Below, in pieces: positions 1 through 64,000 of a stretch of DNA of 64,000 nucleotides (position 1 is the first letter of the stretch; every line of letters begins with the position of its first letter). The DNA is taken from positions 248,001 to 312,000 of the forward strand of contig CANKUU010000001.1 of assembly GCA_947486785.1 (NCBI GenBank), written 5' to 3'. Source of the stretch: an uncultured Flavobacteriaceae bacterium (GTDB lineage Bacteria > Bacteroidota > Bacteroidia > Flavobacteriales > Flavobacteriaceae). The notes beneath the pieces are model-generated. The model worked only from the letters and a program-made list of their open reading frames with translations. It was not told the origin of the DNA and did no database searches. Made by a program: the position numbers and the translations under genes.

Positions 1-362
1 AGCATAAAGCCTACAAAGCGAATATTACCTCCAAAAAAAGATTCTAATTGTTCTTCAAAAAACAAACCTACAAATACAGCAGGTAGCATAGAGAGTATTA
101 TTTTTAAAGAAAATTGTGTTTCTTCATTCCATTTTAAACTAAAAAGACCCGATAAAATTTGCCAAATATCTTTTCTAAAGACAACAATAGTACTTAAAGC
201 TGTAGCAAAATGTAATACTACTGTAAAAAGAAGGCTTTCTTCGGGTATTGAGTCGTCGCCTAAAATAGCTTTGCCCAATTCTAAATGCCCACTAGAAGAT
301 ACCGGAAGAAACTCAGTTAAACCTTGTATAATGCCTAAAATAATGGCGTCTAAAGTATCCAA
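1..362 (-). CDS. uppP: Undecaprenyl-diphosphatase UppP/BacA, N-terminal part (cut by window edge)
   Basis: Integral membrane enzyme that dephosphorylates undecaprenyl diphosphate to recycle the lipid carrier of peptidoglycan and glycan synthesis. About 120 N-terminal residues are in the window; the rest, including the PGxSRS motif expected further on, lies to the left. Visible is the family motif GLTEFLPVSSSGH near residues 13-25, with the (E/Q)xxxE pattern as QGLTE, then hydrophobic segments. No ATG is available: an in-frame TAA, the stop of the DUF3098 gene, is followed directly by TTG at 360-362 and then DTLDAIILG, which matches the usual family N-terminus. TTG is therefore the likely start, coupled to the preceding gene. 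The order ftsX, DUF3098, uppP is common in Bacteroidota. Confidence 0.93.
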   Translation of the reverse strand, partial: MDTLDAIILGIIQGLTEFLPVSSSGHLELGKAILGDDSIPEESLLFTVVLHFATALSTIVVFRKDIWQILSGLFSLKWNEETQFSLKIILSMLPAVFVGLFFEEQLESFFGGNIRFVGFM

Positions 363-629
363 TTAATTTTTGTTCTTATGTGGATTTAATAATATCGCAT
401 ACACCTCAATACCTAGGCCAATGAGTACTAGGGTAGGCGCTAAACGAATACGTCTAAAACTATAGATATCGTTGTTAAAAACATTTGGATCGTTACTACC
501 GCCTCCGCTCATTAACATAAAGCCTACAGCTATAAATGCCAAGCCAATAAATAGAAACAAATAGTTTTTCTTTTGAAAAATGAACTCTTGTTTCGATTGA
601 TCTTCTTTATATTGTCTTTTTTTACTCAT
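363..629 (-). CDS. DUF3098 family small membrane protein
   Basis: An 88-residue protein with two predicted membrane helices (about residues 24-42 and 63-83) joined by a short polar stretch containing GGGSNDPNVFNN and RRIRLAPT, the usual DUF3098 pattern. The N-terminus is charged and cytoplasmic-looking (MSKKRQYKEDQSKQ). Function is unknown. It lies between ftsX (9 bp upstream) and uppP (no gap), so the three are probably co-transcribed and linked to envelope growth or division. The family call rests on sequence pattern and gene order. Confidence 0.85.
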   Translation of the reverse strand: MSKKRQYKEDQSKQEFIFQKKNYLFLFIGLAFIAVGFMLMSGGGSNDPNVFNNDIYSFRRIRLAPTLVLIGLGIEVYAILLNPHKNKN

Positions 630-638
630 GCAGCAAAG

Positions 639-1517
639 TTAATAATATAATTCATCTGTTCTTAAATTTAAGAAACGTTGTGTGGCAAGATAGGTGCTTA
701 TTAACGAAATAAATAAGCCTAAAACAAATACGCTAAGAAAAAGAAGTGCGATCATATTGGGGTCGTTTAATAAGCCTAAATCAGGAAAATTAGTATTTAA
801 ATAATATAGTGATAGGGCTATGCCAAGCATGGCTACAAATGAACCTAGCATACCTAGCTTAATGTTTGTCCATATAAAAGGGCGACGAATAAAAGATTTT
901 GTAGCGCCTACCATTTGCATGGTTTTAATAATAAAACGTTTAGAGTAGATGGATAAACGAATTGAGCTATTAATTAGTAGAACGGCAATAAAAGTAAATA
1001 TAGCACATGCTACCAGAATCCAAAAACTTAGTTTTTTAACATTATCATTAAGTAAACCTATCAAGGGCTTGTCATAACTAACTTCGTCGACATATGCTTT
1101 TTCGGCTATTTCTTTTGCGATATTGGTAATTTGGTCTATACTAACAAAATCGGCATTTAAATTAACATCAATAGAATTTTTAAGAGGGTTGTAGCCCAAA
1201 AAGTCGATAAAATTCTCACCAATTTCTTCTGCATGTTTTTCTGCAGCTTCTTCTTTAGAAACAAAAGTTGCTTTTTTAGTGTAGTCGGCCATGGCCAAGC
1301 TTTTTTGTAATTGATCAATTTCGACCTCTTTGGCATCTTCGTTTAAAAAGACCGAAATCGTAATTTGTTCTTTAAAGTGATCTGCCATTTTTTTTGCGTT
1401 CAACACCAGAAGCCCAAGAATACCTAATAAAAATAAAACCAAAGCAATACTTAAAACTACCGAAAAGTAGCTTGAAATTAGCTTGCGCTTTTGGTATTGT
1501 TCAAAAGATTTACCCAT
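639..1517 (-). CDS. ftsX: Cell division protein FtsX (ABC-transporter-like permease)
   Basis: A 292-residue FtsX homologue, the membrane partner of the ATPase FtsE, which couples the divisome to peptidoglycan hydrolase activation. The expected four-helix layout is visible: a cytoplasmic start (MGKSFEQYQKRK), TM1 around 17-40, an extracytoplasmic domain of roughly 120 residues (ITISVFLNEDAKE...), then three more helices near 163-185, 215-240 and 255-280. The cytoplasmic loop SKRFIIKTMQMVGATKSFI is the coupling segment typical of FtsX. Length is normal. It heads a minus-strand operon with the DUF3098 gene and uppP. No ftsE is in the window, which is usual for Bacteroidota, where ftsE sits elsewhere. 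Confidence 0.92.
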   Translation of the reverse strand: MGKSFEQYQKRKLISSYFSVVLSIALVLFLLGILGLLVLNAKKMADHFKEQITISVFLNEDAKEVEIDQLQKSLAMADYTKKATFVSKEEAAEKHAEEIGENFIDFLGYNPLKNSIDVNLNADFVSIDQITNIAKEIAEKAYVDEVSYDKPLIGLLNDNVKKLSFWILVACAIFTFIAVLLINSSIRLSIYSKRFIIKTMQMVGATKSFIRRPFIWTNIKLGMLGSFVAMLGIALSLYYLNTNFPDLGLLNDPNMIALLFLSVFVLGLFISLISTYLATQRFLNLRTDELYY

Positions 1518-1997
1518 ATAGCTATAAAATCAAAAGGTAAAGTTAGCAAAGTATTGGCAATACCGAATAATGAACTACGGTAATATTTTATTAAAACTTA
1601 AACTTTATGGTGCTTTATTTTTTTGTGTAAAACGACCTTCAAATTTTTACTCTTATAAAGGTGTAAGGCGCCAACAATTAGCAGTGTGTAGTAAGGTATT
1701 ATTGCGTGTGATAGAAGCGGTTAAATTTATCCTAAAAATTAGTTTTTCGGCTTTTTAGGTGTTATGCATTCAATTACCTTTTAAAAAAGGAATTTTAGAT
1801 TTACATTGTATCTATTTTTGTTGAAGTTATAGGAGCTAATCATATAATAACCTTACCCTTGTTTTATGCCAAAAACACTCAAAAAAAAGGGTTGCGCGCT
1901 GCACGAGACTTTCTGGTACATGTGATGCGAAAATTTATTTAGTACCTAGGGTGTGGTCAGAAATAATCGAATTTTTAGCATTTTATTCATTTTCTGT
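1518..1997. other. Intergenic region without a supported gene
   Basis: This 480 bp stretch between the start of ftsX and the end of the large S74 protein gene holds no reading frame with recognisable protein character. A 62-codon plus-strand frame at 1570-1758 has no family pattern and no clear ribosome-binding context. I see no convincing terminator for the gene ending at 1998. Confidence 0.5.
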
Positions 1998-4900
1998 TTA
2001 TTTTTTTGGTACTTCAGACACGTCACTACTTAGTAATGCTTTAATTTCTTGTAGTTCATCTTTCATTTCAGATAAGCTAGATAGTTGCGTTTTTATAGCC
2101 CCATTTTCTGTTTCTATCGCTTCTAGTTTTGCTAGTAACTGTTTGTTTTGTTCTTTTATTTGCGCCAATTCCGTTTGTTGTTCTTGTATTGCATTGGTAA
2201 GAATAGGGATAACCTGAATATAATCTACAGATTTAAACCCTTTTTCGTCTTCATATACCAAACTAGGTAAAACCTTTTCTACTTCTTGAGCAATAAACCC
2301 ATATTTTATACGTGCATCAAAACCTCTGTCTGTAAATTTTTTATTACGCCAGTTGTACTGTTTTCCTTTTAACAGACTAATTGTTTGCAGGGCATTGTTG
2401 TAATTAAGAATATTCTTTTTTAAACGCGCGTCAGAAGAACAAGTTAAGCCTGCCGATAAGTTGCTAGAATTGGCATAAATTTTCCCTACTATTTTTGTGT
2501 TACCACATACTTCTAGTTTTTCACCAGGAGTATGAGTGCCTATACCAATATTACCGTTACCCTTAATAACCATTTGTGTTACTCTTACCTTGTCTGCACC
2601 TTTTTTAGCAAAAACAATTGATCCATCGGGGTCGTTTTGAGTAAGATCTGTTTTTTCTATGACTAGTGCATCTGTGGTGCTTCCAAAATATCTAGGGTCA
2701 TAATAGATTTTGGCACCATCACCTACAGGGTTGCTATTTAGTGGTCTCTCCCCAAAAAACCCTATTCCATAGCCACTATTTAATTGTATGCCACCACCGA
2801 CTATTTCTAATTTTTCACTAGGGGTATCAGTGCCAATACCTATCGTGCCATCTGATTTTATAATAGCTCTTTGCGCATTGTTAGTAGCAAATCTAATGTC
2901 TTTTGTTTTAGATGAAATTTCAACATTTCCTTGTTCAGCCCTAAAATTAAAAGATGAAGTGTTAGTACTTCCGTCTCCTATATATCCCATTCTAGTAGCG
3001 TTTGCCGTTCTAAAATCGATATATGCTGCTGCTGCTGTAGGACTTGCGCTACTCGTGTTTGTTAATCGTAGTAAACCAGCACTATTAGAAGAAATCTCTA
3101 AAGGATTTTGAGGGGATGTTGTTCCAATACCTACTTTGCCATCTGATTTTATAATAGCTCTATACGCATTGTTAGTAGCAAATTTAATGTCTTTTGTTTT
3201 AGATGAAATGTCAACATCTCCTTGTTCAGCCCTAAAATTAAAAGAGGTAGAGATAGTACTTCCGTCTCCTATATATCCCATTCTAGTAGCGTTTGCCGTT
3301 CTAAAATCGATATATGCTGCTGCTGCTGTAGGACTATCGCTACTCGTGTTTGTTAATTGTAGTAAACGACCATTACTAGTATTTATAGAAATCTCTAAAG
3401 GAGATGCAGGGGATGTTGTTCCAATACCTACTTTGCCGTCACCCTTAATAACCATTTGTGTTTTTCTTACATTGTCTTGACCTCTTTTTGCAAAAACAAT
3501 TCCTCCATCGGGGTCGTTTTGATTATGATCTGTTTTTTCAATCACTAAAGCATCTCTATCTGTCCCTAAAGCGTTATTATCGTAATAAATTCTAGCGGCA
3601 TCGGCTGTTGCGCCAGCCTTGTAGGATTTTTCAGAATTAAATCCGATTCCATAATGTTGATTTAATCTGATGCCCCCATTATCTATTTCTAATTTTTCAG
3701 CAGGGGTATTGGTGCCAATACCTACTTTGCCATCTGATTTTATAATAGCTCTATACGCATTGTTAGTAGCAAATTTAATGTCTTTTGTTTTAGATGAAAT
3801 GTCAACATCTCCTTGTTCAGCCCTAAAATTAAAAGAGGTAGAGCTAGTACTTCCGTCTCCTATATATCCCATTCTAGTAGCGTTTGCCGTTCTAAAATCG
3901 ATATATGCTTCTGCCGCTATAGGACTTGCGCTACCCGTGTTTGTTAATTGTAGTATATTACCCTTAGTAGTATTTGTAGAAATCTCTAAAGGAGTTGCAG
4001 GGGATGTTGTTCCGATACCTACTTTGCCATTACCATCAATAGAAATTCCTTTAGTTCCGTTATTACCCACTAATTTATGTGTTCCTAAATTAAGATTCTG
4101 TGTTGCTTTGTGGTTTCCTAAATTGTCTGCACTACTTGGTACTGCTTGCCATGATGCTAAGCCACTTGCATCTGAGGTTAGTACTTTGCCAGCTCCTGGA
4201 CTACCACCAGCAATTTTTACCTTACCATTCACATGTAGCGCAGCAGAAGGTGAAATTAAATTGGTTCTTATTCCAATATTTCCGTTTTTATGAAAAACCA
4301 TGGGGTCTATTCGTGCTGATCCATCATCTTTACGCCAAGAAAATTTATAGCCACTACTACCATCACCCATACCAGTAGTCATAAACCGTATTCGATTTTC
4401 ATTAGCACCATTAGTAGCACTAAAATCTGGCTTAAAACCAATTCCAACACCACCCACGCTTGAAGAATTTAAAATAAAACCACCATCAACGGTAAGTTTT
4501 GCACTTGGTGTTCTTGTTCCAATACCTACATTGCCACCATTTTCGTTTATTATTGTATTCGATGTAGAACCTGAAGAATTTAAATATAAGGTAGAATATG
4601 AATTATTATTAAAAGCTCCAATTTCATTACCGTCAATATCTATATGTTGTCCAGTATCTGGTCCAATTCTTAGAACTGGATTTTGATTTAAACCAACATC
4701 ATCAGTAGCGTTAATATGCAATTTTGCAGTAGGGGTATTGGTACCAATACCTATATCGCCGTTACCCCTAATAACCATTTGTGTTTCTCTTACATTGTCT
4801 TGGCCTCTTTTTGCAAAAACAATTCCTCCATCTGGGTCGGTATGGTTAAAATCTGTTTTTTCGATGACCAAAGCATCTTTGTCTACCCCTAAAATGTTAT

Positions 4901-6032
4901 TATCGTAATAGATTCGAGCGGCATCTCGCTTTAGAGCAGCGGGATAGGGTTTTTCAGAATTAAATCCGATTCCATAATGTTCATTTAATTTTATGCCACC
5001 GCCGGCTATTTCTAATTTTTCAGTAGGGGTACTGGTGCCAATACCTACATTGCCATCTGATTTTATAATAGCTCTTTGCGCATTGTTAGTAGCAAAACTA
5101 ATGTCATTTGATTTAGATGAAATTTCAACATCTCCTTGTTCAGCCCTAAAATTAAAAGATGTAGAGTTAACATTTCCGTCTCCTATATATCCCATTCTAG
5201 TAGCGTTTGACGTTCTAAAATCGATATATGCTGCTGCTGCTATAGGATTTGCGCTACTTGTGTTTGTTAATCGTAGTAAACCAGCACTATTTGAAGAAAT
5301 CTCTAAAGGAGTTTGAGGGGATGCTGTTCCAATACCAACATTGCCGCCTTCTTTAAGAAAAAGTCGATAATCATTAACATTGGTTTCTGCGAAGTTTAAA
5401 CCGTTTCCAGAAAGATTTACATGCCATTTGGTGTCGTTAGTCGTATTTTGAAATGCTAAAAGATTGTGTAGACTACCATTTGCTTTTATCAGTAATGGAA
5501 AATCGCTATTTGAAGTGGCTTGATTAATTAAAACTTGTCCGTTACTAGCTTTAACTCTAAGTTCTTCGGTATTATTTGCTTTTAATACCAAATCTTTAGC
5601 ATCTGTAGTTCCAATAAAATTTACAGTTGGGTCTGTGCCCGCATTTCCATTTAGAGCCCAGCTACTGCCATTTCCTAGGGAGTTCCATTGTGTTCCGTCC
5701 CAAATTTTGTTGTTATTTGGAGCGCTGCTATTATCAATCCAAACATCACCAATTACAGGAGCGGTAGGTGCTGTACCACTTGTAGTAACCTTGTCTAAAT
5801 CGATAACCAACCATTGTGTGCCATCGTAAATTTTAGAAATGTTAGTTGTGGTGTCAAACCATACATCGCCCTCTAATGGAGTAGTAGGAGCAGTACTAGC
5901 AGTTTTTACCTGATTGTTTCTTATTTTTTTAATAGTTCCTTTATTGTCTATTACCTTTACGTTTTGCGCATGTAATACACCGCTAAAAGATAAAACAAGT
6001 AGTAGAGTGCTTAGTTTTATATAGTTATTCAT
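1998..6032 (-). CDS. Large repetitive surface or tail-fibre-like protein with C-terminal S74 chaperone domain
   Basis: A 1344-residue exported protein. It begins with a signal peptide (MNNYIKLSTLLLVLSFSGVLHAQ). Next come short repeats with GDVWFDTTT and GDVWIDNSS, then a long array of segments each built on (K/N)VGIGTxxP and PLEI or KLEI, RMGYIGDG, SFNFRAEQGDV and AIIKSDG. The C-terminus has a Peptidase_S74 intramolecular chaperone motif, SDARLKKNI, starting near residue 1200, with the Ser and the Lys five residues later at the positions of the known self-cleaving dyad. It continues through YGFIAQEVEKVLPSLV and ends in a coiled coil of about 60 residues (EQQTELAQIKEQNKQ...). In endosialidase and tail-fibre proteins this domain trimerises the shaft and cuts itself off. 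Here it probably makes a trimeric cell-surface fibre. No T9SS sorting domain and no phage genes are near. The ligand is unknown. Confidence 0.82.
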   Translation of the reverse strand: MNNYIKLSTLLLVLSFSGVLHAQNVKVIDNKGTIKKIRNNQVKTASTAPTTPLEGDVWFDTTTNISKIYDGTQWLVIDLDKVTTSGTAPTAPVIGDVWIDNSSAPNNNKIWDGTQWNSLGNGSSWALNGNAGTDPTVNFIGTTDAKDLVLKANNTEELRVKASNGQVLINQATSNSDFPLLIKANGSLHNLLAFQNTTNDTKWHVNLSGNGLNFAETNVNDYRLFLKEGGNVGIGTASPQTPLEISSNSAGLLRLTNTSSANPIAAAAYIDFRTSNATRMGYIGDGNVNSTSFNFRAEQGDVEISSKSNDISFATNNAQRAIIKSDGNVGIGTSTPTEKLEIAGGGIKLNEHYGIGFNSEKPYPAALKRDAARIYYDNNILGVDKDALVIEKTDFNHTDPDGGIVFAKRGQDNVRETQMVIRGNGDIGIGTNTPTAKLHINATDDVGLNQNPVLRIGPDTGQHIDIDGNEIGAFNNNSYSTLYLNSSGSTSNTIINENGGNVGIGTRTPSAKLTVDGGFILNSSSVGGVGIGFKPDFSATNGANENRIRFMTTGMGDGSSGYKFSWRKDDGSARIDPMVFHKNGNIGIRTNLISPSAALHVNGKVKIAGGSPGAGKVLTSDASGLASWQAVPSSADNLGNHKATQNLNLGTHKLVGNNGTKGISIDGNGKVGIGTTSPATPLEISTNTTKGNILQLTNTGSASPIAAEAYIDFRTANATRMGYIGDGSTSSTSFNFRAEQGDVDISSKTKDIKFATNNAYRAIIKSDGKVGIGTNTPAEKLEIDNGGIRLNQHYGIGFNSEKSYKAGATADAARIYYDNNALGTDRDALVIEKTDHNQNDPDGGIVFAKRGQDNVRKTQMVIKGDGKVGIGTTSPASPLEISINTSNGRLLQLTNTSSDSPTAAAAYIDFRTANATRMGYIGDGSTISTSFNFRAEQGDVDISSKTKDIKFATNNAYRAIIKSDGKVGIGTTSPQNPLEISSNSAGLLRLTNTSSASPTAAAAYIDFRTANATRMGYIGDGSTNTSSFNFRAEQGNVEISSKTKDIRFATNNAQRAIIKSDGTIGIGTDTPSEKLEIVGGGIQLNSGYGIGFFGERPLNSNPVGDGAKIYYDPRYFGSTTDALVIEKTDLTQNDPDGSIVFAKKGADKVRVTQMVIKGNGNIGIGTHTPGEKLEVCGNTKIVGKIYANSSNLSAGLTCSSDARLKKNILNYNNALQTISLLKGKQYNWRNKKFTDRGFDARIKYGFIAQEVEKVLPSLVYEDEKGFKSVDYIQVIPILTNAIQEQQTELAQIKEQNKQLLAKLEAIETENGAIKTQLSSLSEMKDELQEIKALLSSDVSEVPKK
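2833..3128 (-). repeat. Intragenic repeat, copy 1 of about 300 bp
   Basis: One of four near-identical segments inside the S74 protein gene. On the plus strand it starts at CCAATACCTA near a GCCATCTGATTTTATAATAG block and ends at the next CCAATACCTA. It encodes the module running from AIIKSDG back to PLEISSN, with RMGYIGDGS and FNFRAEQG. Long stretches match copies 2-4 base for base, including the silent positions, which points to recent duplication or gene conversion. Confidence 0.8.
3124..3427 (-). repeat. Intragenic repeat, copy 2 of about 300 bp
   Basis: Directly adjoins copy 1 and repeats the same module. It differs mainly in a handful of codons (for example SDSPTAAAA against SASPTAAAA in copy 1) and in the TSNGRLLQLTN segment. 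Confidence 0.8.
3715..4018 (-). repeat. Intragenic repeat, copy 3 of about 300 bp
   Basis: Same module as copies 1 and 2, separated from copy 2 by the DPDGGIVFAKRGQ/QMVIKG module, which is itself repeated in the gene (around 2560-2700, 3430-3560 and 4760-4880). It is closest to copy 2. Confidence 0.8.
5034..5332 (-). repeat. Intragenic repeat, copy 4 of about 300 bp
   Basis: The copy nearest the N-terminus. It is more diverged at a few codons (SNDISFATNNAQ, TSNATRMGYIGDG), consistent with an older copy. Confidence 0.75.
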
Positions 6033-6947
6033 CTTAATTTTTATATCTCGATATATTTTATAATGTACTAGACTTGCAACAAAAAAACTTGAGTTTTATT
6101 GGAGTCGCCCGTCAGCTATTTTAGTGTTATTCATATCTAATTCAAATTCATTTTTAGTTATATGCCCTAAAAAGGAATGTCTTCGTTTTTTATGTGCCCA
6201 TTTCTATCCGTTTAAAGATGGATATTAGGTTTATACTTTTAAGTAATACTGCTGTCTTGTTTAAGTCTGCTTTCTCTATTTTTCTTGTATGCCCAATACG
6301 TTTCGCGATTTACTAAGTATTAAAAGAAGTAGAAAATGAGCCTGAGGTGGTTATAGTTTACCTTTACAAGCATACCTATTGATTTATTTTTTTCTTGTGC
6401 ATAGCTACTAAAAACAACGAATTAAGAATATAAATCTACTTTTATTTTAACTGTTAATTCATGTAAACCTAAGAGCGTTTTTTACTAATATTTTCAATTT
6501 TTGTGGTACTGAAAACATCCAATAAATACGCATCATGTGAGGAAAAAACGTTTTACCAGATGAAAAATTGCATTAAACATACATTTATTGTAAGAAATAC
6601 CTAATTTATATTTAGGCATATCTTATATGAAACATAATCTTGTACTAGTAGCAGTTACGAGTTTGTTGAAGCGTTTATCTTTAAAATATATTCTGTTGCG
6701 TTTTAAAACGAATTTATTGCGGTTTAATTGTAAATAGTTTGCTCAATAATTATAGGGTAGTTAGCTAGCAATTTTTTTTGTTTGGTAATATGAACCTCCT
6801 TTAGTGTTTTTTGTTGGTGTTAGCACTTGTTTTTTCATTACATGTAACACCACATACGCGGAAATAGCTATAGATGAAGTACTTTGGGCTGTTACTGTAG
6901 AGTTTTATAGATGAGTTGTTTTTAATGTGTGCCAAGGGGTTTGTATA
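6033..6947. other. Long AT-rich intergenic region, nothing recognised
   Basis: Over 900 bp upstream of the S74 protein gene without a convincing gene. The longest plausible small frame (plus strand, about 6627-6737, 36 codons) has no distinctive features. The stretch next to 6032 should hold the promoter of the large gene, but I could not place a confident -7/-33 pair. Confidence 0.5.
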
Positions 6948-6981
6948 CGAAAAGTTGCGTGTAAATGCACGCAACTTTTCG
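6948..6981. repeat. Perfect 14-bp inverted repeat (hairpin)
   Basis: Arms CGAAAAGTTGCGTG (6948-6961) and CACGCAACTTTTCG (6968-6981) pair perfectly around a 6-nt loop. Neither side carries a real T tract (GTTTATGAC to the right; minus-strand continuation TATACAAACCCC to the left), so it is not a textbook intrinsic terminator. It still lies just downstream of the minus-strand DoxX/HmuY/receptor operon and a tiny ORF, where an RNA 3' end would be expected. Confidence 0.75.
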
Positions 6982-7021
6982 GTTTATGACAAGCTTGTAA
7001 AAAAAGGGAAAAACCTCTTAA

Positions 7022-7096
7022 TTAGGCACTTAGCCCCATTTTTTTAGCTATGGTGTTGGCAGCTAGCTTTATTACTTTCTGTTTAATGAATTTCAT
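7022..7096 (-). CDS. Candidate 24-residue small protein
   Basis: A short frame starting MKFIKQKVIKLAANT and ending KKMGLSA, then TAA. It lies 43 bp downstream of the DoxX-like gene on the same strand, with an A-rich leader (AATCTAAAAATAA) before the ATG of the kind used by Bacteroidota. The peptide is basic (seven Lys) and would form an amphipathic helix. A perfect hairpin follows 40 bp later, which makes it look like the last cistron of the heme operon. It could equally be chance. No family is recognised. Confidence 0.35.
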   Translation of the reverse strand: MKFIKQKVIKLAANTIAKKMGLSA

Positions 7097-7139
7097 TTAT
7101 TTTTAGATTAATTCAAATTACTAGAAAGCAATGCTGTTT

Positions 7140-7592
7140 TTAAAGTTTTGGCTTAATCCAAAGCAAATGTTTCCACTTTTCTCGTTCTTTTAGTACGAGC
7201 GAGATATTAATTCCGAATAACGCTCCTGTTTGTATTAGTTCGCTTATTTCGTCGGGTTCTAAAAATAGGTGAAATAAGAAAATGTGTAGTGTTATTGGTA
7301 ATAAAAATAAGGCTCCAATAAATCCTGTTCCTTGTATGATGAGCAAAAACCCAAAAAGTAATTCACAAATGCCTAAAACTTGCCAAAAATAGCCTGTTTG
7401 TTTTGCACCACTTATGTATAAAATTTTCTGTAAGGTGTTTTCTTTTTCTGGTGATTTAAACTTTTCGGCTTTAGCAACTACTTCTGTTGGAGTTGGATTT
7501 TGATTTGCAAATTTTTGTACTCCTCCGTAAATCATAAATCCTCCTAAAAATAGGCGGAATATGACAAACATAATAGGTATCAATTTTTTCAT
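7140..7592 (-). CDS. DoxX-like small membrane protein
   Basis: A 150-residue membrane protein with four predicted helices (about 7-27, 68-90, 93-115, 118-135). The N-terminal FRLFLGGFMIYGGVQKF resembles the DoxX/DoxD start (R...G...YGG.QKF). It follows the HmuY-like gene by only 2 bp and is probably co-transcribed with it and the TonB receptor. DoxX-family members take part in respiratory or redox processes in other bacteria; a role here in heme or iron uptake is only inferred from the operon. Confidence 0.75.
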   Translation of the reverse strand: MKKLIPIMFVIFRLFLGGFMIYGGVQKFANQNPTPTEVVAKAEKFKSPEKENTLQKILYISGAKQTGYFWQVLGICELLFGFLLIIQGTGFIGALFLLPITLHIFLFHLFLEPDEISELIQTGALFGINISLVLKEREKWKHLLWIKPKL

Positions 7593-7594
7593 AA

Positions 7595-8245
7595 TTAAAA
7601 AGTAGTTACATTTTCATTGGGTTGATACACATAATTAAACGTGTAATATCTTGAATCATTTGCTACAATATCTGGTGTTATTGTTGTTGGTGAATCTTTG
7701 TAATAACTCAATATTTCAACTTTTGCAAATTTATTGTCTGCTGTTCTAAATACGATTACTTTTCCTGCAATTGGTTGAATGGAATTTAATTCTGGATTGT
7801 AATTGTACCAACCGTTACCTGAACCTGTGGTTATTGCCAAACCTGTGCTGCTATCTTGTACTACAGAAGTTGCTGTTGCAGAAGTAACATTGGCAAAGGT
7901 ATTATCTACCATATATGCGCCTGCATTTCCTGTTCTTTCGGGTTCTTCTGCAATACCTGATGATGCGCCACCATTTACCAAAATTGTTGTTCCTCTAAAG
8001 GCAATATCCCAATCTGTTTCGCTTGTTGTAGTTGCTCCTGTTGAAAAGTCGAATTTTACAAAATCTCCTGATGCTACTGGTGGATTTTGAGTTACATCTA
8101 ATGTCTGTGGTGCGTGCAAATTAACTACTTGTTCAGACCTTGGCTCTATTAATGGTGTTGTATCATCATCGTTGCTGCAAGCGGTTAGTCCTAAAATGGC
8201 TAGTGCCACTACTGTTAAAATTTTAAATGATTTCATTACTCTCAT
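7595..8245 (-). CDS. HmuY-family heme-binding lipoprotein
   Basis: A 216-residue lipoprotein. The signal peptide ends in a lipobox (LGLTAC, Cys about residue 23) followed by SNDDDTT, an acidic stretch typical of surface-exposed Bacteroidota lipoproteins. The body shows the HmuY-like pattern: VASGDFVKFDFSTG, TDWDIAFRGTTILVNGG, GNGWYNYNPELNSIQPIAGKVIVFRTADNKFAKVEILSYYK split over the domain, and a C-terminal RYYTFNYVYQPN. HmuY captures heme and passes it to a TonB receptor. It lies 12 bp downstream of that receptor gene and 2 bp upstream of the DoxX-like gene. The start could be the ATG three codons in (MKSFKIL), with no effect on the mature protein. Confidence 0.85.
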   Translation of the reverse strand: MRVMKSFKILTVVALAILGLTACSNDDDTTPLIEPRSEQVVNLHAPQTLDVTQNPPVASGDFVKFDFSTGATTTSETDWDIAFRGTTILVNGGASSGIAEEPERTGNAGAYMVDNTFANVTSATATSVVQDSSTGLAITTGSGNGWYNYNPELNSIQPIAGKVIVFRTADNKFAKVEILSYYKDSPTTITPDIVANDSRYYTFNYVYQPNENVTTF

Positions 8246-8257
8246 TGGATGTTATAG

Positions 8258-10327
8258 TTAAAAATTAAAATTAAATGTTCCGTAAATTATTCTACCAGCA
8301 ATATTGCTAATGTTTTGTGGGTCTTTGAAATTGAATATATTGTCAATTCCAAAACCTATTTGGTACTGTTTATAAATGGTTTTATTTACCGTAAAATCGC
8401 AAATGGTATAGCCATTTACAAATTCATCGTATTGGTCTAAATAGCTATTTCCATTCGTGTCGAAAAGTCCAAACTTACTTCTGTATGTAGTTCTTAAATT
8501 GGTATCTAAATTCCATTTTGGAATGGTATAAAATATTTTGAAGTTCGCCATGTGACGAGAACGATTGTATAAGCCAAAATAATCGTCTTTTTTTAATCGA
8601 AATGAAGGCGAATTTGGTGTAATTCTTGCGAAAACGCGTCTGTTTTCAAAATCACTTTCTGCTTGTTTATCTTTAGCATATAATAGTTGATAGCCTCCTG
8701 AAATGGTTACATTTTCATTGAATTTATAATGTGCATTAAATTCAAGTCCTTGTGTATACACTTCATTTACGTTATAGTAACTAAATACATTTTGTCCGTT
8801 TGTTTTTCTTGCGATAACTCGTGTATCAATTAAATTTTCAATATCATTTCTAAATATATTAAGGCTTAATTTCAAGTTTGAAAAAGAATTTACGTCAATT
8901 CCAAAATTATAGCCCGTAGAACGTTCGGGCTTTAAATTAACATCAAACGCATTAACAGGAACGATAACACTCAATAATTGTCCGTCTGCATCTAATTGCG
9001 GAATACGTGTTTTAACTGCATTATAACCTAAAATGGTGTAGCCAACTGTAGCATTCGTAAAATCGAAATACAATTGCCTAAAATCTGGTGTTTTAAAACC
9101 ATAACCTACAGAACTTTTTATAGCAATTTTATCATTGAGTTTATATCGAATTGCCCCTTTTGGACTGAATTGTGATTGATATTCGTTGTGGTCGTCGAAT
9201 CTTGCTCCTAAAATGATGTTTATTTTTTCGGTTAGATTTCCATCGTATTGCGCATATATGTATGGCGAGTTAAATACAGGTGTTCCCAAAAAATCGGTTC
9301 GCTTTAAACGTTCGTGAGTTAACCCAATACCGGCTATAAAAGCATTTTTTTCATTTAATTGATAGGTTGTCCGAAATTCAGGACGCATAAAATTTTGGTT
9401 AAAATCACTTGTAAAAAAAGAGTTTCCTATTTCATCATTTAAAAATTCTTCGGCGTTATACTGTGTCGCATAAAACTCTAAATAACCGCTCCATTTTTCA
9501 TTAAATGTATGGTCTAATTTTGCGAGTGTATTCCATTCGTTAAGTTCACTTTTACCTTTTAAGGTAGCATTAGCTACATTGTCTTGCTTTTGATGATAAA
9601 ATCTACCTGAAACTAAAAGTTTTGTTTTATCGTTAAAATTATAAGCAATTTTGCTAGTAAGCGTATAATTGCTAAATGGCTCAACCGTATTTACCGCATC
9701 GGTATCTACCAAATCGTAACCATCGCTACTAAATCTATTTACAAAAGCGTTGATGCCAAATTTATTTTTCTTGTAATTTAGGTTTGTACTAATATCGTGG
9801 GTTGCGAAAGAACCACCTCTATAATTTGCGTTTCCATTTATGCCATCTTTTGGGTCTTCGGTTATTATATTTATAACGCCACCCAAAGCTTCATTGCCAT
9901 ATAAACTTGAAGAAGCCCCTTTTATAATTTCAATTTGTTTGATGTTACCAACGCTAACTCTATTTAAATCTAAAGTTCCTGCACTTCTTCCAACTAATGG
10001 AACACCATCGATTAATATAAGCGTGTATTGACTATCTAAACCTTGTAATTGAATGCCTTCGCCACCACCAAAATCAGGCACAGTTATTAAGCCAGTTTGT
10101 TCGTTTAAAATATCTGATAAACGAATCGAGTTTATAGCTTTTATCTCTTTTTTTGCAATAATTTGAGCAGGTAATGGTAAAGACGATAATTGTCTTATTG
10201 TTCTTGTTGCAGAGATAATAACCTCTTCCAATACTTCAACTTTTGCAAGCTCTTTTTCTTGTTGCGCTACAACACTTTTAAGCGTAAAAAAAAGGAAAAA
10301 TAAAAAGTAAATTTTATTTGTAATCAT
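8258..10327 (-). CDS. TonB-dependent outer-membrane receptor (HmuR-like, probably heme)
   Basis: Outer-membrane active transporter that probably imports heme delivered by the HmuY-like lipoprotein. The signal peptide MITNKIYFLFFLFFTLKSVVAQ is followed by a TonB-box-like VEEVIISA-type segment (LEEVIISATRT). Then come a plug domain (PLPAQIIAKKEI, GGEGIQLQGLDSQYTLILIDGVPLVGR split here, GASSSLYGNEALGGVINIIT) and a 22-strand barrel ending in FNFNF, with the terminal Phe required for insertion. I set the start at 10327 rather than the upstream in-frame ATG at 10363. The shorter form gives a proper signal peptide and lies 24 bp after a TATATTTG promoter element. Length is about 689 residues, normal for the family. 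Confidence 0.9.
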   Translation of the reverse strand: MITNKIYFLFFLFFTLKSVVAQQEKELAKVEVLEEVIISATRTIRQLSSLPLPAQIIAKKEIKAINSIRLSDILNEQTGLITVPDFGGGEGIQLQGLDSQYTLILIDGVPLVGRSAGTLDLNRVSVGNIKQIEIIKGASSSLYGNEALGGVINIITEDPKDGINGNANYRGGSFATHDISTNLNYKKNKFGINAFVNRFSSDGYDLVDTDAVNTVEPFSNYTLTSKIAYNFNDKTKLLVSGRFYHQKQDNVANATLKGKSELNEWNTLAKLDHTFNEKWSGYLEFYATQYNAEEFLNDEIGNSFFTSDFNQNFMRPEFRTTYQLNEKNAFIAGIGLTHERLKRTDFLGTPVFNSPYIYAQYDGNLTEKINIILGARFDDHNEYQSQFSPKGAIRYKLNDKIAIKSSVGYGFKTPDFRQLYFDFTNATVGYTILGYNAVKTRIPQLDADGQLLSVIVPVNAFDVNLKPERSTGYNFGIDVNSFSNLKLSLNIFRNDIENLIDTRVIARKTNGQNVFSYYNVNEVYTQGLEFNAHYKFNENVTISGGYQLLYAKDKQAESDFENRRVFARITPNSPSFRLKKDDYFGLYNRSRHMANFKIFYTIPKWNLDTNLRTTYRSKFGLFDTNGNSYLDQYDEFVNGYTICDFTVNKTIYKQYQIGFGIDNIFNFKDPQNISNIAGRIIYGTFNFNF

Positions 10328-10339
10328 TCTAAATAATAA

Positions 10340-10358
10340 TATATTTGCTGCAAATATA
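10340..10358. promoter_or_regulatory. Overlapping face-to-face -7 elements in a 19-bp palindrome
   Basis: The sequence TATATTTGCTGCAAATATA is a perfect palindrome around its central base. Each arm is a Bacteroidota -7 box of the TAnnTTTG class: TATATTTG at 10340-10347 pointing right to the DUF6607 gene, and the same word at 10351-10358 on the minus strand pointing left to the TonB receptor. Both genes would start transcription within a few bases of each other, so the two promoters should compete or be co-regulated. Confidence 0.6.
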
Positions 10359-10363
10359 AACAC

Positions 10364-10384
10364 TATTTAGAATTATACTAAATA
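10364..10384. promoter_or_regulatory. 21-bp dyad, probable operator of the heme locus
   Basis: TATTTAG (10364-10370) and CTAAATA (10378-10384) are perfect inverted arms around AATTATA. Nine of the ten symmetric pairs match overall. It lies between the -7 and -33 regions of the receptor promoter and just downstream of the predicted start of the opposite transcript, so a bound protein could repress both. The size and placement resemble metal-regulator boxes (Fur or DtxR class). The regulator itself cannot be named from the window. Confidence 0.5.
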
Positions 10385-10416
10385 AAAATAATAAAAATTT
10401 ATAAATAATCAATATT

Positions 10417-11319
10417 ATGAAAAGAGCAGTATTTGCAGCACTTGTTACGTTATTTGTATGTAGTGCAAATGCACAGAACAAAAAAGAAAAAGACCAAAAA
10501 GCCATAAAAGCGATGTGTGGTTGCTACGAAGTTGGATTTAACTTTGCAGAGACTTTTAGTTATTCAAAAGACGCAACTTATCAAGCCTCAAAAGTGAAGC
10601 ACGACAAAGGTTTAGAATGGGTAGAATTGGTAGAGGATAACGACAATAAAATTGTTTTGCAGCATTTATTGATTGTTGGAAAACCTAATGAAGAACGTAT
10701 TATTAAACATTGGCGACAAGATTGGTTATTTGAAAATACAGACTTTTATATGTTTGATGTGAATAATAAATGGAAATTTGTACAAAAGCCTAAAAGCGAC
10801 GTAAAAGGCCAATGGACACAAAAAGTATTTCAAGTTGATGACAGTCCACGTTATGAAGGTTCTGCAAGTTGGGTTCACGTAGACGGAAAAAGCTATTGGG
10901 AAAACACAACAGATGCACCTTTACCAAGACGTGAATACACAAAACGACAAGATTACGATGTTACGATTAGAACCAACAAACACGAAATTACCAAAGATGG
11001 TTGGATTCACGATCAAGATAATGACAAAGTTATTCGTAGCAATGGCAAGGCCGATTTTGTATTAGCACAAGAAAAAGGCTTGAATACCTATGTTAAAGTA
11101 GCTGATTCTAAATGCAAATCTGCACAAGATTGGTGGAAAGAAAATCAAGAAATGTGGAGTTTAGTTCGTAATAATTGGGATAAGGTTTTTGCAAAAAAAC
11201 AAGATTTAGAATTAAAACATAAAGTAGCGGACAAACGATTGTATAAAGTACTTTTTGATTTGGAAACAACCACTAAAAACGAGGAAATCAATAAAGTTAT
11301 TACCGATTTTGTGAAATAA
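10417..11319 (+). CDS. DUF6607 family secreted protein
   Basis: A 300-residue exported protein with signal peptide MKRAVFAALVTLFVCSANAQ. After a charged linker comes KAMCGCYEVGFNFAETFSYSKD, a Cys-x-Cys motif near residues 34-36. The middle is rich in Trp (HWRQDWLF, WTQKVFQVDDSPRYEGSASW, SYWENTTDAPLPRREY) and resembles the DUF6607 pattern. Function is unknown. It is transcribed divergently from the heme receptor from a shared 90-bp control region and ends in a strong terminator, so it is monocistronic and probably belongs to the same iron or heme response. Confidence 0.75.
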   Translation: MKRAVFAALVTLFVCSANAQNKKEKDQKAIKAMCGCYEVGFNFAETFSYSKDATYQASKVKHDKGLEWVELVEDNDNKIVLQHLLIVGKPNEERIIKHWRQDWLFENTDFYMFDVNNKWKFVQKPKSDVKGQWTQKVFQVDDSPRYEGSASWVHVDGKSYWENTTDAPLPRREYTKRQDYDVTIRTNKHEITKDGWIHDQDNDKVIRSNGKADFVLAQEKGLNTYVKVADSKCKSAQDWWKENQEMWSLVRNNWDKVFAKKQDLELKHKVADKRLYKVLFDLETTTKNEEINKVITDFVK

Positions 11320-11350
11320 AGTTTACATCTAAAATGATGAAAAACAGTAA

Positions 11351-11384
11351 AAAGAGCTAAACCACAGGTTTAGCTCTTTTTTTT
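11351..11384 (+). terminator. Rho-independent terminator after the DUF6607 gene
   Basis: The 13-bp stem AAAGAGCTAAACC (11351-11363) pairs with GGTTTAGCTCTTT (11367-11379) around a 3-nt ACA loop and runs into an unbroken T tract to 11384. It lies 31 bp after the stop codon. Confidence 0.93.
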
Positions 11385-11468
11385 GTCTTAAAAATCAAAA
11401 CCTAAAAGACTTTGCGACCTACTAAAAATACGCAAACCATAGGGTAAAACCCCAAAACCGAATTAATT

Positions 11469-11984
11469 TTAAGTCTTGTTCAAACCAGTTTTTACGCCTA
11501 ACTTTTTTAATTTTTTCTTAATTCGTTTGTCACAATAAAGTTCAACAATTACCTCAGAATTTTCTAGGAAAGTTAAGAACTTTGAAATCTCCGTCAGTTT
11601 TTTGTCAAGAAATACGTTGTACTTTTTACCAGATTTCATGTTGATTCTCAGGGTAGTATTTAGGCGAAACCCTTGCATAAATCCGATATGTTTTATCTCA
11701 GCGTAACTAAATTATTTTCGACTATTAGGCATTATTCCAAAAGGTTTTTCTAATACAAATTTGTCATTATATAAAACCAGATCCCAAGAAGAAAAACGTA
11801 AAATGTTATGAAATACTAAACTTGTTGTTGCTATTCCGATAATTAAATTTTTCCAGCTTCTCGGAGGATGTCCGTAAAAATCACCCAGATAAAAAAGTCC
11901 AAAAATAAATGCAACTATAACCAATATTGCTCCTAAAGGGAATAATATGTTTTGTTTAATTATAGGTACGGGTTTATTTTTCAA
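11469..11984 (-). pseudogene. Small membrane protein gene interrupted by one in-frame stop
   Basis: The frame beginning MKNKPVPIIKQNILFPLG at 11984 runs through two hydrophobic segments and DLVLYNDKFVLEKPFGIMPNSRK, then meets TAA at 11712-11714. The same frame continues without shift as FSYAEIKHIGFMQGFRLNTT and on through INMKSGKKYNVFLDKKL to a stop at 11469. With one sense codon at the TAA the product would be about 171 residues: two membrane helices followed by a soluble domain resembling bacterial PH-like small proteins. The downstream part has its own ATG at 11676-11678, but the protein logic spans the stop. It is either a recent nonsense mutation, a sequencing error, or recoding. It is the leftmost member of the cassette-like array. 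Confidence 0.7.
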
Positions 11985-11989
11985 ATTGC

Positions 11990-12100
11990 TTAGAACGTGT
12001 TTTAAGCACTAAATTTAGCAAATACACACTAGGTTAGAAATTTCTGCAGAATTTATAAAGTAGGCGAGAGCAAGCAATTACTTATAGCCATTATTGTAAC
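11990..12100 (-). repeat. attC-like spacer repeat (diverged copy)
   Basis: Homologous over its length to the attC-like sites at 14373-14502 and 62394-62523. The right part GTAGGCGAGAGCAAGCAATT and CTTATAGCCATTATTG matches closely. The left part keeps the pattern GCAC.AAA.TT.GCAA.TACACAC. Terminal core sites are degenerate (TTAGAAC on the left, TTGTAAC on the right). The last codons and the stop of the acyltransferase gene lie inside it. Confidence 0.5.
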
Positions 12101-13244
12101 CAGTTTTTTTTATTTTTTTCATTCCAAATAAAAATCTCATTGTATTATTCGGTCGAATAAATAGATGATATAAAAGTACACATATAGAAAAACAAACTAA
12201 AAGTAAAAATACATATTTAAACGCGGTATTATCGGGTGTTTGAACAACATAAAAGCCAATAATAACAATAATGGTCTGATGAAGAATATAGAACGGATAA
12301 ACAGCCTGATTGCAATAGGCTAATAAATTACTTTTTTTATTTAAATATTTTTTACCATATCCTAAACTAGTTAACACCCATGCCCAAGCATTTAAATTTA
12401 GTAGTGCAATAAAAATGTAGGTTTGAGGTTTTGTTATCCAATTATCCCATAAATCGAATGGTTCCCAACCATTCCACCTAATTATATTAATGAAAAGAAT
12501 TAGTAAAAAAGCAGTTCTTAAGTAGAACCGTCTTTTTCGCTCAATTTGCTCAAGAATAATTGGGAATTTGTACATTAATAACCCAATAAAAACAAAAAAT
12601 ATAAAGAACGAATGTTTTGCCCAGTCGTTAATCAAATCGTGCGTAGTTTCAAATCGAGTTGCTAAAAAAGTATAAGGGATTATAGCTAAAAAAATAATTG
12701 GAATTATTGCGTAATCTTTATTAAAAAAAAGGTCAAGTTTATTTTGTACGTTCTTTTTACTAAGATATACTGATAATGGTATGGATAAAATATTATAGCA
12801 GAATAAATAAGGGATAAACCAAAGATGTAACCAATGAAAATTACCATTTGGGTACCACTTGAACGCTAAAAAAGTTTGATAAAATTCGAGATAATTGAAA
12901 TCTATTCCTTGTAATTTTCGTTCAAAATAGATTTGAGGTGCAACCAACAAAAACGTCCATATCACAGTTGGGATAATTAGTCTTTTAAATCGTTGATAAA
13001 AAAAATGTTTTTGATTCATTTTTTCAAGAAGTATAGCAGAAACAAAACCTGAAACAAGAAATAACAAAGGCATTCTAAATAAGGACATCCAATAGTTTAG
13101 TTCCATTAAAACATTGCTTGATGAAACGTCTTTAATATGCCAGTCATTTTCCGCTACAAAAATCATATTTACATGAAATATGAACATCATTAAAATTGCA
13201 ATAACTCGTAGGAAGTCTATATAGTAGTATCTGTTTTTCATCAT
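12078..13244 (-). CDS. Acyltransferase family 3 membrane protein
   Basis: A 388-residue polytopic membrane protein with about ten helices. The N-terminus RYYYIDFLRVIAILMMFIFH carries the acyltransferase-3 signature (R..D.LR...I..V...H), and SLFRMPLLFLVSGF follows, as in OpgC/OafA-type enzymes that transfer acyl groups to glycans or other extracytoplasmic acceptors. The acceptor is unknown; there are no glycan genes beside it. The C-terminal residues NNGYK and the stop are encoded by the attC-like repeat, a feature of integron cassette genes. Confidence 0.85.
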   Translation of the reverse strand: MMKNRYYYIDFLRVIAILMMFIFHVNMIFVAENDWHIKDVSSSNVLMELNYWMSLFRMPLLFLVSGFVSAILLEKMNQKHFFYQRFKRLIIPTVIWTFLLVAPQIYFERKLQGIDFNYLEFYQTFLAFKWYPNGNFHWLHLWFIPYLFCYNILSIPLSVYLSKKNVQNKLDLFFNKDYAIIPIIFLAIIPYTFLATRFETTHDLINDWAKHSFFIFFVFIGLLMYKFPIILEQIERKRRFYLRTAFLLILFINIIRWNGWEPFDLWDNWITKPQTYIFIALLNLNAWAWVLTSLGYGKKYLNKKSNLLAYCNQAVYPFYILHQTIIVIIGFYVVQTPDNTAFKYVFLLLVCFSICVLLYHLFIRPNNTMRFLFGMKKIKKTGYNNGYK

Positions 13245-13449
13245 ATTTAGGCGGGTAAATTAGATGTACGACGATTTAAGTTGGTAAATGTTACTGGTGA
13301 TTTTAAATTGATGTTAGCGCTTGCGTATAGGCAAAGTAGGCGATTTCGGGCTTTAAACGCATCAAACCGTTACAATTTTGAAGCGGGCTATAGGCTATGA
13401 ATTTAGGACTATCACGCCTATTTTGTATATACATGGTTAGCGGCTTTTA
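13245..13449. other. Structured spacer between cassette-like genes
   Basis: A 205-bp non-coding stretch. It includes an AGTAGGCGA block at about 13341-13349 also found in the attC-like repeats. It also has GCGGGCTATAGGCTATGAA and TATACATGGTTAGCGGC next to the stop of the following minus-strand gene, where an attC inverse core would lie. It looks like a second attC-like sequence family, but I could not align both ends to core-site consensus. Confidence 0.35.
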
Positions 13450-14322
13450 TTACCACCGACTTACTACCTCGATTTTCGTTTTTGGGTTTTTGTCATTCCG
13501 TGGATCAATTGCTGTGTTTTCTTTTACTGCCACTATTAATGGCACACCTGTTTCTTTTAAGCACAAATCTATATTATTGTCATTGTCTTTCAAATCTGCC
13601 AATTTATATGGTTTTACGACCATTGTATCAGCTCCTATAACCATAGTAACTTTAAAAGCATCAAGTTCATTATCACCAAGCTCATCACCATTAGTAGCTC
13701 TTACGCCTCCTGACCATACAGCTTTAACTACAGTTTTCGTTGCTTCTTTTGGACAATCACAGCCAGCTCCTTTTTCAACATATGGGTAGTCTTCGGTTAA
13801 CGAAAAATATTCTGCATAGCTTAAAACTGGGCCTTCTTCTAGTTGAATTATTTCAGCACTTAGCCCTTTGAAATTAGTCCCAGTTCTACTCATTAAGTCC
13901 TCAACAATCTTAACCGATACTGGTGGATTGTCGGGGTGATTTCCGTATTCTCCAATTAGTAAAACGGTTCTAAGCTCAAATTCTTCTAAGGCAGGTAGTA
14001 AAGTTACAGCTTCTACTTCGAATGCAGTTCCATCTTTAGTCGTAACTTCAAAGTCGGTAGCGTTGAGGGTAGAAGGATTAACTTCCAACGAAAAAACAAT
14101 TGGCATTCCATCTTTACCTGGCGCTTTTGAGTATAATGCTCTTGCTATTTGAGGCAAGGCGTTGTCTAACCCAAAAAAAGCTGTTATTATTTTAGCTTCT
14201 CTGGTTTTATCAATTTCGGGAACGGAGGACGATAAGCGGATTTCACGATTAGTGCATCCCATAATGATTTCTATTAAAATCAAAATCATCGTCAATTGGA
14301 TAAATGGTATTTTTATTTTCAT
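13450..14322 (-). CDS. Putative lipoprotein, function unknown
   Basis: A 290-residue protein. The signal peptide ends in IIMGC, a plausible lipobox with Cys near residue 23, followed by TNREIRLSSS. The mature part is soluble: FFGLDNALPQIARALYSKAPGKDG, then a beta-rich region (LNATDFEVTTKDG, EFELRTVLLIGEYGNHPDN), a Cys pair in AGCDCPKEATK, and a C-terminal half with DELGDNELDAFKVTMVIGAD. I do not recognise the family. It is a single gene on the minus strand, bounded on both sides by attC-like or structured spacers, so it looks like cargo of a gene cassette. Confidence 0.65.
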   Translation of the reverse strand: MKIKIPFIQLTMILILIEIIMGCTNREIRLSSSVPEIDKTREAKIITAFFGLDNALPQIARALYSKAPGKDGMPIVFSLEVNPSTLNATDFEVTTKDGTAFEVEAVTLLPALEEFELRTVLLIGEYGNHPDNPPVSVKIVEDLMSRTGTNFKGLSAEIIQLEEGPVLSYAEYFSLTEDYPYVEKGAGCDCPKEATKTVVKAVWSGGVRATNGDELGDNELDAFKVTMVIGADTMVVKPYKLADLKDNDNNIDLCLKETGVPLIVAVKENTAIDPRNDKNPKTKIEVVSRW

Positions 14323-14372
14323 ATCTCAATAATCTAATTGGTGTACGTATCTATACTGCTACGCTAATCGCA

Positions 14373-14502
14373 GCTAAGGGTATCGGCTATGAGTGGTTGC
14401 GTGGTTTAGCAGTTAACTTTGCAATTACCCGCCAAACTGAAAATCTGCGTAAATTTTCGGAAGTAGGCGAGAACCAACAATTACTTGTAGCCAATGTTAG
14501 GC
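14373..14502 (-). repeat. attC-like site, 130 bp
   Basis: Aligns end to end, at roughly 80 % by eye, with the site at 62394-62523 read in reverse. Inverted arms GGCTATGAGT (14385-14394) and ACTTGTAGCC (14483-14492) match at 8 of 10 pairs. On the minus strand, just after the GNAT coding end, the sequence GCCTAAC (GTTAGGC at 14496-14502 on plus) fits the RYYYAAC inverse core exactly. The opposite core, near 14373-14379, is degenerate. Length fits known attC sites. Confidence 0.6.
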
Positions 14503-14966
14503 ATAGGTTTAATAGACATAATTTTTTCCATTTCTGTTTCGGGGTAATCAATTCCATATATAGATGATGTTACAATACCTATAATCTTATACCCTCTATT
14601 TTTATAAAATGTAAGAGCAGATGGGGTAGAAATGAGTTTTAATTTAGGCATCTTCTTTTCAGAGGCATACTTCTCTAAATAATCTAATAACTTTGTCCCT
14701 ATTCCCATTTTTCGAACAGAATAACTCACATAGAAACCAAGAATACAACCCTTTTTTAATGCAATTGTTCCGATTAATTTTTTGTCTTTTATTACACAAA
14801 AAATTAATCTATTCTTCATTTGTTTTCTTATTTGTAAAGGGGTGTTGTATTTTTTCCAAGCATTTATTTGTTCGGCAGAATATTCATTTGGATTTTTATC
14901 AGTCACATCAATAATTAAACGGCTTATAGTATCGATATCATCATTAGTCGCTTCTCTTATAAGCAT
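14481..14966 (-). CDS. GNAT-family N-acetyltransferase
   Basis: About 161 residues from the start MLIREATNDDIDTISRLI. The upstream in-frame ATG at 15020 adds 18 residues that do not resemble a GNAT start, so I prefer 14966. The acetyl-CoA pyrophosphate-binding motif is VRKMGIGTKLLDYLE, and the late motif ALTFYKNRGYKIIG is typical. It transfers an acetyl group from acetyl-CoA to an unknown amine. The last residues (PNIGYK) and the stop are read from the attC-like repeat, so the gene's 3' end enters the site, as in many integron cassettes. Confidence 0.85.
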   Translation of the reverse strand: MLIREATNDDIDTISRLIIDVTDKNPNEYSAEQINAWKKYNTPLQIRKQMKNRLIFCVIKDKKLIGTIALKKGCILGFYVSYSVRKMGIGTKLLDYLEKYASEKKMPKLKLISTPSALTFYKNRGYKIIGIVTSSIYGIDYPETEMEKIMSIKPMPNIGYK

Positions 14967-15038
14967 TTTATAGTTTTTTAAAAGGTTTTTGTAAATAAGC
15001 ACAGTTTTTTGGTTTTGCATTTACTTATTTGTTTCTAA

Positions 15039-15353
15039 TTACACGCTGTGTTTTTCTTTAAACACTTCGTAATGAGACACGTTTCCTGGAAAATCGACTA
15101 AATATTTTCTATCATCTTCATGAGCTACAGCCTGTTCGAAATTCGGGCCTGTAAAGTTTGTTATAACATTTAAATCTGTCCAAAAGGTTAATAATTTAAA
15201 ATAAGTAAAATCATTGTCTGAGCGCTTAAGGAATATAAGTTTTATAAATCCATCTGTTTTTTCATAATCGGGGATGTCACGTTTTTCAATAATGTTTTTA
15301 TAAATATCTGAATGTTTAATTTTGGTTTTTCCTTCCCAAATTCTTACTGTCAT
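15039..15353 (-). CDS. Antibiotic-biosynthesis-monooxygenase-like (dimeric alpha/beta barrel) protein
   Basis: A 104-residue soluble protein beginning MTVRIWEGKTKIKHSDIY and containing the ABM-like arrangement of beta strands and helices (DGFIKLIFLKRSDNDFTYFKLLTFWTD, then FEQAVAHEDDRKYL, NVSHYEVF). Small proteins of this fold are monooxygenases or heme-degrading enzymes, but many have no known substrate. No catalytic residues can be assigned. It sits 18 bp from the upstream ATG option of the GNAT gene, on the same strand, and may share a cassette with it. Confidence 0.6.
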   Translation of the reverse strand: MTVRIWEGKTKIKHSDIYKNIIEKRDIPDYEKTDGFIKLIFLKRSDNDFTYFKLLTFWTDLNVITNFTGPNFEQAVAHEDDRKYLVDFPGNVSHYEVFKEKHSV

Positions 15354-15362
15354 AATAATTAT

Positions 15363-15770
15363 TTAGTTTTTATTTCCTTTATAAATCCACATTGGCATTG
15401 TTTCTCCAGCTTTTTTAAAACCAACCTTTTTATAAAAATCGATTGCTTTTCTATCAGCAGTCAACATTTGCATCTAGAAATTTTTATATTTCACTTGAAA
15501 TTTATCTACTATAATCTTTCCAATTCCTTTGCCTTGATATTCTGTATGAACTAATAAGTGCGGATAATAAACAACCAAATTTCCATCGGATATTGCGTTT
15601 TTAGGTCCGACCAATTTTTTTTTTTGTCCCAAGCTGTAATTAAAGAATGAGAATTCAATAATGCATTTCTCAATTCATTTGGCTTTTTAGTTGAGCTCCA
15701 TTTATTAGCTTTATACCGTTCAAGGATTTGCTCAATATTGATATCTCGTTTCTGAAATTTTAATGTTCAT
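15363..15770 (-). pseudogene. GNAT acetyltransferase gene broken by two frameshifts and a stop
   Basis: Conceptual translation across three lesions restores a GNAT protein of about 135 residues. It starts MNIKFQKRDINIEQILERYK, continues KANKWSSTKKPNELRNALL and NSHSLITAWD, then LVGPKNAISDGNLVVYYPHL, LLVHTEYQGKGIGKIIVDKF, MQMLTADRKAIDFYKKVGF and GETMPMWIYKGNKN. The lesions are one extra A in an A run just after the start (ATTAAAATTTC), a shift in an 11-base T run on plus (15615-15625), and an in-frame TAG at 15474-15476. The acetyl-CoA motif YQGKGIGK is intact. It is clearly decayed, as expected for an unselected cassette. Confidence 0.8.
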
Positions 15771-15879
15771 TTTCGATTTGTTGCGTTAAGTTTTTGAATG
15801 TGGCGAATTTTGTTAATAGGCACCAACTTTGGTTTTGGAACTTAGCCCTTATTATTTTTATACATTGTTAGCCATTGTT
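15771..15879 (-). repeat. Spacer after DinB gene, attC-like inverse core
   Basis: The minus-strand sequence AACAATGGCTAAC (15867-15879 on plus) contains the DinB stop codon. It is matched in inverted orientation, at 11 of 13 bases, by AATAATGGCTAAT at 16391-16403 just before the DinB gene. In an integron cassette the start of the cassette and the inverse core of its own attC are complementary, so this pair marks both cassette ends. The far core near 15775-15790 is not clear. Confidence 0.45.
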
Positions 15880-16359
15880 TTTATTCAGTATTCTTTTCAA
15901 AACGGCTATTTGTCCATTATGCCAACTTTGGTGTTGCGAAAGCCATAATAAAGCCTCATATTTTGTTTTAACAGCCGGATTTGGAATTTCCGTATCTTTT
16001 TCAAGTTCATTATGAGTTATGCTTTCTAGACTTTTAAAAACTACAGATAATGTAAATTCATAAATCTCTAACAATTTCTCCTTTGAAGGTTTTTCATTTT
16101 TAAATTCGGTAGGATTCGATTTTGGACCATAAAACTTAATGTAATCAGGAATATTTACTTTTTCTCTAAATTCATCATTTACTCCTGAAATTGAAGCAAT
16201 TCCGTGTAAGTAATTTGCCAAAATAATATGCCCTATTTGCCAATTCAAGTTGGATTTCAAAACGTCTGGTGTTTCTAACCATTTTTCAGATGAAATATCA
16301 GATATCAGTTTATCAGTTTTTTCTTTTGCTAAAGTGATTTGGTCTTTGAGTATTTTCAT
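15868..16359 (-). CDS. DinB-family protein
   Basis: A 163-residue four-helix-bundle protein of the DinB/YfiT type, a superfamily of metal-binding enzymes that includes thiol transferases. Candidate metal ligands are His in NWQIGHIILANYLHG (about residues 39-52) and two in LSQHQSWHNGQI (about 142-153), which fits the three-His pattern. Substrate is unknown. The stop codon falls in the attC-like inverse core, and short inverted sequences bound the gene, so I read it as a cassette gene. Confidence 0.82.
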   Translation of the reverse strand: MKILKDQITLAKEKTDKLISDISSEKWLETPDVLKSNLNWQIGHIILANYLHGIASISGVNDEFREKVNIPDYIKFYGPKSNPTEFKNEKPSKEKLLEIYEFTLSVVFKSLESITHNELEKDTEIPNPAVKTKYEALLWLSQHQSWHNGQIAVLKRILNKNNG

Positions 16360-16573
16360 TAATTATATAGTTTTCGGTCTGTTTTTGTTTAATAATGGCT
16401 AATGGTCTCGGCTAAGCTTTGTGCGGAGGCAAGGAAATTTTTCGTTTCCGTCTGCGCACGAAGCTAAAGCTTTTGGTTTTGCTTTTTCTTTTTTGTTTAA
16501 AGCAAAATCCCAAAGATTTTGCGACATTATAAATATACACAGACCTTTGGTTTTAGCCCTAAGCCCTTATTTT
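16360..16573. other. Structured spacer with two large hairpins
   Basis: A 214-bp gap between two minus-strand genes. One imperfect hairpin spans about 16411-16470 (arms around GTGCG and CGCAC plus flanking GCTAAGC / GCTAAAGC). A second is perfect: GCAAAATC (16502-16509) and GATTTTGC (16515-16522) with a 5-nt loop. The following stretch, with TTTGCGAC and CCTTTGGTTTTAGCCC, resembles the spacer near 11407-11460, so this is a repeated spacer type. Neither hairpin is followed by a T tract on the coding strand of the neighbouring genes. Confidence 0.5.
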
Positions 16574-17062
16574 TTATAGGTTTTGTTGTAAGATGGCTTT
16601 TTCCACAATCTTGGTCAATTCATTTGCTTTCTGCGTTCCAATCACGAATTTTTTTCCCGTTTTCAATTCAATTGCGAGACCTTTATTCCCTTTTGTATTG
16701 AAAACAGTTCCATGTTCACTTCCCAACCGAATTCCGTAACCCACGAATTCATATTTTACAACTTTAGCACTTTTTATTTCTTTCCATTTCACACTCTTTT
16801 TTGCGAAAGGGAAAAAGTTCATTTGTATTATGTTTTCGTCAATTTTTGTTTTGAGTCGCATAAACCAGAATAATGCTAAAAATGCGAATGTAAATAATGA
16901 GAAAATTACTAGTCCAATATCAGACATTGGTTTATCCCCGAATTTTTCTCCAACTATTAGTTGTTTATAAATCCCAAAAAATGGAATCATTCCGACTCCG
17001 ATTAAAATCAACCAAAGCCACCATTGAGTGAATTTTTGTTCTTCTTGAAACTCAATTTTCAT
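16574..17062 (-). CDS. Small two-helix membrane protein with PH-like C-terminal domain
   Basis: I set the start at 17062 (MKIEFQEEQKFTQWWLW). The longer in-frame start at 17200 only adds 46 residues translated from the attC-like spacer. The product is about 162 residues: two membrane helices (about 16-36 and 50-70) followed by a soluble region (IDENIIQMNFFPFAKKSVKWKEIKSAKVV read in two parts) resembling bacterial PH-domain proteins, ending NELTKIVEKAILQQNL. Function is unknown. It has a family resemblance in layout to the interrupted gene at 11469-11984. Confidence 0.65.
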   Translation of the reverse strand: MKIEFQEEQKFTQWWLWLILIGVGMIPFFGIYKQLIVGEKFGDKPMSDIGLVIFSLFTFAFLALFWFMRLKTKIDENIIQMNFFPFAKKSVKWKEIKSAKVVKYEFVGYGIRLGSEHGTVFNTKGNKGLAIELKTGKKFVIGTQKANELTKIVEKAILQQNL

Positions 17063-17088
17063 TTTCTTTTCCGTTTTTTTTAGCTTGC

Positions 17089-17223
17089 AGGTAACGGTTT
17101 TGTATAAGATTAGTTGCGTTGTTAAAGAACCCAATTTAGTAAATACAAAACCAACAATAAAATCCGAAAGGATTTTAGCAAGTAGGCCTTTACCAAGCAA
17201 TTAATTTTATATGTTGTTGCCAG
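17089..17223 (-). repeat. attC-like site, about 134 bp
   Basis: Aligns along its length with the 62394-62523 site: TAGTTGCGT, GGATTTTAG, AAGTAGGC, ACCAAGCAATTA in the same order. Inverted arms TATAAGATTAGTTGC (17103-17117) and the minus-strand TATAAAATTAATTGC match at 13 of 15. End cores on the minus strand are GGCAAC beside the gene and GTTACCT at the far end, one or two bases off consensus. Confidence 0.55.
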
Positions 17224-17231
17224 TAGTATTT

Positions 17232-18083
17232 TTAAAAATAGACTTTAATTTCATTTGGTTTTTTATAGAACTGTAAAAACTTTCTAATTCTTACAGATGT
17301 TTTGGTTCCTTTAATATAAGTTTTTTCCCATATTTTCAGGTCTTTCACAATCTTTAAAATATCTTTTTCAAAATTTGTTTTGGGTTTTCTGATTTCAATA
17401 TTTTTCGGTTTATTTAAATTATAGATTGAATCAATGATTTCACTATTTTCAATCATCATATGCTCTTTAGAAGTTAAGTTCGCTGAAATTAATTTTCCGT
17501 TTTTGTCAATGTCAATAACAATATCTACTCTATTTTCTTCATATTTTTCTCCGTAGTTTTTATTTCTATAATTACTTAATATTGAGTCTAAATCAACCTT
17601 TGGTTTTGCATTCGTAAAATGACCATCCAAGTTTGTTAATGTGTATTTATCAATTTCAAAGTTATTTGCATTATTTAAAACCTTTTGCTCATTTTCTGAA
17701 ATAATTCTTTTTCCAATAGGTTTTGAGTTGGAACAATAATAACCAAAAGTTAATTCGTCTTTCCAATAATAAGCATAGACAAGCCAGTTTTCGTTTTTGT
17801 TTACATTCCAATCACAAGAAGTCCATTCGCCAGTATATTTTTCTTCAGATTTAAATTTGAATTCTAGTGTTTTTGGGTAGTCACTATTTTTGTAGTGCTT
17901 TGTAATGTCAAAAGTTACAGTATAAGTCAAAGAATCTTTTGCATAAATTTTAGAAATTACTTTTCCTTCAAAAACATATTCAGCTGATTCGAACTCAAGT
18001 ATTGGTTTCGGGATATCACAGCTACAAGCATTTGTTTTAAAAAACGAAAATATTAAAACTACTAAAAATATTGTCTTTTTCAT
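17232..18083 (-). CDS. Exported protein of unknown function, cassette-borne
   Basis: A 283-residue protein with signal peptide MKKTIFLVVLIFSFFKTNACSC. The mature start CSCDIPKPILEFESAEYVFEGKVISK resembles the Cys-rich opening of tissue-inhibitor-like (NTR-type) domains found in many bacterial secreted proteins. The second half has DGHFTNAKPKVDLD and DIVIDIDKNGKLISANL, a TonB-C-like beta pattern. The role is unknown. TTGCCAGTA (17217-17225) after the gene and TACTGGCAA (18086-18094) just before its start codon are exact inverse copies, matching the ends of an integron cassette. Confidence 0.65.
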   Translation of the reverse strand: MKKTIFLVVLIFSFFKTNACSCDIPKPILEFESAEYVFEGKVISKIYAKDSLTYTVTFDITKHYKNSDYPKTLEFKFKSEEKYTGEWTSCDWNVNKNENWLVYAYYWKDELTFGYYCSNSKPIGKRIISENEQKVLNNANNFEIDKYTLTNLDGHFTNAKPKVDLDSILSNYRNKNYGEKYEENRVDIVIDIDKNGKLISANLTSKEHMMIENSEIIDSIYNLNKPKNIEIRKPKTNFEKDILKIVKDLKIWEKTYIKGTKTSVRIRKFLQFYKKPNEIKVYF

Positions 18084-18529
18084 ATTACTGGCAAAATAGC
18101 TATATAGTTACTCTTCCGCAATACTGCGAATCATCAATAAAATGGATAAATTGAAAACAATTTACTACTAATTATGCAAACATTTTAAAAATTGAATTTT
18201 TTAAGGGGTGTTTTCTTTTGCACCTATTTAGTGTCTTCTTTAAAGCAGCAATATGTAATCGGTTTTTTAACTAGTAGTAAATCGGTTTCAGCATTTTTTA
18301 GCCATTATTTTTTAAAATAAAACGATTTTTTTAAACCTACCACTGCTGGTTTAACATACCTAAAAATGCCTTTTTTAAGCAAAACTAATGGTGTTCTTTA
18401 AAGCACATAAAGCAAGTGTAAATTTTAGAAGAATAAGCGCTTTACAGCCTTTTAAATGCATTAAGGCTATAAAAGCTAAAAGCACACTAGTTTTTTTAGT
18501 ACAAAACGCCTGTTTAATGATATTAAACT
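18084..18529. other. Intergenic region upstream of leuS
   Basis: About 450 bp without a supported gene. It is T-rich with several poly-T runs. A 67-codon plus-strand frame at 18388-18591 overlaps the leuS start and has no family character. I looked for a leader or T-box type structure and found no conserved element. Confidence 0.5.
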
Positions 18530-18537
18530 TATTTTTG
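18530..18537 (+). promoter_or_regulatory. Candidate -7 promoter box of leuS
   Basis: TATTTTTG fits the Bacteroidota -7 consensus TAnnTTTG and lies 28 bp before the leuS ATG, an ordinary leader length. No equally clear -33 TTTG was found at the expected 19-21 bp. Confidence 0.45.
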
Positions 18538-18565
18538 CTTTTAATAGTTAAGTTAAAGGCAAATC

Positions 18566-21382
18566 ATGCAATACAATTTCAACGAAATTGAAGCCAAATG
18601 GCAAAAATACTGGGCAGAAAATCAAACGTTTAAGGCAGAAAACACTTCAAGCAAACCAAAATTTTATGTCTTAGACATGTTTCCTTACCCGTCAGGGGCA
18701 GGTTTACATGTGGGTCATCCGTTAGGGTATATTGCAAGTGATATTTATGCACGTTACAAAAGGCATAAGGGTTTTAATGTCATGCATCCTCAAGGGTATG
18801 ACTCTTTTGGTCTTCCGGCAGAGCAGTATGCAATTCAAACCGGTCAGCATCCAGCAGTTACAACAGCAAAAAATATACAAACATACCGAAGGCAGTTAGA
18901 TCAAATTGGTTTTTCTTTTGATTGGAGTCGCGAAGTACGAACCTCTGATCCTAGCTATTATAAATGGACACAATGGATTTTTATTCAATTGTTCAATTCT
19001 TGGTACAACAAAGATTCAGATAAAGCAGAAGCCATTGATACCTTAATCGAAAGGTTTTCTACCGGTGGAAACGCAAAGGTAAATGCAGTTTGTGATGCCG
19101 ATATTTTTAAGTTTTCGGCGAGTGATTGGAAGGGTTTTTCTAGTAAAGAACAGCAAGAAATTCTATTAAAATATAGACTTACCTATTTGGCGAAAACCGA
19201 AGTAAACTGGTGCCCTGCTTTAGGAACAGTTTTGGCAAATGATGAAATTATAAACGGAGTTTCAGAACGAGGAGGCCACCCTGTGGTTCGAAAAAAAATG
19301 ACACAATGGAGTATGCGTATTAGTGCCTATGCACAACGTTTACTAGATGGCTTAAACAAAATAGATTGGCCGCAACCCTTAAAAGACGCTCAATCAAATT
19401 GGATTGGTAGGTCTCAAGGCGCAAGTGTTGTTTTTTACACCAATGACAAAGCCAAACACCCGATAGAAGTTTTTACCACAAGACCCGATACTATTTTTGG
19501 AGTTTCGTTTATGACGCTTGCACCAGAGCACGATTTGGTGGGTAAAATTACCACGCAAGAGCAAAAATCGGCTGTGGAGGCATATATAAAGGCTACGGCA
19601 AAACGATCAGAGCGCGATCGTATGGCAGATGTAAAAACCATTTCTGGAGTGTTTACTGGAGCTTATGCTGTACATCCTTTCACCAAAAAACCCATTCCTA
19701 TTTGGATCGGTGATTATGTTCTTGCAGGATATGGCACAGGGGCTGTAATGTCGGTGCCATGCGGTGATCAGCGGGATTTTGATTTTGCTAAGCATTTTAA
19801 TATTGCTATTCCAAATATTTTTGAAGGTGTAGATATTTCAGAAAAGGCTTTTACCGATAAAGAAAAAACCATTATTACAAATTCTGATTTCTTAAACGGA
19901 TTAAAATATAAGAAAGCAGTAAAGTTGGCAATTTATGAACTAGAAAAACGGGGTTTAGGTGAAGGTAAAATTAACTATCGTTTACGTGATGCGGTTTTTA
20001 GTAGACAGCGTTATTGGGGAGAACCTTTTCCGGTATACTATGCAGACGGTATGCCACAAATGATAGCACCAGAACATTTGCCAATTAAGTTGCCGAAAGT
20101 TGAAAAATATTTGCCCACAGAAACTGGCGAGCCACCTTTAGGTAATGCAAGTGTTTGGGCTTGGTGTACTGAAAAGAATGAAGTAGTGCCCAATAGTGAA
20201 ATAAATCACACGAGCATTTTTCCGTTAGAGCTTAATACAATGCCAGGATGGGCGGGTAGCTCTCAGTACTTTAACCGCTATATGGATCCGCATAATGATG
20301 ATGAAATATTTGCAAAAGATGCCATTAATTATTGGCAAGATGTAGATTTATATATTGGCGGTAGCGAGCATGCAACAGGACATTTGTTGTACAGTCGTTT
20401 TTGGCAGAAGTTTATGTTTGATAAAGGATTTTTGCCTAAAGATGAATTTGCAAAAAAGTTGATAAATCAGGGAATGATTACGGGCACTAGTGCATTTATT
20501 TATAGAGAAGAAGAAACGGGGAAGGTTTTTTCTAGAGGATTAATAAAAGATAAAAAAGTAACCCCTATTCACGCAGATGTTTCTTTAGTAAATGCTTCGG
20601 ATGAGTTAGATATTGAAGGTTTTAAAAAGTGGCAACCAGACTATGAGGATGTAGAATTTGTACTTGAAAATGGAAAGTATATCGTAGGTCGCGAAGTAGA
20701 AAAAATGTCGAAATCAAAATACAATGTTGTAAATCCTGATGATATTGTTAAGGAGTATGGTGCAGACAGTTTGCGACTTTATGAGATGTTCTTAGGCCCC
20801 TTAGAACAGTCTAAACCTTGGAATACGGCAGGAATTACTGGAGTTCATGGTTTCTTAAAAAAGTTATGGAAGCTGTATTTTAGTGAGGGTAAACTTAAAA
20901 TTACAGCAGATGACCCGTCCAAAGAAAGTCTTAAAACCTTACATAAAACAATTAAAAAAGTAGAAGAAGATATTCAGAGTTTTAGTTTTAACACTTCGGT
21001 ATCTACCTTTATGATTTGTGTAAACGAATTAACGGCTCAAAAGTGCAGTAGTCGTTCTATTTTAGAGCCTTTAGCTATTTTGGTGTCTCCTTATGCTCCT
21101 CATATTGCTGAAGAATTATGGCAAAAAATGGGATATACTGATTCGATTTCTACGGTACCCTTTCCTATTTTCGAACCTAAATACTTATTAGAAAGCAGTA
21201 AAGAATATCCAATTTCCTTTAACGGTAAAATGAAGTTTACTATGGAGTTGTCGCTAGATTTATCTAAAGAAGAAATAGAAACCGCGGTAATGGCACATGA
21301 AAAAACACAAGCGCAGTTGGCTGGTAGAACTCCAAAAAAGGTAATCGTAGTACCCGGTAAGATTGTTAATATTGTTGGCTAA
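18566..21382 (+). CDS. leuS: Leucyl-tRNA synthetase
   Basis: Class I aminoacyl-tRNA synthetase that charges tRNA-Leu. It is 938 residues, within the longer range usual for Bacteroidota. The HIGH signature appears as HVGHPLGY within PYPSGAGLHVGHPLGY near residue 40-55. The CP1 editing domain includes TRPDTIFGVSFM and GTGAVMSVPCGDQRDFDFA, whose GTG-V-P-H/D pattern is the hydrolytic site. WAGSSQYFNRYMDP and the KMSKS loop (EKMSKSKYNVVNPDD, near residue 712) follow, then the anticodon-binding domain. Start choice is supported by MQYNFNEIEAKWQKYW, the usual LeuS opening. The downstream SemiSWEET gene begins 6 bp after the stop and may be co-transcribed. Confidence 0.98.
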   Translation: MQYNFNEIEAKWQKYWAENQTFKAENTSSKPKFYVLDMFPYPSGAGLHVGHPLGYIASDIYARYKRHKGFNVMHPQGYDSFGLPAEQYAIQTGQHPAVTTAKNIQTYRRQLDQIGFSFDWSREVRTSDPSYYKWTQWIFIQLFNSWYNKDSDKAEAIDTLIERFSTGGNAKVNAVCDADIFKFSASDWKGFSSKEQQEILLKYRLTYLAKTEVNWCPALGTVLANDEIINGVSERGGHPVVRKKMTQWSMRISAYAQRLLDGLNKIDWPQPLKDAQSNWIGRSQGASVVFYTNDKAKHPIEVFTTRPDTIFGVSFMTLAPEHDLVGKITTQEQKSAVEAYIKATAKRSERDRMADVKTISGVFTGAYAVHPFTKKPIPIWIGDYVLAGYGTGAVMSVPCGDQRDFDFAKHFNIAIPNIFEGVDISEKAFTDKEKTIITNSDFLNGLKYKKAVKLAIYELEKRGLGEGKINYRLRDAVFSRQRYWGEPFPVYYADGMPQMIAPEHLPIKLPKVEKYLPTETGEPPLGNASVWAWCTEKNEVVPNSEINHTSIFPLELNTMPGWAGSSQYFNRYMDPHNDDEIFAKDAINYWQDVDLYIGGSEHATGHLLYSRFWQKFMFDKGFLPKDEFAKKLINQGMITGTSAFIYREEETGKVFSRGLIKDKKVTPIHADVSLVNASDELDIEGFKKWQPDYEDVEFVLENGKYIVGREVEKMSKSKYNVVNPDDIVKEYGADSLRLYEMFLGPLEQSKPWNTAGITGVHGFLKKLWKLYFSEGKLKITADDPSKESLKTLHKTIKKVEEDIQSFSFNTSVSTFMICVNELTAQKCSSRSILEPLAILVSPYAPHIAEELWQKMGYTDSISTVPFPIFEPKYLLESSKEYPISFNGKMKFTMELSLDLSKEEIETAVMAHEKTQAQLAGRTPKKVIVVPGKIVNIVG

Positions 21383-21387
21383 CCAAA

Positions 21388-21642
21388 ATGAAAATAATTG
21401 AAATTATAGGTTTAATTGCTGGTGCGCTTACGACAGGTGCTTTTGTGCCCCAAGTATACAAGCTCTGGAAAACAAAATCTACAAAAGACATCTCAATGTC
21501 TATGTACATAGTAATGTTAATAGGTGTAGTACTTTGGTTTACTTATGGTTTTTATCACGATAGTCTTCCTATTCTATTGACTAACCTTGTTACCGCTATG
21601 CTACTATTAACGGTTATCGTTCTAAAGTTAAAATATAAATAG
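21388..21642 (+). CDS. SemiSWEET-family sugar transporter (MtN3/PQ-loop)
   Basis: An 84-residue protein with three membrane helices, the half-size unit of SWEET transporters that dimerises to form a sugar facilitator. The PQ motif is visible in TTGAFVPQVYKLWKTKSTKDIS near residues 15-36, and the third helix NLVTAMLLLTVIVLKL closes the triple-helix bundle. The substrate cannot be read from sequence. It lies 6 bp after leuS. Confidence 0.9.
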   Translation: MKIIEIIGLIAGALTTGAFVPQVYKLWKTKSTKDISMSMYIVMLIGVVLWFTYGFYHDSLPILLTNLVTAMLLLTVIVLKLKYK

Positions 21643-21784
21643 GCGTATAAAGGTGCCATCCAAATAGTACAATTTGTCAGTAAATGGAATGGATTTTAAT
21701 TATGGCGAGATTTTTGTTTCTTTAAAATCGTATTTTAGTTAAGAAGTCATTTTTAGTATTTTAGAACAATAAACACGTAAACAT

Positions 21785-22483
21785 ATGTTAGGTTTTGATA
21801 TGGGCTATATGGTAATAGCCGGAGTTTTCGCAGTAATAAGCATGCTGGTTAGTAGTCGCTTAAAAAGTAAGTTTAAAAAGTATTCTCAAGTACAGTTACG
21901 CAACGGAATGAGCGGTGCAGAAATTGCTGAAAAAATGCTTGCAGATCATGGCATTCGAGATGTAAGAGTTATTTCTACGCCGGGTATGTTAACCGATCAT
22001 TACAATCCATCAGACAAAACGGTAAATTTAAGCGAAGGTGTATATGCGCAACGTAATGCCTCTGCTGCTGCAGTTGCAGCCCATGAATGTGGTCATGCGG
22101 TACAGCATGCTACGGCTTATCAATGGTTGGGTATGCGTTCTAAATTAGTGCCTATTTTAAATGTTACCTCAAAGTTTTCAATGTGGGTTATTATTGGAGG
22201 TTTAGCGCTTATGCAAACTACTGCATTTGGTAGTGTTATTGCATGGGTTGGTATTTTGCTATATGGAATAGGAACTTTATTTAGTTTTGTGACTTTACCT
22301 GTAGAGTACGATGCTAGTAACAGAGCCTTGGCTTGGTTAAAAAACAAGAATATGGTAAGTCAAGAAGAATATGCAGGTGCAGAAGATGCACTAAAATGGG
22401 CCGCTAGAACTTATTTAGTTGCTGCTATTGGTGCTTTAGCAACCTTACTGTATTTTGCAATGAAAGTTTCAAGTAGAGATTAA
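21785..22483 (+). CDS. Zinc-dependent membrane metallopeptidase (YugP/Zn_peptidase_2 family)
   Basis: A 232-residue membrane protein with an N-terminal helix, a cytoplasmic or periplasmic catalytic part and three further helices. The HExxH motif is present as AAHECGHAVQHA near residues 99-110. It is preceded by TPGMLTDHYNPSDKTVNLSEGVY, which is characteristic of the YugP family. The later VEYDASNRALAWL carries the Glu/Asp expected as a further zinc ligand. Substrate is unknown. A separate transcription unit ends in a hairpin shared with the convergent Lrp gene. Confidence 0.9.
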   Translation: MLGFDMGYMVIAGVFAVISMLVSSRLKSKFKKYSQVQLRNGMSGAEIAEKMLADHGIRDVRVISTPGMLTDHYNPSDKTVNLSEGVYAQRNASAAAVAAHECGHAVQHATAYQWLGMRSKLVPILNVTSKFSMWVIIGGLALMQTTAFGSVIAWVGILLYGIGTLFSFVTLPVEYDASNRALAWLKNKNMVSQEEYAGAEDALKWAARTYLVAAIGALATLLYFAMKVSSRD

Positions 22484-22506
22484 AGGAGAGCAGGTGAAAA
22501 TTTATG

Positions 22507-22537
22507 ACCTAGTGGTTAGTAGTAATCGCTAGGTTTT
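22507..22537. terminator. Probable terminator between convergent genes
   Basis: ACCTAGTGGTTA (22507-22518) pairs with TAATCGCTAGGT (22523-22534) over 12 positions, two of them G-T wobbles, with a GTAG loop. TTTT follows for the plus-strand gene, and A-rich sequence on the left would give a weak U run for the minus-strand gene. Confidence 0.55.
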
Positions 22538-22547
22538 AAGATTTGGG

Positions 22548-23018
22548 TTAAATGGTAATTTGCCTATCTATTTGTTGATCTAAAGAAATAAAGGTTTCTG
22601 TACGTGAAATACCCTCTATTTGCTGAATTTCTTTGTTAAGAACATGCATTAAATGCTCATTGTCTCTACACAGTACTTTAATTAAAATAGACCAATTTCC
22701 GGTGGTATAGTGACATTCTAAAACCTCAGGAATTTTTTTTAATTGTTTTACGGCAATCGGATTACTCATAGCCCGATCTAAGTAAATACCAATATAGGCC
22801 ATTGTTGTATACCCCATTGCTTTAGGGTTAATGATAAACTTAGAGCCGGCTAAAAGGCCAGAAGCTTCTAGCTTACGAAGTCTTTGATGAATGGCAGCTC
22901 CAGAAATACCAATATTTCTAGCAATTTCAAGAACTGGCTTGCGAGCATCTGCCATTAAAAACCTTAAAATCTTTTTGTCAATACCATCAATTTTTATGTT
23001 TTTCGAACGAGAGATCAT
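22548..23018 (-). CDS. Lrp/AsnC-family transcriptional regulator
   Basis: A 156-residue regulator. The N-terminal helix-turn-helix (DKKILRFLMADARKPVLEIARNIGISGAAIHQRLRKLE, split over residues 14-52) is of the Lrp type. The C-terminal RAM/ligand-binding domain includes MAYIGIYLDRA and VLECHYTTGNWSILIKVLC. Such proteins sense amino acids and control their metabolism. It lies 145 bp downstream of the saccharopine-dehydrogenase-family gene on the same strand, so lysine metabolism is a reasonable guess for its target. Confidence 0.92.
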   Translation of the reverse strand: MISRSKNIKIDGIDKKILRFLMADARKPVLEIARNIGISGAAIHQRLRKLEASGLLAGSKFIINPKAMGYTTMAYIGIYLDRAMSNPIAVKQLKKIPEVLECHYTTGNWSILIKVLCRDNEHLMHVLNKEIQQIEGISRTETFISLDQQIDRQITI

Positions 23019-23162
23019 AAATTAACTTTCAAGTTTAAAGTAAAAGTATCAAAATTATTATGATTTAGAAGAAAGCAATTATAAAGCTTGTATTATTCTA
23101 AGAATGGGTGCTGCGTGTAAAAAGTTAATATCAATTAAAAGTGCAAATTGCTGCGTGTTGGC

Positions 23163-24548
23163 TTATTCTGTTTCTGGTAAAACCTTATAACCTAAATAGG
23201 GTACTTCGGTTTCATTAAAAACAACTCCATAGCTATGAAGTTCTTTAAGAATAGGCTCGTAAACTTCTTTTTGAATAGGTATTTGAACACCTTTTGAAGT
23301 AATTTTTTCATTTAATATAGCAACAGTTGCCATAGCAACTGGCAAACCTACAGTCTTTGCCATTGCAGTATGAGTTTTGTTTTCTCCAATTACAACCGAA
23401 TTGGCATCTATTTGATATTTTTTGCCATGAAGCTCATAACCAAACTTGTGGTACATTACAATCATATCTTTGTCGTCTTCACTCAACGACCAACTAGCTT
23501 CTAATATTTCTTGTAAAATTTGAGCAGGCGTGCCTTTTTCACGAACTATTTTTCTTTTGAAATCAAATAAATTTAATTCTTCAAGTTTTAGCCATTTAAT
23601 ATCATCTTGCGCTATTTTAAGGTAATGACGAAGCTTAATTTCAATAGAATCGGTAGGTGAATAAGGTAAAAATAAGTTTACAAAATCGCGATAAGACATA
23701 CCTTTAGAGTCTTCAATAATATAGGTGTCATCGGTCATGCCAAGTTGAACAAAAAGATCCCAAGCTATAGAAAACCCAATTCGTCGCATGGTTCCGCGAT
23801 ACAGGGTTAATGCATCATTAAGACCATATACTTCTCTATATTTTAGCGAGTCTCTATTTGCATATCCTTCAAAATGGCCATAACCGTCTATTTTAAAAAA
23901 CTCGGTGCGTCTAAATAACTTGTGGTAGGGTATATATTTATAAGTGCCTTCTTGTATAAATTTTGCAGCCCCTCCTTGACCCGCCAAGACCACATTTCTA
24001 GGATTCCAAGTAAACTTATAATTCCATAGATTATTGTCGTTCTCTGGGGCAACTAATCCTCCGCAAAAAGATTCAAACAAAAGTATTTTACCTCCTTTGT
24101 CTCTTATGCTATCTATAATTTGCATGGCACTCATGTGATCAATACCAGGATCTAGGCCTATCTCATTCATGAAAATTAAGCCCTTTTCTTTTACCGCTGC
24201 ATCTAATTCTTGAATTTCTTTACTAACGTAAGATGCGGTAACCAAATGTTTTTCAAAAAAAAGGCAGTCTTTTGCAACTTTCATATGCAAACGAGCAGGT
24301 AGCATAGAAACTACTATATCATTTGTTTCTATAGCTTTTTTTCGTTCATGATCATTAAAAACATCAAGCGCAATTACCGAACAGGCAGAATGGTTTTTAA
24401 TGGTAGTTGAAATACCATTTGGGTTAATATCACCAATAGTAAGATGTAAACGTTCTGAGCTTGCTTTTTCAAGAAAATAATCAATAAGATAAGAGGTTGA
24501 TTTTCCTGCGCCAACCAAGAGTATATTTCTCGTCATATTCCTTTTCAT
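23163..24548 (-). CDS. Saccharopine dehydrogenase family protein
   Basis: A 461-residue NAD(P)-dependent enzyme with an N-terminal Rossmann fold (NILLVGAGKSTSYLIDYF, residues about 8-25) and a saccharopine dehydrogenase C-terminal domain (FMNEIGLDPGIDHMSAMQII, ESFCGGLVAPENDNNLWNYK). The length and the GLDPGIDH motif fit the saccharopine reductase (Lys9-like) group acting in the alpha-aminoadipate route, which in bacteria usually runs in the direction of lysine breakdown. The reading start could be MKRNMTRNILL or the second Met. The Lrp-type gene immediately downstream supports amino-acid control. Confidence 0.9.
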   Translation of the reverse strand: MKRNMTRNILLVGAGKSTSYLIDYFLEKASSERLHLTIGDINPNGISTTIKNHSACSVIALDVFNDHERKKAIETNDIVVSMLPARLHMKVAKDCLFFEKHLVTASYVSKEIQELDAAVKEKGLIFMNEIGLDPGIDHMSAMQIIDSIRDKGGKILLFESFCGGLVAPENDNNLWNYKFTWNPRNVVLAGQGGAAKFIQEGTYKYIPYHKLFRRTEFFKIDGYGHFEGYANRDSLKYREVYGLNDALTLYRGTMRRIGFSIAWDLFVQLGMTDDTYIIEDSKGMSYRDFVNLFLPYSPTDSIEIKLRHYLKIAQDDIKWLKLEELNLFDFKRKIVREKGTPAQILQEILEASWSLSEDDKDMIVMYHKFGYELHGKKYQIDANSVVIGENKTHTAMAKTVGLPVAMATVAILNEKITSKGVQIPIQKEVYEPILKELHSYGVVFNETEVPYLGYKVLPETE

Positions 24549-24619
24549 TAGTTTTGGGTTTAAATTGATTACTAAGGTATCAAATTGTTACATTTATAAA
24601 TAATTAACTTAATTAAGTT

Positions 24620-25006
24620 ATGAACAGAACAATATTTAGTACGGGAATTGTATTTGGTGTTTTCGCGATAATTTTTGGTGCTTTTGGTGCTCACGGATTA
24701 AAAGAGCTTGTTGATTCGGATGCGATTCTAATTTTTGAGACAGGTGTTAAATACCAAATGTATCATGCAATTTTTCTTATGATCTTGGCTACTAACACAC
24801 GATTGCCAGAAAAAAGCAAAAAATTAGTATTTGGTTTTGTAGTAGCAGGAGTCATTTTCTTCTCATTTTCTATCTATGGCTTAGCAACTAATAGCTTAAC
24901 TTCTTTTGATTTTAAATCTATTGGGTTTATTACCCCATTGGGCGGGCTTCTATTAATCTTCGCTTGGATATTACTTGGTTATCGAGCTTATAAACAATTA
25001 AGCTAA
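24620..25006 (+). CDS. DUF423 family membrane protein
   Basis: A 128-residue protein with four membrane helices. The N-terminal pattern FGAFGAHGLKEL and KYQMYHAIFLMILA are hallmarks of DUF423 (YgdD-like). Function is unknown. It is transcribed divergently from the saccharopine-dehydrogenase gene, 71 bp apart, and precedes pckA by 69 bp. Confidence 0.9.
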   Translation: MNRTIFSTGIVFGVFAIIFGAFGAHGLKELVDSDAILIFETGVKYQMYHAIFLMILATNTRLPEKSKKLVFGFVVAGVIFFSFSIYGLATNSLTSFDFKSIGFITPLGGLLLIFAWILLGYRAYKQLS

Positions 25007-25075
25007 TTAATTCTAAAATAATAGGTTACCCACGTATTTTTTCAATAATTTTGTAGTGTTTTAAAACGCAAATTA

Positions 25076-26692
25076 ATGAACAATTCGAAAAATAGTCAAA
25101 ACACAATTTCGCTTAAATCGTATGGAATAACACATGATAATATCAATTATCAGTTAACTCCCGATCAACTGCACAGTATCATATTAGATAAAGGTATGGG
25201 CAAAGAGGCTTCTTCAGGATCTCTTGCTGTGAATACCGGAGAGTTTACCGGTAGGTCTCCAAAAGATAGATTTATTGTAAAAGACGACATTACAAAAGAT
25301 GAAGTTTGGTGGGGAGATGTTAATATACCTTTTGATCCTTCTAAATTCGACGCCCTTTATAACAAGGTAATTGCTTATTTGAATGAAAAAGAGCTGTATG
25401 TACGTGATTGTTATGCGTGTGCTGATCCTAACTACCGAATGAATCTTCGTGTTATTAATGAGTATCCATGGTCAAACATGTTTGCTTACAACATGTTTTT
25501 ACGTCCAACAAAAGAAGAATTATCAAGTTTTAGTCCAGAGTGGACGGTAGTAAATGCGCCAGGTTTTATGGCTGTTGCCGAGGAAGACGGAACGCGTCAA
25601 CATAATTTTGCTATAATTAATTTTAGTAAAAAAGTTGCTCTTATTGGAGGTACTGGATATACAGGAGAAATTAAAAAAGGAATATTTTCTGCCCTCAATT
25701 TTATTTTACCTGTTCAAAAGAATACATTGCCAATGCATTGTTCGGCCAACATTGGTGAAGATGGCGATACCGCCATATTTTTTGGTTTGTCAGGTACAGG
25801 AAAAACAACACTTTCTACAGATGTAAATCGCAAATTAATTGGTGATGATGAACATGGGTGGAATAATGAAAATGCTGTTTTTAATTTTGAAGGGGGCTGC
25901 TATGCTAAAGTAATTAACCTTTCTAGCGAACAAGAACCAGAGATATTTGGAGCAATTAAAAAAGGAGCTATATTAGAAAACGTCGTTTTAGATGATAAAG
26001 GAGTTGTTGATTTTGCAAACACTTCAATTACCCAAAACACCAGAGTAAGTTACCCTATTTACCATATTGAGAATATTCGTCAGCCATCAATGGGGAGCAA
26101 TCCAAAAAATATTTTCTTTTTAACAGCAGATGCGTTTGGCGTGTTACCTCCGATATCAAAATTAACACCAAGTCAAGCTGCATACCATTTCATTTCTGGT
26201 TATACGGCAAAAGTTGCTGGCACAGAGGCAGGGGTTAAAGAACCAATTCCTTCGTTTTCGGCCTGTTTTGGAGCTCCATTTATGCCATTACACCCCACGA
26301 AGTATGCGGAAATGCTTAGTAAAAAAATGAAAGATGCTGGAGTTAATGTTTGGTTGGTAAACACCGGATGGACGGGCGGACCTTACGGGGTTGGTACTAG
26401 AATGAAACTTAAATATACCAGAGCTATGATTAATGCAGTTTTAAACGGTGATTTAGGTTTATATAATTATGAAGATTACCATATTCATTCGGTTTTTGGA
26501 GTTGCTCAGCCAAGAGTATGCCCAGGGGTACCTACCGATGTTTTAAGCCCTAGAACAACTTGGAATGATGATAAAGCCTATTACACTACAGCATTTAAGC
26601 TAGCTAATGCGTTTAGAGAAAACTTTAAACAATTTGAGTCGTATGCTAGCGAAGAAATACGTAGGGGAGGCCCACAGCGCTATGCTTTTTAA
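25076..26692 (+). CDS. pckA: Phosphoenolpyruvate carboxykinase (ATP)
   Basis: Converts oxaloacetate and ATP to phosphoenolpyruvate, the entry step to gluconeogenesis. It is 538 residues, normal for the ATP-type enzyme. Visible are GEFTGRSPKDRFIVKD near residue 56, the substrate loop, MHCSANIGEDGDTAIFFGLSGTGKTTLS with the kinase P-loop near residues 235-245, LIGDDEHGW with the metal-binding Asp pair, and NTGWTGGPYGVG near 425. It is monocistronic, bounded by a strong terminator. Confidence 0.98.
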   Translation: MNNSKNSQNTISLKSYGITHDNINYQLTPDQLHSIILDKGMGKEASSGSLAVNTGEFTGRSPKDRFIVKDDITKDEVWWGDVNIPFDPSKFDALYNKVIAYLNEKELYVRDCYACADPNYRMNLRVINEYPWSNMFAYNMFLRPTKEELSSFSPEWTVVNAPGFMAVAEEDGTRQHNFAIINFSKKVALIGGTGYTGEIKKGIFSALNFILPVQKNTLPMHCSANIGEDGDTAIFFGLSGTGKTTLSTDVNRKLIGDDEHGWNNENAVFNFEGGCYAKVINLSSEQEPEIFGAIKKGAILENVVLDDKGVVDFANTSITQNTRVSYPIYHIENIRQPSMGSNPKNIFFLTADAFGVLPPISKLTPSQAAYHFISGYTAKVAGTEAGVKEPIPSFSACFGAPFMPLHPTKYAEMLSKKMKDAGVNVWLVNTGWTGGPYGVGTRMKLKYTRAMINAVLNGDLGLYNYEDYHIHSVFGVAQPRVCPGVPTDVLSPRTTWNDDKAYYTTAFKLANAFRENFKQFESYASEEIRRGGPQRYAF

Positions 26693-26711
26693 ATAAATAG
26701 CATTGGAACAT

Positions 26712-26745
26712 AAAAAATCCCTGAATTTCTTCAGGGATTTTTTTT
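26712..26745. terminator. Bidirectional terminator between pckA and hemD
   Basis: AAAAATCCCTGAA (26713-26725) and TTCAGGGATTTTT (26730-26742) pair perfectly with a TTTC loop. A run of T on the right and of A on the left means it can stop both convergent transcripts. Confidence 0.93.
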
Positions 26746-27491
26746 TAGTTTTTATTTACTTCCTTAACATATTTCTGGAGGGCCATTGTCATTGATGGTG
26801 TTTCTGGCGTTGGAGCTTTAATATCGCAACGCAAGCCTGCTTTTTTTGCAGCCTCTAGAGTGGAATTACCAAAAACGGCTATTCTGGTGTCTTTTTGTTC
26901 AAAATCAGGAAAATTCTTCAAAAGCGACTCAATACCCGACGGGCTAAAGAATACGAGAATATCATAATATACATCTCTTAAATCAGATAAATCACTGATT
27001 ACAGTTTTGTAAAAAATGCCACGCGTCCACTGAATGCCAATTTTATTTAAAGTTTCTGGAACAATGTTTTTAAGCGTGTCAGATGAAGGTAGAAGAAACT
27101 TCTCGTCTTTATATTTTTTAAATAAAAGAACCAAATCAGGAAAATTCATTTTTCCAACGTAGATTTTTCGCTTTCGATAAACAACGTATTTCTGCAAATA
27201 ATAGGCTACTGCCTCTGATTGACAAAAATACTTCATGCTATCGGGTACTTTAAATCGCATTTCTTCAGCAATTCTAAAGTAATGATCCACCGCGTTTCTA
27301 CTCGTTAAAATAATGGCAGTAAAATTTTTAAGATCTATTTTCTGTTGACGCACAGTTTTGGCATCAACACCTTCTACATGAATAAAAGGTCTAAAATCGA
27401 CTTTTACTTTCTCCTTATCAATAAGTTTTGAATAAGGGGAGTTTTCCATTTTCGGTTCTGGTTGAGAAACCAAAATCGTTTTTACCTTCAT
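26745..27491 (-). CDS. hemD: Uroporphyrinogen-III synthase (HemD)
   Basis: Cyclises hydroxymethylbilane to uroporphyrinogen III in heme synthesis. About 248 residues from MKVKTILVSQPEP at 27491. The longer in-frame start at 27551 overlaps the preceding gene and adds 20 unrelated residues. Visible are AIILTSRNAVDHYFRIAEEM (SRNAV is a family signature) and FFSPSGIESLL near residue 175. The C-terminal lobe ends DTRIAVFGNSTLEAAKKAGL. HemD is poorly conserved, but the two-lobed layout and these motifs are diagnostic. It follows the DUF4271 gene by 5 bp, an arrangement common in Flavobacteriia. Confidence 0.88.
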   Translation of the reverse strand: MKVKTILVSQPEPKMENSPYSKLIDKEKVKVDFRPFIHVEGVDAKTVRQQKIDLKNFTAIILTSRNAVDHYFRIAEEMRFKVPDSMKYFCQSEAVAYYLQKYVVYRKRKIYVGKMNFPDLVLLFKKYKDEKFLLPSSDTLKNIVPETLNKIGIQWTRGIFYKTVISDLSDLRDVYYDILVFFSPSGIESLLKNFPDFEQKDTRIAVFGNSTLEAAKKAGLRCDIKAPTPETPSMTMALQKYVKEVNKN

Positions 27492-27496
27492 AGTTT

Positions 27497-28159
27497 TCAG
27501 TCGTTTAAGTAACTCCCAATAATTACCCAAGGAGCAATTTCGAGTGTGCAAAGGTACAAAATAAAATAGAACAAATTATTAGCTATAAATTTTTGATGAT
27601 TTCTTAGTGCTGTAGTCCATCCGATAACGTTTATAGAAATAATTAAGAACAAGGCAATACCTACAACAGGCTTTGAATCTTTGGCGATATAGGTGAGCGT
27701 TACGTTCGCAATAAACATGATGATACTGCTATAATTTAGATATGATAATCTCTTAAAAATAAGTTGGGTAATAATATTGCTAGTCTTAAAAATGAAGGCG
27801 TTACTTAGCTGTAAGAACATTTTTAGTAAAAAAAACAGTAAAAATGAGCCCAGTATTATTGGAAAAATAAACAGATTAACGTCTTGGGTCTGGTCGGGTT
27901 TAAAAAACACTTTCCATGATAATGCAGTAAAAAGCGAGAAGTTAATAAGTTGAAATATGGTAAAAAAGATATGAAACCAACTCATTAGTCTATCTTTTTT
28001 GTTGTACAAGAAAATGTATTTATTGTTAAACGGAAGAATGATAAAATTTAAAAACCTTTGGTGCCATCTACCCTTGGCAATTGCTATTAAAATAAGGCTG
28101 CTAAAAAGTATTACGGTAACCCAATCGATATTTTCAATATTTCTAACAAGAGGTTCCAT
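27497..28159 (-). CDS. DUF4271 integral membrane protein
   Basis: A 220-residue protein with about six membrane helices and a conserved-looking QRFLNFIILPFNNKYIFLY segment near residues 34-54, typical of DUF4271. Function is unknown. Its ATG overlaps the TAA of the upstream glycosyltransferase gene by one base (TAATG), so translation is probably coupled. hemD follows 5 bp later. The link to HemD is by repeated neighbourhood in Flavobacteriia, not by known mechanism. Confidence 0.85.
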   Translation of the reverse strand: MEPLVRNIENIDWVTVILFSSLILIAIAKGRWHQRFLNFIILPFNNKYIFLYNKKDRLMSWFHIFFTIFQLINFSLFTALSWKVFFKPDQTQDVNLFIFPIILGSFLLFFLLKMFLQLSNAFIFKTSNIITQLIFKRLSYLNYSSIIMFIANVTLTYIAKDSKPVVGIALFLIISINVIGWTTALRNHQKFIANNLFYFILYLCTLEIAPWVIIGSYLND

Positions 28160-29826
28160 TAGCGAAGTTTAATGTTTTTGCTATTATTACCATAGGGTAG
28201 ATCATTTTCAGAAATGCCTATCTTAAAATATTTCGGATCGTTCATATTCGGTTTTAAAAGCTTAAACGTAAAATTAACGGTATCATTTGATTTTAGTGTT
28301 AAAATCGTAGAATCTACTAATGATAACGAGATGCTCTTTAATTCAATCACTTGCTTAAAATCATTTAAATAGGCAAGTCCAAATTTTAGTTTTGACAATG
28401 GTATGTCTTCTTGGTAAGGGTTGTAAATCTTTAGGCCTATCTTTTTGTCTAAATCTAAGGGCCCTACATCGTTCTCAATAATACATTCAAGTAGGCGATA
28501 AGATTCAAAATTTTCAATGTAACCACCATAATACAAAGAGCCGTCGCGACGCGGAAATGCGAAGCCTGGTCGAGGGCGATATTTTGAGGCATAAAATATT
28601 TTTTTATGCTGCAATTTTAAGGCAGAACCATCAATTGAATATTGATTTTCACGATAAAGAATATTGTTTAAAGATATGGCCGTACCGTTCGAGTAAAATT
28701 GATACATAGCGGCATTACGGTATGAATTTTCAAACACTACAGGAATATCCCAAACTTCATAGTGCAATCGATTTACCCATTCTTTATTACCGTGAGTTTC
28801 AAATACTATTGGAGCTAGAGGTTCATAGGCCAGTCCGATGCGTAAAAATAATATGAGGATAATGTTAACTACACTTAAGCGCAAGAACCATATTCTAATT
28901 TTTTTAGTATTTATGAGATATTTAAATATAATTAAGACCAATGGTATGCTGATAATAATAATCCATTGTGTTTGTATGCGTTTAGAAAAGCTAGATATAA
29001 AAAAGAAAATTAAAACGCCATAAATAATATAGAGTAGGGCTTTTGAGAACTTATCGGTGTATTTTGTTTTTAATAAAGCATAATAAACAATTGGAAAGGT
29101 AAAGCCAAAGATTGCGATAAGGTTTATGAAGTAACCACCAGTAAATTTCCAAAAGCGGTAGGCTTGATTTGGCCTATCGAAAAGATGATATCTAATAGAT
29201 ACGAAATCATGTTCGTAAAGCCATAATAAATGGGGGCTATAACAAAAAAGAGCTACCAGAACAGCGAGCCATGCTAACCTATTTTTAACGAGTTGAAAAT
29301 TTGATAGTAAAACAAAAACTACAACTAAAACTGCGTGATATTTGCTATACATCATGGCAGCCATAATAATGCCTAAACCTACGGCTAAGGGCCAAGTGGG
29401 TTTACTAACAAAATTTTTATAAATCTTTAAAAATAAGGTGGTAAAGAATAAAAGAGCCGTATCAGGTAAGGTAAAAAACCCATATGCATTTAATAGGGTC
29501 ATTGAAAAGACAATAGCAAAGAAAAGAGCGACGTAGTTGTTCTTTTCTTTATGATCAATCATCAACCAAAGCAGTAGATAAGTGATCGAAGATAATATAC
29601 AGCTCATAAACCGAACTCCTAATTCTCCACTAAAAAAAATACTACTTAATTTAATTAACCAAGCCACCATAGGAGGATGATCAAAATAACCCCAAGACAT
29701 ATTTTGGGCATAGTACCAATAGTAAGCCTCATCAAAAATTAGTTCTGTAAAATGCGCTTGTAATAGGTTGATGCAAAAAATCAACACCAACAGATACAGA
29801 AATAGTTTTGGAAGTTTAAAAAGCAT
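28159..29826 (-). CDS. ArnT/PMT-like glycosyltransferase (GT39/GT83 type)
   Basis: A 555-residue membrane protein with about ten helices and a C-terminal soluble part of roughly 160 residues. The first extracytoplasmic loop has DEAYYWYYAQNMSWGYFDHPP, with the DExYY motif and the catalytic-type Asp of lipid-phosphosugar-dependent transferases. It would move a sugar from a polyprenyl-phosphate carrier to an acceptor outside the inner membrane. A polyprenol-phosphate mannosyltransferase-like gene lies divergently 125 bp away and could supply the donor. The acceptor is unknown. Confidence 0.88.
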   Translation of the reverse strand: MLFKLPKLFLYLLVLIFCINLLQAHFTELIFDEAYYWYYAQNMSWGYFDHPPMVAWLIKLSSIFFSGELGVRFMSCILSSITYLLLWLMIDHKEKNNYVALFFAIVFSMTLLNAYGFFTLPDTALLFFTTLFLKIYKNFVSKPTWPLAVGLGIIMAAMMYSKYHAVLVVVFVLLSNFQLVKNRLAWLAVLVALFCYSPHLLWLYEHDFVSIRYHLFDRPNQAYRFWKFTGGYFINLIAIFGFTFPIVYYALLKTKYTDKFSKALLYIIYGVLIFFFISSFSKRIQTQWIIIISIPLVLIIFKYLINTKKIRIWFLRLSVVNIILILFLRIGLAYEPLAPIVFETHGNKEWVNRLHYEVWDIPVVFENSYRNAAMYQFYSNGTAISLNNILYRENQYSIDGSALKLQHKKIFYASKYRPRPGFAFPRRDGSLYYGGYIENFESYRLLECIIENDVGPLDLDKKIGLKIYNPYQEDIPLSKLKFGLAYLNDFKQVIELKSISLSLVDSTILTLKSNDTVNFTFKLLKPNMNDPKYFKIGISENDLPYGNNSKNIKLR

Positions 29827-29930
29827 TTATTGCGGGTAATTAAATTCAAAATTACAAATTCTGTTGTTTAGCTAAGGCTTAAAAATTTCATAAATGATAT
29901 TTGTACATTTTTTCACTGTACTGAAAACAC

Positions 29931-29938
29931 TATTTTTG
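29931..29938 (+). promoter_or_regulatory. Candidate -7 box of the polyprenol-sugar synthase gene
   Basis: TATTTTTG matches TAnnTTTG and lies 19 bp before the preferred ATG at 29958. A TTTG at 29900-29903 is 27 bp upstream, longer than the usual spacing, so the -33 element is uncertain. Confidence 0.35.
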
Positions 29939-29957
29939 TTTAAACTGAAGAGTGTAT

Positions 29958-30686
29958 ATGTCTGATAGCTTAGTTATAATACCCACCTATAATGAGATTG
30001 AGAATATTAAGGCAATAATTACTACGGTATTGGCCTTAAAAACTAATTTTCATGTTCTTATAGTAGACGATAATTCGCCAGATGGCACCGCTGCTGAGGT
30101 TGAAAATTTAAGAAAAGAGTTTTCTGAACGATTATTTTTAGAAATTAGAAAAGAAAAATCGGGCTTAGGTACGGCTTATATTCATGGTTTTAAATGGGCT
30201 ATTCAAAGAAAATATGACTTTATTTTTGAAATGGATGCTGATTTTTCGCATACTCCTTCAGATTTATTACGACTACATACCGCTTGTAAAAACGGAGCAG
30301 ATCTTGCAGTAGGATCTCGATACAAAAAAGGTGTAAATGTGGTTAATTGGCCCTTACATAGGGTACTGCTTTCTTATGGGGCTTCTTTTTATGTTAAAAT
30401 AATTACAGGAATGCGAGTACATGACCCAACCGCAGGGTTTGTTTGTTATAAACGAAAGGTTTTAGAAAGTTTAGATTTAGATTCAATACGATTTGTTGGT
30501 TATGCATTTCAAATAGAAATGAAATTTAGGGCCTATTTACAGAGATATAATATAGAAGAAGTATCTATCATTTTTCGAGATCGGGTAAAGGGAAAATCAA
30601 AAATGTCTTCTTCAATAGTAAATGAAGCTATTTTTGGAGTTTTAAAAATGAAAATAAGTAGTTTGTTTCAGAAAAAAAGATTTTAA
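29958..30686 (+). CDS. Polyprenol monophosphomannose synthase-like GT2 glycosyltransferase
   Basis: About 242 residues from the ATG at 29958 (MSDSLVIIPTYNEIENIKAI). The frame is open from a GTG two codons earlier. GT2 hallmarks are VIIPTYNE, VDDNSPDGT (the DDxSxDGT donor site), EMDADFSHTP (DxD) and DPTAGFVCYKR. It is the DPM1 type, which transfers mannose or another hexose from a nucleotide sugar to polyprenyl phosphate. The partner membrane transferase is encoded divergently, and the dihydroorotase gene follows 2 bp later. Confidence 0.9.
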   Translation: MSDSLVIIPTYNEIENIKAIITTVLALKTNFHVLIVDDNSPDGTAAEVENLRKEFSERLFLEIRKEKSGLGTAYIHGFKWAIQRKYDFIFEMDADFSHTPSDLLRLHTACKNGADLAVGSRYKKGVNVVNWPLHRVLLSYGASFYVKIITGMRVHDPTAGFVCYKRKVLESLDLDSIRFVGYAFQIEMKFRAYLQRYNIEEVSIIFRDRVKGKSKMSSSIVNEAIFGVLKMKISSLFQKKRF

Positions 30687-30688
30687 GA

Positions 30689-32023
30689 ATGGCAAAACAG
30701 TTAATTAAAAACGCAACAATAGTAAACGAGAATAAAATTTTCGAAAGCGATGTTTTATTGAATGAAGACTGCATTCTTCGTATTGATAAAGATATTACAG
30801 ATGCTACTGCTCAAATAATAGATGCTAAAGGTTTGTATTTATTGCCAGGTGTTATAGATGATCAAGTGCATTTTAGAGAACCAGGCCTAACACACAAAGG
30901 CGATATAGCCTCTGAAAGTAGAGCTGCAATAGCAGGAGGCATTACGAGCTTTATGGAACAGCCTAATACCAACCCGCAAACAACTACTATTGAAAAACTC
31001 GAAGAAAAATTTGCACTTGCAGAAGCATCTTCGTTTGCTAATTACTCCTTTTTATTTGGTGGTACAAATAGCAATTTAGAGGAACTTAAGCGATTAGATA
31101 AAAATGCTTGTTCGGGAGTGAAATTATTTTTAGGCTCATCAACAGGCAATATGTTGGTAGATAATGAAATTATACTTGAAAAGATATTTCGAAGTACTGA
31201 AATGGTAATTTCTACCCATTGTGAGGATGAAACTACCATTAAAAATAACTTAGCAAATTATAAAAAAGAATATGGTGATGCTATACCTGTAAAATACCAT
31301 CCTTTAATACGTAGTGCAGAGGCATGCTACATTTCTTCCTCAAAGGCAATAGATTTGGCCAAGAAAACGGGGGCTAGGTTGCATGTTTTTCATTTATCTA
31401 CTGCCAAAGAAATGGATTTGTTTAGAAACGATATTCCTTTAGAAAAGAAACAAATTACAGCTGAGGTATGTGTTCATCATTTATGGTTTTCAGAGGAAGA
31501 TTATGAAACTAAGGGTACATTAATTAAGTGGAATCCTGCGGTAAAGAAAGCATCAGATCGTTCAAAGTTGTGGGAAGCTTTGTTAGATGACCGTATCGAT
31601 GTAATTGCCACTGATCATGCGCCACATTTACTTTCTGAAAAGGATAATGTGTATACAAAAGCTCCTTCTGGGGGTCCTTTAGTACAGCATGCACTTGTTG
31701 CCATGCTCGAAAAACATAAAGACGGAATAATTTCTTTAGAAAAATTAGTGGAGAAAATGTGTCACAATCCTGCCAAATTATTTGATATTGAAAAAAGAGG
31801 ATTTATAAGAGAAGGGTATTTTGCAGACTTGGTTTTGGTTGATCTAAATTTACCATGGAAGTCAACTAAAACATCAAACTTTTATAAATGTGGATGGTCG
31901 CCTTTTGATGGTTATACTTTTCAATCGAAAATAACTCATACATTTATTAACGGGCATTTAGCATTTAATAACGGAATTTTTTCTAAAAATAGAAACGCAA
32001 GAAGATTAACATTTAATAGATAG
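30689..32023 (+). CDS. pyrC: Dihydroorotase
   Basis: Amidohydrolase that interconverts carbamoyl aspartate and dihydroorotate in pyrimidine synthesis. 444 residues. Motifs: GVIDDQVHFREPGLTHKGD near residue 55, FMEQPNTNPQTT, STHCEDE, RLHVFHLSTAKEM and the catalytic-Asp loop ATDHAPHLLSEKD near 308. Oddly, the first metal-binding His of the classical HxH pair is Gln (DQVHF). I recall this as a clade feature of Bacteroidota dihydroorotases. It probably forms an operon with the glycosyltransferase upstream (2 bp) and the DUF4296 gene downstream (1 bp). Confidence 0.92.
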   Translation: MAKQLIKNATIVNENKIFESDVLLNEDCILRIDKDITDATAQIIDAKGLYLLPGVIDDQVHFREPGLTHKGDIASESRAAIAGGITSFMEQPNTNPQTTTIEKLEEKFALAEASSFANYSFLFGGTNSNLEELKRLDKNACSGVKLFLGSSTGNMLVDNEIILEKIFRSTEMVISTHCEDETTIKNNLANYKKEYGDAIPVKYHPLIRSAEACYISSSKAIDLAKKTGARLHVFHLSTAKEMDLFRNDIPLEKKQITAEVCVHHLWFSEEDYETKGTLIKWNPAVKKASDRSKLWEALLDDRIDVIATDHAPHLLSEKDNVYTKAPSGGPLVQHALVAMLEKHKDGIISLEKLVEKMCHNPAKLFDIEKRGFIREGYFADLVLVDLNLPWKSTKTSNFYKCGWSPFDGYTFQSKITHTFINGHLAFNNGIFSKNRNARRLTFNR

Positions 32024-32024
32024 G

Positions 32025-32465
32025 ATGAAAAAAATCGCCTTTATTTTAATTATAATGTTCATAGGAGCTTGTGCAGAAAACCTTCTTGAAAAACCTGATA
32101 ACCTTATCGCCAAAGAGAAAATGGTAGATATACTTAATGATCTTGCTATTTTAAACGCTGCTAAAAATTCGAATTCAAAAGTGTTAATTCAGCATGGTTT
32201 AGATCCCATGCCCTTTATCTACACTAAATACGATATTGATAGTTTACAGTTTGTTAATAGCGATCGTTATTATGCCTCATTGCCCGAAGAGCATGAAAAA
32301 ATTTATTTGGCGGTTGAGGCAAAGTTAAATCAAGAAAAAGAGCGCTTAATAAGCGCAAAAAGTCTTCAGGATAGTCTTAATAAAATAAAAGCTCAGTTAG
32401 ATTTAGAAAAAAGGCAAAAGATTAAAGATTCTCTTCTAAAAAATATCCACAAGAAAGTTCAATAG
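32025..32465 (+). CDS. DUF4296 family lipoprotein
   Basis: A 146-residue lipoprotein (signal peptide MKKIAFILIIMFIGAC, Cys 16) followed by PDNLIAKEKMVDILNDLAILNAAKNS and a C-terminal highly charged coiled-coil helix. The pattern LIxxxKMxxIxxDL is the DUF4296 signature. Function is unknown. It begins 1 bp after the dihydroorotase stop. Its last 44 bp overlap the 3' end of the convergent SDR gene. Confidence 0.85.
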   Translation: MKKIAFILIIMFIGACAENLLEKPDNLIAKEKMVDILNDLAILNAAKNSNSKVLIQHGLDPMPFIYTKYDIDSLQFVNSDRYYASLPEEHEKIYLAVEAKLNQEKERLISAKSLQDSLNKIKAQLDLEKRQKIKDSLLKNIHKKVQ

Positions 32466-33429
32466 TAGCGTCTAAAGATTCAAAATTAAAATTAATAAAT
32501 TCTTTAATTTTTTGACTTGAGTATACCTCACGATGTTTCATAGAATAGATAGTGCTTTTAGTTAACCTTGGGGCTTTTTGGGTAATGTTGCTTACTAGAA
32601 AATCACCAATTCTTGCCAGTTCTAATTGCCAATATTTTAATTGAATTATAGGAGCTGGTTTTTTTAAATAATGACATACTTTCTGTAAGATATCTTTAAA
32701 TTTTAAATTTTCAGCAACAAGTATAAAACGTTCGTTTTCTATTTTAGAACTCATTAAAGTAAGCATTACTTGCACCACATCGTTAACGGTTATGAAACCT
32801 GTTCCGCCGGGCGGGTAAAATTTATGTGCTTTATTCGCAGTAGTAAAAATTTTGCCACTCCCTGTATGCCAGAACCCCGGGCCAATAATTACTCCAGGGT
32901 TAACAATAACAGCCGGTATCCCTTCTTGAGTGCCCCGCCAAACCTCCATTTCTGCTTCATATTTTGCAAGGGCATATACGTTTGCATGATGGTTATTCCA
33001 TTCGTTTTCTTCGGTTGCAATTTTTTCGTCTAAACTTTTTCCAATAGTGCCAATAGTACTTACATAACATAGTTTTTTTATGTTTTTGGCGATACAAAGG
33101 TTTACAATATTTGCGGTTCCTTGCGCATTTGTTTTAAGAAGAATATTATACTCACGGGGGTTAAATGAAATAAACGCAGCTGCATGATATACATAATCTA
33201 CGTCTTTAAAAGCTATTTCTAAAGCAGGTATATCATTTATATCAGCTTCTACCCAGTCAATTCTTTTAAAAAGTTTAGATCCTTCTTCATGGTAATAATT
33301 AAAAATTTTTTCAACTCTAGACAACGAGTTACTTTTTCTATAAGTTGCTCTAACAGAATTTCCGTTCTTAATTAATTGCACTAATAAATGTGAGCCTACT
33401 AAACCTGTGCCTCCTGTTACTAAAATCAT
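32422..33429 (-). CDS. NAD-dependent epimerase/dehydratase (extended SDR)
   Basis: A 335-residue extended short-chain dehydrogenase. Cofactor loop GGTGLVGSHLL at residues 6-16, DVDYVYHAAAFISF, STIGTIG, and the catalytic YALAK near residue 151. The GPGFWHTGSGKIF region and overall length resemble dihydroflavonol-4-reductase-like sugar or sterol dehydrogenases. Substrate unknown. Its 3' end overlaps the convergent DUF4296 gene. It is divergent from tyrS. Confidence 0.88.
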   Translation of the reverse strand: MILVTGGTGLVGSHLLVQLIKNGNSVRATYRKSNSLSRVEKIFNYYHEEGSKLFKRIDWVEADINDIPALEIAFKDVDYVYHAAAFISFNPREYNILLKTNAQGTANIVNLCIAKNIKKLCYVSTIGTIGKSLDEKIATEENEWNNHHANVYALAKYEAEMEVWRGTQEGIPAVIVNPGVIIGPGFWHTGSGKIFTTANKAHKFYPPGGTGFITVNDVVQVMLTLMSSKIENERFILVAENLKFKDILQKVCHYLKKPAPIIQLKYWQLELARIGDFLVSNITQKAPRLTKSTIYSMKHREVYSSQKIKEFINFNFESLDATIELSCGYFLEENL

Positions 33430-33499
33430 AAATCAAAGTTAGCAAATAGACTTGGATAATTTCCTTTAAAAAGTCGTGTAAAACCGTTGTATTTCCTTT

Positions 33500-33507
33500 T
33501 ATATTTG
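33500..33507 (+). promoter_or_regulatory. Candidate -7 box of tyrS
   Basis: TATATTTG, an exact TAnnTTTG, followed by C, 24 bp before the tyrS ATG. A TTG at 33487-33489 is too close to be a proper -33 box. Confidence 0.45.
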
Positions 33508-33531
33508 CAACGTAATTTTAAATGTTGAGTA

Positions 33532-34827
33532 ATGACTGTAAATTTTGTTGAGGAATTAAAATGGCGTGGAATGTTGCATGATGTAATGCCCGGTGCTAAA
33601 GAACATTTATTAAATGGTATGCAGTCGGCTTACGTGGGTATAGATCCAACCGCAGACTCATTACATATTGGTCACTTAGTTAGTGTTATGATGTTACGAC
33701 ACTTTCAATTAGCTGGTCATAAGCCTTTTGCTTTAATTGGCGGAGCAACTGGTATGATTGGAGACCCTTCGGGTAAATCTGCTGAAAGAAATTTGTTAGA
33801 TGAAGCAACACTTAGGCACAATCAAAAGGCTTTAAAAGAACAACTGTCTCGGTTTTTATCTTTTAATAGTGATACTGAGAACGCTGCTGTTTTAGTGAAT
33901 AATTATGATTGGATGAAAGATTTTTCTTTTCTAGATTTCATTCGTGATGTTGGTAAACACATTACCGTAAATTATATGATGGCAAAAGACTCTGTAAAAA
34001 AACGCTTGTCTTCTGAAGCAAAAGAAGGGATGTCTTTTACTGAGTTTACGTATCAATTGGTACAGGGTTACGATTTTTTACATCTTTATAAGAATCACAA
34101 TTGCACCTTACAAATGGGGGGTAGCGATCAATGGGGTAATATAACAACGGGTACCGAGCTTATAAGACGTATTGCTGGAGGAAAAGGTTACGCCTTAACT
34201 TGTCCGTTAATTACAAAAGCAGATGGTACAAAATTTGGAAAAACAGAAGGGGGTAATATTTGGTTAGATGCAAAACGAACCTCACCTTATAAATTTTATC
34301 AATATTGGTTAAATACCTCAGATACCGATGCAGAAAAGTATATAAAAATATTTACATTTTTATCTAAAGAAAAGATAGAGACACTAATTAAAGAGCATGC
34401 AGAAGCGCCTAATTTAAGAATTTTGCAAAAAAAGCTAGCTGAAGAGGTTACCACTATGGTTCATTCAAAAGAGGAATTAGATAATGCCATTGCCGCAAGT
34501 GCTATTTTATTTGGAAAATCAACTTCTGAAGATTTAAAGAAGCTCGATACTGAGACTTTTCTTGATGTTTTTGACGGTGTTCCTCAGGCAGAAATTGAAA
34601 AGACTAAGTTAAATACGGGTTTAGATATGATAGCTGCCCTTGCAGCTGAAACAAGATTTCTGGGTTCAAACGGTGAAGCACGGCGCGAACTTAAACAAAA
34701 CGCTATTTCGGTAAATAAGAAAAAGGTGAAAGAAGACTACAAAATTGGTTTAGACGATCTTATAAACGATCGGTTTGTACTTTTACAAAAAGGAAAGCGA
34801 AATTACTTCGTATTGGTAGTGAGGTAA
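33532..34827 (+). CDS. tyrS: Tyrosyl-tRNA synthetase
   Basis: Class I synthetase charging tRNA-Tyr, 431 residues. [16 protein letters not shown] near residue 36-51 holds the HIGH signature. Tyrosine pocket residues lie in [12 protein letters not shown] and MGGSDQWGN. The KMSKS-equivalent is KFGKTEGG near 232. A C-terminal S4-like RNA-binding domain ([16 protein letters not shown]) ends the protein. It is monocistronic by spacing. Confidence 0.98.
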
Positions 34828-34899
34828 ATTAAGGATCACAATATCAAATAATTTTTAGGTTACAACGTTACCTTAAAAGTAATTCTAAAAACTTGGTTT

Positions 34900-35421
34900 A
34901 TGCGAAAATTCATTTTTTTTATTGTCTTAATAGTAGCTAGTTGTGACGTCATAGATGAATTTACAAAATTTGATATTGAATATAACACACAGGTTACTAT
35001 ACCTTCTTCAACAGGTATTAATTTGCCATTTAATATTAATACACCCGAGACCGAAACTAACTCTGAGAATACATTTGAATCAAATGATACGCGAAAAGAG
35101 TTGATTGAAGAAATCAAATTAACTAAATTAGAATTAGTACTTAGCTCGCCGTCTGATGCTGATTTTAGCTTTTTAGAGTCAGTAGATGTTTATATTTCTG
35201 CTGAAGGTCTTGATGAGGTGAAAATAGCATCAAAAACAGAGGTGCCTGAAATGATTTCTGTTTTAAGTCTTGATGTTTTTGATACAGATCTTAAAGAATA
35301 TATAAAGAAAGATCGCTATAAGCTAAGGCTAAATACGGTAACCGATGAAGTAATTACTTCAGATCATACGATTGATATTAACTCTACTTTTTTTGTAGAC
35401 GCAAAAATATTAGGTATTTAA
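34900..35421 (+). CDS. Hypothetical lipoprotein
   Basis: A 173-residue protein with a short signal peptide MRKFIFFIVLIVASC (Cys 15). The mature domain is beta-rich: VTIPSSTGINLPFNI, EEIKLTKLELVLSSPSDADFSFL, VDVYISAEGLDEVKIAS. It ends HTIDINSTFFVDAKILGI, an alternation resembling a single LEA-like or immunoglobulin-like sandwich. I do not recognise a named family. It lies 72 bp after tyrS and convergent with the LuxE-like gene. Confidence 0.7.
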   Translation: MRKFIFFIVLIVASCDVIDEFTKFDIEYNTQVTIPSSTGINLPFNINTPETETNSENTFESNDTRKELIEEIKLTKLELVLSSPSDADFSFLESVDVYISAEGLDEVKIASKTEVPEMISVLSLDVFDTDLKEYIKKDRYKLRLNTVTDEVITSDHTIDINSTFFVDAKILGI

Positions 35422-35489
35422 GAGCTTAAAGCGGCACTAAAAGTCTGAAATATTATCACTTACATTAACTACTAAAATTCATATTCAGA

Positions 35490-36470
35490 TTAAATAATTA
35501 GTAAGTTACAACCCCTTATATCAGAATCGTCAAAACGGCCTAGTACCTCAAAGCTTCCATCTTCATAGTATTTACCTAAATCTTGGGTAGCAATAAAAGA
35601 ACACGAATTAATATTGGCCAAATCAATAATATTTATGCCGCCGGTTTTTCCTTCACGCTGTAAGTAAAGAGGGTCGTCGGTATCTCGAGTAATAACTTTC
35701 ATCCAAGGAGGTGTTTTAAAAATACCATTACCTTTAGAATAGGCCTGAGAAAGTAATTCAGTCATTCCGTATTCAGAGTGAATTTTATCAACTCCAAAAC
35801 CTGACTTCAAAATTTGATGTAATTCTTCGCGAATTAATTCTTTGCGTCTTCCTTTCATACCACCGGTTTCCATAATCGTGGTGTGTTTTAATTTCAAAGA
35901 ATATTTTTCAACAAAGTCCACCAATGCAAAAGATACTCCAATTAGTAGTACCTTTTTTCCTTCTTGATCTATTCGTTTTAGCTTTTGGTATAATGAATCA
36001 AATTCATCTAAATAAAATCCACTATCAGCATGATTGCTTTTTTTAATGAGGTCGTCTACCATGTAAACTAAAGAAGAATCTTGTCTTTCTAAATAGGAAG
36101 GTAACAAGGCTAAAATGCAATAGTCAGAAGCAGAACCATAAAAAGTTTCAAAGCAATTAAGATAACTTTGTTCATATAAAGAAACGTTGGTTACTTCATG
36201 CGCGCTGGTATTATGGCTAGTAGTTCCACTACTTTTAAAAACCACTTCTGCTTTTAACTTGCTAGAGACTACTCTTTTCGATTTAAAAAATGAGATGGGT
36301 AAAAACGGAATTTCTTCTAATGTTTTTACTTTTAAAGGTACTTTACCTAAATGAAGGCAAAAATCGCGATATACAAGGTTGTTTAAAAACTGAAAATTGT
36401 AGACTTCTAAGGCCTTTTTTTCAAATTGATAATTGTTCTTTAAATTAAAAATATCTACGTTAGCGCTCAT
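35490..36470 (-). CDS. LuxE/PaaK-family acyl-protein synthetase-like enzyme
   Basis: A 326-residue adenylate-forming enzyme of the LuxE type. VVFKSSGTTSHNTSAHEV near residues 78-95 is the AMP-binding Ser/Thr-rich loop. IMETGGMKGRRKELIREEL and SEYGMTELLSQAYS (the YGxTE motif) follow, and DLGKYYEDGSFEVLGRFDDSDIRGCN carries the C-terminal hinge. Relatives activate fatty acids or build O-antigen precursors. No lux genes are present, so the acyl acceptor is unknown. Confidence 0.88.
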   Translation of the reverse strand: MSANVDIFNLKNNYQFEKKALEVYNFQFLNNLVYRDFCLHLGKVPLKVKTLEEIPFLPISFFKSKRVVSSKLKAEVVFKSSGTTSHNTSAHEVTNVSLYEQSYLNCFETFYGSASDYCILALLPSYLERQDSSLVYMVDDLIKKSNHADSGFYLDEFDSLYQKLKRIDQEGKKVLLIGVSFALVDFVEKYSLKLKHTTIMETGGMKGRRKELIREELHQILKSGFGVDKIHSEYGMTELLSQAYSKGNGIFKTPPWMKVITRDTDDPLYLQREGKTGGINIIDLANINSCSFIATQDLGKYYEDGSFEVLGRFDDSDIRGCNLLII

Positions 36471-36520
36471 GATTATCTAAGATAATTGATTGTAAAAATA
36501 CGCATACAGTAGGTGTTATA

Positions 36521-36553
36521 AAACAAAAAAGGCCCTCACCTTTCGGTGAGAGC
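36521..36553 (-). terminator. Terminator of the first minimal T9SS protein gene
   Basis: On the minus strand GCTCTCACC, loop GAAA, GGTGAGGGC, then CTTTTTTG. The stem has one mismatch and a stable GNRA loop. It lies 26 bp after the stop codon at 36579. Confidence 0.85.
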
Positions 36554-36578
36554 TTTCTTTTCATGGGTTAGTGCTTGC

Positions 36579-36902
36579 TTATTTAACTACTAATTTTCGT
36601 GTAATGATCTTATTGTTTTCTGAAACTTTTAATATGTATACTCCTGCTTCAAGACTTGATATATTGAGTGCTTTTGTTGAAATATAATCTTGTAGAACAA
36701 CTTCTCCAAAAACATCATATATCGTTATATCTTTGGGCATATTAGCAGCCGATTTTATGTAAACTACATCTTCGGTGGCCGGATTTGGGTAAAGCTTAAA
36801 TGACGTTTCTTGAAGAGGATCAGAGTCTCTTGAATCAATTTCATTTTGCCCAAAAGTGAATGTAGTAATAAATAAAAAGGCTAAAAAGTAGTATGTTTTC
36901 AT
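36579..36902 (-). CDS. Minimal secreted protein: signal peptide plus T9SS type A sorting domain
   Basis: A 107-residue protein with signal peptide MKTYYFLAFLFITTFTFGQ. It has a linker of about 15 residues (NEIDSRDSDPLQETS) and then directly a complete C-terminal sorting domain (FKLYPNPATEDVVYIKS, ITIYDVFGEVVL, ISSLEAGVYILKV, ending TRKLVVK). In Bacteroidota this domain targets cargo to the Type IX secretion system and surface attachment. There is no cargo domain, which is unusual. Its neighbour at 37072-37380 has the same build. Confidence 0.85.
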   Translation of the reverse strand: MKTYYFLAFLFITTFTFGQNEIDSRDSDPLQETSFKLYPNPATEDVVYIKSAANMPKDITIYDVFGEVVLQDYISTKALNISSLEAGVYILKVSENNKIITRKLVVK

Positions 36903-37071
36903 AAAATATTAATTATTGGGGATAACTAATGTTTATGTAAATTTAATTAATGTATTTGCTTCAGCACTATTATTGTTGTGAAACGATGAAAAACTGTTGA
37001 ATAAAAATTTTAAGAGGTAGTTTGTCTAGGTTTTAAGCAATTTTGCAAACAGTAAGTAATTAACCTAAAAC

Positions 37072-37380
37072 TTATTTGATAATGAGCTTTCTTGTAGCAA
37101 CCTTATTGTTTTCATAAACCCGAAGCACATATATGCCAGCGTCAAGCCTAGAAACATTTAATTCATTATCTAAAATAGTAGCTTCTAATACTTGGGTACC
37201 AAGAACGTCAAAAACTAATATTCTTTTGGCAGCGTTATCTTGCGTGTTAATATATACCTTACCACTAGTAACCGGATTTGGGTATAATTTAAAGCCAGAA
37301 ATGTCTGACTCAGAGCTCGATTTTTGACCGTAACTAAAAGAAAGAAATAATAAGAATGTAATTAAGTAAAATTGCTTCAT
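37072..37380 (-). CDS. Second minimal T9SS-sorted protein
   Basis: About 102 residues from MKQFYLITFLLFLSFSYGQ; I prefer the ATG at 37380 because the upstream 10 residues are not signal-peptide-like. A linker of only ten residues (KSSSESDISG) joins the signal peptide to the sorting domain (FKLYPNPVTSGKVYINT, RILVFDVLGTQVLE, LDAGIYVLRVYENN, ending TRKLIIK). It is a paralogue of the gene at 36579, about 170 bp apart in tandem. Confidence 0.85.
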   Translation of the reverse strand: MKQFYLITFLLFLSFSYGQKSSSESDISGFKLYPNPVTSGKVYINTQDNAAKRILVFDVLGTQVLEATILDNELNVSRLDAGIYVLRVYENNKVATRKLIIK

Positions 37381-37627
37381 ATAGTATGGTAAACAAAACG
37401 TATACCACAAATATAATAATTATCTTTTCCTACGTGATATTTCTTGCATTAAAGTATCATTTTACCGATTAAATAGGGTGTTTAATCTAAATTTTGTAAT
37501 TTTTTTTTCTAATGAGGTCTTTAAACGGTGCTATGTTACTTTAACGTTATCACATTAAATCAACGTTAATTGTAAATATAATATTGGTTTTATCTTTACC
37601 TTTGATGAATTGCAATCTTATTTTGAG

Positions 37628-38314
37628 ATGAAAAAGAAAGACATAAGAATACTTCTAGTTGATGATGAGCCAGATATTTTAGAGATATTAAGTTATAATT
37701 TGTCTTCAGCCGGATATAAAGTTTTTACTGCAAATAATGGCGTAGAAGCCGTTGCAAAAGCTAAGAAAAAAGAGCCTCATTTAATTATTTTAGATGTTAT
37801 GATGCCCGAAATGGATGGTATTGAGGCCTGTGAGGTTATTAGAAATACTAAAGGCTTAGAAAATACCATTATTACCTTTTTAACCGCACGAGGAGAAGAT
37901 TATTCACAAGTTGCAGGTTTTGAAGTTGGGGCCGATGACTATATCACTAAACCAATAAAACCAAAAGTTTTATTAAGTAAAATAAAAGGATTACTACGCA
38001 GGCTACGTGATGACGAAGCAACATCTGAGGATATTGTAAAAGTTGGAAACATAGTTATTAACCGTGAGGAATACAAAATAGTAAATGGCGGAGAAGAACT
38101 AATACTGCCTAGAAAAGAGTTTGAGTTACTTTCATTATTAACATCTAAGCCTAATAAAGTGTTTAAAAGAGATGTTATTTTAGATCGAGTTTGGGGTAAC
38201 GAAGTGGTAGTTGGTGGCCGCACTATTGATGTGCACATCAGAAAACTCAGAGAAAAGTTAGGCGAAGATCACTTTAAAACCATAAAAGGCGTAGGCTACA
38301 AATTTGTATTGTAA
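37628..38314 (+). CDS. OmpR/PhoB-family response regulator
   Basis: About 228 residues from the ATG at 37628 (MKKKDIRILLVDDEPDILEI); the frame is open from a TTG at 37610. The receiver domain shows the acidic pair VDDEPD, the phosphorylation site LIILDVMMPEMDG (Asp near 54), the switch Thr in FLTARGED and Lys in YITKPIKP. The winged-helix output domain has LPRKEFELLSLL and GGRTIDVHIRKLREKLG, ending GVGYKFVL. The partner kinase gene follows 152 bp downstream. The pair resembles PhoB/PhoR of phosphate control, but the signal is not certain. Confidence 0.92.
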   Translation: MKKKDIRILLVDDEPDILEILSYNLSSAGYKVFTANNGVEAVAKAKKKEPHLIILDVMMPEMDGIEACEVIRNTKGLENTIITFLTARGEDYSQVAGFEVGADDYITKPIKPKVLLSKIKGLLRRLRDDEATSEDIVKVGNIVINREEYKIVNGGEELILPRKEFELLSLLTSKPNKVFKRDVILDRVWGNEVVVGGRTIDVHIRKLREKLGEDHFKTIKGVGYKFVL

Positions 38315-38357
38315 ACTTTCTACTATTAATTTTTGTGGATTATAGCTTTAATTTTCA

Positions 38358-38380
38358 GGGCCCAAAATGGGCTATTTTTT
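38358..38380 (+). terminator. Weak terminator-like hairpin after the response regulator
   Basis: GCCCA (38360-38364) pairs with TGGGC (38368-38372) around AAA, followed by TATTTTTT. The stem is short, so it may only reduce read-through into the kinase gene. Confidence 0.4.
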
Positions 38381-38466
38381 AATCATCATTGTTTTTCTAG
38401 GTTGAAAAATATGATATTTGCGCAAACCCAATGAAGTATTGGGCAAAACTAGTTTTACTTTTTTAA

Positions 38467-39528
38467 ATGGCTACAAGGATAAGAAGATCTTATAAATTCG
38501 CTTTTCGTTCTGCTTCTTTTATCGTTGTTGTGCTTACCCCAGTTTTAGGTTTATTTCTCTGGTATAAAGATGTTTATAGCTGGTTTTTTCTACTTTTTTT
38601 TGCATTATGTGCTTTTGGAGTATCATTTTTTATTGTTCAGCTTCGAATAGAAAGGTTTATTTACCGTAGAATTAAAAGAATTTATGATGATGTTTCTTTG
38701 TTAGAGTCTAGCTCTTTAGCATCAAGAACAATAACTACTGATATGGGTACTTTAACCCAAGAGATTGAAAAATTTGCTCAAGACAAAAAAATTGAAATAG
38801 ACACGTTAAAGATTCGCGAAGAATATCGTAAAGATTTTTTAGGCAATGTGGCACATGAATTAAAAACCCCTCTATTTACCGTACAAGGATATATTGAAAC
38901 GTTACTAGATGGTGCTTTAGATGACGAAACAGTTCGAGAAAAATACTTGCTTAATGCATGTAAAGCGGTAGAGCGCTTAATCTATATTGTAAAAGACTTA
39001 GATTTAATTACCAAACTAGAAGCTAGTGAGCTTAAGGTAGAATGGAGTGAGTTTGATATTGTTGAATTAATAAAGTCAAACTTTGAGCTTTTAGAGATGA
39101 AGGCAGCCCAAAAGAAAATAGTCTTAACTTTTGATATCGAATATGATGAACCTATTATGGTACGGGCAGACGCCGAAAAAATTCAGCAAGTAATTTCTAA
39201 CCTTATCGTAAACTCCATAAAATACGGCCATGAAAATGGCACAACCGAGGTAAGTGTTGAAAATTTAATACAAAACAAAGTAATTGTTAGGGTTACAGAT
39301 AATGGCGAAGGTATTCAAGAACAACATATTCCTAGACTTTTTGAGCGGTTTTATCGTGTAGATCAGAGTAGAAATCGTAAAGAAGGTGGCTCAGGTCTTG
39401 GGCTTGCTATAGTAAAACATATTATTGAGGCACACGAAGAAAGAATCTATGTTGAAAGTGTTGAAGATGTTGGCTCTGAATTTTCGTTTACTCTCGAAAA
39501 AGCGGCACCACAAATAAAGCCTGAATAA
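38467..39528 (+). CDS. PhoR-like sensor histidine kinase
   Basis: A 353-residue kinase with two adjacent membrane helices (about 12-34 and 38-58) and almost no periplasmic domain, then a linker coiled coil. The HisKA motif is FLGNVAHELKTPLFTVQGY (His near 134). ATP-binding boxes are VISNLIVNSIKYG (N), VTDNGEGI (G1) and GSGLGLAIVKHI (G2). The absence of an external sensor suggests that it senses through a partner, as PhoR does with a transporter. It is the partner of the upstream response regulator. Confidence 0.92.
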   Translation: MATRIRRSYKFAFRSASFIVVVLTPVLGLFLWYKDVYSWFFLLFFALCAFGVSFFIVQLRIERFIYRRIKRIYDDVSLLESSSLASRTITTDMGTLTQEIEKFAQDKKIEIDTLKIREEYRKDFLGNVAHELKTPLFTVQGYIETLLDGALDDETVREKYLLNACKAVERLIYIVKDLDLITKLEASELKVEWSEFDIVELIKSNFELLEMKAAQKKIVLTFDIEYDEPIMVRADAEKIQQVISNLIVNSIKYGHENGTTEVSVENLIQNKVIVRVTDNGEGIQEQHIPRLFERFYRVDQSRNRKEGGSGLGLAIVKHIIEAHEERIYVESVEDVGSEFSFTLEKAAPQIKPE

Positions 39529-39621
39529 TTATTTAGGTAGAATAGAACTATTGGTAACAGCTAGCAATCAAATACATGATTAGATTTCACTAGCTTTGCA
39601 AATCATTAAATTTTGATTACT

Positions 39622-40293
39622 GTGGGTAGTAAAAACAAACTCAAACGATTTAAAGAGAACGATACCTTTAAGAATGTTATTCAGCCCAATAGAAGGTCGC
39701 TTGAAGATGGCACTTTAGTTCTTAAAGGAAAGTGGTCTGAACATTTTAAAAATGATCATCCAATTGTTTTAGAATTGGGTTGTGGTAAAGGCGAATATAC
39801 CATAGGGTTGGCCAGTAAATATCCTGATAAAAACTTTATTGGTATAGATATCAAAGGAGCCCGATTTTGGAGAGGTGCCAAAACTGCGATAGAAGATAAC
39901 TTGCAAAATGTTGCTTTTTTAAGAACGCAAATTGAACTTATAGATACGCTATTTGCAGAAAATGAAGTTGCAGAAATATGGATTACTTTTCCCGATCCTC
40001 AAATAAAATATAAACGAACGAAGCATCGGTTAACCAATAAGAGTTTTCTTAACAAGTATAGAAAGATCTTAAAGACAGACGGTGTGGTAAACTTGAAAAC
40101 AGATAGCGAGTTTATGCATGGCTATACCCTAGGATTGTTGCACGGCTTAGATTTAGATGTTATTTATGCTAATCATAACATTTATTATAACGAAGGCAGT
40201 CCTGAGGAAGTATTAAAAATTCAAACTTTCTACGAAAATCAGTACCTTGAAAAGGGAAAACCTATTACCTATATCAAATTTCGGGTAAACTGA
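39622..40293 (+). CDS. trmB: tRNA (guanine-N7-)-methyltransferase
   Basis: SAM-dependent methylation of G46 in tRNA variable loops. About 223 residues. I chose the GTG at 39622, giving (M)GSKNKLKRFKEN, which matches the usual family start in Flavobacteriia; a TTG three codons earlier is possible but there is no ATG. Motifs: VLELGCGKGEYTIGLA (SAM site), FIGIDIKGARFWRGAK, and ITFPDPQIKYKRTKHRLTN, the PDPxxKxxHxxxR signature of TrmB. Confidence 0.95.
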   Translation: MGSKNKLKRFKENDTFKNVIQPNRRSLEDGTLVLKGKWSEHFKNDHPIVLELGCGKGEYTIGLASKYPDKNFIGIDIKGARFWRGAKTAIEDNLQNVAFLRTQIELIDTLFAENEVAEIWITFPDPQIKYKRTKHRLTNKSFLNKYRKILKTDGVVNLKTDSEFMHGYTLGLLHGLDLDVIYANHNIYYNEGSPEEVLKIQTFYENQYLEKGKPITYIKFRVN

Positions 40294-40298
40294 TTTTT

Positions 40299-40931
40299 AT
40301 GCAACAACTGGCTACTTTATTCTTATTTACTTTTGGCAGCGCTTTTTTAGCGTCTTTGCCACCAGGTTTGTTAAATATGAATGCGGCCAAAACAAGTATA
40401 GAAAAAGGAAAGTCTAATGGTATAATTTTCGGAATAGCAGTTGCATTAGCGGTTATGTTTCAGGCATATTTAGCGGTTAGAATTGCGAAATTTTTATCAA
40501 AAAACCTTTATGTTATTGAAATTTTAATGCAATTAGCATTAGTAGTATTTGCCATTTTAGCCCTTGTCTTTTTTATGAAGGGCAAAAGAGATAGGCAAAA
40601 AGAGGTTCAACTTAAGCAAAGTAAAAAGCGTAGTTCTTTTACAAAAGGGGTGTTTTTAGCATCCCTAAATTTACTTTCGGTACCTTATTATAGTGGTTTA
40701 AACACAATTTTTCATCAGCAAGGTTTTATGAACTATGAAATTATTGATGAAGTAATCTTTATACTAGCATCTGGTTTAGGTACTTTTTTGGTTATGTATT
40801 TGTATGCCTTTTATTTTAATAAGTTAGAACATAAAACAAAAAGTTTTTCTAAAAAAAGCAACTACATACTTAGTGCTTTAATGGTATTGTTATTTTTAAT
40901 TACCTTCATTAGGCTTTACATTAAAATTTAG
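40299..40931 (+). CDS. LysE-family translocator
   Basis: A 210-residue membrane exporter with about six helices. FLASLPPGLLNMNAAKTSIEKGKSNG near residues 17-42 is the conserved N-terminal LysE motif (G.N........G). LysE/RhtB proteins export amino acids or related small molecules. The substrate is not readable. Between trmB (5 bp) and the alkyltransferase-like gene (10 bp), so likely one operon. Confidence 0.85.
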   Translation: MQQLATLFLFTFGSAFLASLPPGLLNMNAAKTSIEKGKSNGIIFGIAVALAVMFQAYLAVRIAKFLSKNLYVIEILMQLALVVFAILALVFFMKGKRDRQKEVQLKQSKKRSSFTKGVFLASLNLLSVPYYSGLNTIFHQQGFMNYEIIDEVIFILASGLGTFLVMYLYAFYFNKLEHKTKSFSKKSNYILSALMVLLFLITFIRLYIKI

Positions 40932-40941
40932 TTCTAGGTTT

Positions 40942-41274
40942 ATGAAACCCAAAAATGAAAATTTCTTTCAGAAAGTATATGAAGTTGCCGAAAAAATACC
41001 TTTTGGCAGAGTAACTTCCTATGGTGCTATTGCTAAATACCTTGGTGCAGCACGTAGCGCTCGTATGGTCGGATGGGCAATGAACGGGTCGCATAATATG
41101 CAAAATGTTCCGGCACATAGAGTAGTAAACAAAGCAGGTCTTTTAACCGGAAAACATCATTTTAAGGGTACAAATCTTATGCAGCAGTTATTAGAAAGTG
41201 AAGGAATAGAGATCGAAGACAATCAAATTAAAGATTTGGAAAAATATTTTTGGGATCCTAATACCCTATTATAA
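40942..41274 (+). CDS. Alkyltransferase-like protein (MGMT family, active Cys replaced by Ala)
   Basis: A 110-residue protein of the O6-methylguanine-DNA methyltransferase DNA-binding type. KIPFGRVTSYGAIAKYLGAARSARMVGWAM is the helix-turn-helix and Arg-finger region. The active-site motif PCHRV reads PAHRV (near residue 55), so it cannot accept an alkyl group. ATL proteins of this sort bind O6-alkylguanine and recruit nucleotide excision repair. Often Trp replaces Cys; Ala is the rarer form. Confidence 0.88.
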   Translation: MKPKNENFFQKVYEVAEKIPFGRVTSYGAIAKYLGAARSARMVGWAMNGSHNMQNVPAHRVVNKAGLLTGKHHFKGTNLMQQLLESEGIEIEDNQIKDLEKYFWDPNTLL

Positions 41275-41605
41275 ATACGAAACACCAAATTAGGCGTATT
41301 TTATGAGGCTGATTGTAATAGAAGGTTTGCAAAAAAAAGCTTAACACTATATGTAACAAAACTACTTAGGTGATTTAGTTGAAACTGGAGTGTTTTCTTT
41401 CATATATAGTGCCTGTTTTGAACTACGATTGGGTACTTTTTTATGAATTTCATCAGAATGCTACTTTAAAGAGAAACTATTTATTGGTGTTCTTACGCAA
41501 AATCTACTATCAATACAACCAATACGGTATAGAAATGAAAGTGGTTTTTAAGGTCGCTAAGGGAATACAGATTTTAAAATATAAGGTTTAGCTAAAAGCT
41601 TAAAA
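41275..41605. other. Intergenic region, no gene recognised
   Basis: A 331-bp stretch between the convergent ATL and histidine-kinase genes. A 70-codon plus-strand frame (41379-41591) starts with TTG and has no recognisable domain or ribosome-binding context. No terminator with a clear T tract was found. Confidence 0.5.
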
Positions 41606-42958
41606 TCACTTAAATACTAATGTAAAACAAGTACTATTTTTTTGTGATATCACGCCAATACTGCCGCCATGTAAATGCATGATTTGCTTAGATAGGCTTA
41701 GTCCAATTCCAGTACCTGTATTTTTAGTGGTAAAAAAGGGAATAAAAATTTCTTCAAGAAGGTCTTTTGGTATACCAGGGCCATTATCCCAAACACTAAT
41801 GTACTTTTTTTGATCTTGGTATTGTCCGGCAGTAATTTTTATAGCACCTCTTTCTTGATCACCTATAGATTGAAGCGCATTTTTGCTAAGGTTAATTAGT
41901 ATTTGAGATATTTGTTTTTCATCAATATATAGTTCAAGATTTGTTGGTATGGCCTCTATTTCAAACGAAATATTATTTTGTTCAACTTCTTCCGAACTCA
42001 TTAAAATTTTAATTTTTTCTAAGACCTGTATCGCGGATACTAAAGACAAGTCGGGTTTGGGTAAACTTAAAAAGCTTCGGTATGATTGTACAAAGGTCAT
42101 CAAATCATTTCCTTGCTCTTTAATTACTTCCAGGCCTTTAGCGGTGTTTTTAAGTTGATCTTCAGTGAACTCCGACAAAAGAGTTGGTGCACTACCATTT
42201 TTAAAATATTTTAGAACCGATTCAGAAATAGATGTAATAGGGGTAATACTATTCATAATTTCATGAGTTAGTACACGTATAAGGCGCACCCAAGAATCGG
42301 TTTCCTTTTCATCTAATTCTTGATGAATATCTTGAGCAACTACCAACACAAGTTCTTGACCATTCATACTTATTTCAGTCGATTTTATGGCTATTTGCTG
42401 TTTTTCGCGTTCGTTTGATAGCTGAATTAATTTTCTATCAAAGGGTTTTAAGGAAGAAAATAGCGTGTATAATTTTTCATCTACTTTCTTTAATTGTTTA
42501 ATGTGATTTAGTGGTTGATAGTTAAAAAGAGTTTCTATTTTAGAATTAGCAAAAAGGATATGCCCTTTGCTATTAAAAGTTAAAATGCCAATATCTGCTT
42601 GCTTAATTATTTCTAGATAATACTGTTCTTGAGCTTCTTTTTTTAAATGAATATCTTGAATTACTTTATTTACAGTATTTAAACTATGATTTAATTCTTG
42701 TAATGATTTTACACTCAGTTTTTCAGGAAACCTCAGCGTAAAATCTTCATTTTTAATAGCATCAAAAAAATAGGCGATTTTGCGATTAGTTTGGTTAATG
42801 TGTTGTATTAGAGAATTGGTTTGAAAAATTAAGGTTAACAATAAAAATATGGCTCCTATAAAGTGTTTTTCAAAGTATAAAAAAGCCATTGCCATCGCTG
42901 TAATAGTAACTAAAACGACTCTAAATATTAACTGCCAATATATACTTTTGCTTACCAT
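41606..42958 (-). CDS. NtrB-like sensor histidine kinase
   Basis: A 450-residue kinase. Two N-terminal membrane helices (about 9-27 and 30-48) with a minimal loop. There is a HAMP-like linker, then a PAS domain (IIKQADIGILTFNSKGHILFANSKIETLF read in two parts) and the dimerisation helix RVLTHEIMNSITPITSI with the phospho-His near 232. ATP boxes: LINLSKNALQSI, VWDNGPGIP, TGIGLSLSKQIM. Such NtrB/ZraS-like kinases phosphorylate sigma-54 activators, and the gene lies 63 bp downstream of one on the same strand. The operon is divergent from the exporter genes it presumably controls. Confidence 0.92.
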   Translation of the reverse strand: MVSKSIYWQLIFRVVLVTITAMAMAFLYFEKHFIGAIFLLLTLIFQTNSLIQHINQTNRKIAYFFDAIKNEDFTLRFPEKLSVKSLQELNHSLNTVNKVIQDIHLKKEAQEQYYLEIIKQADIGILTFNSKGHILFANSKIETLFNYQPLNHIKQLKKVDEKLYTLFSSLKPFDRKLIQLSNEREKQQIAIKSTEISMNGQELVLVVAQDIHQELDEKETDSWVRLIRVLTHEIMNSITPITSISESVLKYFKNGSAPTLLSEFTEDQLKNTAKGLEVIKEQGNDLMTFVQSYRSFLSLPKPDLSLVSAIQVLEKIKILMSSEEVEQNNISFEIEAIPTNLELYIDEKQISQILINLSKNALQSIGDQERGAIKITAGQYQDQKKYISVWDNGPGIPKDLLEEIFIPFFTTKNTGTGIGLSLSKQIMHLHGGSIGVISQKNSTCFTLVFK

Positions 42959-43021
42959 AGTACTAGGGTTCTACAATTAGAATACTACCAAAATTTTATT
43001 AGTAACTGTTTTAGTTACTTA

Positions 43022-44389
43022 TTATTTAGCTGCTTTTTTCTTTATTTTATTATACAGGGTTTGTCGTGAAATACCTAATTGTTCAGCGGCAGCACTATAA
43101 TTACCATCATTTTTGTCTAAGGCTTTTGTGATCATCAATAGCTCCATTTCTTCTAAGGTATTTGGGCCCGTTTCTAATCCTATTTGCGCGTTTGAATGCA
43201 ACAAGAAATCTGTGGGTTTTAGCACCGTTCCTTCAGAAAGAATTACGGATCGTTCAATTGTGTGTAATAATTCTCTTATGTTGCCAGGCCATGCATAATT
43301 TAAAAGTTTTTCTTGAGCCGCTTGATTAATTTTTAGGTCTTTTTTACCATATTTAGTGGCAAATTTGTTTAAATAAAAATCAGCTAAAATTAAAACATCA
43401 TCTTCACGCTCACGAAGTGCAGGCACTTCTACTCGAATGGTATTAATACGATACAGTAAATCTTCTCTAAAAAGGCCGTCGGCTACCATTTGATCTAAAT
43501 TGCAATTGGTAGCGCAAACCAAACGTATATCTACAGGAATAGGTTTGTTTGCTCCAACTCTTACAATAACTTTGTTTTGAATTGCAGACAGTAATTTCGC
43601 CTGAGTTTGCAATGAGAGGTTTCCAATTTCATCTAAAAAAAGTGTGCCACCGTTTGCGGCCTCAAATTTTCCTGCGCGGTCTTCTTTAGCATCTGTAAAA
43701 GATCCTTTGGTGTGTCCAAAAAGTTCACTTTCAAAAAGCGATTCAGATATAGATCCCATATCAACGTTAATGAAAATTTCATTACTTCGGTTCGATAATT
43801 TATGTACCTCTCTTGCAATAAGTTCTTTTCCAGTACCGTTTTCACCGGTTACTAAAACATTTACATCGGTTTTAGCAACCTTTTCTACAAGATGTAAAAT
43901 CTCCCTAAGCGCTTTAGATTTACCAATAATAGTAGTCTTATTTTCATTAATAACCTGCCTTAAATTGGTCTGCTTTTGTTTCAGCTGCTGTACTTCTTGT
44001 TTAGATTTACGTAGTTCATAAGCCGATTTTACGGTAGCCAATAGCTTATCATTATTCCATGGTTTTAAAATAAAGTCGGTAGCACCCTGCTTTAAAGCTT
44101 GTACGGCTAAATCTACAGCCCCGTAGGCGGTCATCATGATGACTGCTGTTTGTGGCGCTTTCTTTTTTATTTCTCTAAGCCAATACAGCCCTTCATTTCC
44201 GGTATTTACACCAGCCGAAAAGTTCATGTCTAATAGCACGATGTCACAATTTTTTAAATCTGAATACGAAGAAATCTGATTCGGATTTGAAAAAGTAGTT
44301 ACACTTTGATATTCAAATTGTAACATTATTTCTAAAGCACTTAGTACACTTTTGTTATCATCGATGACTAAAATTTTTGCTGCTACCAT
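43022..44389 (-). CDS. NtrC-family sigma-54-dependent response regulator
   Basis: A 455-residue activator with three domains. The receiver (ILVIDDNKS, phospho-Asp in CDIVLLDMNF near 54, Lys in FILKPWNND) comes first. The AAA+ domain (Walker A GENGTGKELIAREVH near 173, Walker B GGTLFLDEIGNLSL, sensor and Arg residues in REDLLYRINTIRVEVPALRER) follows. Last is a Fis-type HTH (NYSAAAEQLGISRQTLYNKIKKK). The sigma-54 contact loop, GAFTGA in proteobacteria, reads GSFTDA, a variant I associate with Bacteroidota. It pairs with the kinase at 41606. Probable binding sites occur 66-98 bp upstream of its own start, in front of tolC. Confidence 0.94.
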   Translation of the reverse strand: MVAAKILVIDDNKSVLSALEIMLQFEYQSVTTFSNPNQISSYSDLKNCDIVLLDMNFSAGVNTGNEGLYWLREIKKKAPQTAVIMMTAYGAVDLAVQALKQGATDFILKPWNNDKLLATVKSAYELRKSKQEVQQLKQKQTNLRQVINENKTTIIGKSKALREILHLVEKVAKTDVNVLVTGENGTGKELIAREVHKLSNRSNEIFINVDMGSISESLFESELFGHTKGSFTDAKEDRAGKFEAANGGTLFLDEIGNLSLQTQAKLLSAIQNKVIVRVGANKPIPVDIRLVCATNCNLDQMVADGLFREDLLYRINTIRVEVPALREREDDVLILADFYLNKFATKYGKKDLKINQAAQEKLLNYAWPGNIRELLHTIERSVILSEGTVLKPTDFLLHSNAQIGLETGPNTLEEMELLMITKALDKNDGNYSAAAEQLGISRQTLYNKIKKKAAK

Positions 44390-44454
44390 TTACTATATAA
44401 TTAGGTGAACCACTAGGGTAAATTTACAATATGAAAGGCATAATTAACTAAAAG

Positions 44455-44493
44455 TGTAAAATTTTTAGACAATATATGTAAAACTATTTTACA
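44455..44493 (+). promoter_or_regulatory. Two tandem TGT-N11-ACA dyads, probable NtrC-type enhancer
   Basis: The first is TGTAAAATTTTTAGACA (44455-44471), the second TGTAAAACTATTTTACA (44477-44493), a perfect 7-bp inverted repeat. Their centres are 22 bp apart, two helical turns, so dimers would sit side by side on one face. The pair lies in the 209-bp gap between the divergent regulator gene and tolC, 74 bp before the TTGGCA element. Confidence 0.65.
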
Positions 44494-44556
44494 TTATATT
44501 TTTGTTGGCCGATCTATAATATGTTTAAGTGCTTGATTTTCAGTATGCATTTGTTT

Positions 44557-44573
44557 TTGGCATATATATAGTG
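44557..44573 (+). promoter_or_regulatory. Sigma-54-like promoter of the export operon
   Basis: TTGGCATATATATAGTG: the -24 part TTGGCA is exact. GG at 44559-44560 is followed, after exactly 10 bases, by GT where the consensus has GC. The ATG of tolC is 27 bp after the -12 element, leaving a short leader. The -12 half is imperfect, but placement with the enhancer pair and an adjacent sigma-54 activator gene supports it. Confidence 0.5.
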
Positions 44574-44598
44574 TACCAATTGGCATACCAATATAATT

Positions 44599-45948
44599 AT
44601 GAATAAGAATTTCAGAATAATAGTATTACTAATTTTTTTAGCTCAGACCAGTATGTGGTCTCAAGAAAAATGGACTTTAAGTGATTGTATAGCCTATGCT
44701 CTAGATAATAATTTAGCATTAAACAATTTTAAGTTCGAAGAACAAGCAAACAGAGAAACCTACCGACAGTCGGTAAGAAATTTATTGCCAATAATAGAGG
44801 GGTCGTCAAGATATAATGTGAATTATGGGCGCAGTACAGACCCAAACACAAATGATGTAGTTACTACAGATTTTTTCTCGAATAACTACAATATTGCATC
44901 TAGTGTAGATCTTTTTAAAGGTTTTCAAAAAATAAATAGTATTAAGGTGGCTAAATTTTTACAAAAAGCTGCTCTAGAAGAAACAACGCATCAAAAGTAT
45001 CTTTTGGCTTTTAGCGTAAACGAAGCATTTTACGATATTAAATATTTTGAAGAGCTCGTGGCTATAGCAAAAGAGCAACAGCAGGTTTCGCAAACCAATT
45101 ATGATTTGGTAAAAAAACAAATAGAATTAGGCTTAAAGGCAGGCGCTGATTTGTATGAAGCGGAAGCATTATTATTAAGCGATAAATTGAAAGTTACCCA
45201 AAGTCAAAACAGTCTTAACAATGCTAAGCTTAAGTTAATTCAGGTTATGAATTTAGAGGGGGCAGATGACATTTCTATTCAAACAGAGCTATCCGCAGGT
45301 TTGTCTTTAGAAAGTAAGATAGAAAATAATTCTGATTCTATATTTAATAGGGCAAGAGATTTTGTTCCGCTTATTAAAGCACAAGAGTTAAAAACACAAG
45401 CTGCAAAAAAAGAAATTATGGTAGCAAGGGGTCGTTTATATCCTTCTTTGAGTTTATTTGGCAGTATCGGCACCGGCTATTTCGAAACAACTATTGATAG
45501 TGATACGGGTGTTACCATTCCTTTTAAAGATCAATTTAGAGATAATACTTTTCAAGTTGTTGGTCTGTCTTTAACGGTGCCTATTAGTTACGCTTGGTCT
45601 GCTCGATCGCGGGTAAAACAACAAAAAATAGCCTACAAGCAAGCACAGAATAATTTAGATATTCAAAAACAAGAACTACGCCAAACCATTCAACAATTAG
45701 TTCAAGAATATGAGGCATTGCAAATAGAATACCAACAAAGTGAAAAAAAATTGGAAACTCAAAATTTGTCATTTGCTATCGCTCAAAAAAAGTACGAAAA
45801 GGGCTTAATAAGTGCATTAGAGTTATTTGCAGCTAAAAATTTATATGCAAGTGCGCAGAATGAAAATCTTCAAGTACGTTTAAAATCAGAAATTAATCAA
45901 AGCACTTTAGATTTTTATAAGGGGCTACCAATTTATAACATAAACTAG
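44599..45948 (+). CDS. TolC-family outer-membrane efflux protein
   Basis: A 449-residue outer-membrane channel of tripartite exporters. Signal peptide MNKNFRIIVLLIFLAQTSMWSQ, then the duplicated TolC repeat: long amphipathic helices (WTLSDCIAYALDNNLAL at the start of repeat 1, LVKKQIELGLKAGADLYEAEALLL, and SFAIAQKKYEKGLISALELFAAKN near the end of repeat 2). First gene of the plus-strand export run; a short ORF and then the adaptor gene follow. Confidence 0.93.
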   Translation: MNKNFRIIVLLIFLAQTSMWSQEKWTLSDCIAYALDNNLALNNFKFEEQANRETYRQSVRNLLPIIEGSSRYNVNYGRSTDPNTNDVVTTDFFSNNYNIASSVDLFKGFQKINSIKVAKFLQKAALEETTHQKYLLAFSVNEAFYDIKYFEELVAIAKEQQQVSQTNYDLVKKQIELGLKAGADLYEAEALLLSDKLKVTQSQNSLNNAKLKLIQVMNLEGADDISIQTELSAGLSLESKIENNSDSIFNRARDFVPLIKAQELKTQAAKKEIMVARGRLYPSLSLFGSIGTGYFETTIDSDTGVTIPFKDQFRDNTFQVVGLSLTVPISYAWSARSRVKQQKIAYKQAQNNLDIQKQELRQTIQQLVQEYEALQIEYQQSEKKLETQNLSFAIAQKKYEKGLISALELFAAKNLYASAQNENLQVRLKSEINQSTLDFYKGLPIYNIN

Positions 45949-45951
45949 ACG

Positions 45952-46068
45952 ATGAAAGCAACAAAAATTAAAATACAAGAGCGAGCCATCAATCGCTTTA
46001 ACGGACAAAACATAAAATTTGAGCTAAAAAAAATAAGAAACGCTACCCTAAACACTAGAATAGCTTAA
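45952..46068 (+). CDS. Candidate 38-residue basic small protein between tolC and the adaptor gene
   Basis: A frame starting MKATKIKIQERAINRFNG, 3 bp after the tolC stop, and ending ATLNTRIA then TAA, 27 bp before the adaptor ATG. It is strongly basic. It fills the otherwise empty gap exactly, which suggests a real cistron, but length and composition also allow chance. No family is recognised. Confidence 0.35.
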   Translation: MKATKIKIQERAINRFNGQNIKFELKKIRNATLNTRIA

Positions 46069-46095
46069 AATTTGTGAATAAATAATTGAAATATT

Positions 46096-47346
46096 ATGGA
46101 TATAAAAATTGAAAAAAAGAAAGGCTTGCGTCTAAAGCACTACGGCTATATGGGCATAGGTTTATTGGTGCTTTTTATGGGCTATCAATTGGTTTTTGCC
46201 AGTTCTACAGCAACGTTTAGAACAGAAAAAGATAAACTATCGGTTGCTGAAGTTGTACAAGGTAAATTTGACGATTACATTACCATAAACGGAAATGTAG
46301 CTCCAATTGCTACTATTTATATGGATGCTTACGAAGGCGGTCGGGTTACCGAAAAATTGATTGAAGAAGGTGCAACAGTTAAAAAAGGAGATATTATTCT
46401 AAAATTAGAAAATATTAACCTGTATGAGCAAATTTTAAATAGTGAGAGTAATTTAGCGCTGAAGCAAAATGACTTACGATCTACAAGGTTGAGTTTTGAT
46501 TCAAGACAAGTAGAGGGGCGTAAATCTTTAGCAACGACAAGTACCGATTTACAGCGTTTAAAGCGAAATTTTGAACAAAATAAAGCACTATATGATGAAG
46601 AGCTTATTTCTAAAGAAGCCTATTTATTATCAAAAGAAAATTATGAATTAGCACAGCAGACTTTTGATATTGTAAAACTGCAAACAGAGCAAGATGATGC
46701 CTTACGTAAAACCTCTTTATCGGGCTTAGATACAGATTTGGCACGTATGCGTAAAACCTTAGGAATGGTATACCAACGTTTAGATCATTTAAATGTTCGC
46801 GCTCCTGCAGATGGTCAGCTTGGGTTTTTAGATGCAGAAATAGGACAAAATATTACGCAAGGGCAACGCATAGGACAAATAAACGTATTAACAGATTATA
46901 AAATTGAAGCTACGATTGATGAGCATTATATTGATCGTGTTAAACGAGATTTGTTTGCCAACCTCGAGCGTAACGGTAAATTATATAAACTGCGGTTACG
47001 TAAAGTATACCCCGAAGTTAGAAACGGTAAATTTAAAGTAGATTTAGTTTTTTCAGATACAAAGCCAGAAACGATACGAGCGGGTCAGAGTTATAATATA
47101 AAATTGCAATTAGGCGCATCTTCAGATGCCTTATTATTACCAAAAGGAAGTTTCTTTCAAAGCACAGGCGGGCAATGGATTTTTGTGGTAAATGACGATG
47201 GTGATGAGGCTAATAAAAGACCTATTCGCATAGGCAAGCAAAATTCTAGATACTATGAGGTTATAGAAGGTTTAGATGCCGGAGAAAAAGTAATCACTAG
47301 CAATTATGATAATTTTGGTGATGCCGAAAAAATAGTACTTAAATAA
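46096..47346 (+). CDS. HlyD/MacA-family periplasmic adaptor
   Basis: A 416-residue membrane-fusion protein linking the inner-membrane ABC part to TolC. One N-terminal membrane anchor (about 13-37), the first half of the lipoyl domain (YEGGRVTEKLIEEGATVKKGDIILKLEN split here), a long alpha-hairpin coiled coil (about residues 115-225), the second lipoyl half (LNVRAPADGQLGFLDAEIGQ), and a beta-barrel plus membrane-proximal part (AGQSYNIKLQLG, VVNDDGDEANKRPIRIG). It works with the ATPase and permeases that follow. Confidence 0.93.
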   Translation: MDIKIEKKKGLRLKHYGYMGIGLLVLFMGYQLVFASSTATFRTEKDKLSVAEVVQGKFDDYITINGNVAPIATIYMDAYEGGRVTEKLIEEGATVKKGDIILKLENINLYEQILNSESNLALKQNDLRSTRLSFDSRQVEGRKSLATTSTDLQRLKRNFEQNKALYDEELISKEAYLLSKENYELAQQTFDIVKLQTEQDDALRKTSLSGLDTDLARMRKTLGMVYQRLDHLNVRAPADGQLGFLDAEIGQNITQGQRIGQINVLTDYKIEATIDEHYIDRVKRDLFANLERNGKLYKLRLRKVYPEVRNGKFKVDLVFSDTKPETIRAGQSYNIKLQLGASSDALLLPKGSFFQSTGGQWIFVVNDDGDEANKRPIRIGKQNSRYYEVIEGLDAGEKVITSNYDNFGDAEKIVLK

Positions 47347-47408
47347 AAAAACAACCTTTTTGGGCGGGCTAAAAAATGCCTATGCCTTAATAAATAAACC
47401 ATTTACAA

Positions 47409-48104
47409 ATGATAACAATTCAGAATTTAAAAAAGAGTTTCAAAACTGAGGAAGTCGAAACCCTAGCCTTAAACAATGTAAATCTTAAAGTAGAAGATGG
47501 CGAATTTGTGGCTATTATGGGGCCATCTGGTTGCGGTAAATCTACCCTGCTAAATATTATTGGCATGCTTGATAACCCCTCTGAAGGCAGTTATAATTTT
47601 GCGGGCAATGAAGTAGGCGGTTTAAAGGAAAACCAACGCACACAGCTACGAAAAGGTAATTTAGGCTTCGTATTTCAAAGTTTTAATCTAATCGATGAGC
47701 TTACGGTTTATGAAAATGTAGAGTTACCACTCATTTATCTTAAAATGGCTAAGGCAGAGCGTAAAAAAAAGGTGATGGCTGTTTTAGAACGAATGAAAAT
47801 TGCACATCGAGAAAAGCATTTTCCGCAACAGTTATCAGGGGGTCAGCAGCAACGTGTAGCTATTTCTCGCGCTGTGGTAACGAACCCTAAACTAATTCTT
47901 GCAGATGAGCCTACGGGTAATTTAGATTCTAAAAACGGAATTGAGGTGATGAATTTGCTTACCGAGCTTAATCAAGAAGGAACAACTATAGTAATGGTAA
48001 CACACTCTGATCGTGATTCGCACTATGCGCATCGTGTAGTTAATTTGTTTGATGGTCAAATTGTAACCGAAAGTAAGAATAGAGCCATAGGTGAAATGGT
48101 TTAA
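47409..48104 (+). CDS. MacB/LolD-type ABC transporter ATPase
   Basis: A 231-residue nucleotide-binding subunit. Walker A GPSGCGKST near 39-47, Q-loop VFQSFNLI, signature LSGGQQQRVAISRAV near 141-155, Walker B KLILADEPTGNLDS, H-loop MVTHSD. The sequence type (TIQNLKKSFKTEEVETLALN, LKENQRTQLRKGNLGFVFQ) is that of ATPases that drive MacB/FtsX-like permeases by mechanotransmission. It lies 62 bp after the adaptor gene and 352 bp before the first permease, whose spacer holds a large hairpin. Confidence 0.94.
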   Translation: MITIQNLKKSFKTEEVETLALNNVNLKVEDGEFVAIMGPSGCGKSTLLNIIGMLDNPSEGSYNFAGNEVGGLKENQRTQLRKGNLGFVFQSFNLIDELTVYENVELPLIYLKMAKAERKKKVMAVLERMKIAHREKHFPQQLSGGQQQRVAISRAVVTNPKLILADEPTGNLDSKNGIEVMNLLTELNQEGTTIVMVTHSDRDSHYAHRVVNLFDGQIVTESKNRAIGEMV

Positions 48105-48456
48105 GAAGTTTATTCATCAATCAATAATCAGTAGTAATCAATCAAATTAGTACTCTAATCAAGTACTGCTTTTACTAAATAGTATGTTTATTTAGTATCT
48201 AAAAATCGTTCGGAGAAACCTTGTTGCTTACAAGGTTTACTCCACGATTAATAGTGTTGGTTTTACCATTTATTTGTGGGGTATGTATAATGACTGAAAT
48301 ATAAATTGGTCATTAATATTTCTATAGCCCGAGAGAGTTTGGCTTTACCTGTATCTGTTCAAAAAATGTTAAGCAATTTAAGCCGCTGTAGTTGGCTTCG
48401 TAAAAGGATTAGGTGCCGAGTGATTTATAAAATAATCAATCAATAAAATAGTAACT
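48105..48456 (+). other. Intergenic region with one large hairpin, upstream of the permease run
   Basis: 352 bp without a gene. Apart from the hairpin at 48204-48249, I see repeats of AATCAATCAA at both ends (around 48120, 48140 and 48433) but no TGT-N11-ACA pair and no clear TTGGCA-N-GC promoter. It probably carries regulatory sequence for the five permease genes. Confidence 0.5.
48204..48249 (+). repeat. Long hairpin in the leader of the permease genes
   Basis: AATCGT, GGAG and AAACCTTGT on the left (48204-48224, with TC unpaired at 48210-48211) pair with ACAAGGTTT, CTCC and ACGATT on the right (48230-48249, with one A unpaired). That gives 19 base pairs around a TGCTT loop. No T tract follows, so a simple terminator is unlikely. 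It could control expression between the ATPase and the permeases, or stabilise an RNA end. Confidence 0.7.
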
Positions 48457-50874
48457 ATGTTAAAAAATCATTTAAAAGTAGCTTGGCGGAGTATTAAAAA
48501 TGACAGACTTTTTGCATCAATTAAAGTTGGTGGGTTCGCCATTGGTATTGCTGCTTGTTTATTAATAAGCCTATTCATTAAAAACGAGCTGAGTTACGAT
48601 CAGCATTATCAAAATAAAAATAGAATATATAGGGTTGTTCTTCAAGGCATGCAAAATGGAGAACAGATGAAAGGGGTTCATTTTCAATTGCCTTTTGCCG
48701 ATGTTTTGCAAACAGATTTTCCTGAGGTAAAGAAGGCTGGTAAAATTAATACGTCTGAATTGTTTGGTGCTGGTAAAAGAGGGTTTCGCTCGGCTAATAA
48801 TCCTCAGAATAGTTTAGAAGAAGGATTTGTATTTGCAGATCAAGAGGCTTTTGATATATTAGAAATTGCCTTAGAACAGGGTAAACCACAGGAAGCATTA
48901 ACTCAACCCTCAAGTATTGTCATTTCAAGAGCTAAGGCGCAAAAATATTTTCCAAATACTAAAGCTTTAGGACAAACTATTATTTTAGATAATGATACCT
49001 CAAAACCCTATACTGTTACTGGGGTGATGAAAGATCTTCCTAAAAATATGCATTTGCAGTTCGATTTTTTATTGCCAATTGAAGATACCAATGCCAGCTG
49101 GACAAGCCATAACTATATTACCTACCTGCTACTAGATGAAAATGCCAATGTAGTTGAGTTACAAAAGAAAATGTTATCTATTGTTGAAAATTTCGTGATA
49201 CCTGCACAAAAAGAACGTGGCAGAGCCCCAGATTTTTTAGCTGTTTTAAAGACCTTAAATTATAAGCTACAACCGATTACCGACATTCATTTACATTCAG
49301 ATTTAAAAATGGGTGATGGCCTTGTACATGGTGACCTTAGATTTGTATGGTTGTTTGCTGCCATTGCGGGGTTTATACTCCTTTTAGCGGTTATAAATTT
49401 CATTAACTTATCTACTGCAAAATCGGCCAACAGAGCAAAAGAAGTTGGCTTAAGAAAGACGGTTGGGGCATTTAAAAATAATTTAGTGACCCAATTTTTA
49501 ATCGAATCGGTACTTTATAGTGTGCTTTCATTTGTCTTAGGATTGCTACTTGCTTGGTTATTGTTGCCAATGTTTAATTCACTTGCTGAAAAAACGATTG
49601 AAGTACCTTGGACAGCTTGGTGGTTTGCACCAATAATTATGCTTTCTGCACTGCTAGTTGGTTTACTAGCAGGCCTATACCCTGCATTTTATTTGTCGGC
49701 TTTTAAACCAGTAGATGTGCTCAAAGGCACACTAAGTTTAGGTGGTAAAAGTGGTAAATTACGTAGTGGCTTAGTTATAGTTCAATATACAACTTCTGTG
49801 GTATTAATTATCGGTACTTTAATTATCTACAAGCAGATGAATTTTATTATGAACAAAGAGCTTGGCTATGATAAAGAGCAGCTGCTAATTCTTGAAACAG
49901 CAGGTGCTTTTGGTAACAAAGCTGCTAATTTTAAAGAGCAATTAGAGCAACTACCTCGTGTAAAGAGTGTTAGTTTAAGTGATTATTTGCCTGTTGAGGA
50001 AACAAAAAGAAACGGAAATACATTTAGAAATCCTTTAAAAGGTAATGAAGGTGAAAGTGTGTTAGGTCAAATATGGCGTGTAGATTACGATTATATCAAA
50101 ACCTTAGGCATGCATTTGATAGCAGGACGAGATTTTTCTCGAGACTTTGCTACCGATGCTATAAATGCGATTATTATCAATCAAAAAATGGCCAATGAGT
50201 TAGGGTTTGTTGATCCTATAGGAAAATATGTGGATAATAATGGTCAAGATTTAAAGGTAATTGGTGTCGTTGAAAACTTTCATTTTAAATCGTTGAAAGA
50301 AGATATAAGTCCATTGAGTTTAGTTCTAGGAACCAGTGCAACTTCTATATCGGTAAAATTAGAAAAAGGCAATATCAACGATGCATTAGCTGCTATTAAA
50401 ACGATTTGGAACAAAACAGTACCTAACCAATCTTTTAGTTATACTTTTTTAGATCAGCAGTTTAGCCATATGCATGCCGATATTAAACGTATGGGAAGCA
50501 TCTTTAATAGTTTTGCCCTCATAGCTATACTAGTTGCTAGTTTAGGTTTGTTTGCACTTTCAGCATTTATGGTAGAGCAACGCAAGAAAGAGATTAGTAT
50601 TAGATTGGTCTTAGGAGCACCCTTTAAAAGCATTTATCAGCTGTTAACGCTCGACTTTATGAAATTAATTTTTCTTTCAATTGCTATGTCAATTCCAATT
50701 GGTTGGTATGTTATGTCAAAGTGGTTAGAAGATTTTGCTTATAAAATTAGTATCGACTGGAGTGTGTTTGCAACTGCGGGGTGTATTGCTATAGGTATTG
50801 CTTTGTTAACCATAAGCTATCAATCTATAAGTGCTGCATTAATAAAACCTCTAAAAACGCTTCAAACTCAATAA
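48457..50874 (+). CDS. MacB/FtsX-like ABC permease, copy 1 of 5
   Basis: An 805-residue permease with eight predicted helices in two FtsX-type halves. Helix 1 (about 21-41) is preceded by MLKNHLKVAWRSIKNDRLF. A large periplasmic MacB_PCD domain follows. The first FtsX block has RAKEVGLRKTVGAF near residue 326, then a second periplasmic domain from about 455. The last FtsX block has RKKEISIRLVLGAP near 709. The two cytoplasmic motifs are the contacts to the ATPase. Members move lipopeptides, toxins or lipoproteins by a mechanical cycle. Substrate unknown. Confidence 0.92.
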   Translation: MLKNHLKVAWRSIKNDRLFASIKVGGFAIGIAACLLISLFIKNELSYDQHYQNKNRIYRVVLQGMQNGEQMKGVHFQLPFADVLQTDFPEVKKAGKINTSELFGAGKRGFRSANNPQNSLEEGFVFADQEAFDILEIALEQGKPQEALTQPSSIVISRAKAQKYFPNTKALGQTIILDNDTSKPYTVTGVMKDLPKNMHLQFDFLLPIEDTNASWTSHNYITYLLLDENANVVELQKKMLSIVENFVIPAQKERGRAPDFLAVLKTLNYKLQPITDIHLHSDLKMGDGLVHGDLRFVWLFAAIAGFILLLAVINFINLSTAKSANRAKEVGLRKTVGAFKNNLVTQFLIESVLYSVLSFVLGLLLAWLLLPMFNSLAEKTIEVPWTAWWFAPIIMLSALLVGLLAGLYPAFYLSAFKPVDVLKGTLSLGGKSGKLRSGLVIVQYTTSVVLIIGTLIIYKQMNFIMNKELGYDKEQLLILETAGAFGNKAANFKEQLEQLPRVKSVSLSDYLPVEETKRNGNTFRNPLKGNEGESVLGQIWRVDYDYIKTLGMHLIAGRDFSRDFATDAINAIIINQKMANELGFVDPIGKYVDNNGQDLKVIGVVENFHFKSLKEDISPLSLVLGTSATSISVKLEKGNINDALAAIKTIWNKTVPNQSFSYTFLDQQFSHMHADIKRMGSIFNSFALIAILVASLGLFALSAFMVEQRKKEISIRLVLGAPFKSIYQLLTLDFMKLIFLSIAMSIPIGWYVMSKWLEDFAYKISIDWSVFATAGCIAIGIALLTISYQSISAALIKPLKTLQTQ

Positions 50875-50896
50875 TAAGCCTGTTTACAAAAATATC

Positions 50897-53323
50897 ATGA
50901 TTAAATTATTTTTTACAATTGCCACAAGGTACCTCTTAAAAAACAAGCTATACTCGTTTATAAATATTTTTGGTTTAGCGATTGGGGTAGCATCTTTTAT
51001 TTTAATTATGCTATACGTCGATTATGAGCGTAGCTATGATAAATTTGAAGGTTCGCAGCATGTATATCGGGTGTATATGGATTATTTAGAAGGTAATTCC
51101 TTTGTGCCTGGCGACGCGCAAACCTACAATCTTTCTGGCCCAACCCTTAAAAGAGAATTTCCTGGGGTTTTAGATTATGTTCGATTTTATTACATAGAGA
51201 AAGCCACTTTTGTATTAGGAGATCGAATTTTTGAGCAACCCATGGGGTCTATGGCCGACGCTTCATATTTTAATGTATTTGGTTATCCTTTGTTGAAAGG
51301 AAATCATAAAACTGCACTTAGTGAGCCCAATACCATAGTGCTATCTCAAACATTAGCAAAAAAACTGTTTGGTGATCAAAATCCAATGCAAAAGACAGTA
51401 ACCGTAGTTTTAGATGGTGATGAGGTTGTACTTACCGTAACCGGACTAATGAAAGATATTCCGAAAAACGTTCATTTTAGAAACAACTATTTAATCTCGT
51501 ATGCGACCGAAAATACTTGGGATTTTTTTGACGAAGCTCAAACAAAACTCAATTTTAATATGAACAATTATTATACCTATTTAAAGATTGATGAAAATGC
51601 CAATATTGCCTCGTTAAAAGATAAGATTATAAATAGTGATTTTGATGAAGATGAAGAAGAACGCCATAATATAGAGCCTATTGAAGACATTCATTTGTAT
51701 TCTGATAAACCTTATGAAGTAAGTGTTAATGGTAGTGCGACTAGAATTAAGTTTTTATCGGCTATTGCTTTTATCATTTTAATTCTCTCTTGGCTTAATT
51801 ATATTAACCTATCAACCACTAAATCTTTAGAAAGAGCAAAAGAAACAGGTATTAGAAAAGTAGTAGGCGCTCACCGTTGGCAGTTGGTATTACAATCTAT
51901 AATGGAGTCTACTTTGTTAAATACAATTGCAATAATGGTAGGTATTATTGCTAGCTTTATGTTGCTGCCGATTTATAATAGTTTAACAGAAAATAAGCTT
52001 GAGATTAATCTTTCTAGTTTTACAAGCTTATTTCCGATTTTTGGTTTTATTTTTCTTGGAATGTTTTTAGCCGGCTTATACCCTGCATTTTTACTTGGGG
52101 ATTATAAAGCTACTAAAGCTTTAAAGGGCGAAGTACGTACTTCTAGTAAAGGCGTTTTAATTCGAAAAGGATTAATTGTAACCCAGTTTTTGGCAACTAT
52201 TATTTTAATTATTGGCACTATGGTGGTTACCAAACAAATTCATTTTTTGCAAAACCAGCCAATTGGTGCAGAACTAAACCAAATTGTTGCTTTAAAAGGT
52301 GAGATAGTTACAAACAAATCAGACTCTTTACTTAGTAACGATTATAAGTTGCTAGCAGATGAACTTAAAGATTTGCCTTTTGTTGAAAACATAACGTTTG
52401 CACAGACATACCCTGGCGATAGTTTTGATAATCTAGGTTCTAGTCGTGGTATTACTCTTCCGAATGGAGTACAAAATTTAAGTACCGTTTACTACGTGTA
52501 TGACGTGCAGCCCGAATATTTTGAGTTATTAGACATTCCTTTTGTGGTTGGTAACACATTTTTGCCCAATGATAGTGGTGATAGCAATCAAATAGCAGTA
52601 AATGAAACATTTGTAAAAGAGATGGGATTTAATTCTCCAGAAGAACTAATTGGAAGAAAACTTAAGTTTTGGGGTAACAATGAATGGGTTGTAACAGGGG
52701 TATTTAAAGATTATCATCATTTTGGATTAAAAGATAAGGTGCTTCCGCTACTTGTAAAGCATCAAAGAGATGTAAATAATCTACTAGTAAAATTGGATCC
52801 AACCGCAACATCAACAGCTGGATTTACTACGGCAATAGATCAAATTCAAAATAAATGGAATCAAATATTTACTAAAAGCACCTTTAATTATGCTTTTTTA
52901 GATAAAAAGTTTGAGGCACATTATAAAGAAGATAAAACCTTTGGAAAAGCCTTTCAAGTGTTTACCGTCTTGGCCATATTGATTGCCTCATTAGGTCTTT
53001 TTGGATTATCTTCTTACACCTGTGTACAAAGAAGAAAAGAAATTGGTATTAGAAAAGTTAATGGGGCAAGCATAACGCAAATTCTTAAACTACTTAATAT
53101 AGATTTTATTAAATGGGTGGGTTTAGCTTTTATTGTTGCGGTACCTATTGCCTGGTATGTTATGAATAAATGGTTAGAAGGTTTTGCATACAAAACCGCA
53201 ATGAGCTGGTGGATATTTGCTTTTGCTGGTATTAGTGCTTTAGCGGTTGCCATTTTAACAGTAAGCTGGCAAAGTTTTCAGGCTGCAATAACCAATCCGG
53301 TTGACGCTTTAAAAGACCAATAA
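50897..53323 (+). CDS. MacB/FtsX-like ABC permease, copy 2 of 5
   Basis: An 808-residue paralogue starting 22 bp after copy 1. Coupling motifs are RAKETGIRKVVGAH near residue 313 and RRKEIGIRKVNGAS near 712. The first periplasmic domain has the family pattern FNVFGYPLLKGNHKTAL and IVLSQTLAKKLFGDQNP. It begins MIKLFFTIATRYLLKNKL, diverging from the MLKN/MFKN opening of the other four. Most probably a half of a homo- or hetero-dimeric permease using the same ATPase. Confidence 0.92.
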   Translation: MIKLFFTIATRYLLKNKLYSFINIFGLAIGVASFILIMLYVDYERSYDKFEGSQHVYRVYMDYLEGNSFVPGDAQTYNLSGPTLKREFPGVLDYVRFYYIEKATFVLGDRIFEQPMGSMADASYFNVFGYPLLKGNHKTALSEPNTIVLSQTLAKKLFGDQNPMQKTVTVVLDGDEVVLTVTGLMKDIPKNVHFRNNYLISYATENTWDFFDEAQTKLNFNMNNYYTYLKIDENANIASLKDKIINSDFDEDEEERHNIEPIEDIHLYSDKPYEVSVNGSATRIKFLSAIAFIILILSWLNYINLSTTKSLERAKETGIRKVVGAHRWQLVLQSIMESTLLNTIAIMVGIIASFMLLPIYNSLTENKLEINLSSFTSLFPIFGFIFLGMFLAGLYPAFLLGDYKATKALKGEVRTSSKGVLIRKGLIVTQFLATIILIIGTMVVTKQIHFLQNQPIGAELNQIVALKGEIVTNKSDSLLSNDYKLLADELKDLPFVENITFAQTYPGDSFDNLGSSRGITLPNGVQNLSTVYYVYDVQPEYFELLDIPFVVGNTFLPNDSGDSNQIAVNETFVKEMGFNSPEELIGRKLKFWGNNEWVVTGVFKDYHHFGLKDKVLPLLVKHQRDVNNLLVKLDPTATSTAGFTTAIDQIQNKWNQIFTKSTFNYAFLDKKFEAHYKEDKTFGKAFQVFTVLAILIASLGLFGLSSYTCVQRRKEIGIRKVNGASITQILKLLNIDFIKWVGLAFIVAVPIAWYVMNKWLEGFAYKTAMSWWIFAFAGISALAVAILTVSWQSFQAAITNPVDALKDQ

Positions 53324-53380
53324 TACGGATTTTATTTAAAATTAATTTTACCTCAATAAATCAATCAAAAAACGAATAGA

Positions 53381-55813
53381 ATGTTTAAGAATTATTTAAA
53401 AATAGCATTTAGAAGCCTTAAAAAACAAGCCTTCTTTACTTTTTTAAACACTTTTGGCTTGGCCATAGGTATGGCAGGTGGCTTATTAGTCGCTTTGTAT
53501 GTGTATGATGAGTTAACATTTGATACTATGTTTACTGATGCCCACCGTATTTATCGTGTAGATGCGGATATAAAATTTGGAGGTGCTGAAATGCATTCCG
53601 CTGAAAACGCTCCGCCGATGGCAGCAGTTTTAAAAAATGATCTTCCAGAAGTAGAAAACGCTGTGAGAATACGAGATGTGGGAAGTGTTTTAATTAAAAA
53701 AAGCGAATCTACCGATAATACAAAAGAGGAAAAGGTGGCCTATGCAGATGCCAGTTTCTTTGATATGTTTGGTTTAACACTCTTAGAAGGCGATGCTAAA
53801 TCGGCATTAGAAGAGCCTAATACCATGGTGCTTTCAAAAGCAACAGCGTTAAAATATTTTGGCACACGCAAAGTAGTCGGTGAAACGCTAGTGCTAAACA
53901 ATAAAGAGGTGTATACGGTAACTGGTATTGTAGAAGATTTGCCAAAAAAATCATTTTTAAGAACGCATAAAATTTTCTTGGCTATGGCAGGCAATGAAGC
54001 TTCAAAAGAGGAGATTTGGGGTAGTCTTAATTATTTTACTTTTATCAAACTTATTCCTACCGCTCATGAGTCAACCATAAAAAAACATCTTGAAGGTATT
54101 TTAGACAAGTATATGCTTCCGTGGGCGCAAAAATATTTTCCAGGTATGAATAAAGAATCTTTTTTAGCTTCGGGTAATTATGTGCGCTATTACACAATAC
54201 CGCTTACAGATATACATTTATATTCAAATCGAGATACAGAGCTAAGCGCAAATAGTACCATTCAAAATGTATATATTCTTTCGTTTATTGGGCTTTTTCT
54301 AATCCTTTTGGCAACGGTTAATTTTATGAACCTTTCTACGGCGTACTCGCTTAAAAGAGCCAAAGAAGTTGGAATTAGAAAAACTTTGGGTTCAAATAGG
54401 GGGCATCTTATGGTTCAGTTTTTAACCGAGTCGGGTTTAGTAACATTTATTGCTATGCTTTTTGCTGTTGCTTTTGCCTTTTTTGCACTTCCTTTTTTTA
54501 ATAGCATGGCGGGCAGAGAAATTATTTTTCCCTTTACTAAACCTTTCTTTTGGATAATTTTAGTAGCCATGTCGTTGATTTTAGGATTACTCACCGGTAG
54601 CTATCCTGCTTTTTTTATGTCGCAATTTTTACCAATAAAAAGTCTTAAAGGCGGTTCAAATACGAGCGAAGGTGGATCTAAAGTACGCAACACACTAGTG
54701 GTATTTCAATTTGCTATTTCGGTATTCTTAATTGTAAGCACACTTGTGGTTTTTAAGCAATTAAAATTTATTCAAGCAAAAGATGTTGGTTTTTCTAAAG
54801 ATCAAGTATTAGTAGTTAAAGATGCCTATGCTGCGGGGGATAAACTACAAACCTTTAAACAAAAAGTGGCGAATTTAGGTAGTGTAAAGAGCGTAGCGGT
54901 TTCTAGTTTTATGCCAACACCATCGGCAAGAGGTAATAGCTCTTTTTTTGAACAAGGTTCAATGGCACAAGAACATGCTATTCAAATGCAAAAGTGGAAA
55001 GTAGATGAAGATTATTTACAAACACTTAATATGAAATTAATTGCTGGAAGAAATTTTAACGCTGCTCGCATTTCTGATTCTACTGCAGTTATTGTAAATG
55101 AAGCAACATTAGCAAATTTAGGGGTGTCTGCAGAGCAGGCTTTAGGCAAAAGAATTACAGAAGATGTAGATTCAGAAAACCCAGTTTTTTATGATGTAAT
55201 TGGGGTGGTTAAAAATTTTCATTTTAAATCGTTACGAGAAAATATTGAACCCTTAGGTCTCTTTATGCAACCATCAAGGGGTTCTGTTGCGGTTAAACTT
55301 GAAGCCAGTAATTTTACTGCTACTATTGGTGCCATTCAAAATATTTGGCAAAAAGTTGCACCTGGACAGCCTTTTAATTATGCTTTTTTAGATGACGAAT
55401 TTAATAGAACCTATGAAGCAGAACAGCGGTTAGGCAAGATATTTATAACATTTACTATTCTTTCTATTCTCATTGCTTGTCTTGGCTTATTTGGATTAGC
55501 TGCTTTTAATGCCGAAAAAAGAACAAAAGAAATTGGGGTAAGAAAGGTTTTAGGGGCTACCGTAAGTCAAATTTCATATCGGCTTACGGTAGATTTTTTA
55601 AAATTGGTAATGGTGGGCATTCTTTTTTCTTTGCCTGTCGCATGGTTTGCAATGAATAGGTGGTTACTTGACTTCTCTTATCGTATAAATATTGGTTGGC
55701 AGGTTTTTGTTTTAGCAGCTGCAATTGCTCTTGCAGTAGCTATTATAACGGTAAGTTATCAAAGTATAAAAGCAGCCCTTTCAAACCCTGTAAAAAGTTT
55801 AAAAACGGAATAA
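53381..55813 (+). CDS. MacB/FtsX-like ABC permease, copy 3 of 5
   Basis: An 810-residue paralogue, 57 bp after copy 2. Opening MFKNYLKIAFRSLKKQAFF; coupling motifs RAKEVGIRKTLGSN near 326 and RTKEIGVRKVLGAT near 713. Periplasmic features include FFDMFGLTLLEGDAKSAL and KNFHFKSLRENIEPLGLFM. It resembles copy 4 in its ends (VSYQSIKAALSNPVKSLKTE against VGYQAIKAAVVNPVKSLRSE), a sign of local duplication. Confidence 0.92.
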   Translation: MFKNYLKIAFRSLKKQAFFTFLNTFGLAIGMAGGLLVALYVYDELTFDTMFTDAHRIYRVDADIKFGGAEMHSAENAPPMAAVLKNDLPEVENAVRIRDVGSVLIKKSESTDNTKEEKVAYADASFFDMFGLTLLEGDAKSALEEPNTMVLSKATALKYFGTRKVVGETLVLNNKEVYTVTGIVEDLPKKSFLRTHKIFLAMAGNEASKEEIWGSLNYFTFIKLIPTAHESTIKKHLEGILDKYMLPWAQKYFPGMNKESFLASGNYVRYYTIPLTDIHLYSNRDTELSANSTIQNVYILSFIGLFLILLATVNFMNLSTAYSLKRAKEVGIRKTLGSNRGHLMVQFLTESGLVTFIAMLFAVAFAFFALPFFNSMAGREIIFPFTKPFFWIILVAMSLILGLLTGSYPAFFMSQFLPIKSLKGGSNTSEGGSKVRNTLVVFQFAISVFLIVSTLVVFKQLKFIQAKDVGFSKDQVLVVKDAYAAGDKLQTFKQKVANLGSVKSVAVSSFMPTPSARGNSSFFEQGSMAQEHAIQMQKWKVDEDYLQTLNMKLIAGRNFNAARISDSTAVIVNEATLANLGVSAEQALGKRITEDVDSENPVFYDVIGVVKNFHFKSLRENIEPLGLFMQPSRGSVAVKLEASNFTATIGAIQNIWQKVAPGQPFNYAFLDDEFNRTYEAEQRLGKIFITFTILSILIACLGLFGLAAFNAEKRTKEIGVRKVLGATVSQISYRLTVDFLKLVMVGILFSLPVAWFAMNRWLLDFSYRINIGWQVFVLAAAIALAVAIITVSYQSIKAALSNPVKSLKTE

Positions 55814-55834
55814 TTATTTATAATTGAATTTATT

Positions 55835-58195
55835 ATGTTTAAAAATTATTTAAAAATCGCTTGGAGAAATTTACTTAGAAATAAGAGCTTTTCACTCTTA
55901 AATATTATAGGACTCTCTATTGGCTTGGCAGTAACCGCAATTATTACAATTTGGATAAATTTTGAAATGGGTTACGATCGCTTTCATGTAAATATTGATA
56001 GAGTTTATGAGGTTAATAACATATACCCAATTGGGGATGAAATTCTAACATGGAACTCTACACCTAAGGTAATGGCTGAGGTCATTAAAAAAGATTATCC
56101 AGAGGTAGAAGCAGTTTCTAGATATTATTTTAATACTTCTTTTTTGTTTGCGAAAGATGAAAAAAGAATAAAATCAACAGGAACTATTGTAGATAGCGAT
56201 TTTTTAAAAATCTTCACTTTTCCTTTGCTACAGGGTAACCTAAACACCGTTTTTGAAGATGTAAATTCGGTGGTTATTACAGAAACATTTGCTAAAAAAT
56301 TATTTGGTAGTAAATCGCCAATAGGGCAACTAGTTACCATTGATAATAGTGATAGTTTTAAGGTAACTGGCATACTAAAAGATTTGCCAAAAAATTCTAG
56401 TTTTAATTTTGAGTTTTTGCTTCCCTGGGCTTATTTACATCAAAAGGGTTGGAGTGATGATAACTGGGGTAATAATTCAGTAGCTACTTATGTTATGCTA
56501 AAAAAGGGGACTGATTTTAAATCATTTTCTAAAAAGATTAAAACTTTAAGAGAGCGATACGATAAGGGGTCTCCTAAGATGAAAACCATGTTGTATCCTT
56601 ATTCACGTACTTGGTTGTACGGCGAATTTAAAAATGGAGTAGAGACTGGTGGAAGAATTGATATTATTCGAATGTTTGGTATTATAGCAGCAATCATTTT
56701 AATAATAGCCTGTATTAATTTTATGAATTTAAGTACGGCTCGTAGCGAGAAACGCGCTAAAGAAGTAGGTATTCGTAAGGTTATTGGGGCAGAGAAAGGG
56801 GCGCTAATTGCTCAATTTTTAGGCGAATCAATATTAATTTCTTTTCTAGCAGCATTACTCGCCTTTATATTTATTTTGGTGACTCTACCTAGTTTCAGTA
56901 TTTTAATTGACAAGCCTATAGCGCTAGACCTAACTAATAGTTCTTTTTGGTTAGCAGCATTAGGTATAATTATCCTTACAGGAATATTAGCTGGCAGTTA
57001 CCCAGCGCTATACCTATCTGCTTTTAAACCATCAGCCGTATTAAAAGGAACTTTTAAAAAGATGAATAGTTCAATTACACCTCGCAAAGTTTTAGTGGTG
57101 CTACAATTTGCAGCAGCAATTATTTTTATTACCGCTAGTATTATTGTTATGCAGCAACTCAATAAAGTGCAAGACCGGCAAGCAGGGTATAATAAGAATA
57201 ATCTTATTTATACAGAAATTGAAGGCGATATGGAAAAGAATTATAACCTTATTAAAAATGAATTGTTAAGGTCTGGCGCTGCAAGTTCGGTAACCAAAAC
57301 AAACGCACCTATGACCGAAAGTATGAGTAATACTTGGGACATAAAATGGGAAGGCAAAGACCCGAACGATAAAACCTTAGTTAATCGTTTTATTGTCGAT
57401 GATGCAATTATTAAAACTACAGGTATGCAACTTATTGCGGGTCGCGATTTTGATTTAAAAAAATATCCTACCGATTCTACTGCAGTTATCTTAAACGAAT
57501 CGGCAGTAAAATTGATGAATTTTAATGATCCAGTTGGTAAAATTATAAAAGATTTCGGTATCGACTGGCATGTGATAGGAGTAGCTAAAGATTTTGTGCT
57601 AAAATCACCTTTTCAAAAAATTGAACCTTTGGTTATTCAGGGTGCAAAAGGTTGGTTTAGTTTTATTCATATAAAACTAAATAAAGAAGTGAGCACATCA
57701 GAAAATTTAGCTGTAATAGAGGCTATTTTTAAAAAGTATAACCCAGAGTATCCGTTTTCTTATGAGTTTATAGATTCGGCGTATGCCAGTAAATTTGATG
57801 ACCAAAAACGAATTGGGCGGTTGGTTAACCTATTTACCTTGCTTACTATATTTATTTCATGTTTAGGTTTATTTGGTTTAGCAAGCTATATGGCTGAAAA
57901 TCGAATTAAAGAAATTGGTATTCGAAAAGTGTTAGGTGCTTCGGTTCAGAGTATTACCACCCTTTTATCCATAGATTTTTTAAAATTAGTGCTTATAGCT
58001 ATTGTTATAGCGGTTCCAATTTCTTGGTATCTTACAAGCTCGTGGCTAGAAGAATTTGCTTTTAGAATTACAATTTCTTGGTGGATATTTTTAGCGGCTG
58101 GTGTTTTGGCTTTAGTTATTGCATTTTTTACGGTGGGGTATCAGGCGATAAAAGCGGCAGTAGTTAACCCGGTAAAAAGTTTAAGAAGCGAATAG
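55835..58195 (+). CDS. MacB/FtsX-like ABC permease, copy 4 of 5
   Basis: A 786-residue paralogue 21 bp after copy 3. It is somewhat shorter in its first periplasmic domain (FLKIFTFPLLQGNLNTVF). Coupling motifs RAKEVGIRKVIGAE near 306 and RIKEIGIRKVLGAS near 689. It is the last gene of the tight cluster; a 198-bp gap with regulatory features follows. Confidence 0.92.
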   Translation: MFKNYLKIAWRNLLRNKSFSLLNIIGLSIGLAVTAIITIWINFEMGYDRFHVNIDRVYEVNNIYPIGDEILTWNSTPKVMAEVIKKDYPEVEAVSRYYFNTSFLFAKDEKRIKSTGTIVDSDFLKIFTFPLLQGNLNTVFEDVNSVVITETFAKKLFGSKSPIGQLVTIDNSDSFKVTGILKDLPKNSSFNFEFLLPWAYLHQKGWSDDNWGNNSVATYVMLKKGTDFKSFSKKIKTLRERYDKGSPKMKTMLYPYSRTWLYGEFKNGVETGGRIDIIRMFGIIAAIILIIACINFMNLSTARSEKRAKEVGIRKVIGAEKGALIAQFLGESILISFLAALLAFIFILVTLPSFSILIDKPIALDLTNSSFWLAALGIIILTGILAGSYPALYLSAFKPSAVLKGTFKKMNSSITPRKVLVVLQFAAAIIFITASIIVMQQLNKVQDRQAGYNKNNLIYTEIEGDMEKNYNLIKNELLRSGAASSVTKTNAPMTESMSNTWDIKWEGKDPNDKTLVNRFIVDDAIIKTTGMQLIAGRDFDLKKYPTDSTAVILNESAVKLMNFNDPVGKIIKDFGIDWHVIGVAKDFVLKSPFQKIEPLVIQGAKGWFSFIHIKLNKEVSTSENLAVIEAIFKKYNPEYPFSYEFIDSAYASKFDDQKRIGRLVNLFTLLTIFISCLGLFGLASYMAENRIKEIGIRKVLGASVQSITTLLSIDFLKLVLIAIVIAVPISWYLTSSWLEEFAFRITISWWIFLAAGVLALVIAFFTVGYQAIKAAVVNPVKSLRSE

Positions 58196-58223
58196 TTCAA
58201 ATTATTTTTTTAGAATTTTAGAG

Positions 58224-58262
58224 TGTCAAATATTTATACAGAATATGTATAAATATTTGACA
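58224..58262 (+). promoter_or_regulatory. Second pair of TGT-N11-ACA dyads, inside a 16-bp perfect inverted repeat
   Basis: TGTCAAATATTTATACA (58224-58240) and TGTATAAATATTTGACA (58246-58262) each fit TGT-N11-ACA. Their centres are 22 bp apart, the same spacing as in front of tolC. They are also reverse complements of each other, so the whole block is one palindrome with 16-bp arms. It lies 73 bp before a TTGGCA element, against 74 bp at tolC. Confidence 0.65.
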
Positions 58263-58324
58263 AATAAAAGGATGAGTTAATTACTTGTTAGATGTAACTT
58301 AATGATAATAAAACAGTTGTGAAT

Positions 58325-58341
58325 TTGGCATAAAAATCGAA
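58325..58341 (+). promoter_or_regulatory. Sigma-54-like promoter before the fifth permease
   Basis: TTGGCATAAAAATCGAA: exact -24 TTGGCA with GG at 58327-58328, then 10 bases, then GA where the consensus has GC. It is weaker than the tolC element in the -12 half but in the same position relative to an identical enhancer layout. The ATG of the permease is 53 bp further on. Confidence 0.45.
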
Positions 58342-58393
58342 CTGTAGTCTGCAAACACAGTATCGTCAATCATCATAATCTACACCTCAAACT

Positions 58394-60808
58394 ATGTTAA
58401 AAAATTATTTCAAAATAGGCTTACGTAATCTCTTAAAAGATAAACTTTTTACGCTTTTAAATATCATTGGCTTATCGGTTGCATTTGCTGTTGCTATTCT
58501 TTTATCGATGGCTGCATTTTTTGATCTTTCTTTTGATCGCTTTCATGAACATGCTGATACGATTTATGAAGTGTACAGGCAAGAGCAATCGCCAAAAGGG
58601 CCAGAAGCTAGTACATCACAGCCCGCGCCTTTAGCAGGGGTATTAAAATCGGAGGTGCCAAGTATTAAGAAAGTATCAAGACATTTACAGCAGCAAGCCG
58701 TTTTTTCATTTAAAGAAAAGCAACTTAGCTTAGATGTGGTTTGGGTAGATGAAGATTTTTTCAACATTTTTACATTTCCTGTTAGTTCTAAAAGAACCAA
58801 CCAAATTTTAGCAGATCAGTCTAGTATTGCAATTACTGAAGCAACAGCGCAGAAGTTATTTGGTGAAAGTAATCCTCTAGGTAAAACAGTACATGTTTTA
58901 ATTGAAGGTAGCGAAGAGCCTTTTACCGTAGGCACTGTTATTAGTAATATTCCTGAACACAGTAGTTTAAAATTTGAGGCCGCCTTACGATTTGAAAAAC
59001 ATCCAAATTACCAAGAAAATAAAGAATCTTGGGATACGAACTATCATTCAATTTTTGTGCAAATGGATGATAAGTCATTACCCGATCAATTTGAAAAAAG
59101 TACTCGATCTTTAGTTGATTTAAATTATGTTGAAGATATTGCAAATATGAAGCGCGATGGTGTTGTTGCCAATAGCGACGGCCGTTTTATTCAATTTAAG
59201 TTGTTGGCGCTAGAAGATATACACTTTGTAAATTTTAGAAAAGGTTATGCCGAAGTGTCGAGAAATACGGTGTTTCTAATTCTTGCTATTGCTTTTTTAA
59301 TTATAGGTATAGCTTGTGTTAATTTTATAAATATGAGTGTAGCAAAGAGTAGTCAACGCATGCGAGAAATTGGCATGAGAAAAACTCTTGGAGCTCAAAA
59401 GAGGCACTTGTTTTTTCAGTTTTGGAGTGAGAGTTTAGTTGTATTTATTATTGCGGTAGGTATCGGGGCATTTTTAAGCGCTTTACTCTTAGATGATTTT
59501 AAAACTTTGTTTAAAACAGCGGTTTCTTTTGATATCATTCGTTCGCCTAAGGTGATACTATCGTTTATCGGCTTTATACTTTTTATTACCCTATTGGTAG
59601 GGGGGTATCCTGCTTTACTATTAAGCAAGTTAAATGTAATACAATCCTTAAAAGGTAAGTTAGAAAAATCGGGTAAAAATAGGGTGCGAAATGCACTTAT
59701 GATTATACAATTTGCTATCGCTATAATACTAATTAGCAGCACCATTGTATTGAGAGAACAACTCTATTTTATGAGAAATAAAGACTTAGGTTTTAATAAA
59801 GAACAAGTAATTTCCTTTCCCTTAGATGGAAAAAAAGACGGCTATCAAGTACTTGATTTGTTACGAAACGAGCTAAAAGGAAATCCTGATATTTTAAGTG
59901 TTTCTGGTGCAGACAATAATTTAGGAATTGGTAGAGATGGCAGTAGATTTAGAAGTATTTTTGGTTTTGAGTATAAGAACCGTATAGTAAAAACGAATTT
60001 TTTGGCGGTAGACTATGATTATTTAGAAACCTTAGATGTTAAACTTGTTGAAGGTAGAGGCTTTAAAAGAGGTTTTGCTAGCGATAGCTTAAGCGTAGTT
60101 ATTAATGAAGCTATGGCACGCGAGTTAGGAGAAAAAGATCCGCTTACAGCTTACGTTCAGGTAAATGATAGCACTAATTATCCTGTTATTGGGGTGATAA
60201 AAGACTATAACTTTGATAGCTTAGATAATGCTATTGCCCCCTTAACCCTGTTTCTTAATAAAGATTATAAACTGTATTATGGTTATGTTAAAGTAGCTCC
60301 TAAAAATTTAGTAAAATCTTTAGATGCCATAAAAAGTGCTTGGGCAAGTATAGAGCCCAATTCGATTTTTTTAGGCTCTTTTTTAGATGAGAATATTAAT
60401 CGTACGCTAAAAAAAGAAGAAAAGATGACTACAATAATTTCTGCAGGCTCTTTAATTGCTATTGCACTCAGTTGTATAGGTTTATTTGCTATATCATTAC
60501 TAATGGTAGCACAAAGAACAAAGGAAATTGGTGTGCGCAAAGTAATAGGAGCAAGCGTTAGTTCTATTACTTATTTACTCACCAAAGATTTCTTAAAATT
60601 GGTTACTATTTCTTTTTTAATCGCAGCTCCTGTTGCATGGTGGTTGATGTCATCTTGGTTAAAAGAATATCCTTTTAAAATTGAATTGAAGGCTTGGTTT
60701 TTTATTATTGCTGGTTTAGTTGCTTTTGGCATTGCTATTTTAACAGTGGGTAGCAGAACCATAAAAGCAGCAATGCAGAACCCAGTTGATAGTTTAAGAG
60801 CAGAATAG
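58394..60808 (+). CDS. MacB/FtsX-like ABC permease, copy 5 of 5
   Basis: An 804-residue paralogue with its own promoter region. Opening MLKNYFKIGLRNLLKDKLF; coupling motifs RMREIGMRKTLGAQ near residue 321 and RTKEIGVRKVIGAS near 707. It differs most from the others in the first periplasmic domain (LSLDVVWVDEDFFNIFTFPV, ILADQSSIAITEATAQKLFG). The second ATPase gene follows 271 bp downstream, so copy 5 and that ATPase could form a unit distinct from copies 1-4. Confidence 0.92.
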   Translation: MLKNYFKIGLRNLLKDKLFTLLNIIGLSVAFAVAILLSMAAFFDLSFDRFHEHADTIYEVYRQEQSPKGPEASTSQPAPLAGVLKSEVPSIKKVSRHLQQQAVFSFKEKQLSLDVVWVDEDFFNIFTFPVSSKRTNQILADQSSIAITEATAQKLFGESNPLGKTVHVLIEGSEEPFTVGTVISNIPEHSSLKFEAALRFEKHPNYQENKESWDTNYHSIFVQMDDKSLPDQFEKSTRSLVDLNYVEDIANMKRDGVVANSDGRFIQFKLLALEDIHFVNFRKGYAEVSRNTVFLILAIAFLIIGIACVNFINMSVAKSSQRMREIGMRKTLGAQKRHLFFQFWSESLVVFIIAVGIGAFLSALLLDDFKTLFKTAVSFDIIRSPKVILSFIGFILFITLLVGGYPALLLSKLNVIQSLKGKLEKSGKNRVRNALMIIQFAIAIILISSTIVLREQLYFMRNKDLGFNKEQVISFPLDGKKDGYQVLDLLRNELKGNPDILSVSGADNNLGIGRDGSRFRSIFGFEYKNRIVKTNFLAVDYDYLETLDVKLVEGRGFKRGFASDSLSVVINEAMARELGEKDPLTAYVQVNDSTNYPVIGVIKDYNFDSLDNAIAPLTLFLNKDYKLYYGYVKVAPKNLVKSLDAIKSAWASIEPNSIFLGSFLDENINRTLKKEEKMTTIISAGSLIAIALSCIGLFAISLLMVAQRTKEIGVRKVIGASVSSITYLLTKDFLKLVTISFLIAAPVAWWLMSSWLKEYPFKIELKAWFFIIAGLVAFGIAILTVGSRTIKAAMQNPVDSLRAE

Positions 60809-61079
60809 CGTATGAAATGAAATAGAATAATGACAAAAAAGTATTCACTCGATTCGTGCTACTTTAGTTAGCCCAATTCAGCTTTTAAAGACAGAATAAT
60901 TTTGAAAACGATTGTGTAGGTTATTTTTTTAAAAAAGCCTTTAGAAGTATCATTAGAAATAAAATAGTGTTAAAAATCAACACCGAAAGTTGATAATTAT
61001 ATTTGTGATGTACTGTTGCAACTGGTATTATTACTAATGTAAATACGACAAAACCTTAACGATAGAATAAATAAGAATT

Positions 61080-61742
61080 ATGTTATTAGAATTAAAGAAT
61101 ATTTTTAAGTGGGTAAATTCAGGTGGACAGCGCGTTTTCCTTTTAAAAGATATTAATCTTAAGGTAGATGAGGGTGACTTTATTTCTATCATGGGACCTT
61201 CGGGCTCAGGAAAATCTACCCTGCTAAATGTTATGGGCATGTTAGATGGGTTTAATGAAGGAGAGTATAACTTTTTAGAACAGTCAGTTCATACCCTAAA
61301 AGAGAAAAAACGTGCTACCTTGTATAAAGAATATATCGGTTTTGTATTTCAATCGTATCATCTTTTAGACGAGCTTACGGTGCAAGAAAATCTTGAGATG
61401 CCTTTGTTGTATAAAAAATTTAAAGGGTCTGAACGAAAAGCAATGGTGGCAGATATGTTAGATCGATTTAATATTGTGGGTAAAAAAGACTTGTTTCCGG
61501 CACAGCTAAGCGGTGGTCAGCAGCAGCTAGTGGGTGTAGCAAGAGCATTAATAGCGAACCCTAAATTAATATTAGCCGATGAGCCAACAGGAAATTTAAA
61601 TTCAAATCAGAGCGAAGAAATAATGCAGCTTTTTCAACAGCTAAATAAAGAAGGAGTGACCATTATACAAGTAACCCATTCTGAAAAAAATGCACAATAC
61701 GGCAAACGAATTATTCAATTATTAGATGGTCGTATGGTCTAG
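61080..61742 (+). CDS. Second MacB/LolD-type ABC ATPase
   Basis: A 220-residue ATPase. Walker A GPSGSGKST near 39-47, Q-loop VFQSYHLL, signature LSGGQQQLVGVARAL near 142 (Leu where Arg is usual), Walker B KLILADEP, then TGNLNSNQ where the D-loop normally reads TGNLDS, and H-loop VTHSE. The D-loop Asp to Asn change could alter cooperation between the two sites. It shares the SIMGPSG, STLLN and GMLD segments with the first ATPase at 47409. It probably serves the permeases upstream. Confidence 0.93.
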   Translation: MLLELKNIFKWVNSGGQRVFLLKDINLKVDEGDFISIMGPSGSGKSTLLNVMGMLDGFNEGEYNFLEQSVHTLKEKKRATLYKEYIGFVFQSYHLLDELTVQENLEMPLLYKKFKGSERKAMVADMLDRFNIVGKKDLFPAQLSGGQQQLVGVARALIANPKLILADEPTGNLNSNQSEEIMQLFQQLNKEGVTIIQVTHSEKNAQYGKRIIQLLDGRMV

Positions 61743-61842
61743 TTTGTATTAGGCAAGCCGTATAGTTGGGTGTAATTTGAGCGAAATCCTGAATTTGATT
61801 TTATTACCAAAATTTGGTATATTTAATTAAAATTAAAACGGA

Positions 61843-62091
61843 ATGAAAAATACATCAATATCGCTCGGAAATTATTTTGACCAGTTCGTACAAACTCAAG
61901 TTTCTGCTGGACGATACAAAAACGTGAGTGAAGTAATCAGAGCTGGACTTCGACTTTTGGAAAATGAAGAAAGTAAAGTAATTGCATTGCGAAATGCAAT
62001 ACAAGAAGGTTTGAATAGTCCTTTAGTGGAAGATTTTGACTTTGACGAGAATCTAAAAAGATTAAAAGCGGAAAAAAGAAAGAATGGCTAA
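61843..62091 (+). CDS. ParD-like ribbon-helix-helix antitoxin
   Basis: An 82-residue protein. The N-terminal ISLGNYFDQFVQTQVSAGRYKNVSEVIRAGLRLLE (read in two parts) is a CopG/ParD ribbon-helix-helix domain. The C-terminal acidic tail (LVEDFDFDENLKRLKAEKR) would wrap the toxin and block it. It also represses its own promoter in known systems. The stop overlaps the toxin start by 8 bp, so the two are translationally coupled. Confidence 0.93.
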   Translation: MKNTSISLGNYFDQFVQTQVSAGRYKNVSEVIRAGLRLLENEESKVIALRNAIQEGLNSPLVEDFDFDENLKRLKAEKRKNG

Positions 62092-62383
62092 AGTAATATT
62101 AAGACAAAAAGCCATTGATGACCTGAATGACATTTGGGATTATACTTTCGAAAAGTGGTCAGCAAAACAAGCGGACAAATATTATACAACAATAAAATTG
62201 ACTTGTAACGGAATTGGGCAATATCCTGAGGTTGGAAAAGAGTATGATGGAATTAGTAATAATCTACTTGGATTAAAATCTGGAAAACATATCGTATTTT
62301 ACAAAGCTATTTCGGATGAAAGAATTGAAGTAGTCAGAATTTTACACGAGAGAATAGACTTGAAAAAAAGAATAATCGAATAA
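62084..62383 (+). CDS. ParE/RelE-superfamily toxin
   Basis: A 99-residue toxin: KVILRQKAIDDLNDIWDYTF, KQADKYYTTIKLTCNGIGQYPEVGKEYDGI (two parts), LLGLKSGKHIVFYKAISDERIEVVRILHERID in the last third. The pattern WDYT...A..Y....L.......P..G....G....G.H.IFY...I.R.LH is that of ParE, which poisons DNA gyrase. RelE-type RNases share the fold, so the target is not certain. Its stop is followed, 10 bp later, by the attC-like inverse core. Confidence 0.93.
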   Translation: MAKVILRQKAIDDLNDIWDYTFEKWSAKQADKYYTTIKLTCNGIGQYPEVGKEYDGISNNLLGLKSGKHIVFYKAISDERIEVVRILHERIDLKKRIIE

Positions 62384-62393
62384 TAAAAACTAC

Positions 62394-62523
62394 ACCCAAC
62401 AATGGCTATAAGTAAATGCTTGTTCTCGCCTACTTCTGAAAATCCTATCTGATTTTTAGCTTGGTGTGTAATTGCAAAGTTTCGTGCTAAACCACGCAAC
62501 TACTCATAGCCGAGACGTTAAAA
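62394..62523 (+). repeat. attC-like site, 130 bp, of the toxin-antitoxin cassette
   Basis: It starts with ACCCAAC (exact RYYYAAC), has inverted arms GGCTATAAGTA (62404-62414) and TACTCATAGCC (62501-62511, 10 of 11 pairs), and ends with GTTAAAA (62517-62523, one base off GTTRRRY). The interior is homologous to the sites at 12.0, 14.4 and 17.1 kb (TTCTCGCCTACTT, GTGTAATTGCAAAG, GGTTTAG...CCACGCAAC). The order inverse core, palindrome, core is the normal attC orientation for the plus-strand cassette gene. Confidence 0.65.
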
Positions 62524-62582
62524 GTACAATTGAGTTAAGTAAATATTATAAACCTATGGTCTATAGTGTTTACTAGTATCCA

Positions 62583-63779
62583 TTAATCTTCGAAAAAAGC
62601 AATGGATGAGCCAATCCAAGTTTCTTCTGTATTATGGGCTACATTAATAAGTTCTCCTTTACTTAATCTGGCGAGGTTTATTACTGGTTTAAAACCATTT
62701 ATTTGTTGGTCCCAAATAAATAAAATACGCACTTCGGCTTTTGAGTTTTTTTCTGATTTGGTTTTTAGCGCAGCGGCATAGTTTACTTTTTCTTGAAGAA
62801 TATAATTTTCTTTGTCTGTAATAGCAGCTATTTTTTCTTTATTTGGATACAAGTCAATACCTAGCCCAGCAAAAGAAAACAGGGGTTTTAACACATAGTC
62901 GTTAAGGTTAATAGTGTCAGGATAGTCGTTAAGGTAAAATGAATTAGGAATATTTTTATGCTGTAGTTTTGGCATCACAGATTTTGATATCATATAAAAC
63001 CAATCGGGGTGTGTAACCCATTCTACATCAACATCATCGTGCAAATTAAATTGAGTTTCAATATCAGCTGTTCGCGAAATTTCGTCAAAAATAACACGGT
63101 TGTATATTCTCTTAATAGGTGTTTTTGTGCCGTTTTTTAGGTAAAAAAGATTTTTGCCTTCTTTCATTATTTTAGTCATGCAAACCACATCTATACCTAT
63201 TGCTTTTTTGGTGGCCCAAAAGTCGATTTTTGTTTTTTGTTTTTCTGGGTACAGTTCCATCAAAATTACATGCTCTTGTTTTTCATCACCTACAATAACT
63301 TTTTTAACTTCATTAATGTATTGTTCTTCATTGAGGTCATTAAAGTAAAAATCAAAGCCCTCTTTAGGCATGCCTGGAAAATTATTTAAAAATGCTTTAC
63401 CCAAAAAAGGTTGGTAAAAAAATAAGGTTGGAAAAGCTTGTAGCTCTATTAATTGTGGGCTGATACCGCCTTTATCATCTTCACATAAGCCAAAATCTAT
63501 CGCTAAAAAGTGTGGGTTGCCAAGAGGTGCAGGAGATTGAATGTCTTTGGGTACAAATTGCGCTCTAATTTCATCAAAATTAAAAGTGCTTAATTGTTTT
63601 AAAATACTATTACAAGTGTCAAAAATTGTTTCTTTAACCGCTTTGCTAATGAAAACTGGGGTTTCTGATAAACGGAAAACAGTACTTTCGCCATAGGTTT
63701 CTATTACCTCATTTTGTAGATTTTCGTAGTGTTCCTTTTTAAAATGGTCGTTGTAATGCTGCCTTACCTTGGGTATCAT
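62583..63779 (-). CDS. Protein of unknown function, possibly ATP-grasp-like
   Basis: A 398-residue soluble protein. The N-terminal half has FLAIDFGLCEDDKGGISPQLIELQAFPTLF (two parts) and EEQYINEVKKVIVGDEKQEHVILMELYPE. The C-terminal half has NDYVLKPLFSFAGLGIDLYPNKEKI, ENYILQEKVNYAAAL, EVRILFIWDQ and INLARLSKGELINVAHN. The KPLFSFAGLGI loop, the QEKV strand and the closing ARLSKG segment resemble the ATP-grasp fold, but this is a pattern reading and not certain. Its ATG overlaps the TGA of the amidotransferase gene upstream (ATGA), so the two products probably act together, as a glutaminase with an ATP-dependent ligase would. Confidence 0.55.
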   Translation of the reverse strand: MIPKVRQHYNDHFKKEHYENLQNEVIETYGESTVFRLSETPVFISKAVKETIFDTCNSILKQLSTFNFDEIRAQFVPKDIQSPAPLGNPHFLAIDFGLCEDDKGGISPQLIELQAFPTLFFYQPFLGKAFLNNFPGMPKEGFDFYFNDLNEEQYINEVKKVIVGDEKQEHVILMELYPEKQKTKIDFWATKKAIGIDVVCMTKIMKEGKNLFYLKNGTKTPIKRIYNRVIFDEISRTADIETQFNLHDDVDVEWVTHPDWFYMISKSVMPKLQHKNIPNSFYLNDYPDTINLNDYVLKPLFSFAGLGIDLYPNKEKIAAITDKENYILQEKVNYAAALKTKSEKNSKAEVRILFIWDQQINGFKPVINLARLSKGELINVAHNTEETWIGSSIAFFED

Positions 63780-64000
63780 GCTGGTTGAAGATTTGTTTCG
63801 TTTAAAGTTTTAGCTGCGTTTGCTAAAAACCGTGGTAATATTACTTTGTTTGTTTTCATTATTTTTTCGTCATCAGCAAGTTTTTCTAGCATTAAGCGAT
63901 ATTTCTTTTTGCCATATTTTTTAATTACGAGGGCTTTTTTATCCTTGCGTTCAAAATAGCGGGTCATTCCTTCCGCATCAGCTTCTGGATGAAATTGCGT
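63776..64000 (-). CDS. Class I glutamine amidotransferase, C-terminal end (cut by window edge)
   Basis: Only the last 74 residues are in the window: TQFHPEADAEGMTRYF, then a basic tail (RKDKKALVIKKYGKKKYRLM) and a short helix to the stop. QFHPEA is the signature around the catalytic His and Glu of class I amidotransferases (GuaA/TrpG type); the nucleophile Cys must lie upstream, off the window. Translationally coupled with the following gene by a 4-bp overlap. It may supply ammonia to that protein. Confidence 0.75.
   Translation of the reverse strand, partial: TQFHPEADAEGMTRYFERKDKKALVIKKYGKKKYRLMLEKLADDEKIMKTNKVILPRFLANAAKTLNETNLQPA

Follow-up and report, generated by a model that had tools for sequence, protein, structure and literature searches.

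The export locus and its regulatory genes

Within the window, the whole 64-kb stretch of DNA that was analysed, a run of export genes on the + strand begins with a TolC-family outer-membrane channel (44599–45948; Pfam OEP, 2.3e-49), followed by an HlyD/DarC-like periplasmic adaptor (46096–47346; Pfam HlyD_3 and NCBIfam) and a MacB/LolD/DarD-like ABC ATPase (47409–48104; Pfam ABC_tran and NCBIfam). Five tandem MacB/FtsX permeases, all recognised with Pfam and all on the + strand, come after these. They are permease 1 (48457–50874), in which MacB_PCD and FtsX were each found in two stretches, permease 2 (50897–53323), permease 3 (53381–55813), permease 4 (55835–58195) and permease 5 (58394–60808), the last with a predicted enhancer and promoter of its own. 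The possibility of a hidden promoter in the 352 bp that separate the ATPase from permease 1 was considered and rejected, as neither a dyad pair nor a TGGCAY was seen there by eye and the operator matrix (see below) gave no match.

Two regulatory genes lie upstream of tolC on the − strand and read away from it. The earlier note had described them as an NtrC-like activator and its kinase, and the domain searches agreed. The first (43022–44389, 455 aa) is a response regulator and sigma-54 activator with the receiver, sigma-54 AAA+ and Fis-type helix-turn-helix domains of the NtrC family (Pfam Response_reg, Sigma54_activat at 2.9e-67, and HTH_8). Working variants of GAFTGA, the canonical loop for contact with sigma-54, occur. 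The loop of this activator reads GSFTDA, not GAFTGA, and its placement in the NtrC family is therefore by domains only. An excerpt of PMC12316311 calls the GAFTGA loop invariant.

The second regulatory gene encodes a sensor histidine kinase (41606–42958, − strand, 450 aa; Pfam HATPase_c, 3.6e-22), with a weak PAS match (0.012) that fell below the cut-off. Its two hydrophobic stretches are N-terminal (windows within residues 6–30 and 26–52), with almost no loop between them. The genome of origin (3.57 Mb, 136 contigs, 99.8% complete) also encodes sigma-54 itself (PF04552, E 2.7e-52, contig C17) and two HU/IHF-family proteins.

Among characterised exporters, the darobactin exporter DarBCD (NCBIfam NF038007, NF038008 and NF038010) gave the closest models for the adaptor (DarC) and the ATPase (DarD), and permeases 1 and 5 matched DarB, with every score below its cut-off (DarB, 141 and 175 of 700 bits; DarC, 198 of 450; DarD, 300 of 375). 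The adaptor passed the general RND_mfp model (149 bits against a cut-off of 95). According to an excerpt of PMC9055067, DarBCD combines an ABC transporter and a membrane-fusion protein. In contrast to DarBCD, the present locus has five permeases, a TolC and a two-component sigma-54 regulator.

The word 'orphan' in the name of the ADOP family implies that no ATPase stands alongside. Permeases 1 and 5 were compared with the ADOP model (TIGR03434), which permease 1 matched over its full length with 318 bits and permease 5 over residues 280–804 with 247 bits, both short of the cut-off of 622. ADOP and the system described here have in common permeases that lack an ATPase beside them; in the present system these permeases are linked to a sigma-54 regulon and to a single ATPase/TolC locus. 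The portion of PMC3174227 consulted holds nothing on the ADOP family.

Paired dyads and sigma-54 elements in the window

Two putative operator dyads of the form TGT-N11-ACA, to which no strand was assigned, lie before tolC (44455–44471 and 44477–44493; centres 44463 and 44485) and two before permease 5 (58224–58240 and 58246–58262; centres 58232 and 58254). All four were identified by sequence reading, a genome pattern scan and a matrix, and within each pair the centres are 22 bp apart, as had been claimed. Predicted sigma-54 −24/−12 elements (TGGCAY-R-N4-T.G, + strand) follow at 44558–44571, where the element is kept in relatives, and at 58326–58339, 101 bp from the permease-5 dyads. The TTGGCA motifs begin at 44557 and 58325 as reported in the earlier note; its distances of 74 and 73 bp are correct only from the centre of the second dyad to the centre of TTGGCA, and to the first T they are 72 and 71 bp. 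The note's match in architecture between the two promoters also held. The letters, which differ according to the note, are nevertheless related, as both sites fit the loose consensus TGT(A/C)(A/C)A...TT(G/T)(G/T)ACA at most positions.

Two further elements were seen. The tolC promoter carries a second TTGGCA (44580–44585, + strand), overlooked by the earlier note, 23 bp past the first and over the predicted transcription start. The permease-5 promoter carries an IHF-type element, read by eye (58307–58319, + strand), at the offset conserved in relatives and with one mismatch to the IHF consensus WATCARNNNNTTR. No good IHF-type match was present at the conserved offset of the window's own tolC promoter.

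The proposal to scan for paired dyads at 22-bp spacing was carried out on the genome of origin and on relatives, where many sites were found. In the 3.57-Mb genome the exact paired pattern occurred in two places, both at this locus, and in none with the reversed control. With one mismatch allowed, the genome gave five forward and nine control matches, and with two mismatches the window was no richer than shuffled sequence. The signal is thus confined to the exact pair, since the relaxed patterns do not beat their controls. A matrix trained on 73 sites, from which the window's two were excluded, scored these two at 43.2 and 36.2 on the forward strand; no other place in the 64 kb scored above −1.0, and the best score in 20 shuffled 64-kb sequences was 5.6. 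In this genome the regulon seems to consist of just the two promoters.

Conservation and promoter anatomy in relatives

A search of genome contigs with the activator returned 461 relatives, and the best 80 loci (75–88% identity) were kept. Their titles named Maribacter, Zobellia, Cellulophaga, Muricauda/Allomuricauda, Arenibacter, Pricia and Aquimarina, as well as Flavobacteriaceae and Bacteroidetes. Near-full-length kinase homologues numbered 76 in these best 80 of 461. Three loci (L066, L088 and L093) ended before the intergenic region. Among the 77 testable loci of the best 80, the exact pattern was present between activator and tolC in 73 and a matrix match in 76. The sole miss (L119) has kept the locus without the site, in an activator–tolC interval of nearly 800 bp. 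That relatives might keep the locus but lack the dyads had been set beforehand as the observation that would overturn the proposal, and on these counts the proposal stands.

Over the 80 loci (1.59 Mb, again the best 80 of 461), 87 matrix matches exceeded 15 bits. A sigma-54 −24/−12 element accompanied all 87 in a relaxed form, (T/C)GGC(A/T)Y-N5-T.G, and 85 in the strict form, lying 90–91 or 100–102 bp off in the direction of the tolC or permease gene. Forty-four of the matches were shared with the training set; all 43 matches outside it had the element, at 100–102 bp.

The full pattern, promoter included, gave 21 matches in 9 of 80 family genomes (control, 0). It was also found in 30 of the 32 activator-bearing genomes that were scanned from among the 80 loci (control, 0); the two without it are both Zobellia, in which CGGCA replaces TGGCA at the tolC promoter. 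Fourteen genomes of the genus were queried with the dyads only, which yielded 24 distinct places against two for the reversed control. A relaxed sigma-54 element was present at 22 of the 24 places, though the query held no promoter. By their neighbours, nine were activator–tolC regions, eleven lay before a permease and one before an ATPase, and another (L270) had no gene match before the contig end. Two places lacked the element. L276, with a matrix score of −17, is a chance match, and L274 lies before a gene that, when the stretch was extended (L295), read like the GIN-domain protein described below. The exact pattern was absent from 3 of the 14 genus genomes (G010, G003 and G005); the site of G010 was still found by the matrix (L055), and a close activator was not found in G003 and G005. 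Across 395 genomes of the phylum, the strict pattern matched in three only, all of the same family, with no control match, a result that says little about frequency because 23 of the 41 family genomes in the sample came from a single genus (g88) with zero matches.

Promoter anatomy was examined in 88 distinct sites from the 80 family genomes and the 32 genomes. The search pattern asked only for TGGCAY 45–80 bp past the dyads and contained no −12 half. Four reverse readings, in which the dyad pair serves a permease on the opposite strand (k6, k10, k45 and k66, at distances of 96, 91, 86 and 93), were dropped, leaving 84 sites, of which 76 were distinct; one more reverse reading, of a tolC site and labelled 'activator' (k21, L154), stayed in the set. 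Neither the IHF test (75 sites) nor the matrix included a sister-activator site (k0), and the matrix further excluded the window's two sites (73 sites). The −12 half emerged unasked, with T in 99% and G in 96% of the 84 sites, and TGGCAY-R-N4-T.G fitted 73 of the 76 non-redundant sites and none of the four reverse-read decoys. The −12 half stands at the GG-N10-G spacing of sigma-54 promoters, and both window sites fit.

The distance from dyad start to TTGGCA was 100–103 bp in 57 of the 84 sites, 89–91 bp in 26 and 85 bp in one. The interval of 92–99 bp was empty although 83–118 bp had been allowed; one further genus site, outside the 84 (L270), fell between the classes at 99 bp. All 35 tolC promoters were in the 100–103 bp class, and the 44 permease promoters were spread over both. 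Two distance classes one helical turn apart point to a protein–protein contact on a fixed face of the DNA. An IHF-like element with at most one mismatch lay 19 bp before TGGC in 37 of 75 sites (maximum of 1000 shuffles, 3), most often at the same offset in both classes. A second TGGCAY, 23–24 bp past the first, recurred at 61 of 73 relatives' tolC promoters and at none of the 44 permease promoters; it was followed by a −12 half in only one relative's tolC promoter. The second TTGGCA may act as a site that decoys or holds sigma-54, or it may reflect a constraint on the early transcript or leader.

The candidate regulator and its probable targets

The suggestion that one regulator serves both promoters gained support from the conservation of the sites, their co-occurrence with the activator and their presence at other permeases of relatives. 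Eleven of the 80 family genomes carry an activator of at least 60% identity, and the full pattern was present in 8 of these 11 against 1 of the 69 without it. The three misses, examined by eye, were a CGGCA variant, a one-mismatch dyad and a contig end. In the one genome with the pattern and no such activator, the site lies beside a sister activator.

Sister activators (44–49% identity) were found at 14 loci, divergent to an adaptor gene. By script, dyads 22 bp apart were present in 10 of the 14, nine of them 91–92 or 101–102 bp before TGGC; the tenth (L233) lies 111 bp from the second of two TGGCAC motifs, the first being at 100 by eye. The other four gave none by script and showed variant letters or a degenerate TGGCA by eye. 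The operator letters of the sister group differ (TGTTCG...CGAACA in the clearest case), and so does the recognition helix, with RQTLYNK in 13 of 13 against R(A/T)(A/S)LYRR in 14 of 14. A kept geometry with letters and helix changing together fits direct recognition by the adjacent activator, which predicts it.

Sites, geometry, conservation and gene linkage were all observed directly. On this basis, it is highly probable that both sites are NtrC-type sigma-54 control regions, and that the regulator at 43022–44389 drives tolC, adaptor, ATPase and permeases, with further permeases, as one regulon. The pairing of the sites with this particular neighbour is suggested by position and co-occurrence. 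Another activator of the NtrC family might own the dyads, leaving the neighbouring one to control something else. The genome of origin does encode at least three further AAA+ activators among 11 matches, and one genome (G001, 57% complete) has a site with no close activator found. Such an arrangement is nonetheless improbable given the occurrence of the site between activator and tolC in 76 of the 77 testable loci among the best 80 of 461, and the 8 of 11 against 1 of 69 genomes noted above, that one being beside the sister activator. A paralogous activator (C1:232602) was considered as master and rejected: in 4.3 kb there, nothing else matched any of the ten proteins of the window, and the genome contains no exact site beyond the two.

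The dyads at 58224–58262 together form a perfect 17-bp inverted repeat, which could be read as a hairpin in RNA or a terminator downstream of permease 4, its likeness to the tolC site being incidental. It lies 29 bp past a stop codon and its arms match at 17 of 17 bases. Against this reading, no T run follows, the held-out matrix score is 36–40 and a sigma-54 element is present at 101 bp. Nor is the symmetry kept in relatives: perfect mirror dyads were found in just 2 of 79 tolC and permease sites, the window's permease-5 site counted in, and 62 of the 79 agree at 10–13 of the 17 positions. We regard a hairpin as very improbable. Chance formation of TGT/ACA dyads with TTGGCA in AT-rich intergenic DNA would suit the relaxed scans and the two reversed-control matches in the genus genomes, but is next to negligible in view of the exact pattern (2 against 0 in the genome of origin, 24 places against 2 in the genus, 21 against 0 with promoter in the family), the conservation in relatives and the downstream genes. 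Recent copying from one promoter to the other was also considered and is not needed, as the tolC site is kept across many genera and many different permeases are preceded by such sites.

If both sites are indeed control regions of the neighbouring regulator, the membrane kinase would phosphorylate the adjacent regulator, and two regulator dimers would sit side by side on the dyads, 22 bp or two helical turns apart and on one DNA face. They would be centred approximately 120 and 98 bp before the transcription start, predicted at about 44583 for tolC and 58352 for permease 5. The regulator would then assemble an AAA+ ring, and a bend aided by an IHF/HU-type protein would loop the DNA so that the ring meets the sigma-54 polymerase waiting at −24/−12. 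One signal would start transcription of tolC, adaptor, ATPase and permeases 1–4, the probable extent of the first operon, and separately that of permease 5. The regulon in relatives would comprise one export engine (TolC, adaptor and a single shared ATPase) with a varying set of permeases, and the substrate may be a peptide or an envelope-active compound. Kinases of this kind that neighbour FtsX-type transporters often perceive their signal by way of the transporter (Bce modules), and by analogy our guess is that the present kinase may do the same.

Sigma-54 promoters of the NtrC/glnA type have paired enhancer sites and an IHF bend, and the promoter type seen here is a textbook one. The likenesses are an AAA+ response regulator with a Fis-type helix-turn-helix, paired palindromic operators about 100–120 bp upstream, a TGGCAY-N5-T.G element, and an IHF-type element between. 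The system differs in its operators, TGT(A/C)(A/C)A-N5-TT(G/T)(G/T)ACA at 22-bp spacing, in the two distance classes one helical turn apart, in its export-gene targets and in the GSFTDA loop of its activator. To our knowledge, sigma-54 regulons in Bacteroidota are little charted. An excerpt of PMC3162934 presents sigma-54 as a central controller of the bacterial exterior. The sections of PMC12316311 (PLoS One, 2025) consulted report sigma-54 promoter predictions enriched before COG0577 FtsX-like permeases in gamma-Proteobacteria, Opitutia and Bacteroidia, and state that the specificity of activators is lacking for some of the organisms covered. Its main text uses neither 'upstream activat' nor UAS nor IHF (0 occurrences each), and these sections give no operator pair, activator or regulon for such permeases, in contrast to the present analysis. 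No description of the activator, operator, regulon, dispersed permeases or second TTGGCA of the tolC promoter was found among the titles and abstract openings of the open-licence papers listed.

In up to 2.4 kb downstream of the 88 sites, a permease followed in 44, tolC in 35, an adaptor in one and the activator in one, with none in seven; the adaptor-preceding site belongs to the sister system. In Maribacter antarcticus (L188), the permease-1 homologue has a site of its own. Eleven permease sites outside the tolC locus, in four genomes, were followed up by searching 20-kb stretches (L281, L283, L284, L285, L287, L289, L290, L291, L292, L293 and L294) for matches to any of the ten proteins of the window, with an E-value limit of 1e-8. 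None of the 11 stretches gave a TolC match; an adaptor match (21% identity) was present in one and an ATPase match (28% identity) in one, both more than 6 kb from the site, and a second permease was present in three. It is presumably the main locus that supplies the dispersed permeases with an ATPase, and these permeases appear to be the unusual feature of an otherwise known kind of regulation.

A fuller scheme, which we put forward tentatively as possible rather than probable, is that interchangeable scattered permeases, each with its own enhancer and promoter copy, share one engine, while a kinase lacking an outside domain gauges the transporter's own state and sets the number of permeases. 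The same geometry in different letters would make for insulated parallel sister exporters, and the half-element at the start site would set the engine level apart, at the tolC promoter alone. A regulon that can be read off DNA with almost no background could serve as a marker for the permeases of a common export engine, and perhaps for cargo. Sister activators that share the spacing but not the letters form, together with the two distance classes, a natural series in which the evolution of helical phase and of operator specificity at enhancer-dependent promoters could be studied.

Not all tandem-size permeases belong to the regulon, since upstream of one such permease in the genome of origin (C27) the nearest 7 kb lack the site, as does the rest of the 20 kb examined. 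On C12, a MacB domain in an 875-aa frame adjoins an ATPase match, the site is absent, and the protein is probably an ordinary MacB. Among the seven sites with no downstream match, four were the reverse readings of permease-serving sites, one was left unassigned and two preceded a GIN-domain secreted protein. The gene after one of these two, in one relative, was assigned to DUF2807 by Pfam over its first 120 residues, and the other is alike by eye.

Activator loop and tolC promoters

The activator encoded upstream of tolC (window 43022-44389, minus strand) carries the loop GSFTDA in place of GAFTGA. The peptide patterns used to find its relatives included SFTDAKED.

In the tolC promoters of the 80 closest of 461 activator loci (L050-L129), the TTGGCAY repeat was observed a second time in 61/73, located 23 (sometimes 24) bp downstream of the first and overlapping the predicted transcription start. 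The copy in the window lies at 44580-44585. A -12 half at the second TTGGCAY was present in just one tolC promoter, and none of the 44 permease promoters contained the second repeat.

One of these relatives, Allomuricauda sediminis (L119), retains both the activator and the kinase, together with tolC, the adaptor, the ATPase and the permeases. Its activator-tolC interval is nearly 800 bp, and the search with the dyad-site matrix returned no match. This locus is a natural case of site loss.

Genes following permease 5

An ABC ATPase of 220 amino acids (window 61080-61742) starts approximately 270 bp after permease 5. On the other strand, a 398-amino-acid frame (62583-63779) showed no Pfam match up to an E-value of 0.5.

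Sites before other genes in relatives

A strong site (matrix score of 37) with a fitting sigma-54 element was identified at L286:9903, with no recognisable gene downstream. The next long frame (L286:10561-11088) had no Pfam match for the 120 residues searched. An additional matrix site was present at L288:1760, upstream of a frame at 1988-3016. Larger permeases, with frames of 860-872 amino acids, were noted at L288:4486-7435 and L295:12878-15792, downstream of a short gene that we presume, from its appearance by eye, to be PadR-like.

In one relative, a second ATPase gene (L296:9041-9697; G011:C5) was found downstream of a site. It has 52% identity to the locus ATPase, and further permeases are nearby.

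The dyad pair was also observed upstream of a secreted protein of ~200 amino acids in three genomes (L288:9254-9859, L295:10288-10893, and L282 near 9175-10038). The one protein searched was identified by Pfam as a GIN-domain (DUF2807) protein, and the other two appeared similar by eye. The GIN-domain protein could possibly be the exporter's cargo or partner. The sigma-54 element preceding the GIN-type gene was off-consensus in two of the three genomes.
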